Positions 1 to 64,000 of a stretch of DNA of 64,000 nucleotides are shown one piece after another; the stretch's first letter is position 1; each line of letters begins with the position of its first letter. The DNA is from Pyronema omphalodes (taxonomy: Eukaryota; Ascomycota; Pezizomycetes; Pezizales; Pyronemataceae). The position numbers and the translations under genes are program-made. The stretch spans positions 248,001-312,000 of the forward strand of contig JAJJXM010000032.1 in the NCBI GenBank assembly GCA_024516155.1, in the 5' to 3' direction. Under the pieces are notes generated by a model that was not told the origin of the DNA, did not search any database, and saw only the letters and a list, made by a program, of their open reading frames with translations.

Positions 1-662
1 TGTTCTAAGGTTGAATTTTCTCACAAACCAAATATTGGATTGGGAACCTGGGGTCAAATTGCGCTAAATATCTGTTTTAAGGTGCAACCAAACTCACTGT
101 AAGATACAACCCGTGACATTCTTTTGTAACAACCATTTACGCAGCAAGCTATTTATTCTATACTTGAAATAACTGACATAATTGCGCAGTTTATTGGGGA
201 AGATGTGATATCAGTAGTATGAAGCCCACGCCTCCCGTTGGGGACTTGAAAAATAGTCTATATGACTAGTCATCTCTTATCACTCGAGACCCAACTGGAA
301 TCACAATGTTTCCCTCCTCAGTTGGTTATTCGATGATATATTTGTACATATAAATTATCAAATAATGAATATCCAAATGTCATTATAGCAGGGATTGTAG
401 TGGGAAGCAGAGGACGGTGATGAAAAGTTTAAAAATATATAAACTCATCTTTTATGCCATGGACTGGTTCGTCTCTTGCTTGGGGTAGTGCCGATTTGGC
501 TGGGTTATATGATATTTGATTTGCAGAAGTCCAACCGAAGAATGTATTTGTTTCAGAATGTGATTGGTAACTCCTTAGAACAAACTAGCTAGAGCCGGGT
601 CCACTTTTGTTTTCACAACGGCTCAGTTTTAGCGAGGATCCAGCCCTGTGGTACAAAAAAAA
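1..662. other. AT-rich stretch, no gene seen
   Basis: No open reading frame of convincing length, no tRNA-like sequence and no match to the repeat units described elsewhere in the window was seen here. It leads into the satellite block that starts at 663. Confidence 0.5.
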
Positions 663-1111
663 GGTGTTTAATCAAACCACACTTTAAACCACAAAAGGTG
701 TTTATTTCAAACACCCGCAAAATTCATTTACTAAACACCTCTTTCAACACCTACTAAACACCTTTAAACACCTACTAAACACCTCTTTAAACACCTACTA
801 AACACCTCTTTAAACACCTACTAAACACCTCTTTAAACACCTACTAAACACCTTTAAACACCTCTTTAAACACCTACTAAACACCTTTAAATAACGATTT
901 AAACACCGATTTAAACACCTTTAAACACCAATCTAAACACCTACTAAACACCTTTAAACACCGTTTTAAACAGCTACTAAACACCTTTAAACACCGATTT
1001 AAACACCTTGAACACCGATCTAAACACCTTTAAACACCGATTTAAACACCTACTAAACACCTTTAAACACCAATTTAAACACCTTGCACAATAGTGGTTT
1101 GATCAAGCACC
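663..1111. repeat. TAAACACC minisatellite bounded by an 18-bp inverted repeat
   Basis: The block is an irregular array of TAAACACC-type words (ACCTACTAAAC, ACCTTTAAAC, ACCGATTTAAAC and relatives). Its two ends form an inverted repeat: GGTGTTTAATCAAACCAC at 663-680 and GTGGTTTGATCAAGCACC at 1094-1111, with two mismatches. That arrangement resembles a MITE whose interior has become a satellite, but I see no clear target duplication, so mobility is inference only. Confidence 0.75.
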
Positions 1112-1726
1112 TCAGATATTTTTTAAATTTTTCAAATTAATTACTAAACCACTCGCTCATTATATAACATGTCTCTAGCTATTGCCAGGTCCTCTATCTA
1201 TACATACAGGAACCTCCCACCTCCCTCCTCACCCCTCCTACTCCTGCTCCTCCTCTCTGTGTTGTACCATTCGCTTTGTGCCTTTTTTAATTGACCCTTA
1301 CATATGCTGGAATCATGGATCGCTTCAATAAATAGACTTAGGTTTTCTGAGCATCCTGTTTGTCTGGTTAGCATTGTGGATATTTGTGGGGTTGGTTTGC
1401 AGTACTTGACTCAGCGAGTATCTAGAAGTTCATATCCCAATTCCCCCTCTCTCTCTCTTTTTTCCCTCCGGTGGTGTATGGTGTATGAACTAGCAAATTC
1501 TGTTGAGGGACAAACATTTGACATGAGGAAAAACTTACAGCCAAACAAGAGGGAAAGATGGAGGTGGAGAAACAAGTGAATGAAATGGATGAAGAACGAG
1601 GAACAACAACGGCAGAACGAACAGAACATAAGGAAGGGATGCGCACTAAGGCAATATCCACTTCCATCAACAAACAAAAACAGAACACAGCTCTACAGGT
1701 TAAAACTGAATGTTCAGTAGAACACT
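1112..1726. other. Spacer between satellite blocks, no supported gene
   Basis: Contains a pyrimidine-rich tract (about 1195-1260) and a CT tract near 1440. Overlapping short reading frames exist on both strands, but none has a recognisable domain or convincing codon structure. I see no supported gene. Confidence 0.4.
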
Positions 1727-2575
1727 GCAGGGTGATTTATATGAACCATGGAAACGCCATCCCTAGGAAGTGGACTGTAGATGTTTATTTAAACGTCAGA
1801 GGATAGTTCAAATAAACCCCGAAGAATAGGCGAAGAAGAAGGTGTTTATTTAAACACCCCTAGGGTGTTTAAATAAACCCCAAAGAATATGTAAAAAAGA
1901 AGGTGTTTGTTTAAACATCCTTAAACACCCCTAGGGTGTTTAAATAAACACCAAAGAATAAGCGAAAACAGAAGGTGTTTATTTAAACATCCTTAAACAC
2001 CCCTAGGGTGTTTAAATAAACACCAAAGAATAAGCGAAAACAGAAGGTGTTTATTTAAACATCCTTAAACACCCCTAGGGTGATTTATATGAACCATGGA
2101 AACGCCATCCCTAGGAAGTGGACTGTAGATGTTTATTTAAACGTCAGAGGATAGTTCAAATAAACCCCAAAGAATAGGCGAAGAAGAAGGTGTTTATTTA
2201 AACACCCCTAGGGTGTTTAAATAAACCCCAAAGAATATGTAAAAAAGAAGGTGTTTGTTTAAACATCCTTAAACACCCCTAGGGTGTTTAAATAAACACC
2301 AAAGAATAAGCGAAAACAGAAGGTGTTTATTTAAACATTCTTAAACACCCCTAGGGTGTTTAAATAAACACCAAAGAATAAGCGAAAAAAGAAGGTGTTT
2401 ATTTAAACATCCTTAAACACCCCTAGGGTGTTTATCTAAACACCGAAGAATAAGCAAAAAAGAAGGTGTTTATTTAAACATCCTTAAACACCCCTAGGAT
2501 GTTTAAATAAACACCGAAGAATAAGCGAAAAAGAAGGTGTTTAAATAAACCCCACAAAAAAAAAAAAAATCAAGG
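1727..2575. repeat. Higher-order satellite built on GGTGTTTA / TAAACACC
   Basis: A ~70-bp unit repeats with small changes. It contains GGTGTTTATTTAAACA, CCTAGGGTGTTTAAATAAAC and a spacer like AAAGAATAAGCGAAAA. A larger period of about 349 bp is also visible: the stretch starting GTGATTTATATGAACCATGG near 1731 recurs almost identically near 2079, including the downstream variants. Each unit is internally palindromic around GTTTAAAC and CCTAGG, so single strands could fold. Confidence 0.85.
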
Positions 2576-2795
2576 TAGTTGTTTAACTAAACAACGCTAG
2601 GTGGTTTAGCTAAACACCTTAAATCACACTAAACAACTTCGGTGTTTAGGGGTGTTTAACTAAACACTTTGAAACAACGATGGGTGGTTTAGCTAAACAC
2701 CTTAAATCAGACTAAACAACTTTGGTGTTTAGGGTGTTTAACTAAACACTTTCGGTGTTTAGCTAAACCACGAAGGTGTTTGAACTAAACCACTC
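2576..2795. repeat. Third GGTGTTTA-type satellite family
   Basis: Repeats of GGTGTTTAGCTAAACCAC, GGTGTTTAACTAAACACTTT and TTAAATCACACTAAACAAC. It uses the same GGTGTTTA word as the two preceding blocks but a different spacer. It begins after a short A tract near 2560 and ends in GGTGTTTGAACTAAACCAC at about 2775-2793. Confidence 0.75.
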
Positions 2796-3322
2796 TCACT
2801 CGTTTTCTTGTACCATAGGGCCAGTTCCACCAGCTTTTCGTGTTTGTTCACCCGCGAGAAAACCTTTCCAATAAGCCACAACAAGCGACATCCCGCCTTC
2901 CTTTCGATGGATACCCGAGAAAATAGAGCCTCTGCACCAAGTAGCAAGATCATTTACGTTATACATCGCAAACTTTATTGTGCCATTTGACGTAACGCTT
3001 CGACATTCGCTACATCGCCTCTACATCCACAGCTTGCAACTTTCCTCAACAGCTCCAAATATGCAGCATTCGTTATTACAGCATGGAAATATGACATGTC
3101 ATTCCCCGGCTTTCTACACCACGAATGAAATTAGAAAGTTATGCAGCAATGGAATTTTGGGTAGGTACAACTTATTAGACAGCGTTATGGAAAAACTAAA
3201 CGGTAAAAGGGGATTCAGTGGATCTTGCGTAACGAATAAAATCACAGAAAGATCAAGTGAAACTCACGTGTGAAGCCATTATGCTTCCTCAGAGTTCATC
3301 AAAAAAGAAGAATGCAAAAATA
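2796..3322. repeat. Flanking arm of a tRNA-like repeat unit
   Basis: The part just before the tRNA-like gene (about 3200-3320, with GTGAAGCCATTATGCTTCCTC) matches the arms next to the copies at 9079, 39123 and 61204. The rest is unassigned. Short reading frames here lack support. Confidence 0.5.
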
Positions 3323-3402
3323 TGGGCTCGATGGGACTCGAACCCACATACAGCCCCTAAACATGTCAAGTGGCCGTGTTCTACCAATTGAATTACGAAT
3401 CC
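3323..3402 (-). ncRNA. tRNA-like gene, copy 1 (degenerate)
   Basis: Minus-strand member of the 16-copy family. The B box (GGGTTCGAGTC) and a T run five bases long follow the family pattern. The A box has one G-to-A change, and the acceptor stem (GGATTCG with CGAGCCC) has a mismatch at pair 3, so this copy is probably decaying. The anticodon arm is of the ACGG/CCGT type with one change. Confidence 0.7.
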
Positions 3403-4859
3403 AAGCGATGAAAGAGCACATTAAAATTGGGATATAGTCCGCTGCTGGCTAGACGGACAAAGAGCGGTTCTCAACGGTTCCGGTGGTTGAGGATACCGGT
3501 AGAAGAATCTGTGATGTCAGTAGTTCCAGATGGCAGAGCTGGGTGCTGTTGTTGTCATGAGCCTGACTGATCATTTTCTTTCGTTGCTATGGTTCTCCAG
3601 AGATGGAAATTAACTTCTCATCTCATCAAGCTAGGCCTGTGTGACGGCAAAATCTGTTGTAAAAATCTATCTTTTGAATATCTCTCGTTCGTCGTATTTT
3701 GTGGGCATCAATTGAAGTAAGTGAAGGTTCTACTTCACATGCGTTCATTATCAGCTTTTCACACCGTATTCTGGTTGTCCGAGGCCTTCTCATTCCACGA
3801 TGATTTATCATAAGTGTCGCCCAACGGGTCATATTTTCCCGGAGAATCCAATAGTCCTATATCTTTTTAGTAGAAAAATGGTTTGTATCGTACGATCTAA
3901 TTTGAAGGTTGAGGCAGTCAGGAAGACAAGCCGTAGATAAGAGACGAACCCACCGTTAACTAGGTCCTATCAACAAAAAAAAGGCTTCCCGCGGGATGGG
4001 GGATAGCGATAGTCCTGCATCCTCGATTTACACATTTACGCAATTGCTCTTCATGCACTGAATATGATATGTATGTCCAATCGTGGTACAGGTTGAAGGA
4101 TAGTGGTGAATATAGGCACCCAGTCTCAGCTATGTGCACATGGCGGGATTTATCTGAAGTTGTGTTTTGACACAGGTTGTTGTTTTCGTACATTTTCAGA
4201 TAATCGGCCTGGAAAGTCGAATTGATTACAGTTTTAAGATTGATTACCTTCTTACTGGAGTATATCTTGCTCGGCATGTGAATTGGGATATTGCCGGTGA
4301 TATTGATAGGACCTGCTGCAAGTAATTGCCATGCTTCTCCGTAACGGCACGTAAGTTAACCCTAAGCAACCCCTCCCATGGTTGAACATGTATACGGAAG
4401 AGCAAAAATATGTCATCCGAAATATGGATGTGGATCGGCTGGTAGTAGACACGAGGACGTTGCAAGGGATGAAGCTAGTTCTACTGGAGGACTTCCCATC
4501 GCTCTATTGGGGGTGGATAGAACAACCTCAACTTCATCTATTCGATAGCAATAGAAAATCTGAATAGACAGGGGGGTAGCGACCCCCCTGTCTATCCTAG
4601 TGCTCTATTCGCGTTCTATAGAAAATATTTTTTTGTGGTGAAATGGACTCTCACGTCCGTTGCTATAGAGCGATGGGAAGTCCTCCACTGTTGCATAACG
4701 CGTCTATGTTACGTTAATATGTGCTAATATCTATCCAATCTTCTCGTAAAATTATACTGGTAACTGATTTCTCCACCAATAAAAAACTAATTCTATATTT
4801 CTTCTGAATATCTTCAGGGCTTCAATAATGTCGACCCATCATTGCGCCTTCTCCCAAAA
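3403..4859. repeat. Spacer of a long repeat unit, downstream of the coiled-coil gene
   Basis: This stretch joins the tRNA-like gene to the coiled-coil gene and corresponds to 41401-42595 in the second long unit. Shared landmarks are the block before GTTAACTA near 3955 (compare 41905) and GGTTGAACATRYATAC near 4380 (compare 42320). It is interrupted by the fold-back MITE at 4485-4687. No supported reading frame. Confidence 0.6.
4485..4687. mobile_element. Fold-back MITE, ~203 bp
   Basis: The ends form a perfect 23-bp inverted repeat: TGGAGGACTTCCCATCGCTC plus TAT at 4485-4507 and its complement at 4665-4687. The centre holds a strong hairpin at 4567-4592 (GACAGGGGGG stem, TAGCGA loop). No unambiguous target-site duplication was seen, so the superfamily is not assigned. 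It lies in the spacer of a long tRNA-like unit. Confidence 0.7.
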
Positions 4860-5369
4860 CTATGCATTTCGCACACCTAGCAGCCTTTGTACCTGAACCC
4901 CCTGGTCTGCCTTCACCCAAGAATCCTCCTTTACCCCACACATCATACAAATGTGATCATCACCATTCTTCTGCAACTGATTATTATGTTCGACCAGTTC
5001 CACATTCTCTTGCTTGATATATCTAACCTCTTCTTTCAAAACCTGAATTTCTTCTTTCGCTTTTTGAAGGTCTGCATAATATTCTGCATTTTGAGATTCC
5101 AATAAATCGTACCTTTCCTCTGCATCATCACTTAGTTCCAAAACCTCGTTTAGATCTTCTTGTAGCTCTTGCTTCTCTTTTTCGACCTTTTGGAGGTGTA
5201 AAATCAGAGCTTCTCTCCCTAACTCATGGCGAGATGGCTCAGGATCACGCTCAGTAGTCTCGACATAATTATGAGCTGCTTCTATACATGGTAGTAGGGG
5301 TTGTTCGTCCTGCTCGGTACCGGAGCAATTGTCGGGAGAACCCTCGGTTTGAGAATTTGGCGAGGTCAT
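4860..5369 (-). CDS. Repeat-associated coiled-coil protein, copy 1 (169 aa)
   Basis: I do not recognise a named family. The protein has a polar N-terminus (residues 1-50), a heptad-like charged coiled coil (about 52-135, with the block DLNEVL and the block LESQNAEY) and a C-terminal segment with the motif ICMMCGV (CxxC) followed by DSW and QRLL. The start is an ATG in a context shared with the copy at 42596-43105. The two proteins are the same length and align without gaps; by hand I count 106 of 169 identical residues, densest in the coiled coil and CMMCG region. Such in-frame conservation at this divergence argues for selection on the protein. The gene lies between its shared promoter region (5370-5640) and a tRNA-like gene about 1.46 kb downstream, the same order as copy 2. 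Function is unknown; dimerisation is expected from the coiled coil. Confidence 0.7.
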   Translation of the reverse strand: MTSPNSQTEGSPDNCSGTEQDEQPLLPCIEAAHNYVETTERDPEPSRHELGREALILHLQKVEKEKQELQEDLNEVLELSDDAEERYDLLESQNAEYYADLQKAKEEIQVLKEEVRYIKQENVELVEHNNQLQKNGDDHICMMCGVKEDSWVKADQGVQVQRLLGVRNA

Positions 5370-5650
5370 TGCAGTTTGCTGGTGTAAATCGTACTAGCTG
5401 GTACTTACTATATGCTCAAAACACATCATGGATGCAAGATCGATGCATTTATAATCCAGTTCTTACTACATTATATGACCAGTGGCATTATAGTACTCTC
5501 TAAACTCCACTTCAAGTCGAGTTAGAAAAGCTTGGGTGAACTCTGTGCAGTCTGGTTGCTTCGAACTAAAACTGACCTCCACTTGAAGAAACCTGAAAGA
5601 ACTGATGTTTCAACTTTCAAGCTGATTTTGAGTTTACTCTTTTTGTGTTT
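5370..5650 (-). promoter_or_regulatory. Shared upstream region of the coiled-coil gene
   Basis: This 280-bp region is recognisably related to 43106-43340 upstream of copy 2. Shared words include CTTACTATATGCT(T/C)AAAAC, CACTTCAAGTCGAGTT and CTCTGGTTGCTTC. Parts of the same region also remain in 2.2-kb units lacking the gene (for example near 8090-8210 and 40060-40240), which identifies those units as relatives. Promoter function is inferred from position. Confidence 0.5.
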
Positions 5651-6241
5651 TGCCTCGTCTTGTGCTTTGTGTTTAAAACCTTTGTTCAATACCAATGTAG
5701 AAGAGTGATAATGAGTGTTCCGCCCGCCTTCTGGGAGGATCACTGCCTCTGTGAATGGAGTGCGAATACAGTACATGCCAGTGATATTTTCCATATTTAT
5801 TTATTTATTTATTTATTGAATCATACGCTGACCGAGGCCTAAAAGGCCCATGCAGGAAAAAACAACAAATATTTTTCCATATTAATGAAATGAATATACC
5901 TGCATTTCTTTTTCAAAACCAGAACACAAGGCTGGGAAATATGAAGCTAGCGAGCATCCACAAGCAACACGTGATACAACCCGTATTCACGTCATACATC
6001 ATGATCCGTGGTGTACCGTCTGATGCTAGGCATCAAAATTGAGCAGATCGTATTTTCGAAATTTTGCGTTTGATGAAACAGTTAACCAACGATTTGGTGT
6101 ATCCAAAAGGACAATGTAGAAGGTTACGATACTGTTTTCCTGCATAACAGATGAAATGCCAAAAATTGTAATAACCACGTGTGGAGTTGGTACGGTACAC
6201 CTTATTGGACTGCGCTATGGAAAAAAAAGAGGGCAATAAGA
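5651..6241. repeat. Repeat-unit arm with bipartite motif
   Basis: Contains a TTTA microsatellite (about 5795-5818), then a stretch GAATCATACGCTGACCG that resembles one near 54099. The bipartite motif in reverse orientation (CACGTGAT ... TCACGTCATACATC) lies at 5968-6000. Related arms flank other tRNA-like copies. No supported gene. Confidence 0.5.
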
Positions 6242-6321
6242 TGGGTTCAGTGGGACTCGAACCCACATCCGGCCCCTGAGCATGCTAAGTGACCGTGTTC
6301 TACCAATTGAACTACAAACCC
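6242..6321 (-). ncRNA. tRNA-like gene, copy 2
   Basis: Minus strand, ACGG/CCGT-type arm with the inner palindrome AGCATGCT. A box TAGTTCAATTGG and B box GGTTCGAGTCC are intact. The T run is farther from the 3' end than in other copies (about 17 bases), so termination may be weaker. It converges on copy 3, 575 bp away. Confidence 0.75.
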
Positions 6322-6896
6322 AGGTTGTGAAATGGCGTGTTAAAATTAAAATATGAAGCATTACTGGTTAGACGAGAAAGAACGGTTCTCGGTGGTTGTG
6401 CATGGCGGCGCAAGTCCTACTATGAAGGATGTACAAACACCTGAACCACCGCTACCATTGTCACGTTATTCTTGGGCGATGCAAATGTCAGCTAGCATTA
6501 AAATAAATATCAAAATCACAAAGCCGAAGAAACCTCAGGTACAGGGAAAAAGAAATTAGTGTTAACCATTGTAGACACCGCAAGAAACTCCCGTCAATTA
6601 TCAAAATAAAGTCGCCACCATGAAACAAAATATTGTTTTTTAGTTTACATGCCGACCTTCATTCCCGTATTAATTGTGGCAGGAATCCTGAATGCTTTCA
6701 GACGACCCTTTGAATCAAGGAAAACCACCACACCGGCTGATGGAAACAACAACCTCCAAATCTCGCACACAGAACCACTGACATCATATCTTTCTCCTAT
6801 CGCCATCCCAGATCGCCACCAGCACCGAGAACCGCTCGTCCTCCGTTAAAACAGCAGCGGATTACATTTCAATTTGAATGCGCTCTTTCACAACAT
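6322..6896. repeat. Type-A upstream arm of the tRNA-like unit
   Basis: About 6490-6896 matches 55370-55848 and 60750-61203. Landmarks are CACAAAGCCGAAGAAA, CATGCCGACCTTCATTC and CCGGCTGATGGAAACAAC, then CCGAGAACCGC and a TTATAT/TTACAT box just upstream of the tRNA-like gene. No supported gene. Confidence 0.6.
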
Positions 6897-6976
6897 GGGT
6901 TTGTAGTTCAATTGGTAGAACACGGTCACTTAGCATGCTTAGGGGCCGTATGTGGGTTCGAGTCCCACCGAACCCA
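6897..6976 (+). ncRNA. tRNA-like gene, copy 3
   Basis: A near-consensus copy. The acceptor stem is GGGTTTG with CGAACCC (one wobble pair), D stem GTTC/GAAC, T stem GTGGG/CCCAC. A box TAGTTCAATTGG and B box GGTTCGAGTCC are intact, and TTCTTTTTG follows at once as a polymerase III stop. The anticodon arm is abnormal: a 5-bp stem (ACGGT/GCCGT) closes an 18-nt loop with the palindrome AGCATGCT, and no U33-anticodon arrangement can be placed. It starts a 2.18-kb unit ending at copy 4. Confidence 0.85.
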
Positions 6977-9078
6977 TTCTTTTTGTCTGCTTTTTTTATC
7001 GCAAGAAGTCTGAAAAGGTATACCTACACCACACGTGACGGCACCGAACTTTTGATGTTATTGATACCGTAGGAGAACGAGATTCTAACCTTCTACACCC
7101 TGCTTCATAAAACACTGCACCCATAGCGAAGTATGTGGAATTACCATTTTCAAGATACGGCGATCAGGTGGTCTACCTACCACACATATCCCGAACGTTT
7201 GATTTTATCGGTAGCGCACGAGAACAAAATTCCAATGTTTAAAGGTTGAAAACTTGGCATTATTATAGTCAAATCCTTCATGCTCATACTTACCATATGG
7301 CCGATGTTGATACGTGATATCCGTCGGTGTAAGTAGGATCGCGATGTATGACGTAAACGAGTATGTTGTCACGTGATGGCGTTTTAATACTCCCTAGCAG
7401 TACCTACGTATTCGTAGTTTGTCGTATTGATTAATGTGAGTATATCTGTGTCCTCTATAGATACTGCAATAGGAGTTTCGTACGCTGCAATACAATCCGC
7501 GCACGAACATAGTCCATATCGCAGGAAGCGTTGAGAACATGTAGTATCACTCGCTCACATTCGCATTGAAATTGGCCGCAGACATGGAAATCAAATACAA
7601 TTTCAGTTCTTCACGTTGAGACACATTTGGAATTTGGAGCATAAGTGCAAGATGAATTTATTAAGATGTCGCAAGGCCGGAAATGTCGTTTCAAACCAGA
7701 ACTGGAGGTTGGCAATGTAAATGAGGATCTCAACTGATTTGTGGCGCTGAAATATTTTGGTTATTGCATATTTTTACCGATTGCAGATCATACTACTCAT
7801 GTCTTCTTCAATATATATTATTTATAACGTTGTAAATATAATGTGTAATACGTGGCACCGGGAATACTTTGACTAATCATAGCCAGAAGATTCCCAAAAT
7901 ATCTCCCGTCGTGCATACAGTTTATTGGGCTTTGAAACCAGCTGGAATATATGCACTGGCTACATGCAAAACTCTATGGCGATATTCTGGCTCAGGGGAA
8001 ATCAAGGTTTGTTTCAAACTGGAGCGGTTTCAAGATTGCTCGAGTCGAATGTAGTTTTCAGTTGAAACAATCTCAGTGCACAAAGTTATCTCGAGCTTAT
8101 CCACTCGACTTGAGCTGATCTTTTCTTAGTGTCCTTGACTATAGAAAGTAGCACAAGCAGGGCCCAGACCATTAATGAACCGACTTTGCGTCCCGTGAGT
8201 TTTAAGCATATAGGAAGCATCATATAATATTAAGTGCACTATGTGCACTTGTGTAAATGTAGTATGGAGGACCTTATCCTTATCCTTATCCTCCTCAATG
8301 CTGGAAGTCTGTTAAAAATTCATAGAATTTAGTTACCGACGGCTTTGTCTGCTGTTTGCTGCGTGTTATTTCGACTTGCTTAAACTGCAAAGTATCGTGG
8401 TAACTGCTGTTAAACCTAATGAATTATATCTGGGACACTCTATCGTGGTGCTGGATTTACTGTTACCGATTAGAAGCGTGTTTAGTATTGTGGAGCAACA
8501 ATATAGACACCCTAGTCCGTCAACGAAGATAACAATCAATGTACCGCTGTGCTAGATAGGGTATAAGATGGTAATACATTACAAATCATTTTTTGTCAAA
8601 TAGATACAGGATTGTTTGATTCTTAGAGGAAAATATAACACCTTGGGCGATAAGCATAGTAAACCATTGTGGAATGAGAGGGGCTCTCACAATCTGGATA
8701 CAGCATCGAGGGATAGTAATGAACGTATGCTAAGTAGGACCGTTATTTATCTTAATTGATTCACACGATATACAACGCACAGTAGCTACTCTCATAAAAC
8801 ATTATTGCTACTGATTCTACCATTCCTTCGGCATGGATTTGTGAGCGAAGGAGTCAGTCGAGGTGCCCGGAGCACCATACATACGAAGAACGAGGGAAAA
8901 GCATCATTCCGGCTCATGGAAAAGACACCGACCAAATCCCGCATGTGGAACAAGGTACCACTGACATCACATCATTTTCTACCGCCAGCCCAGACCGCCA
9001 CCATCACCGAGAACCGCCCTTTCTCCGCTCAACCAGCGGCTGGTTATATTGCAATTTTAACACGCACTTTCACAACCT
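6977..9078 (+). repeat. Short (2.2-kb) tRNA-like repeat unit body
   Basis: Order of landmarks: oligo-T stop; an arm with CCGAACTTTTGATGTTATTG; the bipartite motif at 7343-7379; a stretch around GTATTACAGYGTACGAAAATC in reverse; the remnant of the coiled-coil gene upstream region (about 8080-8215); then an arm ending in CCGAGAACCGCCC before copy 4. The same order is found in 37112-41320 (minus) and 55930-60205 (plus). The coiled-coil gene body is absent. No open reading frame of note remains. Confidence 0.75.
7343..7379 (+). promoter_or_regulatory. Bipartite TGACGTAA / TCACGTGA motif (representative)
   Basis: TATGACGTAA, about 12 bases, then GTCACGTGATGG. The first half matches a bZIP (CRE/ATF) site and the second an E-box of the Cbf1 type (RTCACRTG). 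It is one of about 19 occurrences in the repeat units, listed in the findings. Binding is inference. Confidence 0.5.
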
Positions 9079-9159
9079 GGGTTTGTAGTTCAATTGGTTA
9101 GAACGAGGCCACTTAGTATACTTAGGAGCTTCATGTGTGTTCGAGTCCCACCAAGCCCA
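9079..9159 (+). ncRNA. tRNA-like gene, copy 4
   Basis: Second subfamily: the outer anticodon-arm stem is GAGG with a CTTC/CCTC partner, and the inner palindrome reads AGTATACT. The T stem has one mismatch (GTGTG). A and B boxes are recognisable and a run of seven T follows directly. Nearly identical to copy 9 inside the long inverted repeat. Confidence 0.8.
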
Positions 9160-10205
9160 TTTTTTTGCATTCTTCTTTTTTGATTCACTCTGAGGAAGCA
9201 TAATGGCTTCACACGGGAGTTTCACTTCATTTTTTTGCGATTTTATTCGTTACCCAAGATGTAGGACAGGAAAATTTGAAATTTTTATACCCTGATACTT
9301 AATGCAGAACATTTATGTTATCGAAGTGAAGTCAAACGTCGTTAGGTTTTGCGGTGATGTGGCGGGTGTTGATGCGTGATATCAAATGGTACGAGACGGA
9401 TGGTGATGTATGACGTCAATGCGGGCGGTATCAGGCGATGGCGACTAATGCACACTAAATTGATAACCGTACGGAACAGTTATTTTCTTTGTTGATTTGG
9501 GTGAACTGGTTCTATAGGAAAATTAGAAAACGACTTATATATGCCGTCATGACATGAACAAAAGTAAATCGTGATGTATGACGCAGTGGCACGTGATATC
9601 ATATGATTGTCTTCCACCCTATATTGGTCTTGCCTTATGATAAGACTTCACAATTCTCGCTCCATGTCCATTTGGAATACAGCAGATGATAAAACATGTC
9701 TCATAAGCTTTCTGGGCCTGTGATCATGCATATAAGTGGCAGTTATTAACAGCGCATAGTATCGATATCCCAAAATTCACGTTTGATACATTTTTTGGAT
9801 CAACGGACAAAACAAAGTTTCTTTATCGTTATGTTGCGAGCATTATTTTGCATCACGTGATACCACCCGCGTCCACGTCACACATCACCGCCTGCCTGAC
9901 GTCGTGACGTCAAGTGTAAACATTGAATTATCAAAAATTTGCTATTTCAGTAGCCTTCCGTTTCAAGATTCAAAACGATTGACAAGTCAACCCATTGTGA
10001 TGATCGATTCAAGTTCCACACCAATTCCGACGAGTGATACCACATGTTCCGATTGTCTTCCCAGAATATTACCAATTGCATGGAGTGTATTACAGCGCAT
10101 GCAAATTGTATTCTGAATATTCGTGAAGCTAAATTGATCACAGAGACAAAGAAAACAAATTACGAATATGTAGCCAGCGAGCATCAACATATCGTTCCTC
10201 TTGGC
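9160..10205. repeat. Type-B downstream arm, near-identical to an inverted copy at 38.3-39.1 kb
   Basis: Starts with GAGGAAGCATAATGGCTTC and carries bipartite motifs at about 9404-9440, 9571-9600 and 9851-9888. The section 9640-9878 matches the complement of 38341-38590 almost base for base. Relative to that copy it lacks about 90 bp near 9620 and has about 340 extra bases (9879-10217), which end inside the left terminal repeat of the MITE at 10206. No supported gene. Confidence 0.7.
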
Positions 10206-10705
10206 TAGGCATGCACACGAGACGAGCGGCTCAAGACTGAAGAGACTGGATTTCCACAAGACGAGATGTCTCGAAACCTTTTTTTTTTTCAAAAGCACGA
10301 GATTATCTCGAGACTTTTCGAGACTTATAGATTATATACTTTACAGGGCAGAAATATGTGCGATCACGTTAAATATGTATTTTTTCCTTCTCCGCTAATT
10401 GGTCTTCAGGTAAAGTTGTTACCAAGAGTAAGAAGAGGCTTCTTAGTAGAACTGCCTCGACAGTGCGTGCTTCTCATCAAAAGCTAGCATAAAATATCGG
10501 AGTCTGAGGATTAGAAGGTGTCCAATGAGGAAGAGCATGAGGATTGGGGCAGATAATATTCTGCAGAATTGTTCCTTAACTTCTAGTTTCATGAGAAGAT
10601 TTTTTTCGCTTAAAGTCGCGAGACTGACGAGACCGAAATCACACGAGACGAGATGTCTCGAGCCCATTGACGGTCCCCTCTCGCCTCGTCTCGTCTGCAT
10701 CCCTA
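10206..10705. mobile_element. hAT-like MITE, 500 bp, with 8-bp target duplication
   Basis: The left end reads TAGGCATGCACACGAGACGAG; the right end is the complement of TAGGGATGCAGACGAGACGAG, giving 21-bp inverted repeats with two mismatches. Flanks are CTCTTGGC (10198-10205) and CTCTTGGG (10706-10713), an 8-bp duplication with one difference, which is the hAT hallmark. The interior is rich in GTCTCGA/TCGAGAC words and has no transposase. A truncated second copy is at 37823-38340. Confidence 0.85.
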
Positions 10706-10713
10706 CTCTTGGG

Positions 10714-11959
10714 AAGTCCTACTATGTAACTAGGTGAACAATCACTTCGATTTGTCCCTTGCAACACCGCACAGTATCAGAATTGAATCTACCCTCCTTT
10801 TATATTAACCATTCTCGGAGAAACCTTAACGTGTCCAGAAAACTTACACAACATACTTCGCCCTGCAACACTTCTGCGTATCATAGTATTAATTACTCTA
10901 TTCATTCGCGTACAATCTCAGACATATGATTTGGTCTGTTGTGACGCCGAATGCTGGAAGGTACAAGACACGTCGCGATGTATGACGTAAGTGCGGGTTG
11001 TATCACGTGATGATGGCAAATGCTCCCTAGCTGCATGACCGTGTAGAGGGTCTTTTTCTTTGTGAATTTCAGAAAATATGAATCCTTGCTGGCTTTTATA
11101 CAACTCTTCTGCGCTGAAATCCACTCCTACTAAAGTACGATGTACGTACTCACCTCCCCGCAAACACGATTGCCGAACACATCGAATCACTCGGTGTTAT
11201 TCTCATTGAACACGGAATTACTCTGGGGTATCCAACGACGTGTCTCTGAGTTAAAGCTCAAAAATATATGTGGTTTACCTAGAAGGTGGCGCATAAATGA
11301 ATTTGGAAGTTATATGGTAATTTACTAGCGACCCGGAACCTCGCATAGGATCAATACTTTTACAAGATTATGAGGTTTCTCTGCCTGTCATTCACTATCG
11401 TAATGAGTTGTCTATCCAAGCACTTGGTACCATAATAACAACTTCGCTGCAAGTGATCTGAAGCTGTTGATGACATGCTTAACCTGTTTGATACCTAGAC
11501 ACTTATTCTAACAGACGAGGGGTGAAGACTGCAGGCATCCATCATTTTTTCTAGGGACACTGCGGACATTATGCTTCGGTGGTACGCTCTCTACTAAGAA
11601 AATAGGTCCTCCGCCTGCTGTAGAGCATTTCCAATCAATGTCGTTCTGCTATGTTTCAAACTTCTTTTGTAAAACGCTAAGAGATTCCTTAGACAAACTA
11701 TAGGACGCATATATCCATAGAGATTTTGCACAGAGTTCAGCATGGTCCGTAACACGCATATACGACCAAATCGTGTGTACATTTAGAAGTGTACAATTTG
11801 ACTCTGTTATGGATATTTCTTCTGCATTCAGTACTGCAGCGCGAAAATTCCAAATCCTCTGACGTGAGCCACGAAGAAAAACGAAAGAGTTCGAGACATT
11901 CACGTGTGAAACGATGGTGCCTTATCAGATTGCATTATGAAAAGAAAAGGGCAAAAAGA
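10714..11959. repeat. Repeat-unit arm with bipartite motif
   Basis: 10714-10910 pairs with 37620-37800 on the other strand as the outer part of the long inverted repeat. 10915-11330 closely matches 35395-35830, including the bipartite motif TATGACGTAA ... TATCACGTGATG at 10976-11014. The rest (11331-11959) shows further related fragments. No supported gene. Confidence 0.55.
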
Positions 11960-12039
11960 TGGGTTCGATGGGACTCGAACCCACATACGGCCCCTAAGCA
12001 TGCTAAGTGACCGTGTTCTACCAATTGAACTACAAACCC
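11960..12039 (-). ncRNA. tRNA-like gene, copy 5
   Basis: Minus strand, consensus ACGG/CCGT-type copy with AGCATGCT in the enlarged loop, intact A and B boxes and TCTTTTTG immediately after the 3' end. Confidence 0.85.
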
Positions 12040-14079
12040 AGGTTGTAAAATGGCGTGTTGGAATTGAAACATAAGTTGCTGCTGGTTAGACGGATGAAGC
12101 GCGGTTCTCGGTGGTTGTGCATGGCGGCGCAAGGAGCTATGATGTCAGTGGTTAAGGGAGCGCTTCTTTCTGTATTGTCCATGTTTATCGTTCATATTCC
12201 CAAGCTAGTTATGGTCTGGTTAAAATAGTGAAGACCGACGCCGAAGATATGATACTAATCTCTCAGCTGTATCCCCCTCACGTACATTGAACATTACTTA
12301 TAACCGGATAGCTCAATCGGCGGCGAGGTTACTGCAGCACAATCCGAATGCAAGGCGGATGATGGTCGACTATCATTATATATTCTCATGTCGCTCTCTC
12401 TTAAACAATTACCCCGAATACTCACGGAAGCATCAACCATACTGTTCTCGTTTGCTATATTGTGGTAAAAGAGAAGTTGCTCCGAGCCTCCAGTACAGTC
12501 TCTCAATCACATCTAGCTCCAGTACATGTGGCAATAACTAAAACTGGACTGGGCAGTCTGGTGTGAGATGTCTTTGCTGCAATACTTTGTGCTTCAGTAA
12601 AATCCGAACGCTAGTTGGATTATGGTCGACCATGATTCGATCATCAACTGTTGTTCCCTTCCCTTTGACCACCACACTGGAAAAATGCAATCCATTATCC
12701 CGGTTCTCTTTTTATGGTTTCACAAATATCACATCGCGTAATGGGGGACCATAATCCTCTTTTCGCTTGGTATTCCTCCTTCCAATCCCACATGGGAATA
12801 CATAATCAGTTGTTTCACTGTACAGTATCAACTCATGTCTAATCCACGTGAATATCCCTTCCTTTTAAAATTTTCTCTCACCCTATCGAGTATCAAACCC
12901 ATCGAGGCTGTCTCTACAGTGTAAGTTCAACTCACTATCTACACCACCGTCCTATTTCTTCCTGCAGCTCAATTCAGTTCACAATGATCTTTTGCCTCCA
13001 TTTATAAATATTCTTTGGATAACCTTTGAGGTTCAAGCCAAATATTACTACACTCGGAAATATTAATGTGGGTGTTGACTACACCATAGTATGCGTGCCG
13101 CAGCAATCAGTCCTGGAGTACAAGTAACAAATATTCAAAGCATGAGATAAAGTGACATCTTACAATTGAATAATCTTCCGATGAAGTTGTAAAGGAGATG
13201 ATTTATCGTCCATCCGGGCTCTATCGGTACCTTGAATTTAAAAAATGATCGGGAGATGGAAATTTTTGGGCTGTATCATCGTAAACTCAGTATCACCTGA
13301 ATAGGATATTTCAGGTCCTCCTACACTATATAATCCAGGGTTGTTTCTACAATACGACGTGAATGGAATAGTCGTGAACCATAATAGCGAATAACAGGTA
13401 CCGGGGCTTTAGAAGATTAGGTTTATGGCAGGACTCCTCATTCTATGAGGAATATTGGGCTTTCAGATGATTATGGTATTGCTCCCAGATTCAGGCATTC
13501 ATAAACCCTTCCTGGAAATCGAGGGATATCACACGAACATGACTGTCGACGCGCACTTGATTCGTGACCGTGTAAATGCGCGGTGACGAATGGCAACACG
13601 GCGAGGCCGTTTCTCAAGTATCTATCAAATCTATGTATTGAGATTTATCGGGAATGTTCCTAGTTTTGACTTTTCACGGAATATAGCCTAAAACCAGTTA
13701 TAAATCTTTTATCTTCGTATATGGAAGTAACGACAAACAAGCGTTGAAAAAAGGGGCGGGACCTACTTCCGGATTTTAATATGGTCGAGTTTAATCGTAA
13801 TTTTGAAATTGTCAGTCTATTTGACCAAACCATCGAACTCAACACAGATACACACGATTGATACCACATACACCACAGCGTGCTATGAGGGACCATATAC
13901 GTGTTTGAATGGGAATGCACAAAACAAAATGCGAATGAAAAAAGGCCCATCCTATAAAAAAGACAGAAATACAGTTGGGTATAACAACATCCTATACTTC
14001 TGGGTTCTCGGGTTTCACTTCTCGCTTCTCACTGCTCCGTATATAGACAATGATTTCTTACAGGTCCTCCTCTGACCCA
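12040..14079. repeat. Spacer with possible decayed tRNA-derived fragments
   Basis: 12171-12250 resembles 46085-46165. Two stretches, near 12300-12380 (TAGCTCAATCGG, an A-box-like word, then GATGGTCGACTATC) and near 12580-12640 (AATCCGAACG ... ATGGTCGACCATG), look like distant relatives of each other and could be old tRNA-derived SINE fragments; this is weak. From 12740 to 14079 I see no repeat match and no supported gene. Confidence 0.35.
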
Positions 14080-14101
14080 CCCCCCCCCCCCCCCCCCCCC
14101 C
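14080..14101. repeat. Poly-C tract (22 nt)
   Basis: An uninterrupted C run directly downstream of the lipin-derived pseudogene (read on the minus strand, a G run). Read length errors are likely here. Confidence 0.9.
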
Positions 14102-14166
14102 AAATGCCATACGCCAATTTATACTCTCTAGCATTCCTTGTTATTTTCATCAGTACTGCTCCTCCT

Positions 14167-14905
14167 CTACTTCCCAACCAGCGCCGCAACCTCCTTCTCA
14201 ATCGCCTCCTTCGCATGAGTGATAGGATCAGCAATATGATTAATCATTCTCCTTTTCGCAAAGTTCGATTTCTGTTCCTCCTGATCCTCTGCCTCCAGCA
14301 CCTTCTCATCTTCCACTTCACTTTCATATTCCACCCCATCTTCCTCCTCCTCTTCTTCATCATCATCATATTCCGCATCTTCATCTTCTAAATAACTTTC
14401 CCCTATATCACTGACATCTTCACCATCCTCCTCCTCATTTTCAGAATCCTCATTCTCAGAATCCGAAAATAAATCCGGATCCACCACATCTTCTCTCTAA
14501 TAATTGAAATCCGTAAACTCCTCCTGAGTATCATTAACGATTTCGACAGGGGGGGAGAAATGGTCTACCAAATCCCTCATGTTGACATAACTACTTTTAT
14601 ATTTCGTCAGACACAGTAGATCCAATACAACTTCCGCATTAGAGTTAATAGTAAATATCCTAGTCGAAGGAATATTAACCGAACGATAACTCAACGCATC
14701 AGGTAATCGATTTCCAAATCCCGCATAAAACGGATTATGTTTTTCCCCAAAGGGATTTCAAATATCTCTTAAAGCAGCGATTTTAAAAACTTCGGGTTTT
14801 CGGAGTTAAACTTCTCTTCTTAGAGCGTGGAATGTTCGATCAGAACTCATGATGACGGGACCCGTAGAGACTCGGTAGCCGTCCTGTCACGCTTGTGATC
14901 TGGTC
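14167..14905 (-). pseudogene. Truncated lipin C-terminal fragment
   Basis: This is a copy of the 3' third of the lipin gene at 50679-53328 (roughly nucleotides 52620-53328 there), in minus orientation. It keeps the segments SYRSVNIPSTRIF and LDLLCLTKYKSSYVNMRD, the acidic tail and the ending AIEKEVAALVGK. It lacks the N-LIP domain and the catalytic DxDxT region. At least two stop codons break it: the codon for the Trp in FNYWRED is TAG here, and a Tyr codon upstream (in REVYLRK) reads TAA. Nearly all other differences in the best-preserved part are silent (see findings). At its 5' side it abuts a remnant of the coiled-coil gene N-terminus, so it seems to have replaced that gene's body within a repeat unit. 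Confidence 0.9.
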
Positions 14906-14917
14906 CCTGAGATGGTG

Positions 14918-14998
14918 GTAAGGAATGTTCCTCCTGCTTGGTGGCCGAGCAACAGTTAAGAGAGCTTTTAGCTCGAGAAGCTGGAGAGGCCGTTACTG
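14918..14998 (-). pseudogene. N-terminal remnant of the coiled-coil gene (third copy)
   Basis: The minus strand reads like the first ~25 codons of the 169-aa gene, with the recognisable words TASPASRAKSS and KQEEHSLPP aligning to the starts of copies 1 and 2. The start codon is lost and the rest of the gene is missing, replaced by the lipin fragment. The upstream region (15000-15250) still resembles the coiled-coil gene promoter, including CAAGTCGAGT. Confidence 0.65.
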
Positions 14999-16116
14999 TG
15001 GGCTTATGTAAGCTTCACTAGTTGCTGTTTAATGTATTCCAATAACTCAACATGAGCTGCGAGATGGCTTTATTTATACCCTAGGCCTTGCTACTTTGTA
15101 TGGCCAAGGACACTGAGAAAACGTTAGCTCAAGTCGAGTCGGAGAAGCTGGTGACAACACTGTGCACTCTAATTGTTTCAGACGAAAACTTCACTCGACT
15201 TGAGGAGCCTCGAAACTACACCTGTCTGAAACTACCCTTGCTTTACTTTAAGTTGGGAATATCAATATGGAGTTTTAGATGCAAAAAGTGCATTTATGCT
15301 AGTTGGTTTCAAGGCATCAGAAACTCGGTGCACTGCGGGCGATGTTTTAGGAATCTTCTGGCTCGGATCACAGCCGCAGTATCCCCAGTTCCACGTATGA
15401 CACGCTATATTTACACCTGGATAAATGAAACATATGCATGAAAAAATAAATATCTTGATCACGAAATTGCAACAAATGCATAATAACAGAAACACTTCAG
15501 CCAGAAATAAGTTGACATTCTTGATCGAAGTTCCAACCCCCATTTTATGTATTGAGACGATGCTTCCGGCCTTGAGACACCTTGATACCGATATTCTGCA
15601 CTTGTTCATGGTATTTCAAGCGCGTCTTAGTGGAAAAAATCGACATGTTGTGTCATGCCCTTGACCGATCCAAGGTCGATGCGAAAGTAAACGAGTGATA
15701 ACACATGTTCTAACTGCTTGCTAAGACGTAAGCGGAGTGTATTACAGCTTACGAAAATTGTATTTGCAATATATATTATACAATTAATTCAATTGCATCA
15801 ATAAAGAAGACAACCTGTGAATGCGCAGCTGGGGAACATTAGCCATAATCACGCAATACCATTCCGCGTTTACGTCATACATCACGATGAGTCTTGTACC
15901 GTCTGGCATCATGCGTCCACATTGACCAAATCTTATCCACATTTAGAGGTGTAAAATTTGACTCCTTCGAAAATATTTCTTTCGGCATTTAGTATTACAG
16001 CGGGGAAATTCCAAATCGTCTTCTGGTGAGTCAGAAAAATGAGACAGTTCACGACAGTCACGTGTGGGGTAGGTATGCCTTATCAGACTGTGCGCAAAAA
16101 GAATAATGCAAAAGGA
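14999..16116. repeat. Repeat-unit arm upstream of copy 6
   Basis: Contains the coiled-coil promoter-like stretch (15000-15260), a segment related to 36060-36480 and 44880-45130, and the bipartite motif in reverse at 15848-15888 with a decayed E-box half. No supported gene. Confidence 0.55.
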
Positions 16117-16197
16117 TGGGCTCGATGGGACTCGAACCCACATACGGCCCCTAAGCATGCTAAGCGACTGTGTTCTAACCAATTGAACTACAAACCC
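16117..16197 (-). ncRNA. tRNA-like gene, copy 6
   Basis: Minus strand, ACGG/CCGT type with one mismatch in the outer stem (ACAG). A and B boxes intact; the T run following is four bases, so the stop may be weaker. Confidence 0.8.
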
Positions 16198-17294
16198 AGG
16201 TTGTGAAAGGGCGCGTTGGAATTGAGATATAATCCGTTACTAGTTAGACGGAGAAAGAGCGGTTGTCCGTGGTTCTAGCGGCTCTAGATGACGTAGAAGA
16301 AGATATAATGTCAGTGGTTCTGGGTGCGAGATTTGGGTGGTGTTATTTCCATGAGCCGCGGTGATGGCGTGGCTGTCTTCCATTTTCATGGTTCTCTGGG
16401 AATAACAATTGACTTGTCATCCACTGAAACATGGGTCCAACAAATGATGAAAGTGTTGTCACCAATTTGCGATTCAGTAGCCTTGTCTTCTGAGATTTTA
16501 GATGATTGACAATTCGTCCCATTGCCATGGTCGATCCAAGTTCCACGCGAATTGCAGCGAGTGATATTGCATGTCTCAATTGCCTTCCGAGAAGATCACT
16601 AAGTGCATGGAGTGTATTACAACGTATGCAAATTGTACTCTCAATATTCATGAATGTAATTCAGTCGCAGTGACAAAAAAAAAACAATTTGCCAATATGT
16701 AGCTATCGAACATCAGCTGGTGTCATAACGTTGAGAACGTGTAATCGGAGAATCTAGAGATATACGCACCATAAAAGATATCTTTCCTCCTTGCATCTCC
16801 AATGGACTCCCATTAACTGGGATGTCTCGGTTGATCTTAATCCAGGCAGAGTTCTACGGTTAGTAACCCTCTGGTTGTGTTTTGCTTTCCCTCCTGGCAT
16901 TTCCTTCACACAGTATTACAGTGATATAATCTGGAGGTACAGTGTCTATGTATCTACTGCAGATCTACGGCATATTGCGATAATGCTAGGCATGACTGAC
17001 CGAGGATTACTGCACATGCATCTATCACTGATTTAATATTCAAACTCCCATCTGCAGCTTCAATTCTTCTCTACGAATGTCACATATGCCAAATCAAGAT
17101 ATTTATGCTTTAATAATAGTAACTATTTACGGTTTTCCAAATCATCTTTAGCATATCAGAATTGGAATCTCGCTATCAAAATCCAAAAAATACACTAGAC
17201 CCATACTTTACAAAACCTAACTTGTATCAAGTAACCAAAAACTCAAATCATTATGTACTACAGCAACATATACAAGGCTTTCTGATATCAATAT
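16198..17294. other. End of repeat domain and 3' flank of the FN3 gene
   Basis: 16198-16700 resembles the head arms of other units (GGTTCTCGGTGG-like words, and 16600-16640 resembles 10080-10125). From about 16790 to 17294 the sequence is unique and probably holds the 3' untranslated region of the minus-strand gene that ends at 17295. Confidence 0.45.
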
Positions 17295-20200
17295 TTATTC
17301 CTCAACTTCAGTTCCCTTCTCCTTCCTCCTAAAAATACCCTTCTTCCCCTCTCCTTCCTTCTTGAAACTCTTCCTTTTCTCTTTCTCATCCTTTGCGTCC
17401 CCCTCATCTTCCTTCTTCCTAGAAAAGAACCCACTCTCCCTACTTTTCAACCACGGCTGTGGCTGGGGGGTTGTGACCTTTTCCTCCTGACCTTCTTCAC
17501 CCTCCTCAACTGGTAGATTCTCCCCCTCTCTCTTCCATCCCCATGTACTCTTCTCTGCTCCCTTTGCCTTATTTTGCACAGTCTCTTCATCCTCCTCCTC
17601 CATCCCATCACCCTCCTTCTTACCGCCCGACCGTCTCCAAAACTTGCCCGTAGAACTCTTTCTACTCAATACACTAAATCTTGATAGAATACTTTCCTTA
17701 GTAGTAGTACTTTCCAGACTATGACCCGAAAACCCGCTCGCGTCGGTGTTGATACTAATCGCATCACCAGAAGTAGTTCTAACGGGAGTCGACATCCTAG
17801 ACTGGAAAGTAGGAGCAGCAGGGTTAAGACGAGGAGTAACTGGACGAGGTGAAGAAGTATTGAAGTATCCTGTATGGTTACTAAACATTCCTAAAGACGT
17901 CGTGCTATTGTTCATCCCGGATAGGCCGGACATTGCAAGTCCACTACCCATTCCACGCTCATTAACACTCATGCTGCTACCAATGATACCAGATGGCCCG
18001 ACACCTCCTGCGGGGGAGATGGGACGGGAAACTGGTCGGCTGGCAGGAAGTCGCCCGGAGTTGAAGGTGCCCCAATTTGCGGCCCGAGGAAGGGAGTCAG
18101 GTTGGGATAAGGTTGGCCATCCAAAGGCGGCGGAAGCGTCGGATGATGGCACGGGAAGAGGATTATCGAAAGATGCAATGGAGCTTGGACGAGGCGATAC
18201 AGGGGGCTGGTCAAAGAGTTTTGACTCCAGAGGATCAAAGCCGGGAGAAAATTGGCTGAAGGTGGCGGAATGGCGGGAGTGTTGGCTGTTGGTGCGTTCC
18301 AACGGCTTTGTGCGACGAGAAGTGCCAGGAAGAAAGTCGAGGCCATTGGCCCAGCTGCCATAAGAACCTGAGCGTCGACGAGTACCGATGGGATCTAGGC
18401 CGGGAGGATCATTCTTCGGGAAGGAATGTGACTCGGCAGCTCGCAGCTGGCCAAGAGCAGGCGCTACACCGTCAAATCCCATTGTTTTACCACGCTGGCG
18501 ATTGAACGAGCTGGAGAGAAGGTTTACGAAGCGACGAGAATTGGACTTTGGTGCGGCATTTTCGTCAGCGATATCACTCGCCGCGGTACCAATCGGTCGG
18601 TTGGTGCCGATGGGAGACATTGTTGCTGCGGTGGTGCGATCGGGCTCTAGATGCAGCTGAGAACCGGGGGAGAAGCTATTAAAAGCCGGAATGTGGTTAA
18701 AGCTGCTTCGTGGAGATGTTGAGACGGAACCTGAAGACATTGGAGACTGAGGAACCCCGTAGTGGAGGACATCGTATGGAAGAGAGCGAGGTTGCGTATC
18801 TTCGTTTGCGGTAGAAGCCCTAGGACTAGGTGGTGCATCGTCGAATGAGAATAAATTTGACGGAAGTAGCGAGTTGGCAGTAGGGCTCATTGGAGTGCTT
18901 CCAATGAACTCATCTCCAGACTCGGAGTAGTCCATGAGAGGGGCGGTGACTGTGCCAGGAATTTCGGTGGAAGTAACGGTACCATTGGCGATGTTGAAAA
19001 ATGGGCTCAAAGGAACCGGATTTTGGAAAGTTGGACTGTTTTGCTGGAAGGGGAGACTGTTGAAGGTAGATCCCCGGTAGTCGAAATCCTGCATAGGATA
19101 GCCATTGAGAGAAGAAGACACAGTAGGAGTACGTGATTTACGGTTACGGTGTCTGCGCTGCTTCGGCTTCTTCAGCAAGGCTTCTGCACCAGAGCCACTC
19201 TCACGTCGACCTTGGATGTTTGCTAGTGCTTTTTGAGAATTGAGAAATTCAACCTCAGTCTGCGAATAATTAGCTGGGTTCGGATGAAAGTAGAAAAGAG
19301 CAGTACTAACAGCTTTATACGCTTGATAAACGCTACAATAATCCATCTCAAGCTTCATGTGCCTTTCGTTCCAAGCAGACTCCCGTTGCTCGTATTCCTT
19401 GAGCTTCTGAGCTTCCTCGTCTTCTTCCGCCTTGAGCTGCTCCTTCTGAGTCTCCAAACTCTTCATCGTTGTAATCAAGGTCCGAATCTCCTCCTCCATT
19501 TCCACAATCTGCTTCTGTGTCTCCTGAATATCATTACTCATTTCCTTCTCGGTGGCTGCAACACTGGCCTTGCTTTTCTCCGCCGACTTTGCAAGTTCCT
19601 CCATCTTTCCGATCGCCGCCAGCTTTTCCTCGTCCCAGCGAGCAATATCATCTTGCATTCTTTTCACCTCATATTCCTTTGCCCTCAAGCTCTTCTCCGT
19701 CCGAGTCCTCAATGCTTCTGCCGTTCTTCTCGCCTCCTCCAACGACTTTGTTTCTACCCTTATTCTCTGCCTCCCCGCATCCTCTTCGTTCTTCTTATGC
19801 TTGACTTCATCAAGCTCTGACCTCAAAGCCGCCTCCTGACTCTTGTGATCATCCTCGGCCAGCTGCAGCTGTGCCTCAGTCTCCATAATTTCTTTCCTCA
19901 CAGCCTCCAAGTCCCTGGTGAGCGTGTCCACCGAATGCTGATCCTCTGGTGAGTAACCCTGTATATGCTGCTGCATTTCCGTAGCGGGGGAAGCTCTTCT
20001 ATCCTTAGTTCCTCTTCTCTGTTGGGGATGATGCGCCCGCTCTACATGATGAGGGCTGGGGGGTACCTCAGCGGCAGAGGTAGAATGAACAGAGGGAGCA
20101 TCTTCTTCGAGTTTATGACCAGTAGAGGGAGGTTCAGTAGAATCACGATTTTTGGCGCAAGTACGAAGTCGGATTAATTGTCCTGGGGCCTGAAAGTTCT

Positions 20201-20946
20201 GAGCATTTGCAGCGATCACACGGACGTTGTAGCGTTGGTCAGGATTGAGTCCGGTTACTGTTACGCTTGTTTCGCCACGTTTTTCGGATTCTCCAACTAG
20301 AAGATGAGAATGTCAGCAAAGTTCCACGAAAGCCGACGATCACCGGCAGAGCTCAAAAAAGTCCGACCACGTCCCATAATGTCCGTAGTCTACCATGTCC
20401 CCAAGCGCACAAATTGACACGTAGCCTATCACATCTCCCCCCAATGGAAGACCAACCATTAATGCCATTTATCTGAATGATATGTTTGGCAACACTGCCC
20501 GCCTTTTCAGGAAGACTCCAATGCAACGTAATCGTATCTGCTGAAACGCCATGTAGAGAGACCCTCGGTGGTGCAGGCAAATCCAATCCTAAAATCTTGA
20601 CAAGTGTTGGTATCGGTATGTTAAGTAGCGTCGAAACTCGGTAGAACATCCTGTTTATCATAGCAAGCAGCATCGTCAGCAATCCGTTGCATGAGCCGTT
20701 TTCCACCACCGAGACCCTGAAGCTGCAACCGGAGAATCCATCCGCGTTCGCCGCTTTCGCAGTTCTCGCCTTAAACATCAAGACGACGACACCGCAAAAG
20801 CCGTACCACCTCGACGAAGAGAACGACAACTTCGACCCCGCGAAACCCCCCCCGCGAAGACGCCACAACTCTTGAAAAAGCCTCTGGACACAAAAAGCAA
20901 CATACCATGCTAAGGCAAAGATAGTAGCCACCACAACGACGACCAT
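17295..20946 (-). CDS. Membrane-anchored FN3 domain protein with coiled coil
   Basis: Two exons are clear: 20946-20457 and 20296-17295, joined across a 160-nt intron (donor GTTGGT, branch GCTGAC, acceptor CTTCTAG), giving 1,163 codons. Residues 2-20 form a hydrophobic anchor. The splice joins the FN3 strands cleanly (IIQINGIN joined to VGESEK, then VTVTGL, YNVRVIAA), matching the fungal FN3 family in which an ING(I/V)NVGES block is typical. A long coiled coil follows (about residues 285-500), then a Ser/Pro-rich disordered region and a Lys/Glu-rich tail. A second, in-frame intron (about 20861-20589, acceptor TTTTAG) is likely because the segment it would remove is low-complexity, and removing it puts the anchor next to the FN3 domain; its donor (GTCTTC) is weak. 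Cellular role is not known; membrane tethering with a cytoplasmic coiled coil is inferred. Confidence 0.88.
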
Positions 20947-23900
20947 TGCAGCAAATGCGAATGCGAATCTGGAATCCGAGTCCGAATCCGAATGCGTAGC
21001 TGGTTGATGTCGTAGGGTGTTTGGTGCTGAAACGTTGTTGAAGTGTTGCTGAAGTGAATGATCAGTGATCAGTGATCACAGACAGAACTGAGGTGATGGC
21101 AAGCGGCACCCAAAACCGCACCGCCCACCCTGTCAAGTCCCAGTTACACGCCAGCAAAAGTTAGTTTAGTTAGGCGTTTGATGATTAATTCTGCAGGGTT
21201 CTGATGGCTAGCTTAATAGGGTAAGCGCAAGTGTGGGGCGACCAACACTGCGACGGCTTAACTCGTGACTTGACTAAGGTCTGCCCGAGGACTACCTGAG
21301 GTCTGAGTGAGGACTGTCTGGACTGCCTGGCCCGAAGATCAAAGTATAGATATATATCAAAACAAAATCGTTCAAAGATTAAGAAACCAAGAAGCTAAGT
21401 GGCGTATGTTTCTTATAATAATAATTAAAAAAAAAGAAAAAAAAAGAAAAAAAAGAAAGAGTACTCACAACACCTTGATGCCATTTTTTACAACAAAAAA
21501 CCAGCCTCAAAAGCCAATAATTCCGAAATAATCATCATCATCATCATCAACATCTTTATCCAATCCATGCAATAAAAACCAAGCTCACTGTGAAATGTAA
21601 ACAATATGTTGTACAGTTTGACCGTAATTCTAGTATACGTGACTATCTCTTGAATCATCTATTACTCTGTCATCAGTGAAACATGAACAGCGAAGAATGG
21701 ACAACAAATAGTTAACCATAAACAGTAAACAACGACACATCATCATCCCACCACAACCCAGACTGAAGTCCTGAGGTGAGAAAAAATTAAAATTCCCATC
21801 CATCAACATCTCCAAATGAAAAATTCCCCAAAAAATCAAAATCCCAACCCCGTAACTTCCTAGCTAGCTTTGTAGCCTGCAAACACCGACAAAAACACCC
21901 CTCATTTTTGACTTCTAACAACGTTCATACATATTGGTAAGAGATATAAAGATGAGCTAAAATACATTGGGATTTTGTATTTGTCTGTATCTATATCTAT
22001 ATCTGTTATGTTGATTTTATACAATCCACAATCCACAAACTTATAACTCATAACACCTGACTCCTAACTGCTAACTGATAACTCCTGGCTGCTAATTCCT
22101 AACTCATAACTCCTACAACATGAGCTTAGGTTTCTAAAATGACATATGAAATACAACGACATACGATATACGACATACAATGGTATATAATGACATAAGA
22201 CTACATACGAAGAATATGAAGAAATACGAAGAAATACGAAGAAATACTGCCGCCTCCCATGGGCCATACATGCATTATACTAATCTTCAAATACCAATAC
22301 AATAAGTTCCAAAATCCAAGCCCCAACAAACAAAAGCTAATAACCAAACCCCCACGACCAAACGGCTAATATAAAAACACAACAACAACAACAACCAATA
22401 TACACACCAGCACTGTTTTTTTTTTATTAATGCAATATATGCATATATATATACCGATTCTTAGATTCTTGGATTCTTAGATTCTTAGATTCTTAGATTC
22501 TATGTTTCTAATCTATACTTAGGGTAATCCGTCTTTAATCCGTCTTTAATCCGTCTCAAATCCGTCTCAAAACCACCATTAAAAAACCAGCTCCAAACCA
22601 GCTCCAAAACCATCATAAAAATCCGTCTCAAATCCGCTCCAAACCAGCTCCAAAACCAGCATCAAACCAGCATCAAAACCAGCCCCAAAAACCAGCTTCA
22701 GAACCGGCTCCAAAACCGGTATCAAAAACAAGCTTCACGAAGAAAGCAAGGAAGTTATATTATATTATGATGATTGATGATTGATGATTGATGACTGATG
22801 ACTGATGACTGATGATTGGTGACTGATTCCTCGTGAGTCGTGGTATAACGATAGGCAGAAGCATAACCATAAGCATAACCATAAGCATAACCATAACCAT
22901 AACCATAGGCACAAAACCAGAAAACAGGAAAACAGGAAAACAGGAAAACAGGAAAACCAGAAAACCAGAAAACAGGAAAACCAGAAAACTAGCAGCATCA
23001 ACTAAACACCAGCAGCAGCATCAACTAAACACCAGCACCAGCAAAACAGCAGCAGCAGCAGCACCAGCTAAAAACCAGCAGCATCTACACCATCTACATC
23101 CAAAGTTCCCAACAGCATCATCTACACCAAGTACCAAGTACCAACCAAAAACCCTCCGTAAACCCTATCATCAAGTATCAGGTATCAGGTATCAGGTATC
23201 AAAGCAGTATCAGGTATCATAATCTATAAACCAGTATCAGGTATCAAACCAGTTAACAGTTAACATTCAACAACGAAAAAATGAGCGGTATGAATAACAA
23301 CAACGATATCAACAATAACGATGATAATGATGATAATGATGATGAATAAGAACAACGATAAAAACAATAAAAACAATAAAAACAATAAAGACCCCAAGTC
23401 AAGCTTCAATCATCAATCATCAAGCTACAAGCTACAGTCTTCAAGCTACAAGCTACAGTCTTCAAGTTACTATCCTCAAACTACATACAACGCACAATCC
23501 CTCCACAATCACAAATCACAACCATAACCACATCCATAATCACATCCATAATCACATCCATAATCACATGCATAATCACAACCATAATCACATCCATAAT
23601 CACATCCATAACCACATCCATAGAACACACACACACACACGATTCTCATAAAAAAAAAAAAACTATATAAAAAAAACTTTAAAAAACAACAAACACAAAA
23701 AAAAAAAACTCCCTAAAAACGCCACCATCTCGCTAACTAATGCTCTGCAAAAAAGGCAAAAAAAGAAAAAGGATATAAAAAAAAGGAGTTAAAAAAAGCA
23801 AAAGCAAAAACAGCAGGGAAAAAAAAAAGAATAAATAACAATAACGATAACGATAACAATAACAATACCATATCACAAGATTTGTGAATCCTATGAACCC

Positions 23901-24045
23901 TCTAGTGTGACCACAATAAGGAACTAAAACTATCGCTTGCTTTGACTTGCTGCTTTGCCTTGCCTTGCTTTGCGTCGCTTCGCTTTGCCTTGCTGCTTTG
24001 CTATTATATCTATACACGCTTCCCAATCATTTCTCATATTCCTAA
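20947..24045. other. Intergenic: FN3 promoter, then long simple-sequence tract
   Basis: 20947-21300 is the upstream region of the FN3 gene (GAATCCGAGTCCGAATCC repeats, GATCAGTGATCAGTGATC). From 21420 to 23900 the sequence is strikingly simple: A-rich with CATCAT, GATGATT, CATAAC, AAACCAGC, GGTATCA and ACAGGAA runs, and (CA) at about 23627-23639. This is mainly the 3' flank of the Vac7 gene. Apparent reading frames are translations of these repeats. Confidence 0.6.
22440..23870. repeat. Complex microsatellite tract
   Basis: Successive blocks of GATTCTTA, AATCCGTCT, AAACCAGCTCC, TGATGAT/GACTGATGA, CATAAGCATAAC, AAACAGGAA/AAACCAGAA, CAGCAG, AGGTATC, TGATGATAA, AATAAAAAC, AAGCTACA and ATCACATCCATA. 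Each block has its own period, suggesting repeated slippage rather than one satellite. Confidence 0.85.
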
Positions 24046-26959
24046 TCATAAATCGTATCCTTCTGATCGCCTCTTATTGACTGCTTTAGTTCCTCGGAGG
24101 TTTCCAGAGTTATCCTCCGCGTCCTCCACATCTTCTGTATCCTCCGTATCCTTGAGTTTCCTCTTTCCATTATCCATCCCATCCATCCCGTCTATTTCCC
24201 CAATCCCCGCCATATCCCTCTTCCTGGCTTGATCCATTCCCACTACCATACCTCTCTTTCCAACCCTCCAGACCGTCCCACCCCCCTCTCCAAGTTCCGG
24301 ATGAATAACCACACTTCCGGCCACAGGAGCAGTTCTAATCCTTCCACTCAAAGGTAACTGATACTTCAACACACCTCTAACAATCAATTCAAACGGATGG
24401 AGGAGTACTCTCTCCCAACGTTCCGTTCCATTAGTTTCCGTTTTATTCCCTGGTTTCGGCAGCCTTAGTTCCCCGATCGAAACCGATGGTTGACGACGGA
24501 TAGGTGAAGGTTCGAACGTAAGGACCGAATCGAAAGAGAATATACGACCAAGAAGCATTGTTTCGCTTTCTGGTTCGTCGGGGGTAGGGGAACCAGGGGA
24601 ACCAGGAGGGGGGTCGGTGCCTTCGTCTACTCCTTCCAGGATATGCTGGATGCTGCGGACAACAGCGGGAGGGTAGCGACGGGTTAGGGTGCCTAGGAGA
24701 ATTTCGTCTGAGGAGGTGAAGAGAGAGGGGTTGGAAGGAATAGGATCGGCTTTAGGAGGGTCGGTGGGGTCGACTGGTTGGACTGGTTTGTCGGTATCGC
24801 CATCGCCGCCTTTGTCACCGTCTTTATCTCCTCCCTTGTCCCCATCCTTTCCATCACCGCCCTTACCGCCCTTACCGCCATCGCCTCCATCCCCATCCCC
24901 GTCCCCATCTCTAATATGCGAACTCTTGGCAAAGATATTAATATCCATACTACCAACTGTAACTGCAATCGCATTCGGATTCATAGCCTCCACCACAAGG
25001 TCCAACATAATTTCCTGTTTACTGACTAAAACATCTGTAACATTCAACACCCTGACTCCTTGTAACGCATTCGTAGTTGCGACCAAGAAACCTCCTACTC
25101 CTGTCAGGATAAGCATTATAGCTATGATGGCTACTATACAACCGGCATAGGTGCGAATCCAACCACGTCGACGGGCGTTGTATTCCATTTGTCTTAGAGA
25201 CCCATTTGGAGGACGACCTGCACGTCGCCGAGATCGTGGGACCATCAGCGGTGTGTGTTCATCGTCGCCGTTTTCTACATCCGCTTCATAAACCCTCGTC
25301 CGTGGTGATCTCTTACCCCCAGCTGTGTTGCCATTTCGGAAGGCACTAAGCTTAGGAGATGGAGGACGAGATGATTGCCGGGACGAGATGAAAGAGCTGG
25401 CTGCGTTCCGTAAAGAGGTGGTGGATCGGTGTGCAGCACGGTTAAATGGGTCTTCCGAAAGTAAGGAGCGGTGACCGTTGTGATGACGTCGACCCACACC
25501 GTGTTCTCTCGAACTACCAGCTCCGCCGTTGTGGTCACTGGATACTCCATCTCCTCCTAGGTCTTTGTTGTTATTGACAAACTTCATACCTTTCCGGCCT
25601 GTGCTATTAGCGCCGCCCATATTGTCTATCAGCGGGAGTCTTTGGCCGCGGTGATCAGGACCGATAGAGGTTGCACTTGGAGTTCTAGAATGGAAGCGGG
25701 TTGAAGGACGATGGTGAAGAGTATGTGTCGAATCGGGTGGGTTAGATTCATAAACAAAGGTTTCTGCGGAATCATCAGAGTCATTGTCTCTATGTTCATC
25801 TATTGCGTCGGCGACTTTTGCGGCAAAGATATCGGCTTTGCTTGAAGCTGGGCGAACTATTGATTAACATTATTATGGGAATTCTCAAAATGAACGCTGG
25901 AAACTCACGGTTTGATGGTCCCATAGCAGAGGACTTTTTCAAGGTCCTTTTCCTCTCCCGCCGTGGAGCTTTGATTGTATCAGTGCTCTTCTTGCTGCGG
26001 AGACTGGTTGTTCCTGCTGGTCCGACATTTCCAAGCCCAACTTGAGGAACTGAGCTCACAGTCTCAGTCTCGACTGTCATGACTTTTGAGGTATCCTTTC
26101 CAGTGACTGTTGGTCGTCTACCAAATGGTCTAGCTGGTGGGGGAGCTCTGTAGCTCGACGTCGGTGTCTTGTCGTCGGTCCTATATCCCGATTCCGATTC
26201 CGACTCTGCAGTTGACATTGGAGCAATGGAAGAGGATACAGAATCTCTCCGTCCACCTTGCCTCGTAATTGTCGAAGCCGAGTCATCGTCATCGTCCTCT
26301 TCTGGGATATTGTCAGAGCTTGATACTCTCCGTATCAAAGAAGCTACCGTTCCCTCCAGAGACCTCAAGGTCATACCGATGGCAGGTGTCGTAGGAAGGC
26401 TGCTTTCGATGACGGTCTCCAACGCGGTTGAAGAGTTACTTCTTGTTGGTGTCTTCATAGGCTCATTCGCTTCTGATTGGTCACTGTCGTCTGGGCGAGC
26501 GGTACTTGGTGATGGTGGTACCGATGGCAAGTTCTTTTTGCGTGGAGAAGGTGGGAGCTGTCGACCTTCAGGGGGAGGGGTCTGAGAAATTGTTAAACGA
26601 GGGGTTGTATGTACAGCGCTGTAGGAATTGTTCGCTGGCGGTTGAGCGGCACGAGGTTGTTGCAGGTCAGCGTGAGAGGATGATGGTTTGACTGAGCGTG
26701 CCAATGCTTGGACAGGCCTTGAACCAGTAACCGATCTGGTGGGAGAAGAGTCTCGAGCGGGCCTTGACGGGCGAGTGTTGGGAGCTTTTCTTTTAACTTT
26801 TCCAATATTGCTTTGGGGCGTAGTTCTCTCTACACTAGCTGAAGACACGTCCCTATGACTCGGGGAGGGAGCTCCCTGTCCTTTGGAAGTATTCCCATGG
26901 CGGTCACCGCTCCTAGTATAGGCAGAGTCTCCCCCTCCATTTTCTGCGGTAATACTCAT
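24046..26959 (-). CDS. VAC7: Vac7-type vacuolar membrane protein
   Basis: Vac7 stimulates the Fab1 PI3P 5-kinase and so controls PI(3,5)P2 and vacuole size. Two exons: 26959-25909 and 25856-24046, with a 52-nt intron (donor GTGAGT, acceptor CAATAG), giving 953 residues. The splice creates the conserved block SSKADIFAAKVADAI and then ETFVYESNPP, typical of fungal Vac7. The N-terminal ~430 residues are Ser/Thr/Pro-rich and disordered. A transmembrane helix (about 588-613, AGCIVAIIAIMLILTGVGGF) is followed by the lumenal domain with VRVLNVTDVLVSKQEI and NPNAIAVTVG. An Asp/Gly/Lys-rich insert follows this block, then DEILLG. I chose the ATG at 26959 (MSITAENGG); the frame stays open upstream but without an earlier ATG I trust. 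The identification is from remembered family features, not a search. Confidence 0.88.
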
Positions 26960-29900
26960 TCCTTCGTCAGGTGAGATAGCCGATGAGGAGGGATATTCCT
27001 GAGCGTGGAGAATTCGATGGGCGCACCCAATGGATGCTTTGACGCAAGGGCACAACTGCGGTGTGCTTGATGTAGGTGCTACTCCAGCTATGAGTGGCTC
27101 TCCTGTTCTCTCCGGCAGTGCAGTTGAGCTTTGCTAGTTGCCGCCTCGGTGGCCTCGCAGCGTGGGGGGGGGGGGGGGGGGGGGAGGAAGGATGGGCAGC
27201 AGCAAGCTTTCGGGTGTGTAGAAGTTTCGTTTCTTTAGCGGTGTCGGGGATGAGTGCTCGGGGTATGCGGCCTTTCGTGAGTTGGCAAGTCGAAGTTGAA
27301 CAAGTGGACGAGGGTAGGAATGTATTGGGTGTGCACCAATGCCGTGTTGTGTTGTTCTGTACTGTTCTGGGGTAGTTCGGAAACGCAACCACTCGGCTGA
27401 TATGACGACGATGCAGGTTGGGGCGAGCCAAGCACTTTGTGGTTGTTTACTCGAACTTATGCAGCGTTGGGCAGCAGCGGCATAGGACGACGGCGGAGAG
27501 GATAAAAGATGAGCAGTCAGTCGACTCGGGGAGGATTTTGGAGTGTGGTTGAATGATTTATCGAGCGATCACTGGCGGGAATTGCTGGCAGAATGCGGTG
27601 AGTGGATGAGGAGAGTTTGAAGAGTTGGTGAGCAGTGAGTGGAGGGCAGTGGGTGAGTTGTGAGTGGTGAGCAGTGAGCAGTGAGTGGAGACAGTGAGTG
27701 GTGGGTATGTAGTGAGCAGTGAGCAGTGAGCAGTGAGCAGTGAGCAGCGAGCAGCAGTGAATGGGTGCTGAATAGACTGGCTGGATCGATCGTTCAGTAT
27801 ACAATCTGGTGAGACGTGTGTGGACAAGTGCTGTGGTCGAGTGGCAGCCTTCAGTTGGATTCAATGTGGTAATAGTCTCGCCAGTCTTGCTCTTCGTGGT
27901 AAAGGCTTGATTCTCGTTCGACTGTCGCGTCTTTGGATATGTAGCTGAGTCTGTTCAGTCACTTTTTTCTTCTGGGGGAGGCGAGGGGATGATGCTGGGC
28001 GGGCTTGTGTCTCGCCTGTCGTCGGGAATCTGTTGGCGTGTGTTGTTCAACTGTCGTCGGGTCCTCTCTCTTTCTCTCTCTCCCTCTCTCTCTTCCTCTC
28101 GTCTATAGTGACAAGCCTCCGTCTGCTACTGCCCCTGCCCTTCCCCCAGCAACGGATGAGAGCAACGGTTAGACCAATCAAGACATTTCAATCAAGCAAA
28201 TCAAGACAACGACATCACGAAACCACGAAATCAAGACAACAAAAATCACGAGAGTGAGACACAAACAAGTAACAAGTTTTCTTCGATTCTTGTAAAATCT
28301 TCATTACAAAACTCACTTCAATTGCCGACTCGAACCGAATCCCAACTACGTACACGATCACACAAGCCATTTCAAAAAAGAAGAAGGAAAAAAAAATATA
28401 AAAAAAAAACACCACCATCTCACACGCCAGGCTACTTCGATGTGTTGGCGAGTCTGTGTGTGAAATATGCCCGACGTGCGTCGGTCCTCCGGGTTGCTGC
28501 AGCAGCACAAGGGATGCATCGTCAATTTTTTTTTTTTTTTTTTTTTTTGCTCTCTCGCGATTCTTCCCTTCTGCCATCCTTGGCATTCAACGAATGATAT
28601 GAGATACATCAATATATTCTCCTCGAGAAAATCAACACCCAATGATGACAACCGTGATGCTCCCTGTCTCTGCTGCTCGCTGCTCGCTGCTCGGGTCTGC
28701 GCCATCTGCGGGCTGGCACGCGAACCATTTGCTCGACAAACGCCTGAGAGCTCTCATTGCGTCGTTCTCATGCGCGGCGTGATACGCGACATCAGCTCAT
28801 CGGCCACTGTGATTCAGCTTCAAGGTACCGCGTCGCGGTTGGTACGCTTGATGAAAATCCACTGGTAAGCATAAGCCTCATCTGCAGAAACAAGTGTGAC
28901 GACAAAGAAACACAGTGATCAGCTGCTTCGGGAGTAACTGAGTTTCTCTGGCTGCGGACAGGCTGTGTGGGATCGATCCTCTGGCAACGGGCAGCTTTCC
29001 TGTGTTCCGTTCCAAAACAGGTTCCTCGAGATGCGTTCGTCGAGCTAAAAGGGTAAGTTGGCCACTTTGGGGGTAGTCTCATCACGAAGAAAGAGCTTAG
29101 GATTTGCGGGGTCATGGTGATGCTGGAGAAGCCGGATTTTTGTTTCTTTTCTTCTAGAAGATTTGATAAAGTTGAAGCTGAAGATTGTCGTTTTTATCTT
29201 CTGAAAATTCTGATACAAGTCTCAGTCATCATTATGCTCTCCCAAAAGGGTTTGTATGTACCCACTTCTTAACCCTATTTCCCGGAATGAATAACTTTGA
29301 CAGGCCGGGGTAAGTCGGAGTGGATACAGTTACCCACCGTCTGCAACAAGCCGTATCTGACATTACCCTATCGACTGAGTTGATGCTGAATGATAACCCC
29401 CGAGAAGAAACATCGTCGGGGAAGCCAAGAAGAAGCACCTCACTTGCTGCATAAGTCTTGGCATTTCGATCTGGCGTGAGCCACTTCGTCGACCAGTAAT
29501 GAGAAGAGTGCCCAACCCCCGTGATAACCACTGAACTCTTAATCAAGACACAATCCCATTTGTCGAGCGGCTGTATCAACAAATCGCGTGCAAAAGAAAC
29601 AAAGTCTCTGAAATATCGCCGGAATGGGTCAAGAGCGTCGTATTTCCCATCTGTGTAAGCTTCGACGCGTCAGATTTTCCGTGTCAGACGCGCGACAGCT
29701 GCAACGACGGTGTTGTTTATTTTAACCATCCGACGATCTCACATTGAAAATGAAAAGATTCGACTTGAACCACAAGCAGAACTATCGTTCTTCCTTGAAC
29801 CTTAAAAAACCACTCCACAAATGAATAAATCCACAAAATAACCAAAGTAAACACCAAAAATAAACAAAATCAACCCTCTTCATCTGCACTGCCCAGTCTT

Positions 29901-30327
29901 TTGACGGCGGCTCTTTCGGGTTAGCCTCCTTGCATCGCTGCGTTAGCCTTCCCACACTTGGCTGCTCTTGCAAATCTTAGTGGCGGTGGTCGAGGCTCCT
30001 GCGGAAACCAAACCCGTCCCGTAACAGTTCGATCTCATCAACCACAGAACCCGAAAGCACGACCAGGCACAAACCATAGGGACATAAGAAGATCCGCGAA
30101 ACAATCCGACACCCGCACAAAGACCTGTCCCGCGAGGCCGGAAGTTGGAAGGTCTGAGCCTCGCCAAAGCATCGCCAGAAAGCACTTGCATTACAGCCAG
30201 CCACGCCAAAAGCGAGACACGCAACACGCGAGTTCAACAAGCTCGACATTGCCTGAGGGAGGGGACTATCGCCGTCATTTAGCATCCCCGCCTACTTCAG
30301 ACCGCGACGTGCGATTGCGGCTGCCAG
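26960..30327. other. 3.4-kb divergent intergenic region (Vac7 / Wee1)
   Basis: Upstream region of both the minus-strand Vac7 gene and the plus-strand kinase. It holds a 21-nt G run (27164-27184), a GAGCAGT minisatellite (27610-27760), a CT-rich tract (28060-28103) and an 18-20-nt T run (about 28530-28549). CT tracts are common just upstream of fungal transcription starts. Reading frames of about 100-150 codons occur (for example 28792-29115 and 29232-29582 on the minus strand), but I recognise nothing in them. Confidence 0.5.
27600..27760. repeat. GAGCAGT minisatellite
   Basis: A 7-bp word (AGTGAGC / GTGAGTG variants) repeats with interruptions, most regular at about 27715-27750, in the upstream region of Vac7. 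Confidence 0.8.
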
Positions 30328-33253
30328 ATGGTTACATCCTTCTCACCTCGTCGCCACCACGGCGAACCTTCAAACCTATTCTCTCCGCCAACCACTTCAC
30401 CGTCACAGTGCACCGCTTTCGCCCGTAACATTCAACCCGCCGCCCCAAAGACAAGATCTGCTGCTAGAAGGTCGCCGCGCTCGCCCCACGAACCCCGCGC
30501 ACATAGCCCCACCAAAGTACCCTTTTTGCTCACAGCAGGAAACAGTATGAATATGCGATCCGAATCTACAAGTCCCCACGAGAGTCCCCTACGAGATGCG
30601 ACCGCGCGCACAACACTATGTCCAGATCCCGCGATACGACCCGGCGGAACAAGTCCCCTCAAACGAAGCGATACAATGAGGGGCATGGATGAAGCCAGTC
30701 GTGGTTCACCTGTCGCCAAGCGTCGAAATTCACAATTCTGTTCGTTGAGCAGTGGTCAACCACCAATATTTGGATCACCGTCGGTGGGGGCGAGTACAAA
30801 ACGCACTGGGATTAAGAGGTCCAGTGTCTTTGATAAGCCTACTCACCTACGTCGTTCTTTACCTCGAAGTTCACTCATGGACCTGTCATCATCCGAACCA
30901 ACTTCGAAAATGCGGCGCGTGACTTCGGTGGAGAACTTCCTTGGTCCACCTCGCGACTCACCTTTTACAACCAAGAAGGCACCACTACCAAATCCTTCGA
31001 TGCATCCACATCCGCTATCGAGACCTGCTTTTGGAGCACCACGGCAGATACACAAGTTGGCCGCAGAGGAGAACGACTGGATGACACCGCAAAACTACAA
31101 GTCAGCAAAGCCAAATATCCTTGCCTTCCACTCAACCGGCTTTGTACAAAAGCGAGGACGGGCTCTAGACAAGGACAATGGACACCAACCAGATACGCCG
31201 TGTAAACGACCCGCGGGTCCATTACCTGGATCTGCCTTCCATGTGAGCAGTAAGGTGGGGAGCAAAATTCCAATGGCCGACCTGGGTAGCCCGTCGACAC
31301 CGGTTCCCCTCATTAACCAACCTGGCCCCTCACTTCTGAATCGCCGAAATAGTACAGGCAGTAATGTTGGGTCTGATTACGACTGCACTCAGTCAACTAT
31401 GGACTATACCCTTCCACCTACTCCCACCAAGAAACCGGCAAACGACTTTGACGACGACAGTGTTTTTATGACGAATAAACGGTTACGGCCTGAGGACCAT
31501 GGTATGCCAACAACTCCAAGGCACCACATGGAAATACTGACAACAACGGCAGCGTCGTTGGCCGCTGAATCTCGAGTAGCTACAGCAAGCCCTAGAACTC
31601 CTAAATGTGACGTTCAACCCCCGGATCCAAGCAGTTTATCAATATCTGGCAAAACTCAACATTACAACCCTTTATCATTTGAAGCTGCTTCGACCCCTAC
31701 TAATTGTGTTACACCCACACGGGATTTTGCACACTCGGCATTAGTAGCCCGACATAGTTCACCACCTTTTGGTGACCATTTCATCACCGAAGATGGAATG
31801 AGTTTATTTTCGAAATTTTCGGATGTCAAACATATCGGATCTGGCGAATTTTCAGAAGTTTATAAGGTTGCAGAGAAATCTCGTGGATATTCAAGACAGT
31901 TGTTTACGCCTGGACGATCCTCGGAATCTGGATTTTCTTCTTCACCAAGCCATGTTTCTGTTGCACCACAAATTTACGCAGTAAAACGAGCAAAGCAGAA
32001 GTTCCTAGGACCAAGAGATAGACGGGAAAAGATGCAAGAAGTACAAATTTTAAAGGAACTTGCAAATCATGATCATATCGTTTGCTACGTTGATCATTGG
32101 ATGGACGATGGTGATTACCTCTGTATACAAACCGAGTTTTGTGAAAACGGATCCTTGGATAAATTTCTCGAACTTCACGGTACAAAAGGTCGATTAGATG
32201 AATTCCGCGTCTGGAAAATATTGCTCGAACTTTGCTTGGTATGTTTCAAAACAACCCCTCCCACCCCTCATAGCTCCAGCTAACCTCTCCTAGGGTCTCG
32301 ACTACCTCCACTCGCAGTCATTCATGCATTTAGATCTCAAACCCGGCAATGTCCTAATAACCAGCACCGGATCCCTAAAACTCGGCGACTTTGGCATGGC
32401 TATGCGACATCCACCCGAATACGACTTGGAAAAAGAAGGTGATCGCGCCTACATTGCACAAGAGGTCTTAGACCGCAAACCATCTCAAAAGTCAGATATC
32501 TTCTCCCTTGGTATCTGCATTATAGAAATTGCATCCAACCAAGCATTACCACCATACGGTCTTGAATGGGAAGCATTAAGAAGAGGCGATTTAAGTGTTG
32601 CTCCTGTATTGAGTACACTTTATTCCGGGGAATTGGTACACCGAGACGATGATGGAAATCCCGTCGGAACAGAAATGCTGCCACCACCACCTCTTTTACC
32701 AAGCATCGCAGGGCTTGGAGGACACCCAGGATTACCAGCAAGACAACCACCAACCCAACGAGAAGGCCGTCTACTTCATCGTCCTAAACCAGGCCATAAA
32801 ATCGAACCACCTCTCTTCATGGCTAAAAAGGGTCTTGAAAGAATCGTTACTAAAATGATTGCAGAAAGAGTTGAGGATCGTCCTACTGCTGCGCAGTTAT
32901 TGGCTGGCGAGGAATTGGGTTGGGTTAATGCTAGAAGAAAAGCTGCTGCTACAATCTTTGAAGGATTGTGGGGTCCTGCTGGGTTAGATGCTGGAGATTT
33001 AAATCGTCGTGGTGGTGGTGGTGGTGGTGGTGGTGGAGGAGGGGGCGATTTGAATCGTGGAGGCGGAGGTGGGGGCAGAGATTCGAATCGTGGTGGAGGG
33101 GGAGATTTGAATCGTGATGGAGGAGGAGCAGGAGGTGGCGGAGCAGGTGGAAACTCGGGATCGGAAAAAAAGAAACCGATAACAAGAAGACGATTCGTGG
33201 AGAAGAAGCAAGTACAGGTACAAGTTGAGGATCATGATGATTTAGTACTCTAG
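30328..33253 (+). CDS. Wee1/Swe1-type inhibitory kinase of Cdk1
   Basis: Wee1 kinases phosphorylate the inhibitory tyrosine of Cdc2/Cdk1 and delay mitosis. Two exons, 30328-32238 and 32294-33253, are joined over a 55-nt intron (GTATGT donor, GCTAAC branch, CCTAG acceptor), giving 956 residues. The first ~490 are Ser/Pro-rich and disordered, with the ordered-looking motif EENDWMTPQNYKSAKP. The kinase domain starts near 491: glycine loop IGSGEFSEVYKV (about 502-513), lysine in YAVKRAK (about 554), HLDLKPGN catalytic loop (about 649), GDFGMA (about 668) and EGDRAY, which is characteristic of Wee1. The usual APE motif reads AQE here. The C-terminus is a Gly tract coded by GGT/GGA repeats with interspersed DLNR, then a basic end. 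The ATG at 30328 is the first good start in frame; an additional upstream exon cannot be excluded. Confidence 0.92.
33003..33150 (+). repeat. In-gene GGT/GGA repeat coding a Gly tract
   Basis: A (GGT)n microsatellite grades into an imperfect minisatellite of the type GATTTGAATCGTGGTGGAGG, coding poly-Gly with DLNR/DSNR inserts near the kinase C-terminus. Length variation between strains is likely. Confidence 0.85.
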
Positions 33254-34654
33254 GGGGGTATTTAAGTGTCTTGGAAGAGATCCGAATAGCCTGTTTTCTG
33301 TTTTTTTTAAAGGAAGGATTAAGAAGGATTAGGAGGCATAATGAAGGATTAAGATGGAGAAGATGGGAATGAGATGAGTCACTCGGAAAGAAAGGAGTTT
33401 TACTATAATAAAACAAGAAATAAGGAGTTTTAAGTCTCTAAGACAAAAGTTTCTAAGAGAAAAGTCAAAAGTCCACTATCTGTAGTTTTCTGGGTTTGTA
33501 GCAGGCATATGGCATATTGCATGTGGCGTGATAAAGTCGGTTACATCTACATGACTGTACATTATTGGTGTACAACATTTTCTATTTTCTATCTCTATTT
33601 CTATTTTCTATTTCTATTTTCTTTTTCTTTTTTTTTCTTTTTTTTTTCTCTTCTGCTACTACTTCTACTTCGACTGGTCTTGTTTTATTACTTACTACTA
33701 CTACTACGACTACTACTACTACTACTACTGTATACCACACCACAACTGTAACCAGTAATACGTAACTAACTCGGTTCTTGTATTCCTTTCGCTTGTGTAT
33801 TATAAAATGCTTTTACTTGCTTAGTTATTTTACCTTTTACCTTTTTTTTTGTTGTTTCTTCTTGTTTTTTTTCTTGTTGCCTTCTTGTTATTTTTTTTTT
33901 TTTTTTCTGTTTTGTTTTGTCTTGTTATTTTCTGTTTTTTGCTGTTTTTTGTTTTTTGTTCTTGGTTTTTGTTTACTTCTGTTGTTTTCGTTATATGCAT
34001 AAGAGTCTGTACTGGTTACTGGTTTTGTTTGCTGTACTGGTTACTGGTTTGTTGTACTGGTGGTTATTGTTTGTTGTTTGTTGTTTATAGTACCGGTTGT
34101 TTCTTTTTTTCTTTTCTTATATTTTTTTTACTGTTTTACTTCTTTTTACTGTTGTTTACTTCTTTTTTACTTCTTTTTACTGCTTTTATTTGCGGCTCCT
34201 GGTGTTTTCTAGTTCTCTGGATCTCTAGTTCTCTGGGTCTCTGGGTCTCTGGATCTCTAGTTCTCTGGGTCTCTTGTTCTCTAGTTTTTCTGCGATAAAA
34301 ATATTTTCGGTTTTTTTCATTGTTTTATTTCCTTTTTTATATCCCCTTTTTTTTTCTTTTTTTTTTCTTTTTTCTTTGTTTTGTAAAGTAAGGCGTAGGA
34401 AGGGCTTTTCTGTTTTCTGTTGACTGTTTTCTGTTTGATGTTTGATGTGGTGTCTTTTTTGTCTTTTTTGGTGTCTTTTTTGTCTTTGGGGTTTTGTATT
34501 TATTTGTTTTTTTCTTTTTGTTGGGGTGTTTATTTGGGGTTTTGGCCTTGGGTGTCTTTGGGGTCTTTGGGGTCTTTGGGGTCTTTGGGGTCTTGTATTT
34601 ATTTGCACTTTTGTTTTACTTTTTTATTTCTTTTTCTTCTTTCTTAGGGATTTT
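33254..34654. other. 3' flank of the kinase gene, T-rich simple sequence
   Basis: After the stop codon the sequence becomes increasingly T-rich, with CTATTT, TACTACTAC, TTTTTGTT, TCTGGGTCTC and GGGGTCTTT runs (33580-34640). The reading frames here are translations of these runs. It ends abruptly where the repeat unit begins near 34655. Confidence 0.7.
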
Positions 34655-35155
34655 TTTAGAGTTTTCTCGGATTGTTCGATTCTTAGGGGAAAACAGAACA
34701 CCTTCGGCAAGAAGCATATAAAACCGTTGTGATATGAGAGCAACTCTGACAACCTGAATACAAGGTGGAGGTAAAAAAAATAGTCATAAACGTATGCTAA
34801 GTAGGCCAGGACCGTTATTTATCTCGATTGATTCCCACGAGATACAACTCACAGTAGCTACTCTCAGAAAACATTGTTAACTACTAATTCGACTATTCCT
34901 TCGGCATAGATCTGTGAGACAAGAAGTCAGCTGTGGTGCCAGGAGAACCATACATACGAAGAATGAGGGAAAAGCATCACTCCGGCTCATGGATAAGGCA
35001 CCGACTAAATCCCGCATGTGGAAGGCCGGAGTTACCACTGACATCATATTGTTTTCTACCGCCATCCCAAACCACCAGAAACACCGAAAACCGCTCATTC
35101 TTCGTTAAAACAGCAGGGGATTATATTCCAATTTTAAAACGCTCTTTCACAACAT
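34655..35155 (+). repeat. Type-C arm of a tRNA-like repeat unit
   Basis: Starts with GGATTGTTCGATTCTTAGGGGAAAA and matches 8600-9078, 57550-58014 and 59740-60205. Shared words include CGTATGCTAAGTAGG, GGAGAACCATACATACGAAGAA and CTCCGGCTCATGGA. It marks the left edge of repeat domain II. Confidence 0.7.
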
Positions 35156-35236
35156 GGGTTTGTAGTTCAATTGGTTAGAACACGGTTACTTAGCATGCTT
35201 AGGGGCCGTATATGGGTTCGAGTCCCACCAAACCCA
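35156..35236 (+). ncRNA. tRNA-like gene, copy 7
   Basis: ACGG/CCGT type, with acceptor GGGTTTG / CAAACCC fully Watson-Crick paired, intact A and B boxes, AGCATGCT in the loop and ATCTTTTTG after the 3' end. It points toward copy 8 on the other strand. Confidence 0.85.
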
Positions 35237-37031
35237 TCTTTTTGCATTCTTCTTTTAACAAGCAGTCTGATAAGGCATACCTACCCCACAAGTGACTGTC
35301 CCGAACTCTTGATTTTATTGATGCCGCAGGAGAACAAAATTCTATCCTGCTCTACTGTGCTTCATGATACACCACACCTAGTGTGAACTATATGGAAAGT
35401 ACAATCTCAGACATACGATGTGGTCTGTTGTGACGCGTGATGCCAGAAGGTACAAGACAAGTCGCGATGTATGACGTAAGTGCGGGTTGTATCACGTGAT
35501 GATGGCAAATTCTGCCTAGCTGCATGACGGTGTAGAGGGTCTTTTTTCTTCATGAATCTCAGAAAATATGATTCACCGATGTCTGTTAGAAGACTTCCCT
35601 GCGCTACAATGTACCGTTACTACAATACGTACATATGACTCACCCCCCTGTAAACATGATTTCAAAACACACTAAAGCACTCGGTGTGATTTCCATTGAA
35701 CATGGAACCACTTTTGGGCATCGAACGACATGTCTCTGGGGTAAAGCTCAAAAGTATATTTAGTTTACTTGGAATGAAGGGAATTGATGATTTTACATGT
35801 CATATGGTAATTTACTAGTGTCCCAGAACTACCCATGGAATCAATACTCTTACAAGATTACGAAGTTCCTCTGCATCTCATACGCTATCGTAAAAGTCAG
35901 CCCAAGTCGAGTAGATAATCTCGAGACAACTCTGTACATTGAGATTGTTTCAACTGAAGACTACGCTCGACTTGAGGAATCTTCAAACGGCTCCAGTTTG
36001 AAAAACTCACCTTGATTTACTTTAAGCCGGATTATCACCATAGAGCATTGCATGTAGTAAGTGCATATATTCTTGCTGATTTCAAGGCGCTGTAAACTGT
36101 TAGCACGGCGGGAGATATTTTGGGAATCTGCTGGCTATGATTAGTCACAGTATTGCCGGTGCCACTTATTACTCATTATATTTACAGGAAGATGGATAAC
36201 ACATATCTAGGAACACATGAGCAGTATGATCTGCAATTGGCAAAGGTATGCAATAAACAAAATACTTCAACCACAAATCTGTTGAGATCCTCCTTCACCT
36301 TCCCAACCGCCAGTTCTGATTTGAAACGATATTTCCGGCCTGGAAACATCTTAATAAATCCATCTTGCACTTATGCACCGGCTTTCGAACGTATCCCAAC
36401 GTGAAGAACTGAAATTTTATTTGATGTTCATGTCTGCGGCAAATTTCGATGCGAATGTGAGCGAGTGATACTACATGTTCTCAACGCTTTTTGCAAATAT
36501 GTATGGACTATGTTCGTGCGCGGATTGTATTACAGTATACGAAAATCGCATTGCATTATCTAGAGAGTATCTAGTCCCATTAATTAATACCATCAACTCA
36601 GAATACATGCCTAGGAATATTAAACGCCATCACGTGATACTACCTGCGTTTACGTCATACATCGCGATCCTTCTTACACCACGGATATCACGCATCAACA
36701 TCGGCCATATGGTAAGTATCAGCATGAAGGATCTAACTATAACAATGCCAGGTTTGCAGCCTTTAAAGATTGGAATTTTGTTCTCGTGCACCACGAATAC
36801 AATCAAACGTTCGGGATATGTGTGGTGGGTATTCCTCCTAAGCGCCATATCTTGAAAATGGGAATTTCACATACTTCGCTACAGGTACGGTGTATCATGA
36901 AGTACGGTGTAGAAGGTTAGAATTTTGTTCCCCTGCGGCATCAATAACATCAATAGTTCGGGGCAGTCACGTGTGGGGTAGGTATACGTATGCCTTATCA
37001 GACTGCGTGCAAAAAGAATAATGCAAAAAGA
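35237..37031. repeat. Two convergent repeat-unit arms
   Basis: 35237-35830 is the arm downstream of copy 7, with the bipartite motif at 35464-35504. 35890-37031 is the mirror arm downstream of copy 8, with AGTCGAGTAGATAATCTCGAG, a GTATTACAGTATACGAAAATC stretch and the reverse bipartite motif at 36629-36668. No supported gene; short frames are not conserved between copies. Confidence 0.65.
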
Positions 37032-37111
37032 TGGGCTTGGTGGGACTCGAACCCACATACGACCCCTAAGTATGCTAAGTGACCGTGTTCTACCAATTGA
37101 ACTACAAACCC
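37032..37111 (-). ncRNA. tRNA-like gene, copy 8
   Basis: Minus strand. Outer arm ACGGT with GTCGT (one mismatch) and a half-converted inner word AGCATACT, intermediate between the subfamilies. A and B boxes intact; TCTTTTTG follows. Confidence 0.8.
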
Positions 37112-39122
37112 AGGCTGTGAAAGGTCGTGTTGGAATCAAAATATAACCCGTTGCTGGTTTGACGGAGAAAGGGCGCTTGCCGGTGGTTGTGCATGGCGGC
37201 ACATGAAGCTATGATATCAGTGCTTCTGTGTACGAGATTTGGGTGGTGTTATTTCCATCAGCCGGCGTGTGGTGACTTTCTTCCGTTGTTCGCCATGAGA
37301 AGCAAGTGACTTCTGACCCAGCTAAATCGTGGAAGATCCATAATGTTTCCCTACCTACTGTAATGAACTTCAGATTAAAAGCTAAGACATTCTTTGTGTC
37401 GGTGGGTGCATAATAATAAGAATAAACAGTTGGCAAGGTGGTTTCGGTTCATGATCGTACAAAGGTTCTTGCAACGGTTGCATTGGTCGCCATGATTTCG
37501 TTTGTTTCTTACGGTCGAATGGAATTCTTTTCGCTTGAGCATTGCGGAAATGTATCTCAACGTGAGCTGCCGTGTTTATCGCGTGATTGGCGTTCATCAC
37601 GCTAGAAAAAATGGGGTGGGCGAAGGAATAGAGTAAACAATACTATCATACGCAGAGGTGTTGCAAGGGGAAGTATCTTGTATAAGTTTTCTGGACACGT
37701 TAATGTTTTTCCGAGAATGGTTGATGTAAAGGGCTGGTAAATTCAATTGTGATGCTGTGCGGTGTTGCAAGGGGTGAATGGAAATTGTTGTTCGCATAGT
37801 GGCATAGTGAGACTGCTAAGAGTAGGGATGCAGACGAGACGAGGCGAGAGGGGACCGTCAATGGGCTCGAGACATCTCGTCTCGTGTGATTTCGGTCTCG
37901 TCAGTCTCGCGACTTTAAGCGAAAAAAATTGTCTCATGAAACTAGAAGTTAAGGAACAATTCTGCAGAATATTATCTGCCCCAATCCTCATGCTCTTCCT
38001 CATTGGACACCTTCTAATCCTCAGACTCCGATATTTTATGCTAGCTTTTGATGAGAAGCACGCACTGCCGAGGCAGTTCTACTAAGAAGCCTCTTCTTAC
38101 TCTTGGTAACAACTTTACCTGAAGACCAATTAGCGGAGAAGGAAAAAATACATATTTAACGTGATCGCACATATTTCTGGCCTGTAAAGTATATAATCTA
38201 TAAGTCTCGAAAAGTCTCGAAAAGTCTCGAAAAGTCTCGAAAAGTCTCGAGATGATCTCGAGCTTTTGAAAAAAAAAAAGGTTTCGAGACATCTCGTCTC
38301 GTGGAAATCCAGTTTCTTCAATCTTGAGCCGCTCGTCTCGCGTGGACGCGGGTGGTATCACGTGATGCAAAATCATGCTCGCAACATAACGATAAAGAAA
38401 CTTTGTTTTGTCCGTTGATCCAAAAAATGTATCAAACGTGAATTTTGGGATATCGATACTATGCGCTGTTAATAACTGCCACTTATATGCATGATCACAG
38501 GCCCAGAAAGCTTATGAGACATGTTTTATCATCTGCTGTATTCCAAATGGACATGGAGCGAGAATTGTGAAGTCTTATCATAAGGCAAGACCAATTTAGT
38601 GTGCATTCTGAAGTGTAGAATCATTTATGATTTCTTCAGCCTTGAAATATTGTTGTAGTAAACATAACCGGAGTACCTGCAGGCGAGGGTGAATAACAAT
38701 CATTTGATATCACACGCCACTGCGTCATACATCACGATTTACTTTTTTTCATATCATGACGGAATACACAAGGCGTTTTTTGATTTCCCTATATGACCAG
38801 TTCACCCAAATCAATCAAGAAAACAACTGTTCCGTACGGTTATCGATCTAGTGTGTATTAGTCGCCATCGACATTGACGGCATACATCAGCATCCGTCTC
38901 GTACCATCTGATATCACGTATTAACACCCGCCACATCACCGCGAAACCGAACGACGTTCAACACTAAAAATATTCTGCATCAAATATTAGCGCATAAAAA
39001 TTTCAAATTTTCCTGTCCTACATCTTGGGTAACGAATAAAATCGCAAAAAAATGAAGTGAAACTCCCGTGTGAAGCCATTATGCTTCCTCAGAGTGAATT
39101 AAAAAAGAAGAATGCAAAAAAA
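37112..39122 (-). repeat. 2.1-kb repeat unit with inserted, truncated MITE
   Basis: The body between copies 8 and 9, in minus orientation. 37200-37440 is the type-B head arm (also at 62150-62290). 37823-38340 is the truncated hAT-like MITE. 38341-39090 is the near-identical inverse of 9160-9878, with bipartite motifs at 38348-38365 (half) and 38705-38750. Confidence 0.75.
37823..38340. mobile_element. Truncated second copy of the hAT-like MITE
   Basis: Begins with the intact end TAGGGATGCAGACGAGACGAG, preceded by GCTAAGAG (complement CTCTTAGC, one base from the duplication at 10198). The opposite end stops inside the terminal repeat at CTCGTCTCG and is joined directly to sequence that lies about 340 bp away in the other copy. 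A tandem of AAAGTCTCGA (about 38218-38250) is expanded here. Confidence 0.8.
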
Positions 39123-39203
39123 TGGGCTTGGTGGGACTCGAACACACATGAAGCTCCTAAGTATACTAAGTGGCCTCGTTCTAACCAATTGAACTACAAA
39201 CCC
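39123..39203 (-). ncRNA. tRNA-like gene, copy 9
   Basis: Minus strand, GAGG-type subfamily, nearly identical to copy 4 including its T-stem mismatch. A run of seven T follows. Confidence 0.8.
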
Positions 39204-41320
39204 AGGTTGTGAAAGTACGTGTTAAAATTGCAATATAACCAGCCGCTGGTTAAGCGGAGAAAGGGCGGTTCTCGGTGATGGTGGTAGTCTAGGATGGCGG
39301 TAGGGGAAAAATATGATGTCAGTGGTAACTCGTTCCAGATGTGGGATTTGGTCGGTGTTGTTTCCATGAGCCGGAATGATGCTTTTCCCTCGTTCTTCGT
39401 ATGTATGGTGCTCCGGGCACCACAACTGACTCCTTCGCTCACAAATCCATGCCGAAGGAATGGTAGAATCAGTAGCAATAATATTTTATGAGAGTAGCTA
39501 CTGTGCGTTGTATATCGTGGGAATCAATTAAGATAAATAACAGCCCTACTTAACATACGTTCATTACTATCCCTCCACCCTGTATCCAGGTTGTGAGAGC
39601 TCCTCGCTTTCCACAAGTGTTTACTAAGCTTATCGCTCAAGGTGTTCTATTTTCTCCTAAGAATCAAACAATCCTGTATCTGTTTGACAAAAAATGATTT
39701 GTAATGTATTACCATCTTATACCCTATCTAGCACAGCGGTACATTGATTGTTATCTTCGTTGACGGACTAGGGTGTCTATATTGTTGCTCCACAATACTA
39801 AACACGCTTCTAATCGGTAACAGTAAATCCAGCACAACGATAGAGTGTCCCAGATATAATTCATTAGGTTTAACAGCAGTTACCACGATACTTTGCAGTT
39901 TAAGCAAGTCGAAATAACACGCACCAAACAGCAGACAAAGCCGTCGGTAATTAAATTCTATGAATTTTTAACAGACTTCCAGCGTTGAGGAGGATAAGGA
40001 TAAGGATAAGGTCCTCCATACTACATTTACACAAGTGCACATAGTGCACTTAATATTATATGGTGCTTCCTATATGCTTAAAACTCATGACGGGACGCAA
40101 AGTCGGTTCATTAATGGTCTGGGCCCTGCTTGTGCTACTTTCTATAGCCAAGGACACTAAGAAAAGATCAGCTCAAGTCGAGTGGATAAGCTCGAGACAA
40201 CTCTGTACACTGAGATTGTTTCAACCGAAAACTACACTTGACTGGAGGAATTTTGAAACGGCTCCAGTTTGAAACTAACCTTGATTTACTTTAAGCCGGA
40301 ATATCATCATAGAGCCTTTCATGTAGCAAGTGCATATATTCTAGCTGGTTTCAAAGCCCCGTGAACTGTTGTTAGCACGGCGGGAGATATTTTGAGAATC
40401 TTGTGGCTATCATTAGTGAGAGTATTCCCGATGCCATGTATTGTACATCATATTTACAACGATATAGAGAACATATATCCAGGGACACGTAAGTAGTATG
40501 ATCTGTAATTGGCAAAAATACGCAATAACCGAAATACTTCAGCCACAAATCAGTTCACACCCTCAATCACGCTCTTAACCGCATATTCTGATTTGAAACG
40601 ATATATCCGGCTTTGAAACATCTTAATAAACTCACCTTGCACTCATGCATTGGCTTTCAAACGTATCTCAACGTGAAGGACTGAAATCTTATTTGATGTT
40701 CATGTCTGCGGCCAATTTCGATGCGAATGTGAGCGAGTGATACTAAATGTTCTCAACGCTTTTTGCAAATATGTATGGACTATGTTCGTGCGCGGATTGT
40801 ATTACAGTGTACAAAAATCGCATTGCATTATCTATAGAGTATGCAGATATAGTCACAGTAATTAATACCATCAACTCAGAAGACATGGCTAGGAGTATTA
40901 AACGCCATCACGTGATACTACCTGCGTTTACGTCATACATCGCAATCCTTCTTACACCCACGGTTATCACGCATCAACATCGGCCATACGGTAAGTATGA
41001 GCACGAAGGATTTGACCAAAATAATGCCAAGTTCTCAGCCTTTGAAGATTAGAATTTTGTTCTCGTGCGCCACGAATAACATCGAAAGCTTGGGATATGT
41101 GTGGTAGGTATACCACCTAATCGCCGTATCTTGAAAATGGTAATTCCACATACTTCGCTACAAGTGCGGTGTATCATGAAGCACAGTGTATTATGAAGCA
41201 CGGAGTAGAACGTTAGAATTTTGTTCTTTACGGCATCAATAACATCGAAATTTTGGGAAGTCACGTGTGGGCGGGTATGCCTCATCAGACTGCTTGCGAT
41301 AAAAAAGCACACAAAAAGAA
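39204..41320 (-). repeat. 2.2-kb repeat unit lacking the coiled-coil gene
   Basis: The body between copies 9 and 10, minus orientation. It retains the coiled-coil promoter-like region at 40060-40240 (CTATATGCTTAAAACTCATG), but the gene body expected next to ATTATATGG near 40055 is missing. The reverse bipartite motif is at 40907-40948. Pairs with 6977-9078 as part of a long inverted repeat. Confidence 0.75.
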
Positions 41321-41400
41321 TGGGATCGGTGGGACTCGAACCCACATACGGCCCCTAAGTATACTAAGTGACCGTGTTCTACCAATTGAACTACAAACCC
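41321..41400 (-). ncRNA. tRNA-like gene, copy 10 (mixed subfamily)
   Basis: Minus strand. The outer stem is ACGG/CCGT (subfamily 1) but the loop palindrome is AGTATACT (subfamily 2), which suggests exchange between copies. A and B boxes intact and TTCTTTTTG follows. Starts the long unit that carries coiled-coil copy 2. Confidence 0.8.
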
Positions 41401-42595
41401 AGGTTGTGAAAGTGCGTGTTAAAATTAAAATATAACCAGCTGCTGGTTAAGCGGAGAAAGGGCGGTTCTCGGTGCTGATGGCGGTTTGGGATGACGGTTG
41501 AAGTCCATATGATGTCACTGTAACTCGTTCCACATGCGGGATTTGGTCGGTGCCCGATGCATGAGCCGGAGTGATGCTCTTCCCTCGTTCTTCGTTTTTG
41601 TGATGCTCCGGACACAGCAATTGAATCCTCATATCACCAAGCTATGCCGAAAGAAACGATAAAATCATTAGTAACACTTCGTTATGTCAGTAGATACTGT
41701 GTGTCTTATTTCGTAGGAATCAATTAAGATAACTGAAGGTTCTACTTGGAATACGTTCATTATTATTCCTCCACCCTGTATCACTCCACAATGGTTTACA
41801 TACAGTGTTCAGCTATACCTCATTAGCCTCAACAGCATTTACCACAATACTTGAAGGCCAAGCGAGTGCGGAAGCCAGACGTCAGATGAGAGACGCAGCC
41901 GCCATTAACTAAGTCACACGAACTATGAAGGCTTCCAATTTTGTGCGGGATAACGATCAAGTCCTCCATACTACATTTACCCAAGTGCCCTTCATGCAGC
42001 TAACATTATATTTACGATTAATTATGGTACATGGCGAATCACAGTGGTGGATATATGCACCTATTCGCAGATATATGCACATAGTGACATTTGGTTTGAA
42101 GTGGTGTTTCGTCACGGGTCGTTATTGTAATACCTGTTCATACAACTGGCTGGGAAAATATAATCCAATAGAATGTAGAAATTATTTACCATTTTACTAA
42201 AGTATCTAGCTACATAGGTATATGAATCAGCAGGTTGTCGATAACATTGATGAGACTTGCTGCAAAGCTCTGAGACACTGCTCTGGAAAGTAAGTCGGTT
42301 AACTTAGAGCCACCCATCAAATGGTTGAACATACATACCGGAGAGTAAACATATTTCATTCATAGCCTGGCTGCAGAGTCGCTGGCAGTGAACAGGGGGA
42401 CTGAGGGGTATTGTAAAATATGAAAAATCGAGAAGAGAGGTCACTTTAGTTCGCGTCATAGGCGAATAATGCTTTTGTGATAATTTATTGTAAGATTATA
42501 TTTGTGTCACTTCCGATAGAAATGTATTCTTCATCCGAATCGAATGCCTTTAGGACCCCAGGTTTACCAACACAACCTTGTGCCGTATCTCAAAA
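41401..42595. repeat. Spacer of the second long unit
   Basis: Counterpart of 3403-4859 without the fold-back MITE. 41430-41640 is the head arm; 41700-42030 matches short units up to about AACATTATATTTA, after which only the long unit continues into the coiled-coil gene. No supported reading frame. Confidence 0.6.
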
Positions 42596-43105
42596 CTATG
42601 CATCTCTCGTCGTAAGTAGTCTTTGAACCTCTACCTCTGATCTTTCCTTCATCCAAGAATCTCCCTCAACGCCACACATCATACAAATCTGGTCATCAAC
42701 CCTCTTCTGCAGCCGATTATTATGTTCGACCAGCTCCAAATTCTCTTGCGTGATATACCAAACCCGTGCTTGTAGAACTTCAATCTCCTCTTTTCTTTTC
42801 TGAAGCTCCGCACAATATTCTGCATTTTGAGATTCCAATACGTCGTACTTTTCCTCTGTATCGTCATTTAATTTCAAGACCTCGTTGAGATCGTCTTGTA
42901 TTTCTTGTCTCTCTTTTTTGATCTTCTGGAGGAGCATAATTAGGGCTTCTCTCGCTGGTTTCTGGCGAGATGGCTCAACTTTGCGCTCAGTAGTCTCGAC
43001 ATCAGTACGATCGCGTTTTTCATATGGCGGTGAGGTTTGTTCGTCCTGTTTAGTGTCTGAGCTATTGTCGGAAAAACCTACTGTTCTAGAAGCTAGAGAG
43101 GTCAT
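42596..43105 (-). CDS. Repeat-associated coiled-coil protein, copy 2 (169 aa)
   Basis: Same length and layout as the copy at 4860-5369: variable polar N-terminus (the VETTER block is shared), charged coiled coil from about residue 52 to 135 (DLNEVL, LESQNAEY, QEN-ELVEHNN), then ICMMCGV with CxxC, DSW and QRLL. Charge and hydrophobic spacing are kept even where residues differ (for example K/R, E/D, I/L/V exchanges). The frame is intact from ATG to stop. Its unit contains a hAT transposon 349 bp upstream of the start (43454-44508), which may separate it from part of its promoter. Function unknown; I would call it a candidate protein encoded by the repeat unit itself. Confidence 0.7.
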   Translation of the reverse strand: MTSLASRTVGFSDNSSDTKQDEQTSPPYEKRDRTDVETTERKVEPSRQKPAREALIMLLQKIKKERQEIQDDLNEVLKLNDDTEEKYDVLESQNAEYCAELQKRKEEIEVLQARVWYITQENLELVEHNNRLQKRVDDQICMMCGVEGDSWMKERSEVEVQRLLTTRDA

Positions 43106-43453
43106 TGTAGTTGACTGGTGTATATCGTACTATCTGATGCTTACTATATGCTTAAAACTCATGATCGGACGCAAGAGGGGTTCTCTTATGATATAGTCCT
43201 TACTAGGTACTTTGTATGGCTAATAGTATTATAGTACTGAGTGAAAGTCACTTCAAGTCGAGTTGGAAAAGCACGGGTAAAGCATGTGCACTCTGGTTGC
43301 TTCAAACTAAAACAGGACCCCACTTGGGGAAACCTGAAACCAATCAAGTGCGAAGCAAATATTTATTTTGATACAGTTGTTTAGGTAATTTTGCCTCAAC
43401 AATATTGGTCACAGAAAAATTTGCAATGTACAAGGATTACTAAGAGAAAGCTG
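43106..43453 (-). promoter_or_regulatory. Upstream region of coiled-coil copy 2
   Basis: Related to 5370-5640, with TATGCTTAAAACTCATG, CACTTCAAGTCGAGTTGG and CTCTGGTTGCTTC. It is cut short by the hAT insertion at 43454. Promoter function is inferred from position and conservation. Confidence 0.45.
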
Positions 43454-44508
43454 CAGAGTTCGGCACGGTCCGTCCGGTCCCGTCCTGGCCAAGGACGGGA
43501 CCGGACCGCCACTCGCGGTCCCGTCCTGAAGTAGGACCAGGACCGGCCGTCCTGGAGGCACCATGGACGGGACGGACCGCGGGTGACCGTGGGTGACCAC
43601 GACTAGCGTCACTGCCGGTCACTCGCAACCCGCAATTTTTTTTACTACGGCTCATGGTGTTTTCCTTAGATAATTCTGATGCATCGCACGAGTTAAAGTC
43701 ACCTATATGAAATTACTTGCACACAAAAAAAAACTATACTGATGCATAAGAAAGCTCCTGCCCCCTACACCACACTGCATCCTTCCCCCGGCACATTGAA
43801 CTACAATACCTTAATTGAGCTGAGTAGGCCCCGTTGGTGTAAAGAGATCACTGTTAAGTGTCGACAAAGCAGAAGAGATTGTGCTTTCTCCATCCAGTAT
43901 ATCCTTCTCAAATGAGATGGACTCCGGAGAGGACAGGCAAGGTGTTCTGCTCCTGGTCGGAACAGGGGTTGATGACGATGATGAGGACATGTTGATATTT
44001 CTACGGTGTTCTATATCGAGTGATAGCTGTGGATGTTCGACTTATACGGCAATGAAAGGACTGGAAAATTCTTGCAGGTAGAAGATAGAATAGTAGAAGA
44101 TAGAACGAGAAGGACAGAAGAAATACTTATAGCGTAATCGTACTTTACTAAGAAAAAATAATAACATCAAGCTACCATAAGCAGTCAAACTATTGCTGGG
44201 TGGAGCGTGCACCTGCATTGGGGTGCAAAAGTTTTAATCAAGTGCAGCATGAAGGGTTCATACTGAAGTGCTGAAATCGTCACTGCTGCGGTCCATAATA
44301 TCTGGCAAACTTGAACCAAACGGCCCCCTGCACACTAGCGCACCCAAAGACCACGGTCCTGCCGTCACCCGCCGTCCCGTCCGGTCTTTTGAGTTTGCGG
44401 ACGGGACCGGACTACCTAGTGGCCGTCCGTCCAAAGTCGAGGACGGGACCGGACCACCAGCGTGGTCCCGTCCGGTCCGCCGTCCTGGACGGACCGTGCC
44501 GAACTCTG
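43454..44508. mobile_element. hAT-type transposon (non-autonomous), 1,055 bp
   Basis: Ends are inverted repeats starting CAGAGTTCGGCACGGTCCGT (22 bp perfect), continued by GC-rich subterminal GGACGGGACCGG words on both sides. A perfect 8-bp target duplication GAAAGCTG flanks it (43446-43453 and 44509-44516), the hAT signature. The interior has no complete transposase. It carries one short minus-strand frame (43990-43811). GC content of the termini is far above the surrounding DNA. It sits inside the long tRNA-like unit. Confidence 0.95.
43811..43990 (-). pseudogene. Short reading frame inside the hAT element (59 aa)
   Basis: Starts MSSSSSSTPVPTRSRTP and ends in TPTGPTQLN. I do not recognise it. 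A Ser/Pro-rich start would fit the N-terminus of a deleted transposase, but no zinc-finger or dimerisation motif is present, so this is only a possibility. Confidence 0.25.
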
Positions 44509-44516
44509 GAAAGCTG

Positions 44517-45533
44517 GGTATAGGCAGTTAGGCAAAAGATCATCTAAACGAGAGACTGCAAGCATGAGACTGTCAAAAAGCAGGCACATCAAACAAAATG
44601 TAAATTACATAAACTGACACTACTGAACCCACCGTACTATTAAACAAAGAGCAGAAAAGGGAAAACATGAATATCGTCGTAGGCGATTAGATTTGGAAAA
44701 ACATATGTATGTAATAGTGAGCATCAAGGCCACATATTCTATGGAAAGGAGTAGATATATTAGTAGAGATGGACATGAATCGTCTCTAGATATCCGGAAT
44801 CGTTTGAAACAAGACCTCCAGTTGGCAAAGAAAACGTGAGACAGTTCAGTGTCTTTTAGAGTCTTTCAATCCTTGCACATAGATAATGGAGATAACAAAC
44901 CCAAGAATGCATCAGGTTACGGGTACGCAATAACTGAAACACCTCAGCCACACATTACTTGAGATCCTCTATTCATGTACCCAACCCAATTCTATGTACT
45001 GAGGCGTGGTTTCAAGTCTTGAGGCGTCTTCATAAGTATATCTTACACTTATGCATAAGCGTAAAGAATTGACATGTTATGTCATGCCCTTGACTGATCT
45101 AAGGTCTCCGCAAATTTAAACGAGTGATACTACATGTTCCTGATGCTTGCTGGGAAAATCACTATGTATGAGAGCGCCGTGTATTACAGCGTATGCAAAT
45201 CGCATTCGTAATATGAATGAAGTTATTATACTCTCATCCGTAACAAAAAAACTATGAATAAGTAGCTAGGGAACATTAGCCGTTATCACGTAATACTATC
45301 CGCGTTTAAGTCATACATCGCGATGTGCCTTGTATCGTCTGGCATCATGCGTCCACATCTAGGAATGTACGATTCAACTTGAATAATTATGCATTTTTTG
45401 CATTCAGTAGCACAGCGTAGAAATTGCTAATTTGATTCTCTAGCGCCACGAACGAAAATGAAAATTCCGCAAGAATTATGGGTAAAGAATTATGTCTCCT
45501 CAGACTGAGTTATTAAAGCAGAATTTTAAAATA
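44517..45533. repeat. Arm upstream of copy 11
   Basis: 44517-44860 is not clearly matched elsewhere in the window. 44880-45533 matches the arms at 15430-16116 and 36180-37031, with a decayed reverse bipartite motif at 45285-45323. No supported gene. Confidence 0.55.
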
Positions 45534-45613
45534 TGGATTCGGTGGGACTCGAACCCACATACGGCCCCTAAGCATGCTAAGTGGCCGTGTTCTACCAATC
45601 GAACTACAAATCT
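45534..45613 (-). ncRNA. tRNA-like gene, copy 11 (degenerate ends)
   Basis: Minus strand. A and B boxes are intact and the arm is ACGG/CCGT type with AGCATGCT, but the acceptor stem (AGATTTG / CGAATCC) has lost its first pair. The downstream T run is short and interrupted (ATTTTAAAATTC). Confidence 0.7.
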
Positions 45614-48600
45614 AAGCGGTGAACGAGTGTATCAAAATTGTGATATAATCCACTGTTAGCTACAGGGAGAAAGGCCGGTTCTCGGTGGTTCTGGTGGTTG
45701 TGGATAGCGGCAGAAGAAACTATGATGTTGGTGGTTCTCGATGGGATATTTTGATGGTGTTATTTCCATGAGCCGGAGTGGAGATTTTCTTTAGTTCACA
45801 TGGTCCTACAGGCGTGACAATCGACTTTTTACCCAGCTAGGTTGAGTTAATAGTAAACTGGGTATCAAGTATGTGTTTTCTTGAGTGGTTTTATGTCTCA
45901 TCTCTTATACGGTTCAAGCAAGAGAACAAACGGGTCAGCTCTGTACCCTCTCATTATTATTTCACTACGCTGTATTCTGAGAGCTTATCGCATTCGATAA
46001 AGTCTTATGATTCAAGAAGGCTTTGCCTATAACCACCAAATATGTGATAGTCACACATTTTGATAATTCTTATTTATTTATTATCCATGTTCACCGTTCA
46101 TTTTCCCAGACTAGATAGGGTCTACTGAAAAACGCGAAGATCGAGGTCAAACATGTGATATTCTGTGACGTGACTACGAAAACCTCAACATATAAATAAC
46201 GGATTGCTACCCCCCGCATATCCACGATACCCAACTTTCCTTGCATATGTATGTGCCTAACTATGCCCTTAATTGAGTAACTGGAATCCTAGTAAAGGGT
46301 AGTTTGTGGCTTCCTGTATGGCCGGTCGATGGGCAAACAGCTGGTACCTACTTGTGCACTTGAGTTCTTGAAGGGTCGTGATTGCGGCGTAGGTTAGAAT
46401 GTGTACATGTTGAATTGATATTGATCAGGAGGTATGGCACCATATGAGGCGGATCCGGCGGGCACGTGGCATAGCTGCGGAGCTGGGGTGGAATGTGCAC
46501 AGGTGCAGAGGCGTTATGAGGCGGTGAAGTTCGAGGTGGAGGCTTCGGACTTTGCGAATCACGGATGGTAAGGCTTCCGTTTCTGTCTCTGCCTTTACAT
46601 TACATGATTTGAAATCGAGACGGGGGTGTCAGACACGTTTCGGAAGACACGCGAGTTGATAACGGGCCGAAGCCGTTGAGGAGTCATTGCCGTGATGGCC
46701 CGAAAAGTGTACCTAGCGTTGGGCTCAACTTGCTTCTGTTCATCCGCCATCCACCTCCACTTGGCTAGGCAATGGCTGCGTTATTGGCCGCAGCTTTAGT
46801 ATTGCGTTCTTGCTCTCTCTCCAGGAATCATGTTGTTCTCCACCTCTGTTCCACCTCTGGTTTCTTGCTTGTCACTCAACATCCTCCGATGTCTACAGCA
46901 ACTACTCGAATTTGTTGAAAGACCTGTTTGTTTAGTAAACATCCATCGTCATTCGCCATTTCAGAGAAATATCTGGGACCAATGAATGACGTTCAGGTTG
47001 GATCCTTCCATCTTGAACATCACCAGGCTTCGCTAGGCCCACCGGCGAGCTTCCCGTTTTAGGCTCCACCTCACACGACATCAACATCAAGGTTCTTCTA
47101 CTTTGTCCACGCAAACGCTGCATCAACGTGGTCATCAAGCCGTGGTCTCTCTTTTTCGGCGATCCTTAGTGTAAGGTGTCGTATACTATCACTGCAACCC
47201 CTCCACAGATGGCCTCTCTAATTGGATCCACTTCATCTACTTCCCATGATTCCTACACTTCCCCGCACCGGGGATCCGGGGAAGCCTAACAAATCTCTGA
47301 AGGCTATGATTCGACCACCGATATCAGAGACTGAGTAACATACAGTGTTACACAATCATTGGACAATTCATTCAACGTACTGCCGGGTATCCCGCTTTGA
47401 GGACGGGCGCTAATCGTGGTTCGCTAAAGCAACTCTCGAGAGGATTCGGTCATCGTGCAGGTCAACTTGAACCGACGTCAAACCCACGAATTTACCCACA
47501 ATTTACAAGCAAGGAGAGTTGAGGCTCTAAATTCAAGGAATTGTCCATCGTCAACCAGCGATAGGGAAGCGGAAGTAACAGAATGAATACGAATACAGAA
47601 AGCATCACTCGCTGTACTATTCATACGTGGACGCGCAATAACGGGAGAAAGCAGATCTCAAGCTCCCGAAATAGGCAGACATACCCGCACCACCATCGAA
47701 AGCAGTACGTTGACCAGCAATACCTCGTATCATAACCTTATTAATGGTAACCTACGGTTTATTCCGTTCTACTGACTATCGCGCGCTTGTCGGGGTTAAT
47801 CGGATGGGCTTACTCCGCGTCAACTGTCGTCTCGGGTGTATCTAGTCTCTACTATCAGGTTAATGGTCACCCACCCCGACATCTCAGTGACCGGTGACTA
47901 CCCCGATACTCAACGGTCTAACGGTCCCCCACCACCCGGCGAATGGGGGAATGGACTTAGAGACAGTTGAGGCCGAAGCTAAGCGTGCCAATCGACCCGG
48001 CACCGTCTCCAGAATCTCCAGAGTTACCGAGCCCCTCTATCGATACGGCGGGTGTCAACACGGACATTTGGCAAGTGATTTTCACGGTAATCCGTCCGCC
48101 CTATTGGTGTTTGTGAGTTTCTCATGACTCGAGTTGGACTGGTAGATAAACGTTGGAGGCCTGGCCTACTGTGTTGAGCTCGGTAAATGCTACATCCCGT
48201 GTTTGTGAAAACGGGGTACGCGACGTCATGGTCTTGTTTAACGCTGATCTCACACCGGGCGAGAGCGCTGCGATGGCAGAGTAGCACCATAGCAACCTGA
48301 GTTTTCTGACTCTGAGTCTGGATCCACTACGGCCATGAAACGCAAAACATGTACTCCTGTGGAACTCTCACACGGCCTCTCTTACTTTGACTCTCCAACC
48401 GCCAACCAATGAAATCGATATCCCAGGAGCAGGTGGTTAAAATAAAGACGTCAATGGTCAGAAGATTTCTTGGGAAATCTCGGTTAATCGCCACCCGTGT
48501 GGACTTTCTATACTTCTCCATCGAGAGTAACTTGCAAGAATCTCGAAAAAATATTCGGGTGAGGAATTGCAGAGGCTGATAATTATGATTTTCCCGATTT

Positions 48601-50678
48601 TTACTTGTATCGGGCTGGGTTTGAGCTTCAGAAGGAATTGAGACGCGACGCGCACAGTCCCTCGGTCTCACGAGGCTGGTGGGGAAACGACGGTCTTTCT
48701 TCGCACGGCGGGTGTCCGTGCTGGGTTGCTGCAACTTGGTCCCCTTGGTGTCCTTTGGCGGCGTTTCTAGGACGAACCCTGTCACGGGACCGAGCGGTCT
48801 TGTGATGTTAACCTGGAAATGTTGTTGGGATGGACGACGTAAAGCTGGAGTAAACAGTAGAGTAGAGCAGGGCTCGGCGAAGACCAGACTCTGGCCTGAG
48901 TTATAGTTTGTACATGTGGTTTGTATGCCCGCTTGGCTGGAGATGTTGAAGCTCCGGATTCAGTTTTTTGTTGTGTACCTGTGCCGATGAAGCCTGGGGC
49001 ATAGGAGTACAAAGCTCGGCTGCTCTTGCAGATGCATCTCTGCTGTATATGCATCATCTCCGTTGCAGCTTGCATAACTTCTCATCCGTTTTCTTAGACA
49101 GCCCCAGAATTTGCTTACTTTAGACCATCCCATCATTAGACTGGGTCTAGCTTGATTCCCTAGCATTCGTTAGCTCGGCTCGGAACTTCTTTCGCCGTTC
49201 TAGCGTAGACTGGGGCTGGGCTGCACCTGGGGTGGAAAGGACCGGTAGAGATGCGCCCGTGCAAAGGACCTGGGACATGGAGGGGTATGTATATCGCCAC
49301 TTGATGGTGGGTGACAAAGATATTCTGGGAGGCGAAGGGAAATTTGATGTTGCTGGATGTTGTGAATAGATTTGCAGATTTCCGAAGGCCCCGCAATGTA
49401 GAGTACTACTGGACGAATCAAAGCAACAGAGTGGATCTTGGGACACCTGCAGATGCTGTTTGTTATTGGAGAGAGGGCTTTTTTTGAAGGTGGGAAATGT
49501 GTAATTGAGATTGGATGTTGTGCCGCGCCAATCCGTCATGATATATATATGAATAGTAGCATCCGCCGTTGCCCGTGAGAAAGGGTTCTCACTCATCGAG
49601 CCTGTTCAAGACTCAACTTGCTACCTTTCAAGTTTCAACGATACCGAGAAAGAAAAAGAAAAAAAAAATCTCATTCAGAGACGACAACGACGACGACGAC
49701 GACGACTCAACTTCCGACTCGACTCCAGCTTTCATCACATTCCTGCCCATCGCCCTTCGCCCTTCGCCCCTCGGCCCGTCTCGTTCCCAACAACTCGTTT
49801 CAACGCCATCCGTTAATTTTGTTACGAAAAAAAAAGTTCAAGCGAGCCATCTCGATTCTCTCAGCCATCACCCATCACCCAGCACTCATCACTCATCACA
49901 TCCCCAATCAACCACCTCGGTCTTCCCACCACAAGCCGTGCATCACCCCCAACACTTTCCTCCCCCCCCCCACCACCACCACCACCGAGACTTAGAAAGT
50001 TAGACTAGTAGTAGTCATCCATACCCACTAACACCCTAGCGAAGTTGAAACTGTATACCACCCACCATACAACTGGACTAAAAGCAACAAGCATATTACA
50101 TACATACGAGATCATCGTTGGACGGACAGACAGACACATACACAGACACATACATACACATACACATACATACACAGACACCGACATAGACACAGACAGA
50201 CAGAGATAGATTGATAGATAGACAAGACAGGCTACCCAACTCAACAATATATACAAAGAACCATCCACATCCCCGCATCGAAAAGATACAACCACGCCAC
50301 GCAGAATTGTACCCAACTTTCAAGCAACTTCATCATATCACTTAACTCGACTTGATCTAACCAATCGTTTACTTACTTCTCTTCGCTCTCTTCGCTCTCG
50401 TCGCTTGCTTCCTTCCTTCCTGTTCGTCATCAGATATAGATACAGATACAGATACTACAACTACAACTGATACTACAACTACAACTACAACCCACAATCC
50501 ACAACTACAACTACAACCACTCCTTACTCCCTTCTCGCCGTACTCCCTTACTCCTTACCCCCGTCTCACCGTCTCGTCGTCTCGTCGCCGCATCCTCGCC
50601 CACCGCGTCAATCCACTACATCACCACACTTCCGTTCGTTACTCTGCTACCTCGATACACATATAACTATAGCCCGCA
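45614..50678. other. End of repeat domain II and 5-kb gene-poor region before lipin
   Basis: 45614-46230 is the head arm and a flanking fragment (46085-46165 resembles 12171-12250). 46231-49140 has higher GC and no clear repeat match; I see no convincing gene. One short frame at 46433-46570 ends exactly at a GTAA that could be a splice donor, but I cannot extend it. 49147-49596 (minus) is an open 149-codon frame without recognisable features. 49600-50678 is the lipin upstream region, with CGACGA, CCATCAC, ACATAC and CTACAACTA microsatellites and a C-rich run at about 49963-49971. Confidence 0.45.
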
Positions 50679-53328
50679 ATGCAGTATGTGAGGAGTTTAA
50701 GCGGTTCTGTTTCGAAAACTTGGAATTCTATTAAGTGAGCGCGCCTTTCTCCTTGTTTCTTCTCCCCAACCCCCCACACAACAGCTGCCCGCCACCCCCG
50801 GAACCCACCCGGCCACACACCCGCCCGCACACCTGCCCGCCCCCGCCCGTTCAACAGATGCCCGCCGACTCGCCCGTCGACCCGCCCGCCGACAGCTCCC
50901 CGCCCCCTCCAACACCTGCCCGCAGAACCTCCGACCCCCCACGCCATTCTTCCCCACATGACGCAGCAGCAGCAGGAGGAGGAGGGATCACAGAGCATTA
51001 GTATCAGAAACAGAAGCTGACAGCATACAATAGTCCCGCAACATTAAGTGGCGCGATCGATGTTATAGTTGTTGAGCAGGAGAATGGTACGATTGTTTTT
51101 TCCATGCCTATACCACCCCCACCCCCCCCACCACCACCCCCGACCACCACCCCCACCACCACCCCCACCACCACCACCGCGTTATAAGGATCAGTACTGA
51201 TGGGGTATGTGTTACGATAGGAGATCTTGCGTGTTCGCCGTTTCATGTTAGGTTTGGAAAGTTCTCGTTGTTGAGACCTTATGAGAAGAAGGTAGGGTGG
51301 ATGTTGTCTTCGGAATCGTGGAATAGCTGCTGACACGTGAAGTAGGTGGAGTTTAAGGTAAATGGACAAAAGACGGATTACAATATGAAGCTCGGAGAAG
51401 GTGGTGAGGCGTTTTTTGTTTTCGAAACAACAGGGCTGGTACCGAAAGATATGCAGACCTCGCCGCTGGTATCGCCAGCCGGATCACCAAGACCAACAGC
51501 TGCCGGTGGTTCATTGGGTGAACCTGATTACCTCGATATTGCAGATACAGATGAGAAATTTACTACAAGAAGAGTACAGTCAGACCTGGGGGCTACACAT
51601 CCCATGGGTAATGCTATCCAGATTTCTGTCGAGTCGGCAGATCCTGATGTTACTGCAGGTTCCACGAGGCCAGTAAGCGGCGATTGGAGCGGTGCTACTT
51701 TAAATACTTCTATGGAACGCAGCAAATCGGATGAGGTACTAACACCTACAGCAAGACGGTATACCACGAGTGGAACTCAACCCGATGTGTTACGAAGCAG
51801 ATCGCCTCCTCCTCCGGTCGACCAAGCTGCCGCTGTCGAAAGAGCACTCGCGCTATCAAGGAAGCTTAGCATATCGAATATTAAAACAAACGTCACCAAC
51901 AGCGGCGATGTAATGCTAGATATGCATGGCTATAAACTCGACGCCGAGGACGCTACCGAAGCGGAGAAACTGGCGCGCAAGATCCTCGCTGAGGAACTTG
52001 ACGGTGAATTCGACGTTTCGGCATTAATCGGAGCTGACCGTGATGGAAATCTCTGGATCTACTCTTCTGAAGAAGCAAAGCTTCTTGCATGCAGAGAACA
52101 CGGAATGCACCATCCTATCGACACTGCGGTTTCAGATGGTGGTTATTCATCAGATGATGGAAAGAGCGGATATTCCAGTGGAGAAGACGCAAGATTGATG
52201 CGAGCTAGTAGTACTCCCGCATCAACCCCTCCTTCTTCTCCTCCTCCTGGTCAAGAAGCCGACTCGAAATCATACGCCAAAACCCTCCGTCTAACATCCG
52301 ACCAGCTAAAAAGTCTTAACCTTAAGCGTGGTGCAAATGAGATTTCTTTCTCGGTGAATAGAGCTACTTGTACTGCGTATATGTATGTTTGGCGTTATGA
52401 TGTTCCTATTGTTATTTCGGATATCGATGGAACTATCACCAAAAGTGATGCTTTGGGTCATATTTTCACCATGGTTGGTCGTGATTGGACTCATCTTGGT
52501 GTAGCAAAGCTTTATACCGATATTGCAGCAAATGGTTACAACATTTTTTACCTCACCTCAAGATCCGTAGGACAAGCGGATACCACTCGAAACTATCTCA
52601 ACGGAATTACACAAGACGGCTACCGAGTTCCCAAAGGACCAGTTATCATGAGTCCTGATCGAACTTTCCATGCTCTAAGAAGAGAGGTTTATCTTCGAAA
52701 ACCTGAGGTTTTTAAAATGGCTTGTCTGAGAGATATTTTAAACCTCTTTGGGGAAAAACATAATCCGTTTTATGCGGGATTTGGAAATCGATTAACGGAT
52801 GCTTTGAGTTATCGTTCGGTGAATATTCCTTCTACTAGGATATTTACTATTAACTCGAATGCTGAAGTTGTGCTGGATCTACTGTGTTTGACGAAATATA
52901 AAAGTTCCTATGTCAACATGAGGGATTTGGTCGATCATTTCTTCCCCCCTGTCGAAATCGTTAAGGATACTCAGGAGGAATTCACGGATTTTAATTATTG
53001 GAGAGAAGATGTGGTTGATCCGGACTTGTTTTCGGATTCTGAAAACGAAGACGAGGAAGATGAGGAGGATGATGAAGATGTTGGTGATATGGGGGAAAGT
53101 TATTTGGAAGATGAAGATGCGGAATATGATGAGGATGATGAAGAGGAGGAGGATGATGCGGAGGAATATGAAAGTGAAGTCGAAGATGAGGAGGTGCTGG
53201 AGGCGGAGGATCAGGAGGAACGGAATTCGAAATTTGCAAGCAGAGGCATGATTAATGATATTGCTGATCCTATCACTCATGCGAAGGAGGCGATTGAGAA
53301 GGAGGTTGCCGCGCTGGTGGGGAAATAA
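50679..53328 (+). CDS. Lipin, phosphatidate phosphatase (Pah1/Smp2/Ned1 type)
   Basis: Lipin converts phosphatidate to diacylglycerol at the ER and nuclear envelope, steering lipid storage versus membrane growth. Four exons: 50679-50734, 51034-51086, 51221-51291 and 51346-53328, together 720 residues. Splicing restores the N-LIP domain exactly (SVSKTWNSIN, PATLSGAIDVIVVEQENG, DLACSPFHVRFGKFSLLRP, then VEFKVNG). The C-LIP catalytic motif DIDGT is at residues 419-423, after ISFSV and YMYVWRYDVPIVIS. Further C-LIP landmarks are FYLTSRSVGQAD, GPVIMSPDR and GFGNRLTDALSYR. A strongly acidic tail (about 620-690) ends in AIEKEVAALVGK. Intron 1 (299 nt) is C-rich and intron 2 (134 nt) carries CCACCACC runs; intron 3 is 54 nt. 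All introns have GT-AG ends. A broken copy of the 3' end lies at 14167-14905. Confidence 0.96.
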
Positions 53329-54200
53329 AGGAGGGGGGAGTTGAGGAGAAATAAAGGAGAGGTGGGGTGGGGGGGTTGAGCAGGAGAGAAGGAAACGGTA
53401 GATATCCAGCCTGGGAGTAGTGAGTGGTAAATAAACGGGATAGGCGTGGAGAGGATGAGGGTTAGGTGCCGCTGAGAAAGCAATTGTGTACGCAGATCAA
53501 GCGGGAAGTGTAAGATGTTATTATACCCAACTGTATTTTTTTGTTTCTGTTTCCTTGTTTCTTTGTCTTTTTTTTGTAGGATGGGAGTTGGGTCATTTGC
53601 ATTGTTGTTTTTTCCTTTTTTTTTTTTTGTTATTTTGTTTTTGACTTGTTTGTTTGCTTGCTTGCTTCTTTGTTTGTTTGCTGGTTTGTTTGTTTGCTTG
53701 TTTGTATAGACATTGCGGGAGTTTTTTTTTTTGTTTTTTTAGTTTACTGTTTTAGTTTTAAAGAGGTTAGGTGAAGATATTGTGGTTACTGTGTGGGTTG
53801 CTTTTTTAGTTTGTGTATTTCAAGAGATTGTGATTGTGATTGTGATTTTGTTTGTGGGAAGAGATTGTCATGTGATTGTTATGTGACTGCGGTTGTGAGA
53901 AGAGATTGTGATTGTGACTGCGGTTGTTATGTGACTGCGGTTGTGACTGCGGTTGTTATGTGACTGCGGTTGTGCCTGTGCTTGTGCCTATGGATATTAT
54001 ATTCTTCCGTATATTCTTCCGTATATTCTTCCATATATTCCATCATCCCATCATACAAGAAAATTATTCCCTAGATATATAGCTTGGATTTATTTCCTGA
54101 ATCATACCTTAACCGCCCATGTAGGACTAAAATGTAGCTTAGATACACTGGGTAGATGAATGTAGATATTTTATATTTTTATACCGGGGTCCGTGGTCCC

Positions 54201-54258
54201 GGGGGGGGGGGAGGGGGGGGGGAGGGGGGGGAGGGGGGGGGGGAGGGGGGGGGGGAGG
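54201..54258. repeat. G-rich tract, quadruplex-capable
   Basis: About 58 nt of G runs (7-12 long) separated by single A residues. Such a sequence can form G-quadruplexes and is prone to length error in assembly. Confidence 0.9.
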
Positions 54259-54858
54259 TATGTTGAGCTGAGGATTATATGTTGAGCTGAGGATTATATG
54301 TTGAGTGCTTTAATGGCATGGGATGAGGCAATGTGGGGTGTGGAGTGTTGTTGTATTATAATATCGCCAGATCATCCCTAAAATATACAATACCGCCATC
54401 TCCATCCCATCCCATTCCAGCAACTGTAACCCCCCCCAGTTATCCCGATCCGGATCCGGATCCCTACCTACCTATCCTTCTATCCTTATCTATCCATATC
54501 TATTGAATCGTGGATACGGAAATTGTTATAATAGATATAGATATAGCTAAAAAAATCTAAGACTGCTATGGAGAAGATTAGATTGGATTGGATTGGAGTT
54601 TTGAGAATCATTGATATAGATAGAGGATATTAATTTTGGTTAAGGAGACTTGAGTTTTAAGGTGCGATGCTGATGCGTTGCGTGGTGGATATAGACTTGG
54701 GTCGTGGACGTGGATACATATATACATATATACATGTATATATACTTACATAAGGTAGTTGTACCCATGCCTCATCTGATAGCTGCCTGGATATAAAAGT
54801 TTAGCAGATAGCTGGATGATATGGAGCAATGGAAAATGTTAGATTATATGACGATTAA

Positions 54859-54860
<2 letters not shown>

Positions 54861-54929
<69 letters not shown>

Positions 54930-54950
54930 CCCCCCCCCCCCCCCCCCCCC
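54861..54950. repeat. (CA)33 followed by a 24-nt C run
   Basis: A perfect CA microsatellite at 54861-54926 changes directly into a homopolymer C run at 54927-54950. Confidence 0.95.
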
Positions 54951-55290
54951 GGAAGGTAAATAGATAGACTCTCGGAATTATGGATATATCATCGATTCGC
55001 AAGGATAAGGATATGAAAAATGAAACTGTTGGAAGATTGCTGAGAAGAGGGAATCTAGCTTGGCGGAACAAGGTCCTTGAGGGGGACCAAGGGGGACCAA
55101 GGGGGATGTGATAAGGAGGATGAGACCAGCAGACTTTTCTACTATATATCATGCTTCCTCTCTCTGTATCGTCATCATTATCTACAATAGAACCCCATGT
55201 CTCCCCTTGTCCTTTCTCACAGGAAGGAATGTGAGTTGTGGATAATAAACCTGGGTCTTGTTGAGGTTGGAAGGGGTATCGTTTCGGATA

Positions 55291-55848
55291 TGATCTTGTT
55301 GGTCCTGCTATGAGGTATACATAACAGCGCCACCACTTCAACCGCTGCTACCATTTTTATTGGTTATTGAGCAATTAAAATATCAGCTTGCATGGAAATC
55401 AATTTGGAATCCACAAAGTCGAAGAAAATTACGGTAAACAGAAAAAAAACAATAATGCTAACCAATGCAGCCATCCCAAGCAACTCCCATCAATTATATA
55501 TCGAAACAAAGCCGCCACTACGAAAACATAATATTATAACCAATCACCATTACGAACCGCAATGCATACCACACCGCATTTCGTAGTTTACATGCCGACC
55601 TTCATTCCCTCAGTAATCATAACACGAATCCTAACCACTTCAGGGCAACAATTTCAACGCAGGAAAAACCCCACACCGGCTGATAGATAGAAAAAACACC
55701 ATCCAAATCTCGCACACAGAACCACTGACATCATATCTGTCCCCTACCGCTATCCTTATATAGACTACCACCAGCACCGAGAACCGCGCTTTCTCCGTCA
55801 AACCAACAACGTGTTATATTGCAATTTCAGTATGCCCTTTCACAACCG
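55291..55848 (+). repeat. Type-A head arm, left edge of repeat domain III
   Basis: Matches 60670-61203 and 6440-6896: the stretch after GTCCTGCTATGAGG, then CACAAAGTCGAAGAAA, CATGCCGACCTTCATTC, CCGGCTGAT and CCGAGAACCGC ahead of the tRNA-like gene. Confidence 0.65.
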
Positions 55849-55929
55849 GGGTTTGTAGTTCAATTGGTTAGAACGAGGTGACTTAGTATACTTAGGAGCC
55901 TCATGTGGGTTCGAGTCCCACCGAACCCA
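55849..55929 (+). ncRNA. tRNA-like gene, copy 12
   Basis: GAGG/CCTC subfamily with AGTATACT in the loop. Unlike copies 4, 9 and 13-15 its T stem is fully paired (GTGGG/CCCAC). A and B boxes intact; TTCTTTTTG follows. First member of a head-to-tail array. Confidence 0.85.
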
Positions 55930-58014
55930 TTCTTTTTGTCTGCTTTTTTTATCGCAAGCAGGGTGATAAGGCTACCCCCACACGTGAGGGCCCCGAACTT
56001 TTGATGTTATTGATACCGCAGGAGAACAAAAATCTAACTTTCTACACCCTGCTTTATGATACACCGTACCCATAGCGAAGTATGTGGAATTACCATTTTC
56101 AAGATACGGCGATTGGGAGGTATACCCTACCAAAGGCTACCATACATATCCCGGACTTTTCGATGTTATTCATGGCGCAGGAGAACAAAATTCCAATGTT
56201 TAAAGGTTGAAAACTTGGTATTATTTTAGCCAAATCCTTCATGCTGATACTTACCATATGGTTGATGTTGAGGCGTGATATCCGTTGGTGGAAGTAGGAT
56301 CGTGATGTATGACGTAAACGCGGGGTAGTATCACGTGATGGAGTTTAATACTTCTAGCAGTAGGTATGTATTTTTTGTTTGTTGTATTGAGTAATGTGAG
56401 TATATATGCATACTATATGGATATTGATAATGCGATTTTCGTACACTGTGATACAATTTGCGCACGAACATAGACCATATTTGCAGGAAGGGTTGGGAAC
56501 ATGTAGTATCACTCGCTCACATTCGCGTTGAACGTGGCAGCAGATATGGATATCAAATAAAATTCCATTGAGAAGCATTTGAGATCCGATGCATAAGTGC
56601 AAGATGAATTTATTAAGATGTTTCAACGCCGGATATATCGTTTCAAATCAGAGCATGCGGTCGGGAACGTAAATGAGGATCTTAACTGATTTGTGGCTGA
56701 GGTATTTTTTTTCAATGATGGCATATTTTTACTGATGGCAGATCATACTACTCATATGTGCCTATATATACGTTATCTATATCATTGTCAATATAATGTG
56801 TAATACGGGGCACAGGGAATACTGTCACTGATCATAGCCAGAAGATTCCCAAAATATCTCCCGCCGTGCATACAGTTTACGGGGCCTTGAAACCAGCTAG
56901 CATATATGCACTTGTTACACGCAAAGCTCTATGGTGATATTCACGCTTAAAGTAAATCAAGGTTAGTTTTAAACTGGAGCCATTCCATGATTCCTCTAGT
57001 CGAGTGTAGTTTTCAGTTGAAAGAATATCAGTGTACAGAGTTGTGTCGAGCTTATCCACTCCACTTCAGCAGACTTTTACTCAGTGCCCATAGTCATAAA
57101 ACGTAGCACAAGCAAGGCCCAGAGCATTGATGAAACGACTTTGCGTCCTAGCATGAGTTTTAAGCATATAGGAAGCACCATATAATATTATGTGCATCAT
57201 GTGAACTTGTGAAAATCAAGTATGGAGGACCTTATCGTTATCCTCCTCAGCGCTCGAAGGCTTTTAAAACTCTATATGATTTAGTTAGCAGTGGCTTCCT
57301 CTCTTGTTTGGTGTGCGGAATTTCGACACGCTTAAACTCCAAAGTATCATGGGAACTGCTGTTACACCGAATGCATTTTATCTGGGACACTCAATAGTAG
57401 CCCCTGGTTTACTCTTATGGATGAGAAGCGTGTTTGATATTCACAGACACCCGAGTCCGTCAATGAAGAAAAACTAATGTACCGCGGCGCTAGTTAGGGT
57501 ATAAGATGGCCATACATTACAACCCATTTTTTGTCACATAGATACTGGATTGTTTGATTCTTCGGAAAACACAAACTCCTTGGGCGACACGCATAGTAAA
57601 CCATTGCGAAATGAGAGCAGCTCTGACAACCTCAATACAAGGTGGAGGGATAGCAATGAACGTCTGCTAATTAGAACTGTTACTTATCTTGATTAATTCC
57701 CACGATATACAACGCACAGCGGCTACTCTCGTAACATTGTTTCTACTAATTCTACCATTCCCTCGGCATAGATTTGTGAGACCAGGAGTCAGTCGAGGTG
57801 CCCGGAGCACCATACATACGAAGAACGAGGGAAAAGCATCACTCCGGCTCATGGACAAGACACCGACCCGATCCCGCATGTGGAACGAGTTACCACTGAC
57901 ATCATATCGTTTTTCTACCGCCATCGAAGACCGCCACCAGCACCGAGAACCGCCCTTTCTCCGTCTAGCCAGCAGCTGGTTATATGGGAATTTTGATACG
58001 CACTTTCACAACCT
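55930..58014 (+). repeat. 2.17-kb tandem unit, array member 1
   Basis: Same landmarks in the same order as 58096-60205: CGAACTTTTGATGTTATTG, ACAAAATTCCAATGTTTAAAGG, bipartite motif (56302-56340), coiled-coil promoter remnant (about 57000-57190), then the type-C arm. No intact gene. Confidence 0.8.
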
Positions 58015-58095
58015 GGGTTTGTAGTTCAATTGGTTAGAACGAGGTCACTTAGTATACTTAGGAGCCTCATGTGTGTTCGAATCCCACCAAACCCA
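58015..58095 (+). ncRNA. tRNA-like gene, copy 13
   Basis: GAGG/CCTC subfamily, acceptor GGGTTTG / CAAACCC fully paired, B box GTTCGAATCC (one change), T stem with one mismatch, TTCTTTTTG after the end. 2,166 bp from copy 12. Confidence 0.82.
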
Positions 58096-60205
58096 TTCTT
58101 TTTGTCTGCTTTTTTTATCGCAAGACACCTGAAAAGGTATACCGTATACCTACCCCACAAGTGACTATACCGAACTTGTGATGTTATTGCTGCCGTAAAG
58201 AACAAAATTCTGACTTTCTACACCGTGCTTTATGGTACACCGTACCTGTAGCGGAGTATGTGGAATTACCATTTCCAAGATGCGGCGATTAGGTGGTATA
58301 CCTACCAAAGGCTACCATACATATCCCGAACTTTTCGATTCTATTCATGGCGCAGGAGAACAAAATTCCAATGTTTAAAGGCTGCAAACTTGGCGTTATT
58401 CTAGTTAAATCCCTCATGCTCATACTTACCATATGGCCGATGTTGAGGCGTGATATCCGTTGGTGTAAGTCGGATCGCGATGTATGACGTAAACGCGGAC
58501 AGTATCACGTGATGGCGTTTAATACTTCTAGCAGTAGGTATGTATTCGTGGTTTGTCGTATTGATTAATGGGAGTATATCTGCATACTCTATAGATATTG
58601 ATAATGCGATTTTCGTACGCGATGATACAATCCGCGAACGAATATAGTCCATATTTGCAGGAAGCGTTGTGAGCATGCAGTATCACTTGCTCACATTCGC
58701 GTTGAACGTGGCAGCAGACATGTACATGAAATGAGATTTCAGTTCTTTACGTTGAAACGCGTTTGAGATTCGGTGCATAAGTGCAAGGTGAATTCATTAA
58801 GATATCTCGAGGTCGGAAACATCGTTTCAAATCAGAACATGCGGTCGGGAACGTGAATGAGGATCTTAACTGATTTTTGGCTGAAATATTTCGGTTATTG
58901 CATATTTTTACCGATTGCAGATCATACTACTCATGTATTCCTAAATATGTGTTATCTATCTCCTTGTGAATATAATGAGTAATACGGGGCACAGGGAATA
59001 CTGTCACTGATCATAGCCAGAAGATTCCCAAAATATCTCCCGCCGTGCATACAGTTCATGGGGCCTTGAAACCAGCTAGAATATATGCACTTGCTACATG
59101 CAAAGCTCCATGGTGATATTCCGGCTTAGAGTAAATTAAGGTTAGTTTTTCAAACTGGAGCCGTTTCAAGATTCTTTAATTCGAATGTAGTTTTCAGTTG
59201 AAAGAATATCAGTGTACAGAGTCGTCTCGAGCTTATCCACTCGTCTTGAGCCGACTTTTGCTCAGTTCTCCTGACCGTAAAACATAGCACAGGCAAGGTC
59301 CAGACCATTAATGAACCGACCTTGCGTCCCATCATGAGTTTTGAGCATATAGGAAGTGCCATATAATATTATGTGCATCATGTGCACTTTTATAAATGTA
59401 GTATAGAGGACCTTATCCGTATCCTCCGCAGTACTGGAAGCCTTTGAAGTTCATAGAATTTCGTTAGCGGCGGCTTCGTCTTTTGTTTGATGTGTGGTAT
59501 TTCGACTCGCTTAAAATTCAAAGTATCGTGGTAACTGCTGTGGAACCTAATGAATTATATCTGGGATGCTCTATCGTGGCGCTGGATTTACTTTTACGAT
59601 TAGAAGCGTGTTTAGTATTGTGGAGCAATAATATAGACACCCAAGTCCGTCAATGAAGCAAAATCCAATGTACAGCTGCGCTAGATAGGGTATAAAATGG
59701 CCATACATTACACAGCATTTTTTGTCAAATGGATACAATATTGTTTGATTCTTCCGAAAAACGAACACCTTGGCCGACACGCATCGTAAACCATTTCGGA
59801 ATGAGAGCAGCTCTGAAAACTCGAATACAAGGTGGAGGGACAGCAATGAACGTTTGCTCATTAGAACCGTTATTTATCTTGATTGACTCCCACGATATAC
59901 AACGCACAGTAGATAATCTCATAAAACATTGTTGCTACTGATTCTACCATTCCTTCTGCGTGGATTTGTGAGACAAGGAGTCAGTTTGGGTGCCCGGAGC
60001 ACCATACAAACCAAGAACGAGGGAAAAGCATCACTCCGGCTCATGGATAAGGCACCGACCCGATCCCGCATATGGAATGAGTTACCACTGACATCATATC
60101 GTCTTCTACCGCCATCCCAGACCGCCACAAGCACCGAGAACCGCCCTTTCTCCGTCTAGCCAGCAGCTGGTTATATGGGAATTTTGATACGCACTTTCAC
60201 AACCT
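58096..60205 (+). repeat. 2.19-kb tandem unit, array member 2
   Basis: Closely resembles the previous unit along its length; bipartite motif at 58479-58514, coiled-coil promoter remnant at about 59200-59365, type-C arm from about 59740. No intact gene. Confidence 0.8.
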
Positions 60206-60286
60206 GGGTTTGTAGTTCAATTGGTTAGAACGAGGTTACTCAGTATACTTAGGAGCCTCATGTGTGTTCGAGTCCCACCAAGCCCA
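60206..60286 (+). ncRNA. tRNA-like gene, copy 14
   Basis: GAGG/CCTC subfamily, one change in the arm (GAGGTTACTC), T stem with one mismatch, ATCTTTTTTT after the end. 2,191 bp from copy 13. Confidence 0.82.
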
Positions 60287-61203
60287 TCTTTTTTTATTAT
60301 TGTTTTTGCTTTGCATGCAGTCTGATAAGGTATAATTGCTTCACACGCGATTGCCACGAGATTCACAATTTTGTTCCTTATGTAGGAGGATAGTTTTTTT
60401 TTTGACCCTCTGCGCCGTAGTACACAATTGGCGCATTCTAATTTATATAAAAGTCGAAACGCATACTCTCATAGATGGTCCAATATCGATGCCTGATAAA
60501 CGGCGTAATACAGATTGTGATGTATGACGTAGCAGCCGGACATGTCACGTGATGATGGCTAATACAGGCGATATGAGATTTTACATCGATATGAGAAAAT
60601 GGATTTCTTATATACTTGGGACAAAAAACACCAAAGCAGGATCTTCTCGGAGACAGAAGGTGTATCATTTCATCTATGATCTTGCCAGTCCTGCTATGAG
60701 GCATGCACAAGTACCTAGACCACCGCTACCATTTTTATCGGGTATTGAGTGATTAAAGGTCAGCTTGTGTGGGAATGAAATTCTAAATCACAAAGCCGAA
60801 AAAAACTCAGGCATGTATACGGAAAAACAAATATCGTGTCAACCGATGCAGCCATCCTAAGAAACTCTCATCAATCATAAAAACAAAGCCGCCACCACAA
60901 ATAAAAAGTATTGTGACCATTCCAAACCGCAAGGCATACCGTATTTCTCAGTTGACATGACGATCGTCATTCAGGTATCGATCGTGAAACAGATCCTGAA
61001 CGCTTCTAGACAACCATTTGAATGAAAGAAAATCACAACGCCGGCTGATGCAAATGAAGCTTCCCAAATCTTACACGCAGAACCAATGACATCATATCTG
61101 GTTCCGGCGCCATATAGAACCGCTAGGTCCCCCGAGAACCGCCCTTTCTCCGTCCAGCCAGCAACTGGTTATATTGTAATTCCAACACGCACTCTCACAA
61201 CCT
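60287..61203 (+). repeat. Unit arms between copies 14 and 15
   Basis: Bipartite motif at 60519-60556 in a divergent setting (TGACGTAGCAGCCGGACATGTCACGTGATG). From about 60670 the type-A head arm leads to copy 15. This spacing (998 bp) is shorter than a unit, but copies 14 and 16 are again 2,194 bp apart. Confidence 0.65.
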
Positions 61204-61283
61204 GGGCTTGTAGTTCAATTGGTAAGAACGAGGCCACTTAGTATACTTAGGAGCCTCATGTGTGTTCGAGTCCCACCAAGCCC
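61204..61283 (+). ncRNA. tRNA-like gene, copy 15
   Basis: GAGG/CCTC subfamily. Acceptor stem GGGCTTG pairs with CAAGCCC, a T-A to C-G double change relative to GGGTTTG/CAAACCC that keeps full pairing. T run TTCTTTTTG follows. Confidence 0.82.
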
Positions 61284-62399
61284 TTCTTTTTGCATTTTTC
61301 TTTTTTAAAACACTCTGAGGAAGCATAATGGCTTCACACGTGAGTTTCACTTCATTTTTTTGCAATTCGATTCGTTACCCAGGATGTAGGACAGGAAAAC
61401 TTGACATTTTTATGCCGTAATCTTTAATGCAAAACATCTATAGTTATTGAAGTGAAGTGAAACGTCGTTAGGTTTCGCGGTGATGGGCGGGTTTTGATGC
61501 GTGATATCAAATGGTACGAGACGGATGCTGATGTATGACGTCAATGCGGGCGATACCAGGCGATGGTGACTAATGCACACTAGATGGATAACCGTCCGGA
61601 ACAGTCGTTTTCTTTATTGATTTGAATGTACTGGTTATATAGAAAATTTATAAAACGACTTATATTTGCTGTCATGACGAAAAAAAGTAAACTGTGATGT
61701 ATGACGCAGTGGCGCGTGATGCCATATGATTGTCCATTTGTTATCCACCCTCGCCTGTAGGTACTCCGATCATGTTTACTACATTAATATTTGAAGTCTG
61801 AAGAACTCATAACTGATTCTATATCTGAGAATGCACACTAAGCTGGTATTGTCTTATGATAAGACTTCATAATTCTCGCCCTATGTGCATCTGGGATACA
61901 ATAGATGATAAAACATGCCTCAAAAGCTTTCTGGGCGTGTGATAATGCATATAAGTGGGGGTTGATCAGAGAACACAGTAGCGATATTCCAAGAATTTCC
62001 ATTTAATACATTTACTCGGATCAATGAACACAATAAAGTTTCTTTACGGTTATGTGGCGAGTGAACCGAAGCCACCTTGCAAACTATATATTCTGATTAT
62101 TGTGCACCCACTGACACAAAGAATGTCTTAGCTATTAATTTGAAGTTCGTTACAGGAGTTAGGGCAAAGTTATTGATCTTCCACGGTTTAGCTGGGTCAG
62201 AAGTCACTTGCTTCTCATGGCGAACAACGCAAGAAAGTCACCACGCCGGCTGATGGAAACAACACCACCCAAATCTCGTACACAGAAGCACTGACATCAT
62301 AGCTTCATGTACCGCCATGCACAACCACCGAGAACCGCTCTTTCTCCGTGTATCCCGCATCGGATCATATTTCAATTTGAATACACTCTTTCACAACCT
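61284..62399 (+). repeat. Type-B arm, then type-B head, between copies 15 and 16
   Basis: 61300-62060 is related to 9160-9845 (GAGGAAGCATAATGGCTTC, bipartite motifs at 61530-61565 and 61695-61723). 62070-62290 matches the complement of 37250-37430. No supported gene. Confidence 0.65.
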
Positions 62400-62479
62400 G
62401 GGTTTGTAGTTCAATTGGTAGAACACGGTCACTTAGCATGCTTAGGGGCCGTATGTGGGTTCGAGTCCCACCAAGCCCA
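62400..62479 (+). ncRNA. tRNA-like gene, copy 16
   Basis: ACGG/CCGT subfamily with AGCATGCT, fully paired T stem, intact A and B boxes, TTCTTTTTG after the end. Last copy in the window. Confidence 0.85.
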
Positions 62480-63834
62480 TTCTTTTTGTATCTGATAAGG
62501 CATACCTATCTCACACGTGACGGCCCCGAACTTTTGATTTTATTCATGCCGCAGGAGAACACAATTCTGATATGCGACCCCCTACTAATAAACACTGCAA
62601 ATTTGTCACTGTTCTTGTCAAATTGTACATGCCCATAGACACTATATGGCCAATTTCAACGCGTAATACCATACAATATCAAAAAAATCGTAATCTACAA
62701 CTCAAACGAGGATAGTATCACGTGATGGTTTCTAATATGTTCCTGGAGGAAGGAAGAACCGGGTGAGAGGGTTTAAAGGGTTGCTAGGGGTGCAAGATCC
62801 AGAGTTGTGACACAAGGCGTAAAGGTGACCCTAGAGAAATTCACAAGAGATTTTGAATCACATTTTTTCATGTCCGGAGGCACCAGCTAGCAGTATAATT
62901 TCATAAAAACGTAAATTAGGCACTAGGACATCTCATCATAGTAAAAACACATTGTGTGTCATTTTTCTCCATTTCGCACCTCCCTTGATGTTCTACTACC
63001 AGGCTGGAATGACATGTGTTTGCTCCTCTGAATGCGGATTTAATCATTGGATAAGCTGCTATAAGTCAGCTTACCTGCCGTTACAGCCTGCTTCTTAGAG
63101 CATCGCGGGGCTTTACAACAGGTCTTTTAATTATCAGCGACGATTCCCTGAGATACATACATAGTTCGACAATTCAGTAAAAACTTAATTGTCGTTCAAA
63201 TGCCAATCAATTGCATTTTCCATGCCAATCGCCTAAGACTTTTCCTCAACAATGACCCACGCCGAGAAACAGCTTGAAATTTAATACCACCATTAGCAAG
63301 TATCTATCACGATGTGTGAATCCATTTCAGAAATAATTTTGCGGAGGGCTTTATTTTAAATGTGTATCTGACTTTTTCCTTGTATGACCGGAGTATCCAT
63401 CACTATCATTCGCCCTCTACCACAGTTGTGCTTACGTATGATACTCAGCGCATAAAGTGCACTTTGGCAAATGTAGTATGGGCGGCTTCATTAGTATCCC
63501 CCTCGACGCCGAAAGCTTTTTTGGTTCATGGAATATAGTTAGCGGCTGCTATGTCTCCTGTTTTGTGTTTTGCTTCCGAGCGCGTTAGCAAGTAAAGTAT
63601 TGTGATGACTACTGTTGAATCTAATCAAGAATAGCTGGGACACTGTATTGTGGCGCTGAATTCACTTTTGTCGATTATGAATGCCCTGTGTGCTGCGGGT
63701 GGAAAATACAGACATAGGAGTCTGCTAAAATGCCATATAAATACCACTCATATTCTATAATTTTCAATACTGCATCCATACTTGAATCTTTTTTCTTTTT
63801 CGTAACATATTTTCAGCCCTTGAAATAACCAGCC
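62480..63834. other. End of repeat domain III and upstream region of the secreted-protein gene
   Basis: 62480-62750 is a short unit arm with a half bipartite motif (about 62712-62726). 62760-63420 has no match I can see. 63440-63690 resembles unit sequence at 8230-8490 (TAAAGTGCACTTTGGCAAATGTAGTATG, then GCTGGGACACTGTATTGTGGCGCTG), so repeat-derived DNA ends about 145 bp before the start codon of the next gene. A CT/T-rich tract (63788-63801) precedes that start. Confidence 0.5.
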
Positions 63835-64000
63835 ATGAAAGCCGCAACGATCTTGACTTCCATCCTTCTATCCACCTTGTATTCAGTAGCCACAGCGGCT
63901 GCTGTATTACCCCGCGAGGAAGAATATACAACCGTCACACTTTACAGGAACAAGATATTTACCAATCGATTTTTCTCACAGAAGTTTAAGAAATATCACA
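63835..64000 (+). CDS. Secreted small protein, 5' part only
   Basis: The ATG at 63835 opens a frame of 55 codons that runs off the window. It has a lysine at position 2, a hydrophobic stretch (about 5-23, ILTSILLSTLYSVATAAA) and then AVLPREEE, which fits a signal peptide cut near residues 21-23 with a possible dibasic-type processing site at PR. The rest visible (TVTLYRNKIFTNRFF) gives no family. It could be a small secreted protein or the start of a larger enzyme. The upstream region contains decayed repeat sequence. Confidence 0.6.
   Translation, partial: MKAATILTSILLSTLYSVATAAAVLPREEEYTTVTLYRNKIFTNRFFSQKFKKYH

Follow-up and report, generated by a model that had tools for sequence, protein, structure and literature searches.

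The locus studied here raises the question of how repeat units that carry a small gene are related to neighbouring units that lack it. It lies in Pyronema omphalodes (assembly GCA_024516155.1, contig JAJJXM010000032.1, termed C159 in our coordinates); the window is the whole stretch of 64,000 nt analysed, positions 248,001 to 312,000 of the forward strand. A sequence-only reading had described one long unit with a coiled-coil gene and short units without it, and had interpreted them as an autonomous element and its non-autonomous derivatives. Its observation is confirmed, and its interpretation is partly supported.

The genome survey that this reading had proposed, covering 60.8 Mb, yielded six complete short units (four within the window and two outside) and two intact long units, A and B, the latter accompanied by two damaged long-type units, C and D, instead of the single long unit first described. 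The units are 2.2–3.2 kb in size and their edges contain tRNA-like sequences (Table 1). The gene of unit A is a 169-aa open frame on the minus strand, as claimed. The length given for this unit also holds: the tRNA-to-tRNA period of 4213 bp, less 1063 bp for an insertion and its duplication, is 3150 bp. We take this insertion to be of the hAT type, based on its ends and on the perfect 8-bp duplication GAAAGCTG that flanks it (43446-43453 and 44509-44516). Its copies were found on at least 33 contigs (40 of 300 scored). The 203-bp insertion in unit B, presumably a MITE-like element, has a 99.5% copy at C159:337292-337494. As judged by its identities to the short units, unit A has a mosaic left arm.

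Table 1. Positions of units, genes and associated features within the window.
Feature	Position	Strand	Remarks
Long unit A, measured as tRNA-to-tRNA period	41321..45533	-	to 45613 with right tRNA-like sequence
tRNA-like sequence, left edge of unit A	41321..41400	-	44.4 bits, Rfam tRNA
Left arm of unit A	41401..42011		likeness to short units 79-82% over the first 382 bp, 67-73% from ~400 on
Gene-bearing segment of unit A, missing in all six short units	42012..43135		1,124 bp; ends uncertain by a few bases
Coiled-coil gene, copy A	42596..43105	-	169 aa, open frame
Insertion in right arm of unit A, taken to be hAT-type	43454..44508		1055 bp
tRNA-like sequence, right edge of unit A	45534..45613	-	
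Long unit B, intact	3323..6241 (to 6321 in full)	-	
Gene-bearing segment of unit B	4071..5399		1,329 bp; 1,126 without the 203-bp insertion
Palindromic insertion in this segment	4485..4687		203 bp
Coiled-coil gene, copy B	4860..5369	-	169 aa; 63% aa identity to A
Long-type unit C, with truncated gene	11960..16116 (to 16197 in full)	-	
Copy of lipin gene 3' end beside unit C gene remnant	14161..14887	-	source 52611-53334, inverted, 88%
Gene-start and 5'-flank remnant in unit C	14893..15024	-	65% to copy B DNA
Long-type remnant D	62740..63677	+	left-arm end and first part of gene-bearing segment
Short unit	39123..41320	-	junction 40061/40062
Short unit, inverted	6897..9159	+	both tRNA-like edges present; junction 8221/8222
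Short unit, inverted	55849..58014	+	junction 57179/57180
Short unit, inverted	58015..60286	+	both tRNA-like edges present; junction 59360/59361
Seventh, partial short-type right arm	35892..37031	-	starts ~100 bp right of junction
Paired motif ATCACGTGAT, 13 bases, ACGTCATACATC	40907..40941	+	near tRNA-like modules

All six complete short units have the same junction, TATATGGTGCTTCC or a variant differing by one or two bases, at identical alignment columns. The sequence-only reading had named differing breakpoints as evidence against derivation of the short units; the common junction upholds their description as gene-less derivatives. Two landmarks flanking the gene in unit A had been reported as directly adjacent in the short units. 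The gene is indeed absent, but inspection by eye shows 11 nt between the landmarks, and because these agree with the long unit on its right side, the junction is placed just after TATAT. The seventh, partial arm begins to the right of this point and so is outside the count. The missing segment of about 1.12 kb spans from about 30 bp before the gene start to about 585 bp past the stop. The length difference had been put at about 1 kb; the net difference is smaller than the segment, since the left arms are shorter in the long units (611 and 669 bp) than in the short ones (835–858 bp). The sides of the deletion in unit A have only an imperfect TATNT in common, and a candidate 3-base microhomology was rejected upon a recount of bases. 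The arm alignments extend for hundreds of bases at identities of 81–95% between short units (left arm) and 59–77% between long and short units, which excludes chance likeness.

Phylogenetic trees separate long from short units, with ultrafast bootstrap values of 99 for the left arm and 100 for the right. The trees are unrooted and contain no outgroup; their midpoint, worked out manually from the branch lengths, falls on the branch of unit B for both arms, hence the short units nest among the gene-bearing ones. The six gene-less copies most likely trace to a single loss event followed by amplification, and the midpoint rooting favours loss over gain. In the reverse scenario, a short unit would have gained the gene-bearing segment by one insertion and the long units would be derived; this seems distinctly unlikely to us. 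The unrooted split between long and short units, taken alone, is compatible with gain as well as loss. Against a gain stand the position of the midpoint, the presence of the whole segment or a part of it in four diverged long-type units, and the existence of two further sequences with a relative of the gene; by eye, the segment shows neither a target duplication nor inverted ends in either intact unit.

Among the short units, C/T and G/A changes number 467 and 514 in the CpA/TpG context versus 247–363 elsewhere (counts not normalised). RIP is unnecessary as an explanation despite this excess, because the units have composition indices similar to those of host genes. Gene conversion could make short units appear young, and a fast-evolving unit B could by itself attract the midpoint.

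Only two copies of the coiled-coil gene were found in the genome, both inside long units. Wide occurrence of the gene at single-copy loci with no tRNA-like neighbour, which the sequence-only reading had named as adverse to it, is thus not seen in this genome. Protein searches recovered relatives only from this genome, from strain CBS 100304 of the species, and as one JGI sequence. The relative in CBS 100304 has 158 aa and is encoded on a contig of 116 kb. A profile search added no further protein, and scans of viral_contigs and genome_contigs confirmed no relative. On these searches the gene is an orphan. Neither copy matched a Pfam family, and the PDB search returned eight weak matches (best E 0.081), among them coiled coils and 'Apoptosis 1 inhibitor'. 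The predicted structure is a single long helix with a CxxC tail, and no likeness to a mobility enzyme was recognised in Pfam, PDB or the model. Comparison of copies A and B gave an omega of 0.47 for the whole gene (likelihood ratio 7.97) and of 0.34 for residues 53–169 (likelihood ratio 11.4), which are constrained; no constraint was seen in residues 1–52 (omega 0.95). The estimators disagree, with alternative values ranging from 0.34 (NG86) to 0.90 (YN00). The copies differ by no indels across 510 coding bases, and the chance of a stop-free frame under neutrality is 0.0074. Thus selection on intact copies is seen alongside broken ones, to the extent that these estimators agree, and the gene is best read as a resident under selection with no role as a mobility enzyme.

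Could the units nevertheless be mobile? Both arms are common to gene-less and gene-bearing copies, as expected of autonomous and non-autonomous transposon pairs. An undescribed transposable element, whose long copies encode the 169-aa protein for movement and whose short copies moved in trans, would agree with this clean internal difference between common arms, with the open gene frame, with the dispersal of tRNA-like modules and of one arm piece, and with the excess of complete gene-less copies over intact long ones (six versus two), the gene-less ones being mutually more alike. We nevertheless regard it as unlikely. No target-site duplication exceeded the mispaired control for seven end pairs searched from -140 to +280 around the tRNA-like sequence: 5-mers were shared at five of the seven pairs and 6-mers at four, each score being equalled by 42 of 100 mispaired controls, and the 4-mer and 8-mer scores were equalled by all 100. 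The complete units are confined to 95 kb of one contig (C159:231.2-326.6 kb), and none was found at scattered sites (40 of 46 candidates scored), unlike the hAT-type insert. The edge repeats are direct rather than inverted, the gene has just two copies in the genome, and no mobility protein, by similarity or by fold, was recognised in the long form, which could still encode one of an unfamiliar kind. Transposon identity of the units is therefore not supported. Nor is the autonomous and non-autonomous relation borne out, given these results, the outer flanks shared by two of the units, and one ancestral event in place of several deletions.

The direct repeats with tRNA-like sequence at both edges also recall Helenus (TRIMp3), a short LTR retrotransposon whose terminal repeats include a tRNA-like sequence; its copies would here be arranged in tandem. 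According to the available part of its description, Helenus occurs in fungi and is 311-1263 bp long (PMC10886601), well below the size of the units. The two cores within one unit are 0.75–0.90 alike, with a mean of 0.809 (n=6). Cores of the same side taken from different units come closer, averaging 0.854 for left-left pairs (n=15) and 0.839 for right-right pairs (n=15); the means differ but the ranges overlap, and the cores of unit 58015 are 0.90 alike. A 5-bp duplication did not exceed the control. The LTR reading, pursued up to an alignment of 34 cores, was rejected because sharp ends, target duplications and matching edges were lacking; we consider a Helenus-like origin extremely improbable.

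The window contains 16 tRNA-like sequences. Modules, each a tRNA-like sequence with conserved flanks, are spread over about 160 kb of the contig. Ten further contigs also have such modules, and a solitary left-arm piece of 263 bp lies on C46; by this dispersal, which counts against purely local duplication, something in the family has moved. The modules show a covarying cloverleaf, and no description of such modules with the companion motif was found in the literature searched. A 101-aa frame overlying the motif (40747-41052) was rejected as a gene, as it has stops in eight of nine other aligned arms. We speculate, with much doubt, that the modules with the paired ATCACGTGAT / ACGTCATACATC motif could mark the termini of a fungal element of a new class that hops locally. 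Such an element would encode the 169-aa protein alone, which might act as a dimer, bind the modules or their RNA and drive duplication nearby; the short units would then parasitise it.

On balance, local duplication of DNA accounts for the evidence better than a new jumping gene does. Units 55849 and 58015 are arranged in tandem. An inverted duplication of about 2.9 kb at 87% takes in units 39123 and 6897 together with their outer flanks, and blocks at 90 and 99% adjoin it; since the outer flanks are common to both, it resembles a segmental duplication. The mosaic left arm of unit A, the confinement of complete units to one contig and the greater mean likeness of same-side cores between units speak for local duplication too. 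The array is probably the product of local, lineage-specific tandem and inverted duplication between tRNA-like modules, during which a single unit, having lost its gene, became multiplied. The spacer between two modules would originally have held the coiled-coil gene, and the spacer with its bordering modules would have been copied head to tail and inverted, presumably through recombination at the DNA level. A single copy would then have lost about 1.12 kb including the entire gene, and this gene-less copy would have multiplied to at least six.

The case shows that local duplication with one gene loss can mimic an autonomous and non-autonomous transposon pair, and the analysis supplies tests that tell the two apart. 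Among known systems, Helenus likewise has direct repeats with tRNA-like sequence bordering a spacer. In contrast to Helenus, as far as the available part of its description goes, the Pyronema units are longer, have edges that are not near-identical and contain a gene under selection; they also have no target-site duplication above the control. Autonomous transposons with internally deleted forms similarly comprise gene-bearing and gene-less copies with both arms in common, but one event is common to all six Pyronema short units, and the Pyronema family has no recognised mobility enzyme, dispersed complete copies or defined ends. A clustered gene family evolving by duplication and loss resembles the locus in its tandem and inverted copies at one place, some of them sharing outer flanks, and in its range of gene states: two genes are intact, a third is truncated, a fourth is reduced to a flank, and there are gene-less duplicates. 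What sets the Pyronema copies apart from such a family is their borders of structured tRNA-like modules, which occur elsewhere too.

Short units, which like long units are spacers bordered by tRNA-like modules, lack the 169-aa coiled-coil gene of long units and share a single junction. In 6/6 complete short units (named by their starts: 39123, 6897, 55849 and 58015 in the window, and C159:231228 and C159:324446 outside it, the latter with a ~90 bp gap inside the right arm), the gene-bearing segment is missing at identical alignment columns; the left arm ends with (T/C)ATAT and is followed by GGTGCTTCC or a variant. This is sharper than the sequence-only reading, which described short units as gene-less with adjoining landmarks. 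Its positions for the gene and for the insertion with an 8-bp duplication are the same here. The long unit described there (unit A) is real but not the sole one: there are four long-type units, and two (A and B) are intact.

Past the junction, the left side of intact long units runs on as TTACG in A and GTATG in B; just before the right side stand ACTATCT in A and ACTAGCT in B. The compared sides have an imperfect TATNT in common in unit A and less in unit B; thus neither unit shows a clear microhomology or target duplication. Segment length is 1,124 bp in A and 1,329 bp in B, or 1,126 bp without the palindromic insertion, and the two segments resemble each other along most of their length.

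Features of the units and of the surrounding repeats (window positions unless a contig is named)
Feature	Position	Description
Gene of unit A	42596-43105 (-)	Long unit at 41321
Insert of unit A	43454-44508	
Gene of unit B	4860-5369 (-)	Long unit at 3323
Palindromic insertion in unit B segment	4485-4687	203 bp; 99.5% copy at C159:337292
Long-type unit, gene truncated	11960-16197	Keeps gene start and 5' flank; lipin 3' end copy adjoining
Lipin 3' end copy inside long-type unit	14161-14887	Inverted relative to 52611-53334, 88%
Long-type remnant	62740-63677	Keeps left-arm end and first part of segment
tRNA-like sequence	41321-41400	36 other copies
Paired motif	40907-40941	ATCACGTGAT ... ACGTCATACATC, 12-14 bases between

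Long and short units are split in the trees of both left arms (ultrafast bootstrap 99) and right arms (100). The midpoint, found from printed branch lengths summed by hand, falls on the unit B branch in both trees, with a near tie in the right-arm tree (path A-B and path from B to the partial short arm, 0.710 each). Under this root, which uses no outgroup and could be misled by a fast unit B or by gene conversion, unit A sits with the short units, and loss of the gene in the short lineage is the simpler reading. Likeness to short units changes along the left arm of unit A, from 79-82% over the initial 382 bp to 67-73% beyond ~400, a pattern suggestive of exchange between neighbours.

Searched against 5.8 billion proteins, the 169-aa protein yielded three matches: copy B and two proteins of 158 aa, one from JGI and the other from P. 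omphalodes CBS 100304; a profile search added no further relatives. Identity is 63% between copies A and B and 55-57% between the CBS 100304 protein and either copy; a closer match to the CBS 100304 protein was not found in this genome. The lipin frame of the window (660 aa) matches a P. omphalodes entry at 100%. CBS 100304 is not named among the 120 listed of 3675 lipin matches, so its lipin probably sits in the same 90% cluster as the identical entry; if so, the coiled-coil family turns over between strains much faster than lipin. By pairwise codon likelihood, omega between A and B is 0.47 (likelihood ratio 7.97), with 0.95 for residues 1-52 and 0.34 for residues 53-169 (likelihood ratio 11.4); other estimators gave 0.34 to 0.90. 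There are no indels in 510 coding bases versus nine in 802 aligned non-coding bases, and 0.74% of neutral-change simulations remained stop-free. AlphaFold2 predicted a disordered start, one long helix (48-144, pLDDT mostly >90) and a short second helix (153-165). Across the four proteins, hardly any change is seen in the tail around CMMCG and DSW. No Pfam family was found, and all eight PDB matches were weak (best E 0.081). 'Apoptosis 1 inhibitor' chains account for three of them (E 0.28-0.33), in C-terminal residues 132-158. The CxxCG...W stretch in this region resembles a BIR zinc site in its first half, but no His or Cys occurs later in the sequence.

The tRNA-like sequence has an enlarged anticodon loop with a self-complementary octamer (AGCATGCT, AGTATACT, AACATGTT) whose paired positions co-vary. 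In a cloverleaf with the octamer in the loop, 38 cells are changed on both sides, 17 of them in the octamer (34 distinct sequences; 0/500 shuffles), counts that are inflated by relatedness; further pair types were not above shuffles (183/500). Judging from these sequences, the folded form is maintained. ARAGORN assigned 13 tRNA-like sequences of the window to Leu (eight), Ser (one) or no full anticodon (four). The paired motif has 25 exact genome matches, every one on module-bearing contigs (reversed control, 0). Similar places number 44 in 16 fetched stretches, some weak or without an adjoining module and counted regardless of orientation.

The assembly searched comprises 60.8 Mb in 232 contigs, and the window corresponds to C159:248001-312000. 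The module core, which extends ~190 bp to one side of the tRNA-like sequence and tens of bases to the other, also occurs on C5, C35, C101, C113, C125, C160, C178, C182, C212 and C218. C125 (14 kb) is nearly a repeat of the C159 sequence around 392 kb. On C182, C160, C113, C178 and C5 the core lies <=13 kb from a contig end within tandem repeats, with a period of ~4.1-4.5 kb on C182, C160 and C113; on C178 and C5 the pattern is more rearranged. These repeats are mostly 94-99.8% alike, each fetched stretch has one or two tRNA-like modules, and the longest open frame in the part of C182 examined is 148 aa. A solitary 263-bp piece of left arm (75%) lies at C46:363349-363611 between unrelated flanks, with no clear end signals.

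With cores on ten other contigs and this lone arm piece, something may still move, and a new mobile element, though less likely, may be behind the units. However, direct repeats of 4, 5, 6 or 8 bases at common boundaries were not above mispaired controls (7 unit/array end pairs), and complete units are confined to C159 (whole-genome DNA search with a short-unit query, 40/46 candidates scored), whereas the insert of unit A, a built-in control, matches on 33 contigs, on nine at full length (40/300 candidates scored). This insert, presumably a hAT element, is without a long open frame; its full-length copies match it at 94-100%, and a shorter subfamily (83-85%) is found on many contigs.

Local duplication with one gene loss is the most likely mechanism. 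Outer flanks of units 39123 and 6897 match over ~440-460 bp, and the right-edge cores (aligned module sequences) 6897, 326536, 55849 and 233363 cluster at 97 in the core tree. P. confluens is now named P. omphalodes. According to PMC3778014, P. confluens has 605 predicted tRNAs, many orphan genes, divergent repeats and a rid homologue. No published work on this locus was found in the literature searched.

The two edges of one copy of an LTR element are identical at the start. Mean likeness between the two edges of one unit is 0.809 (0.75-0.90, n=6), lower than when like edges are compared between different units (means 0.854 and 0.839, each from 15 pairs). The ranges overlap, and the comparison speaks against units as LTR elements as support and not proof. 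An LTR-type counterpart, Helenus, a fungal TRIM with a tRNA-like sequence in its terminal repeats, is described in PMC10886601.
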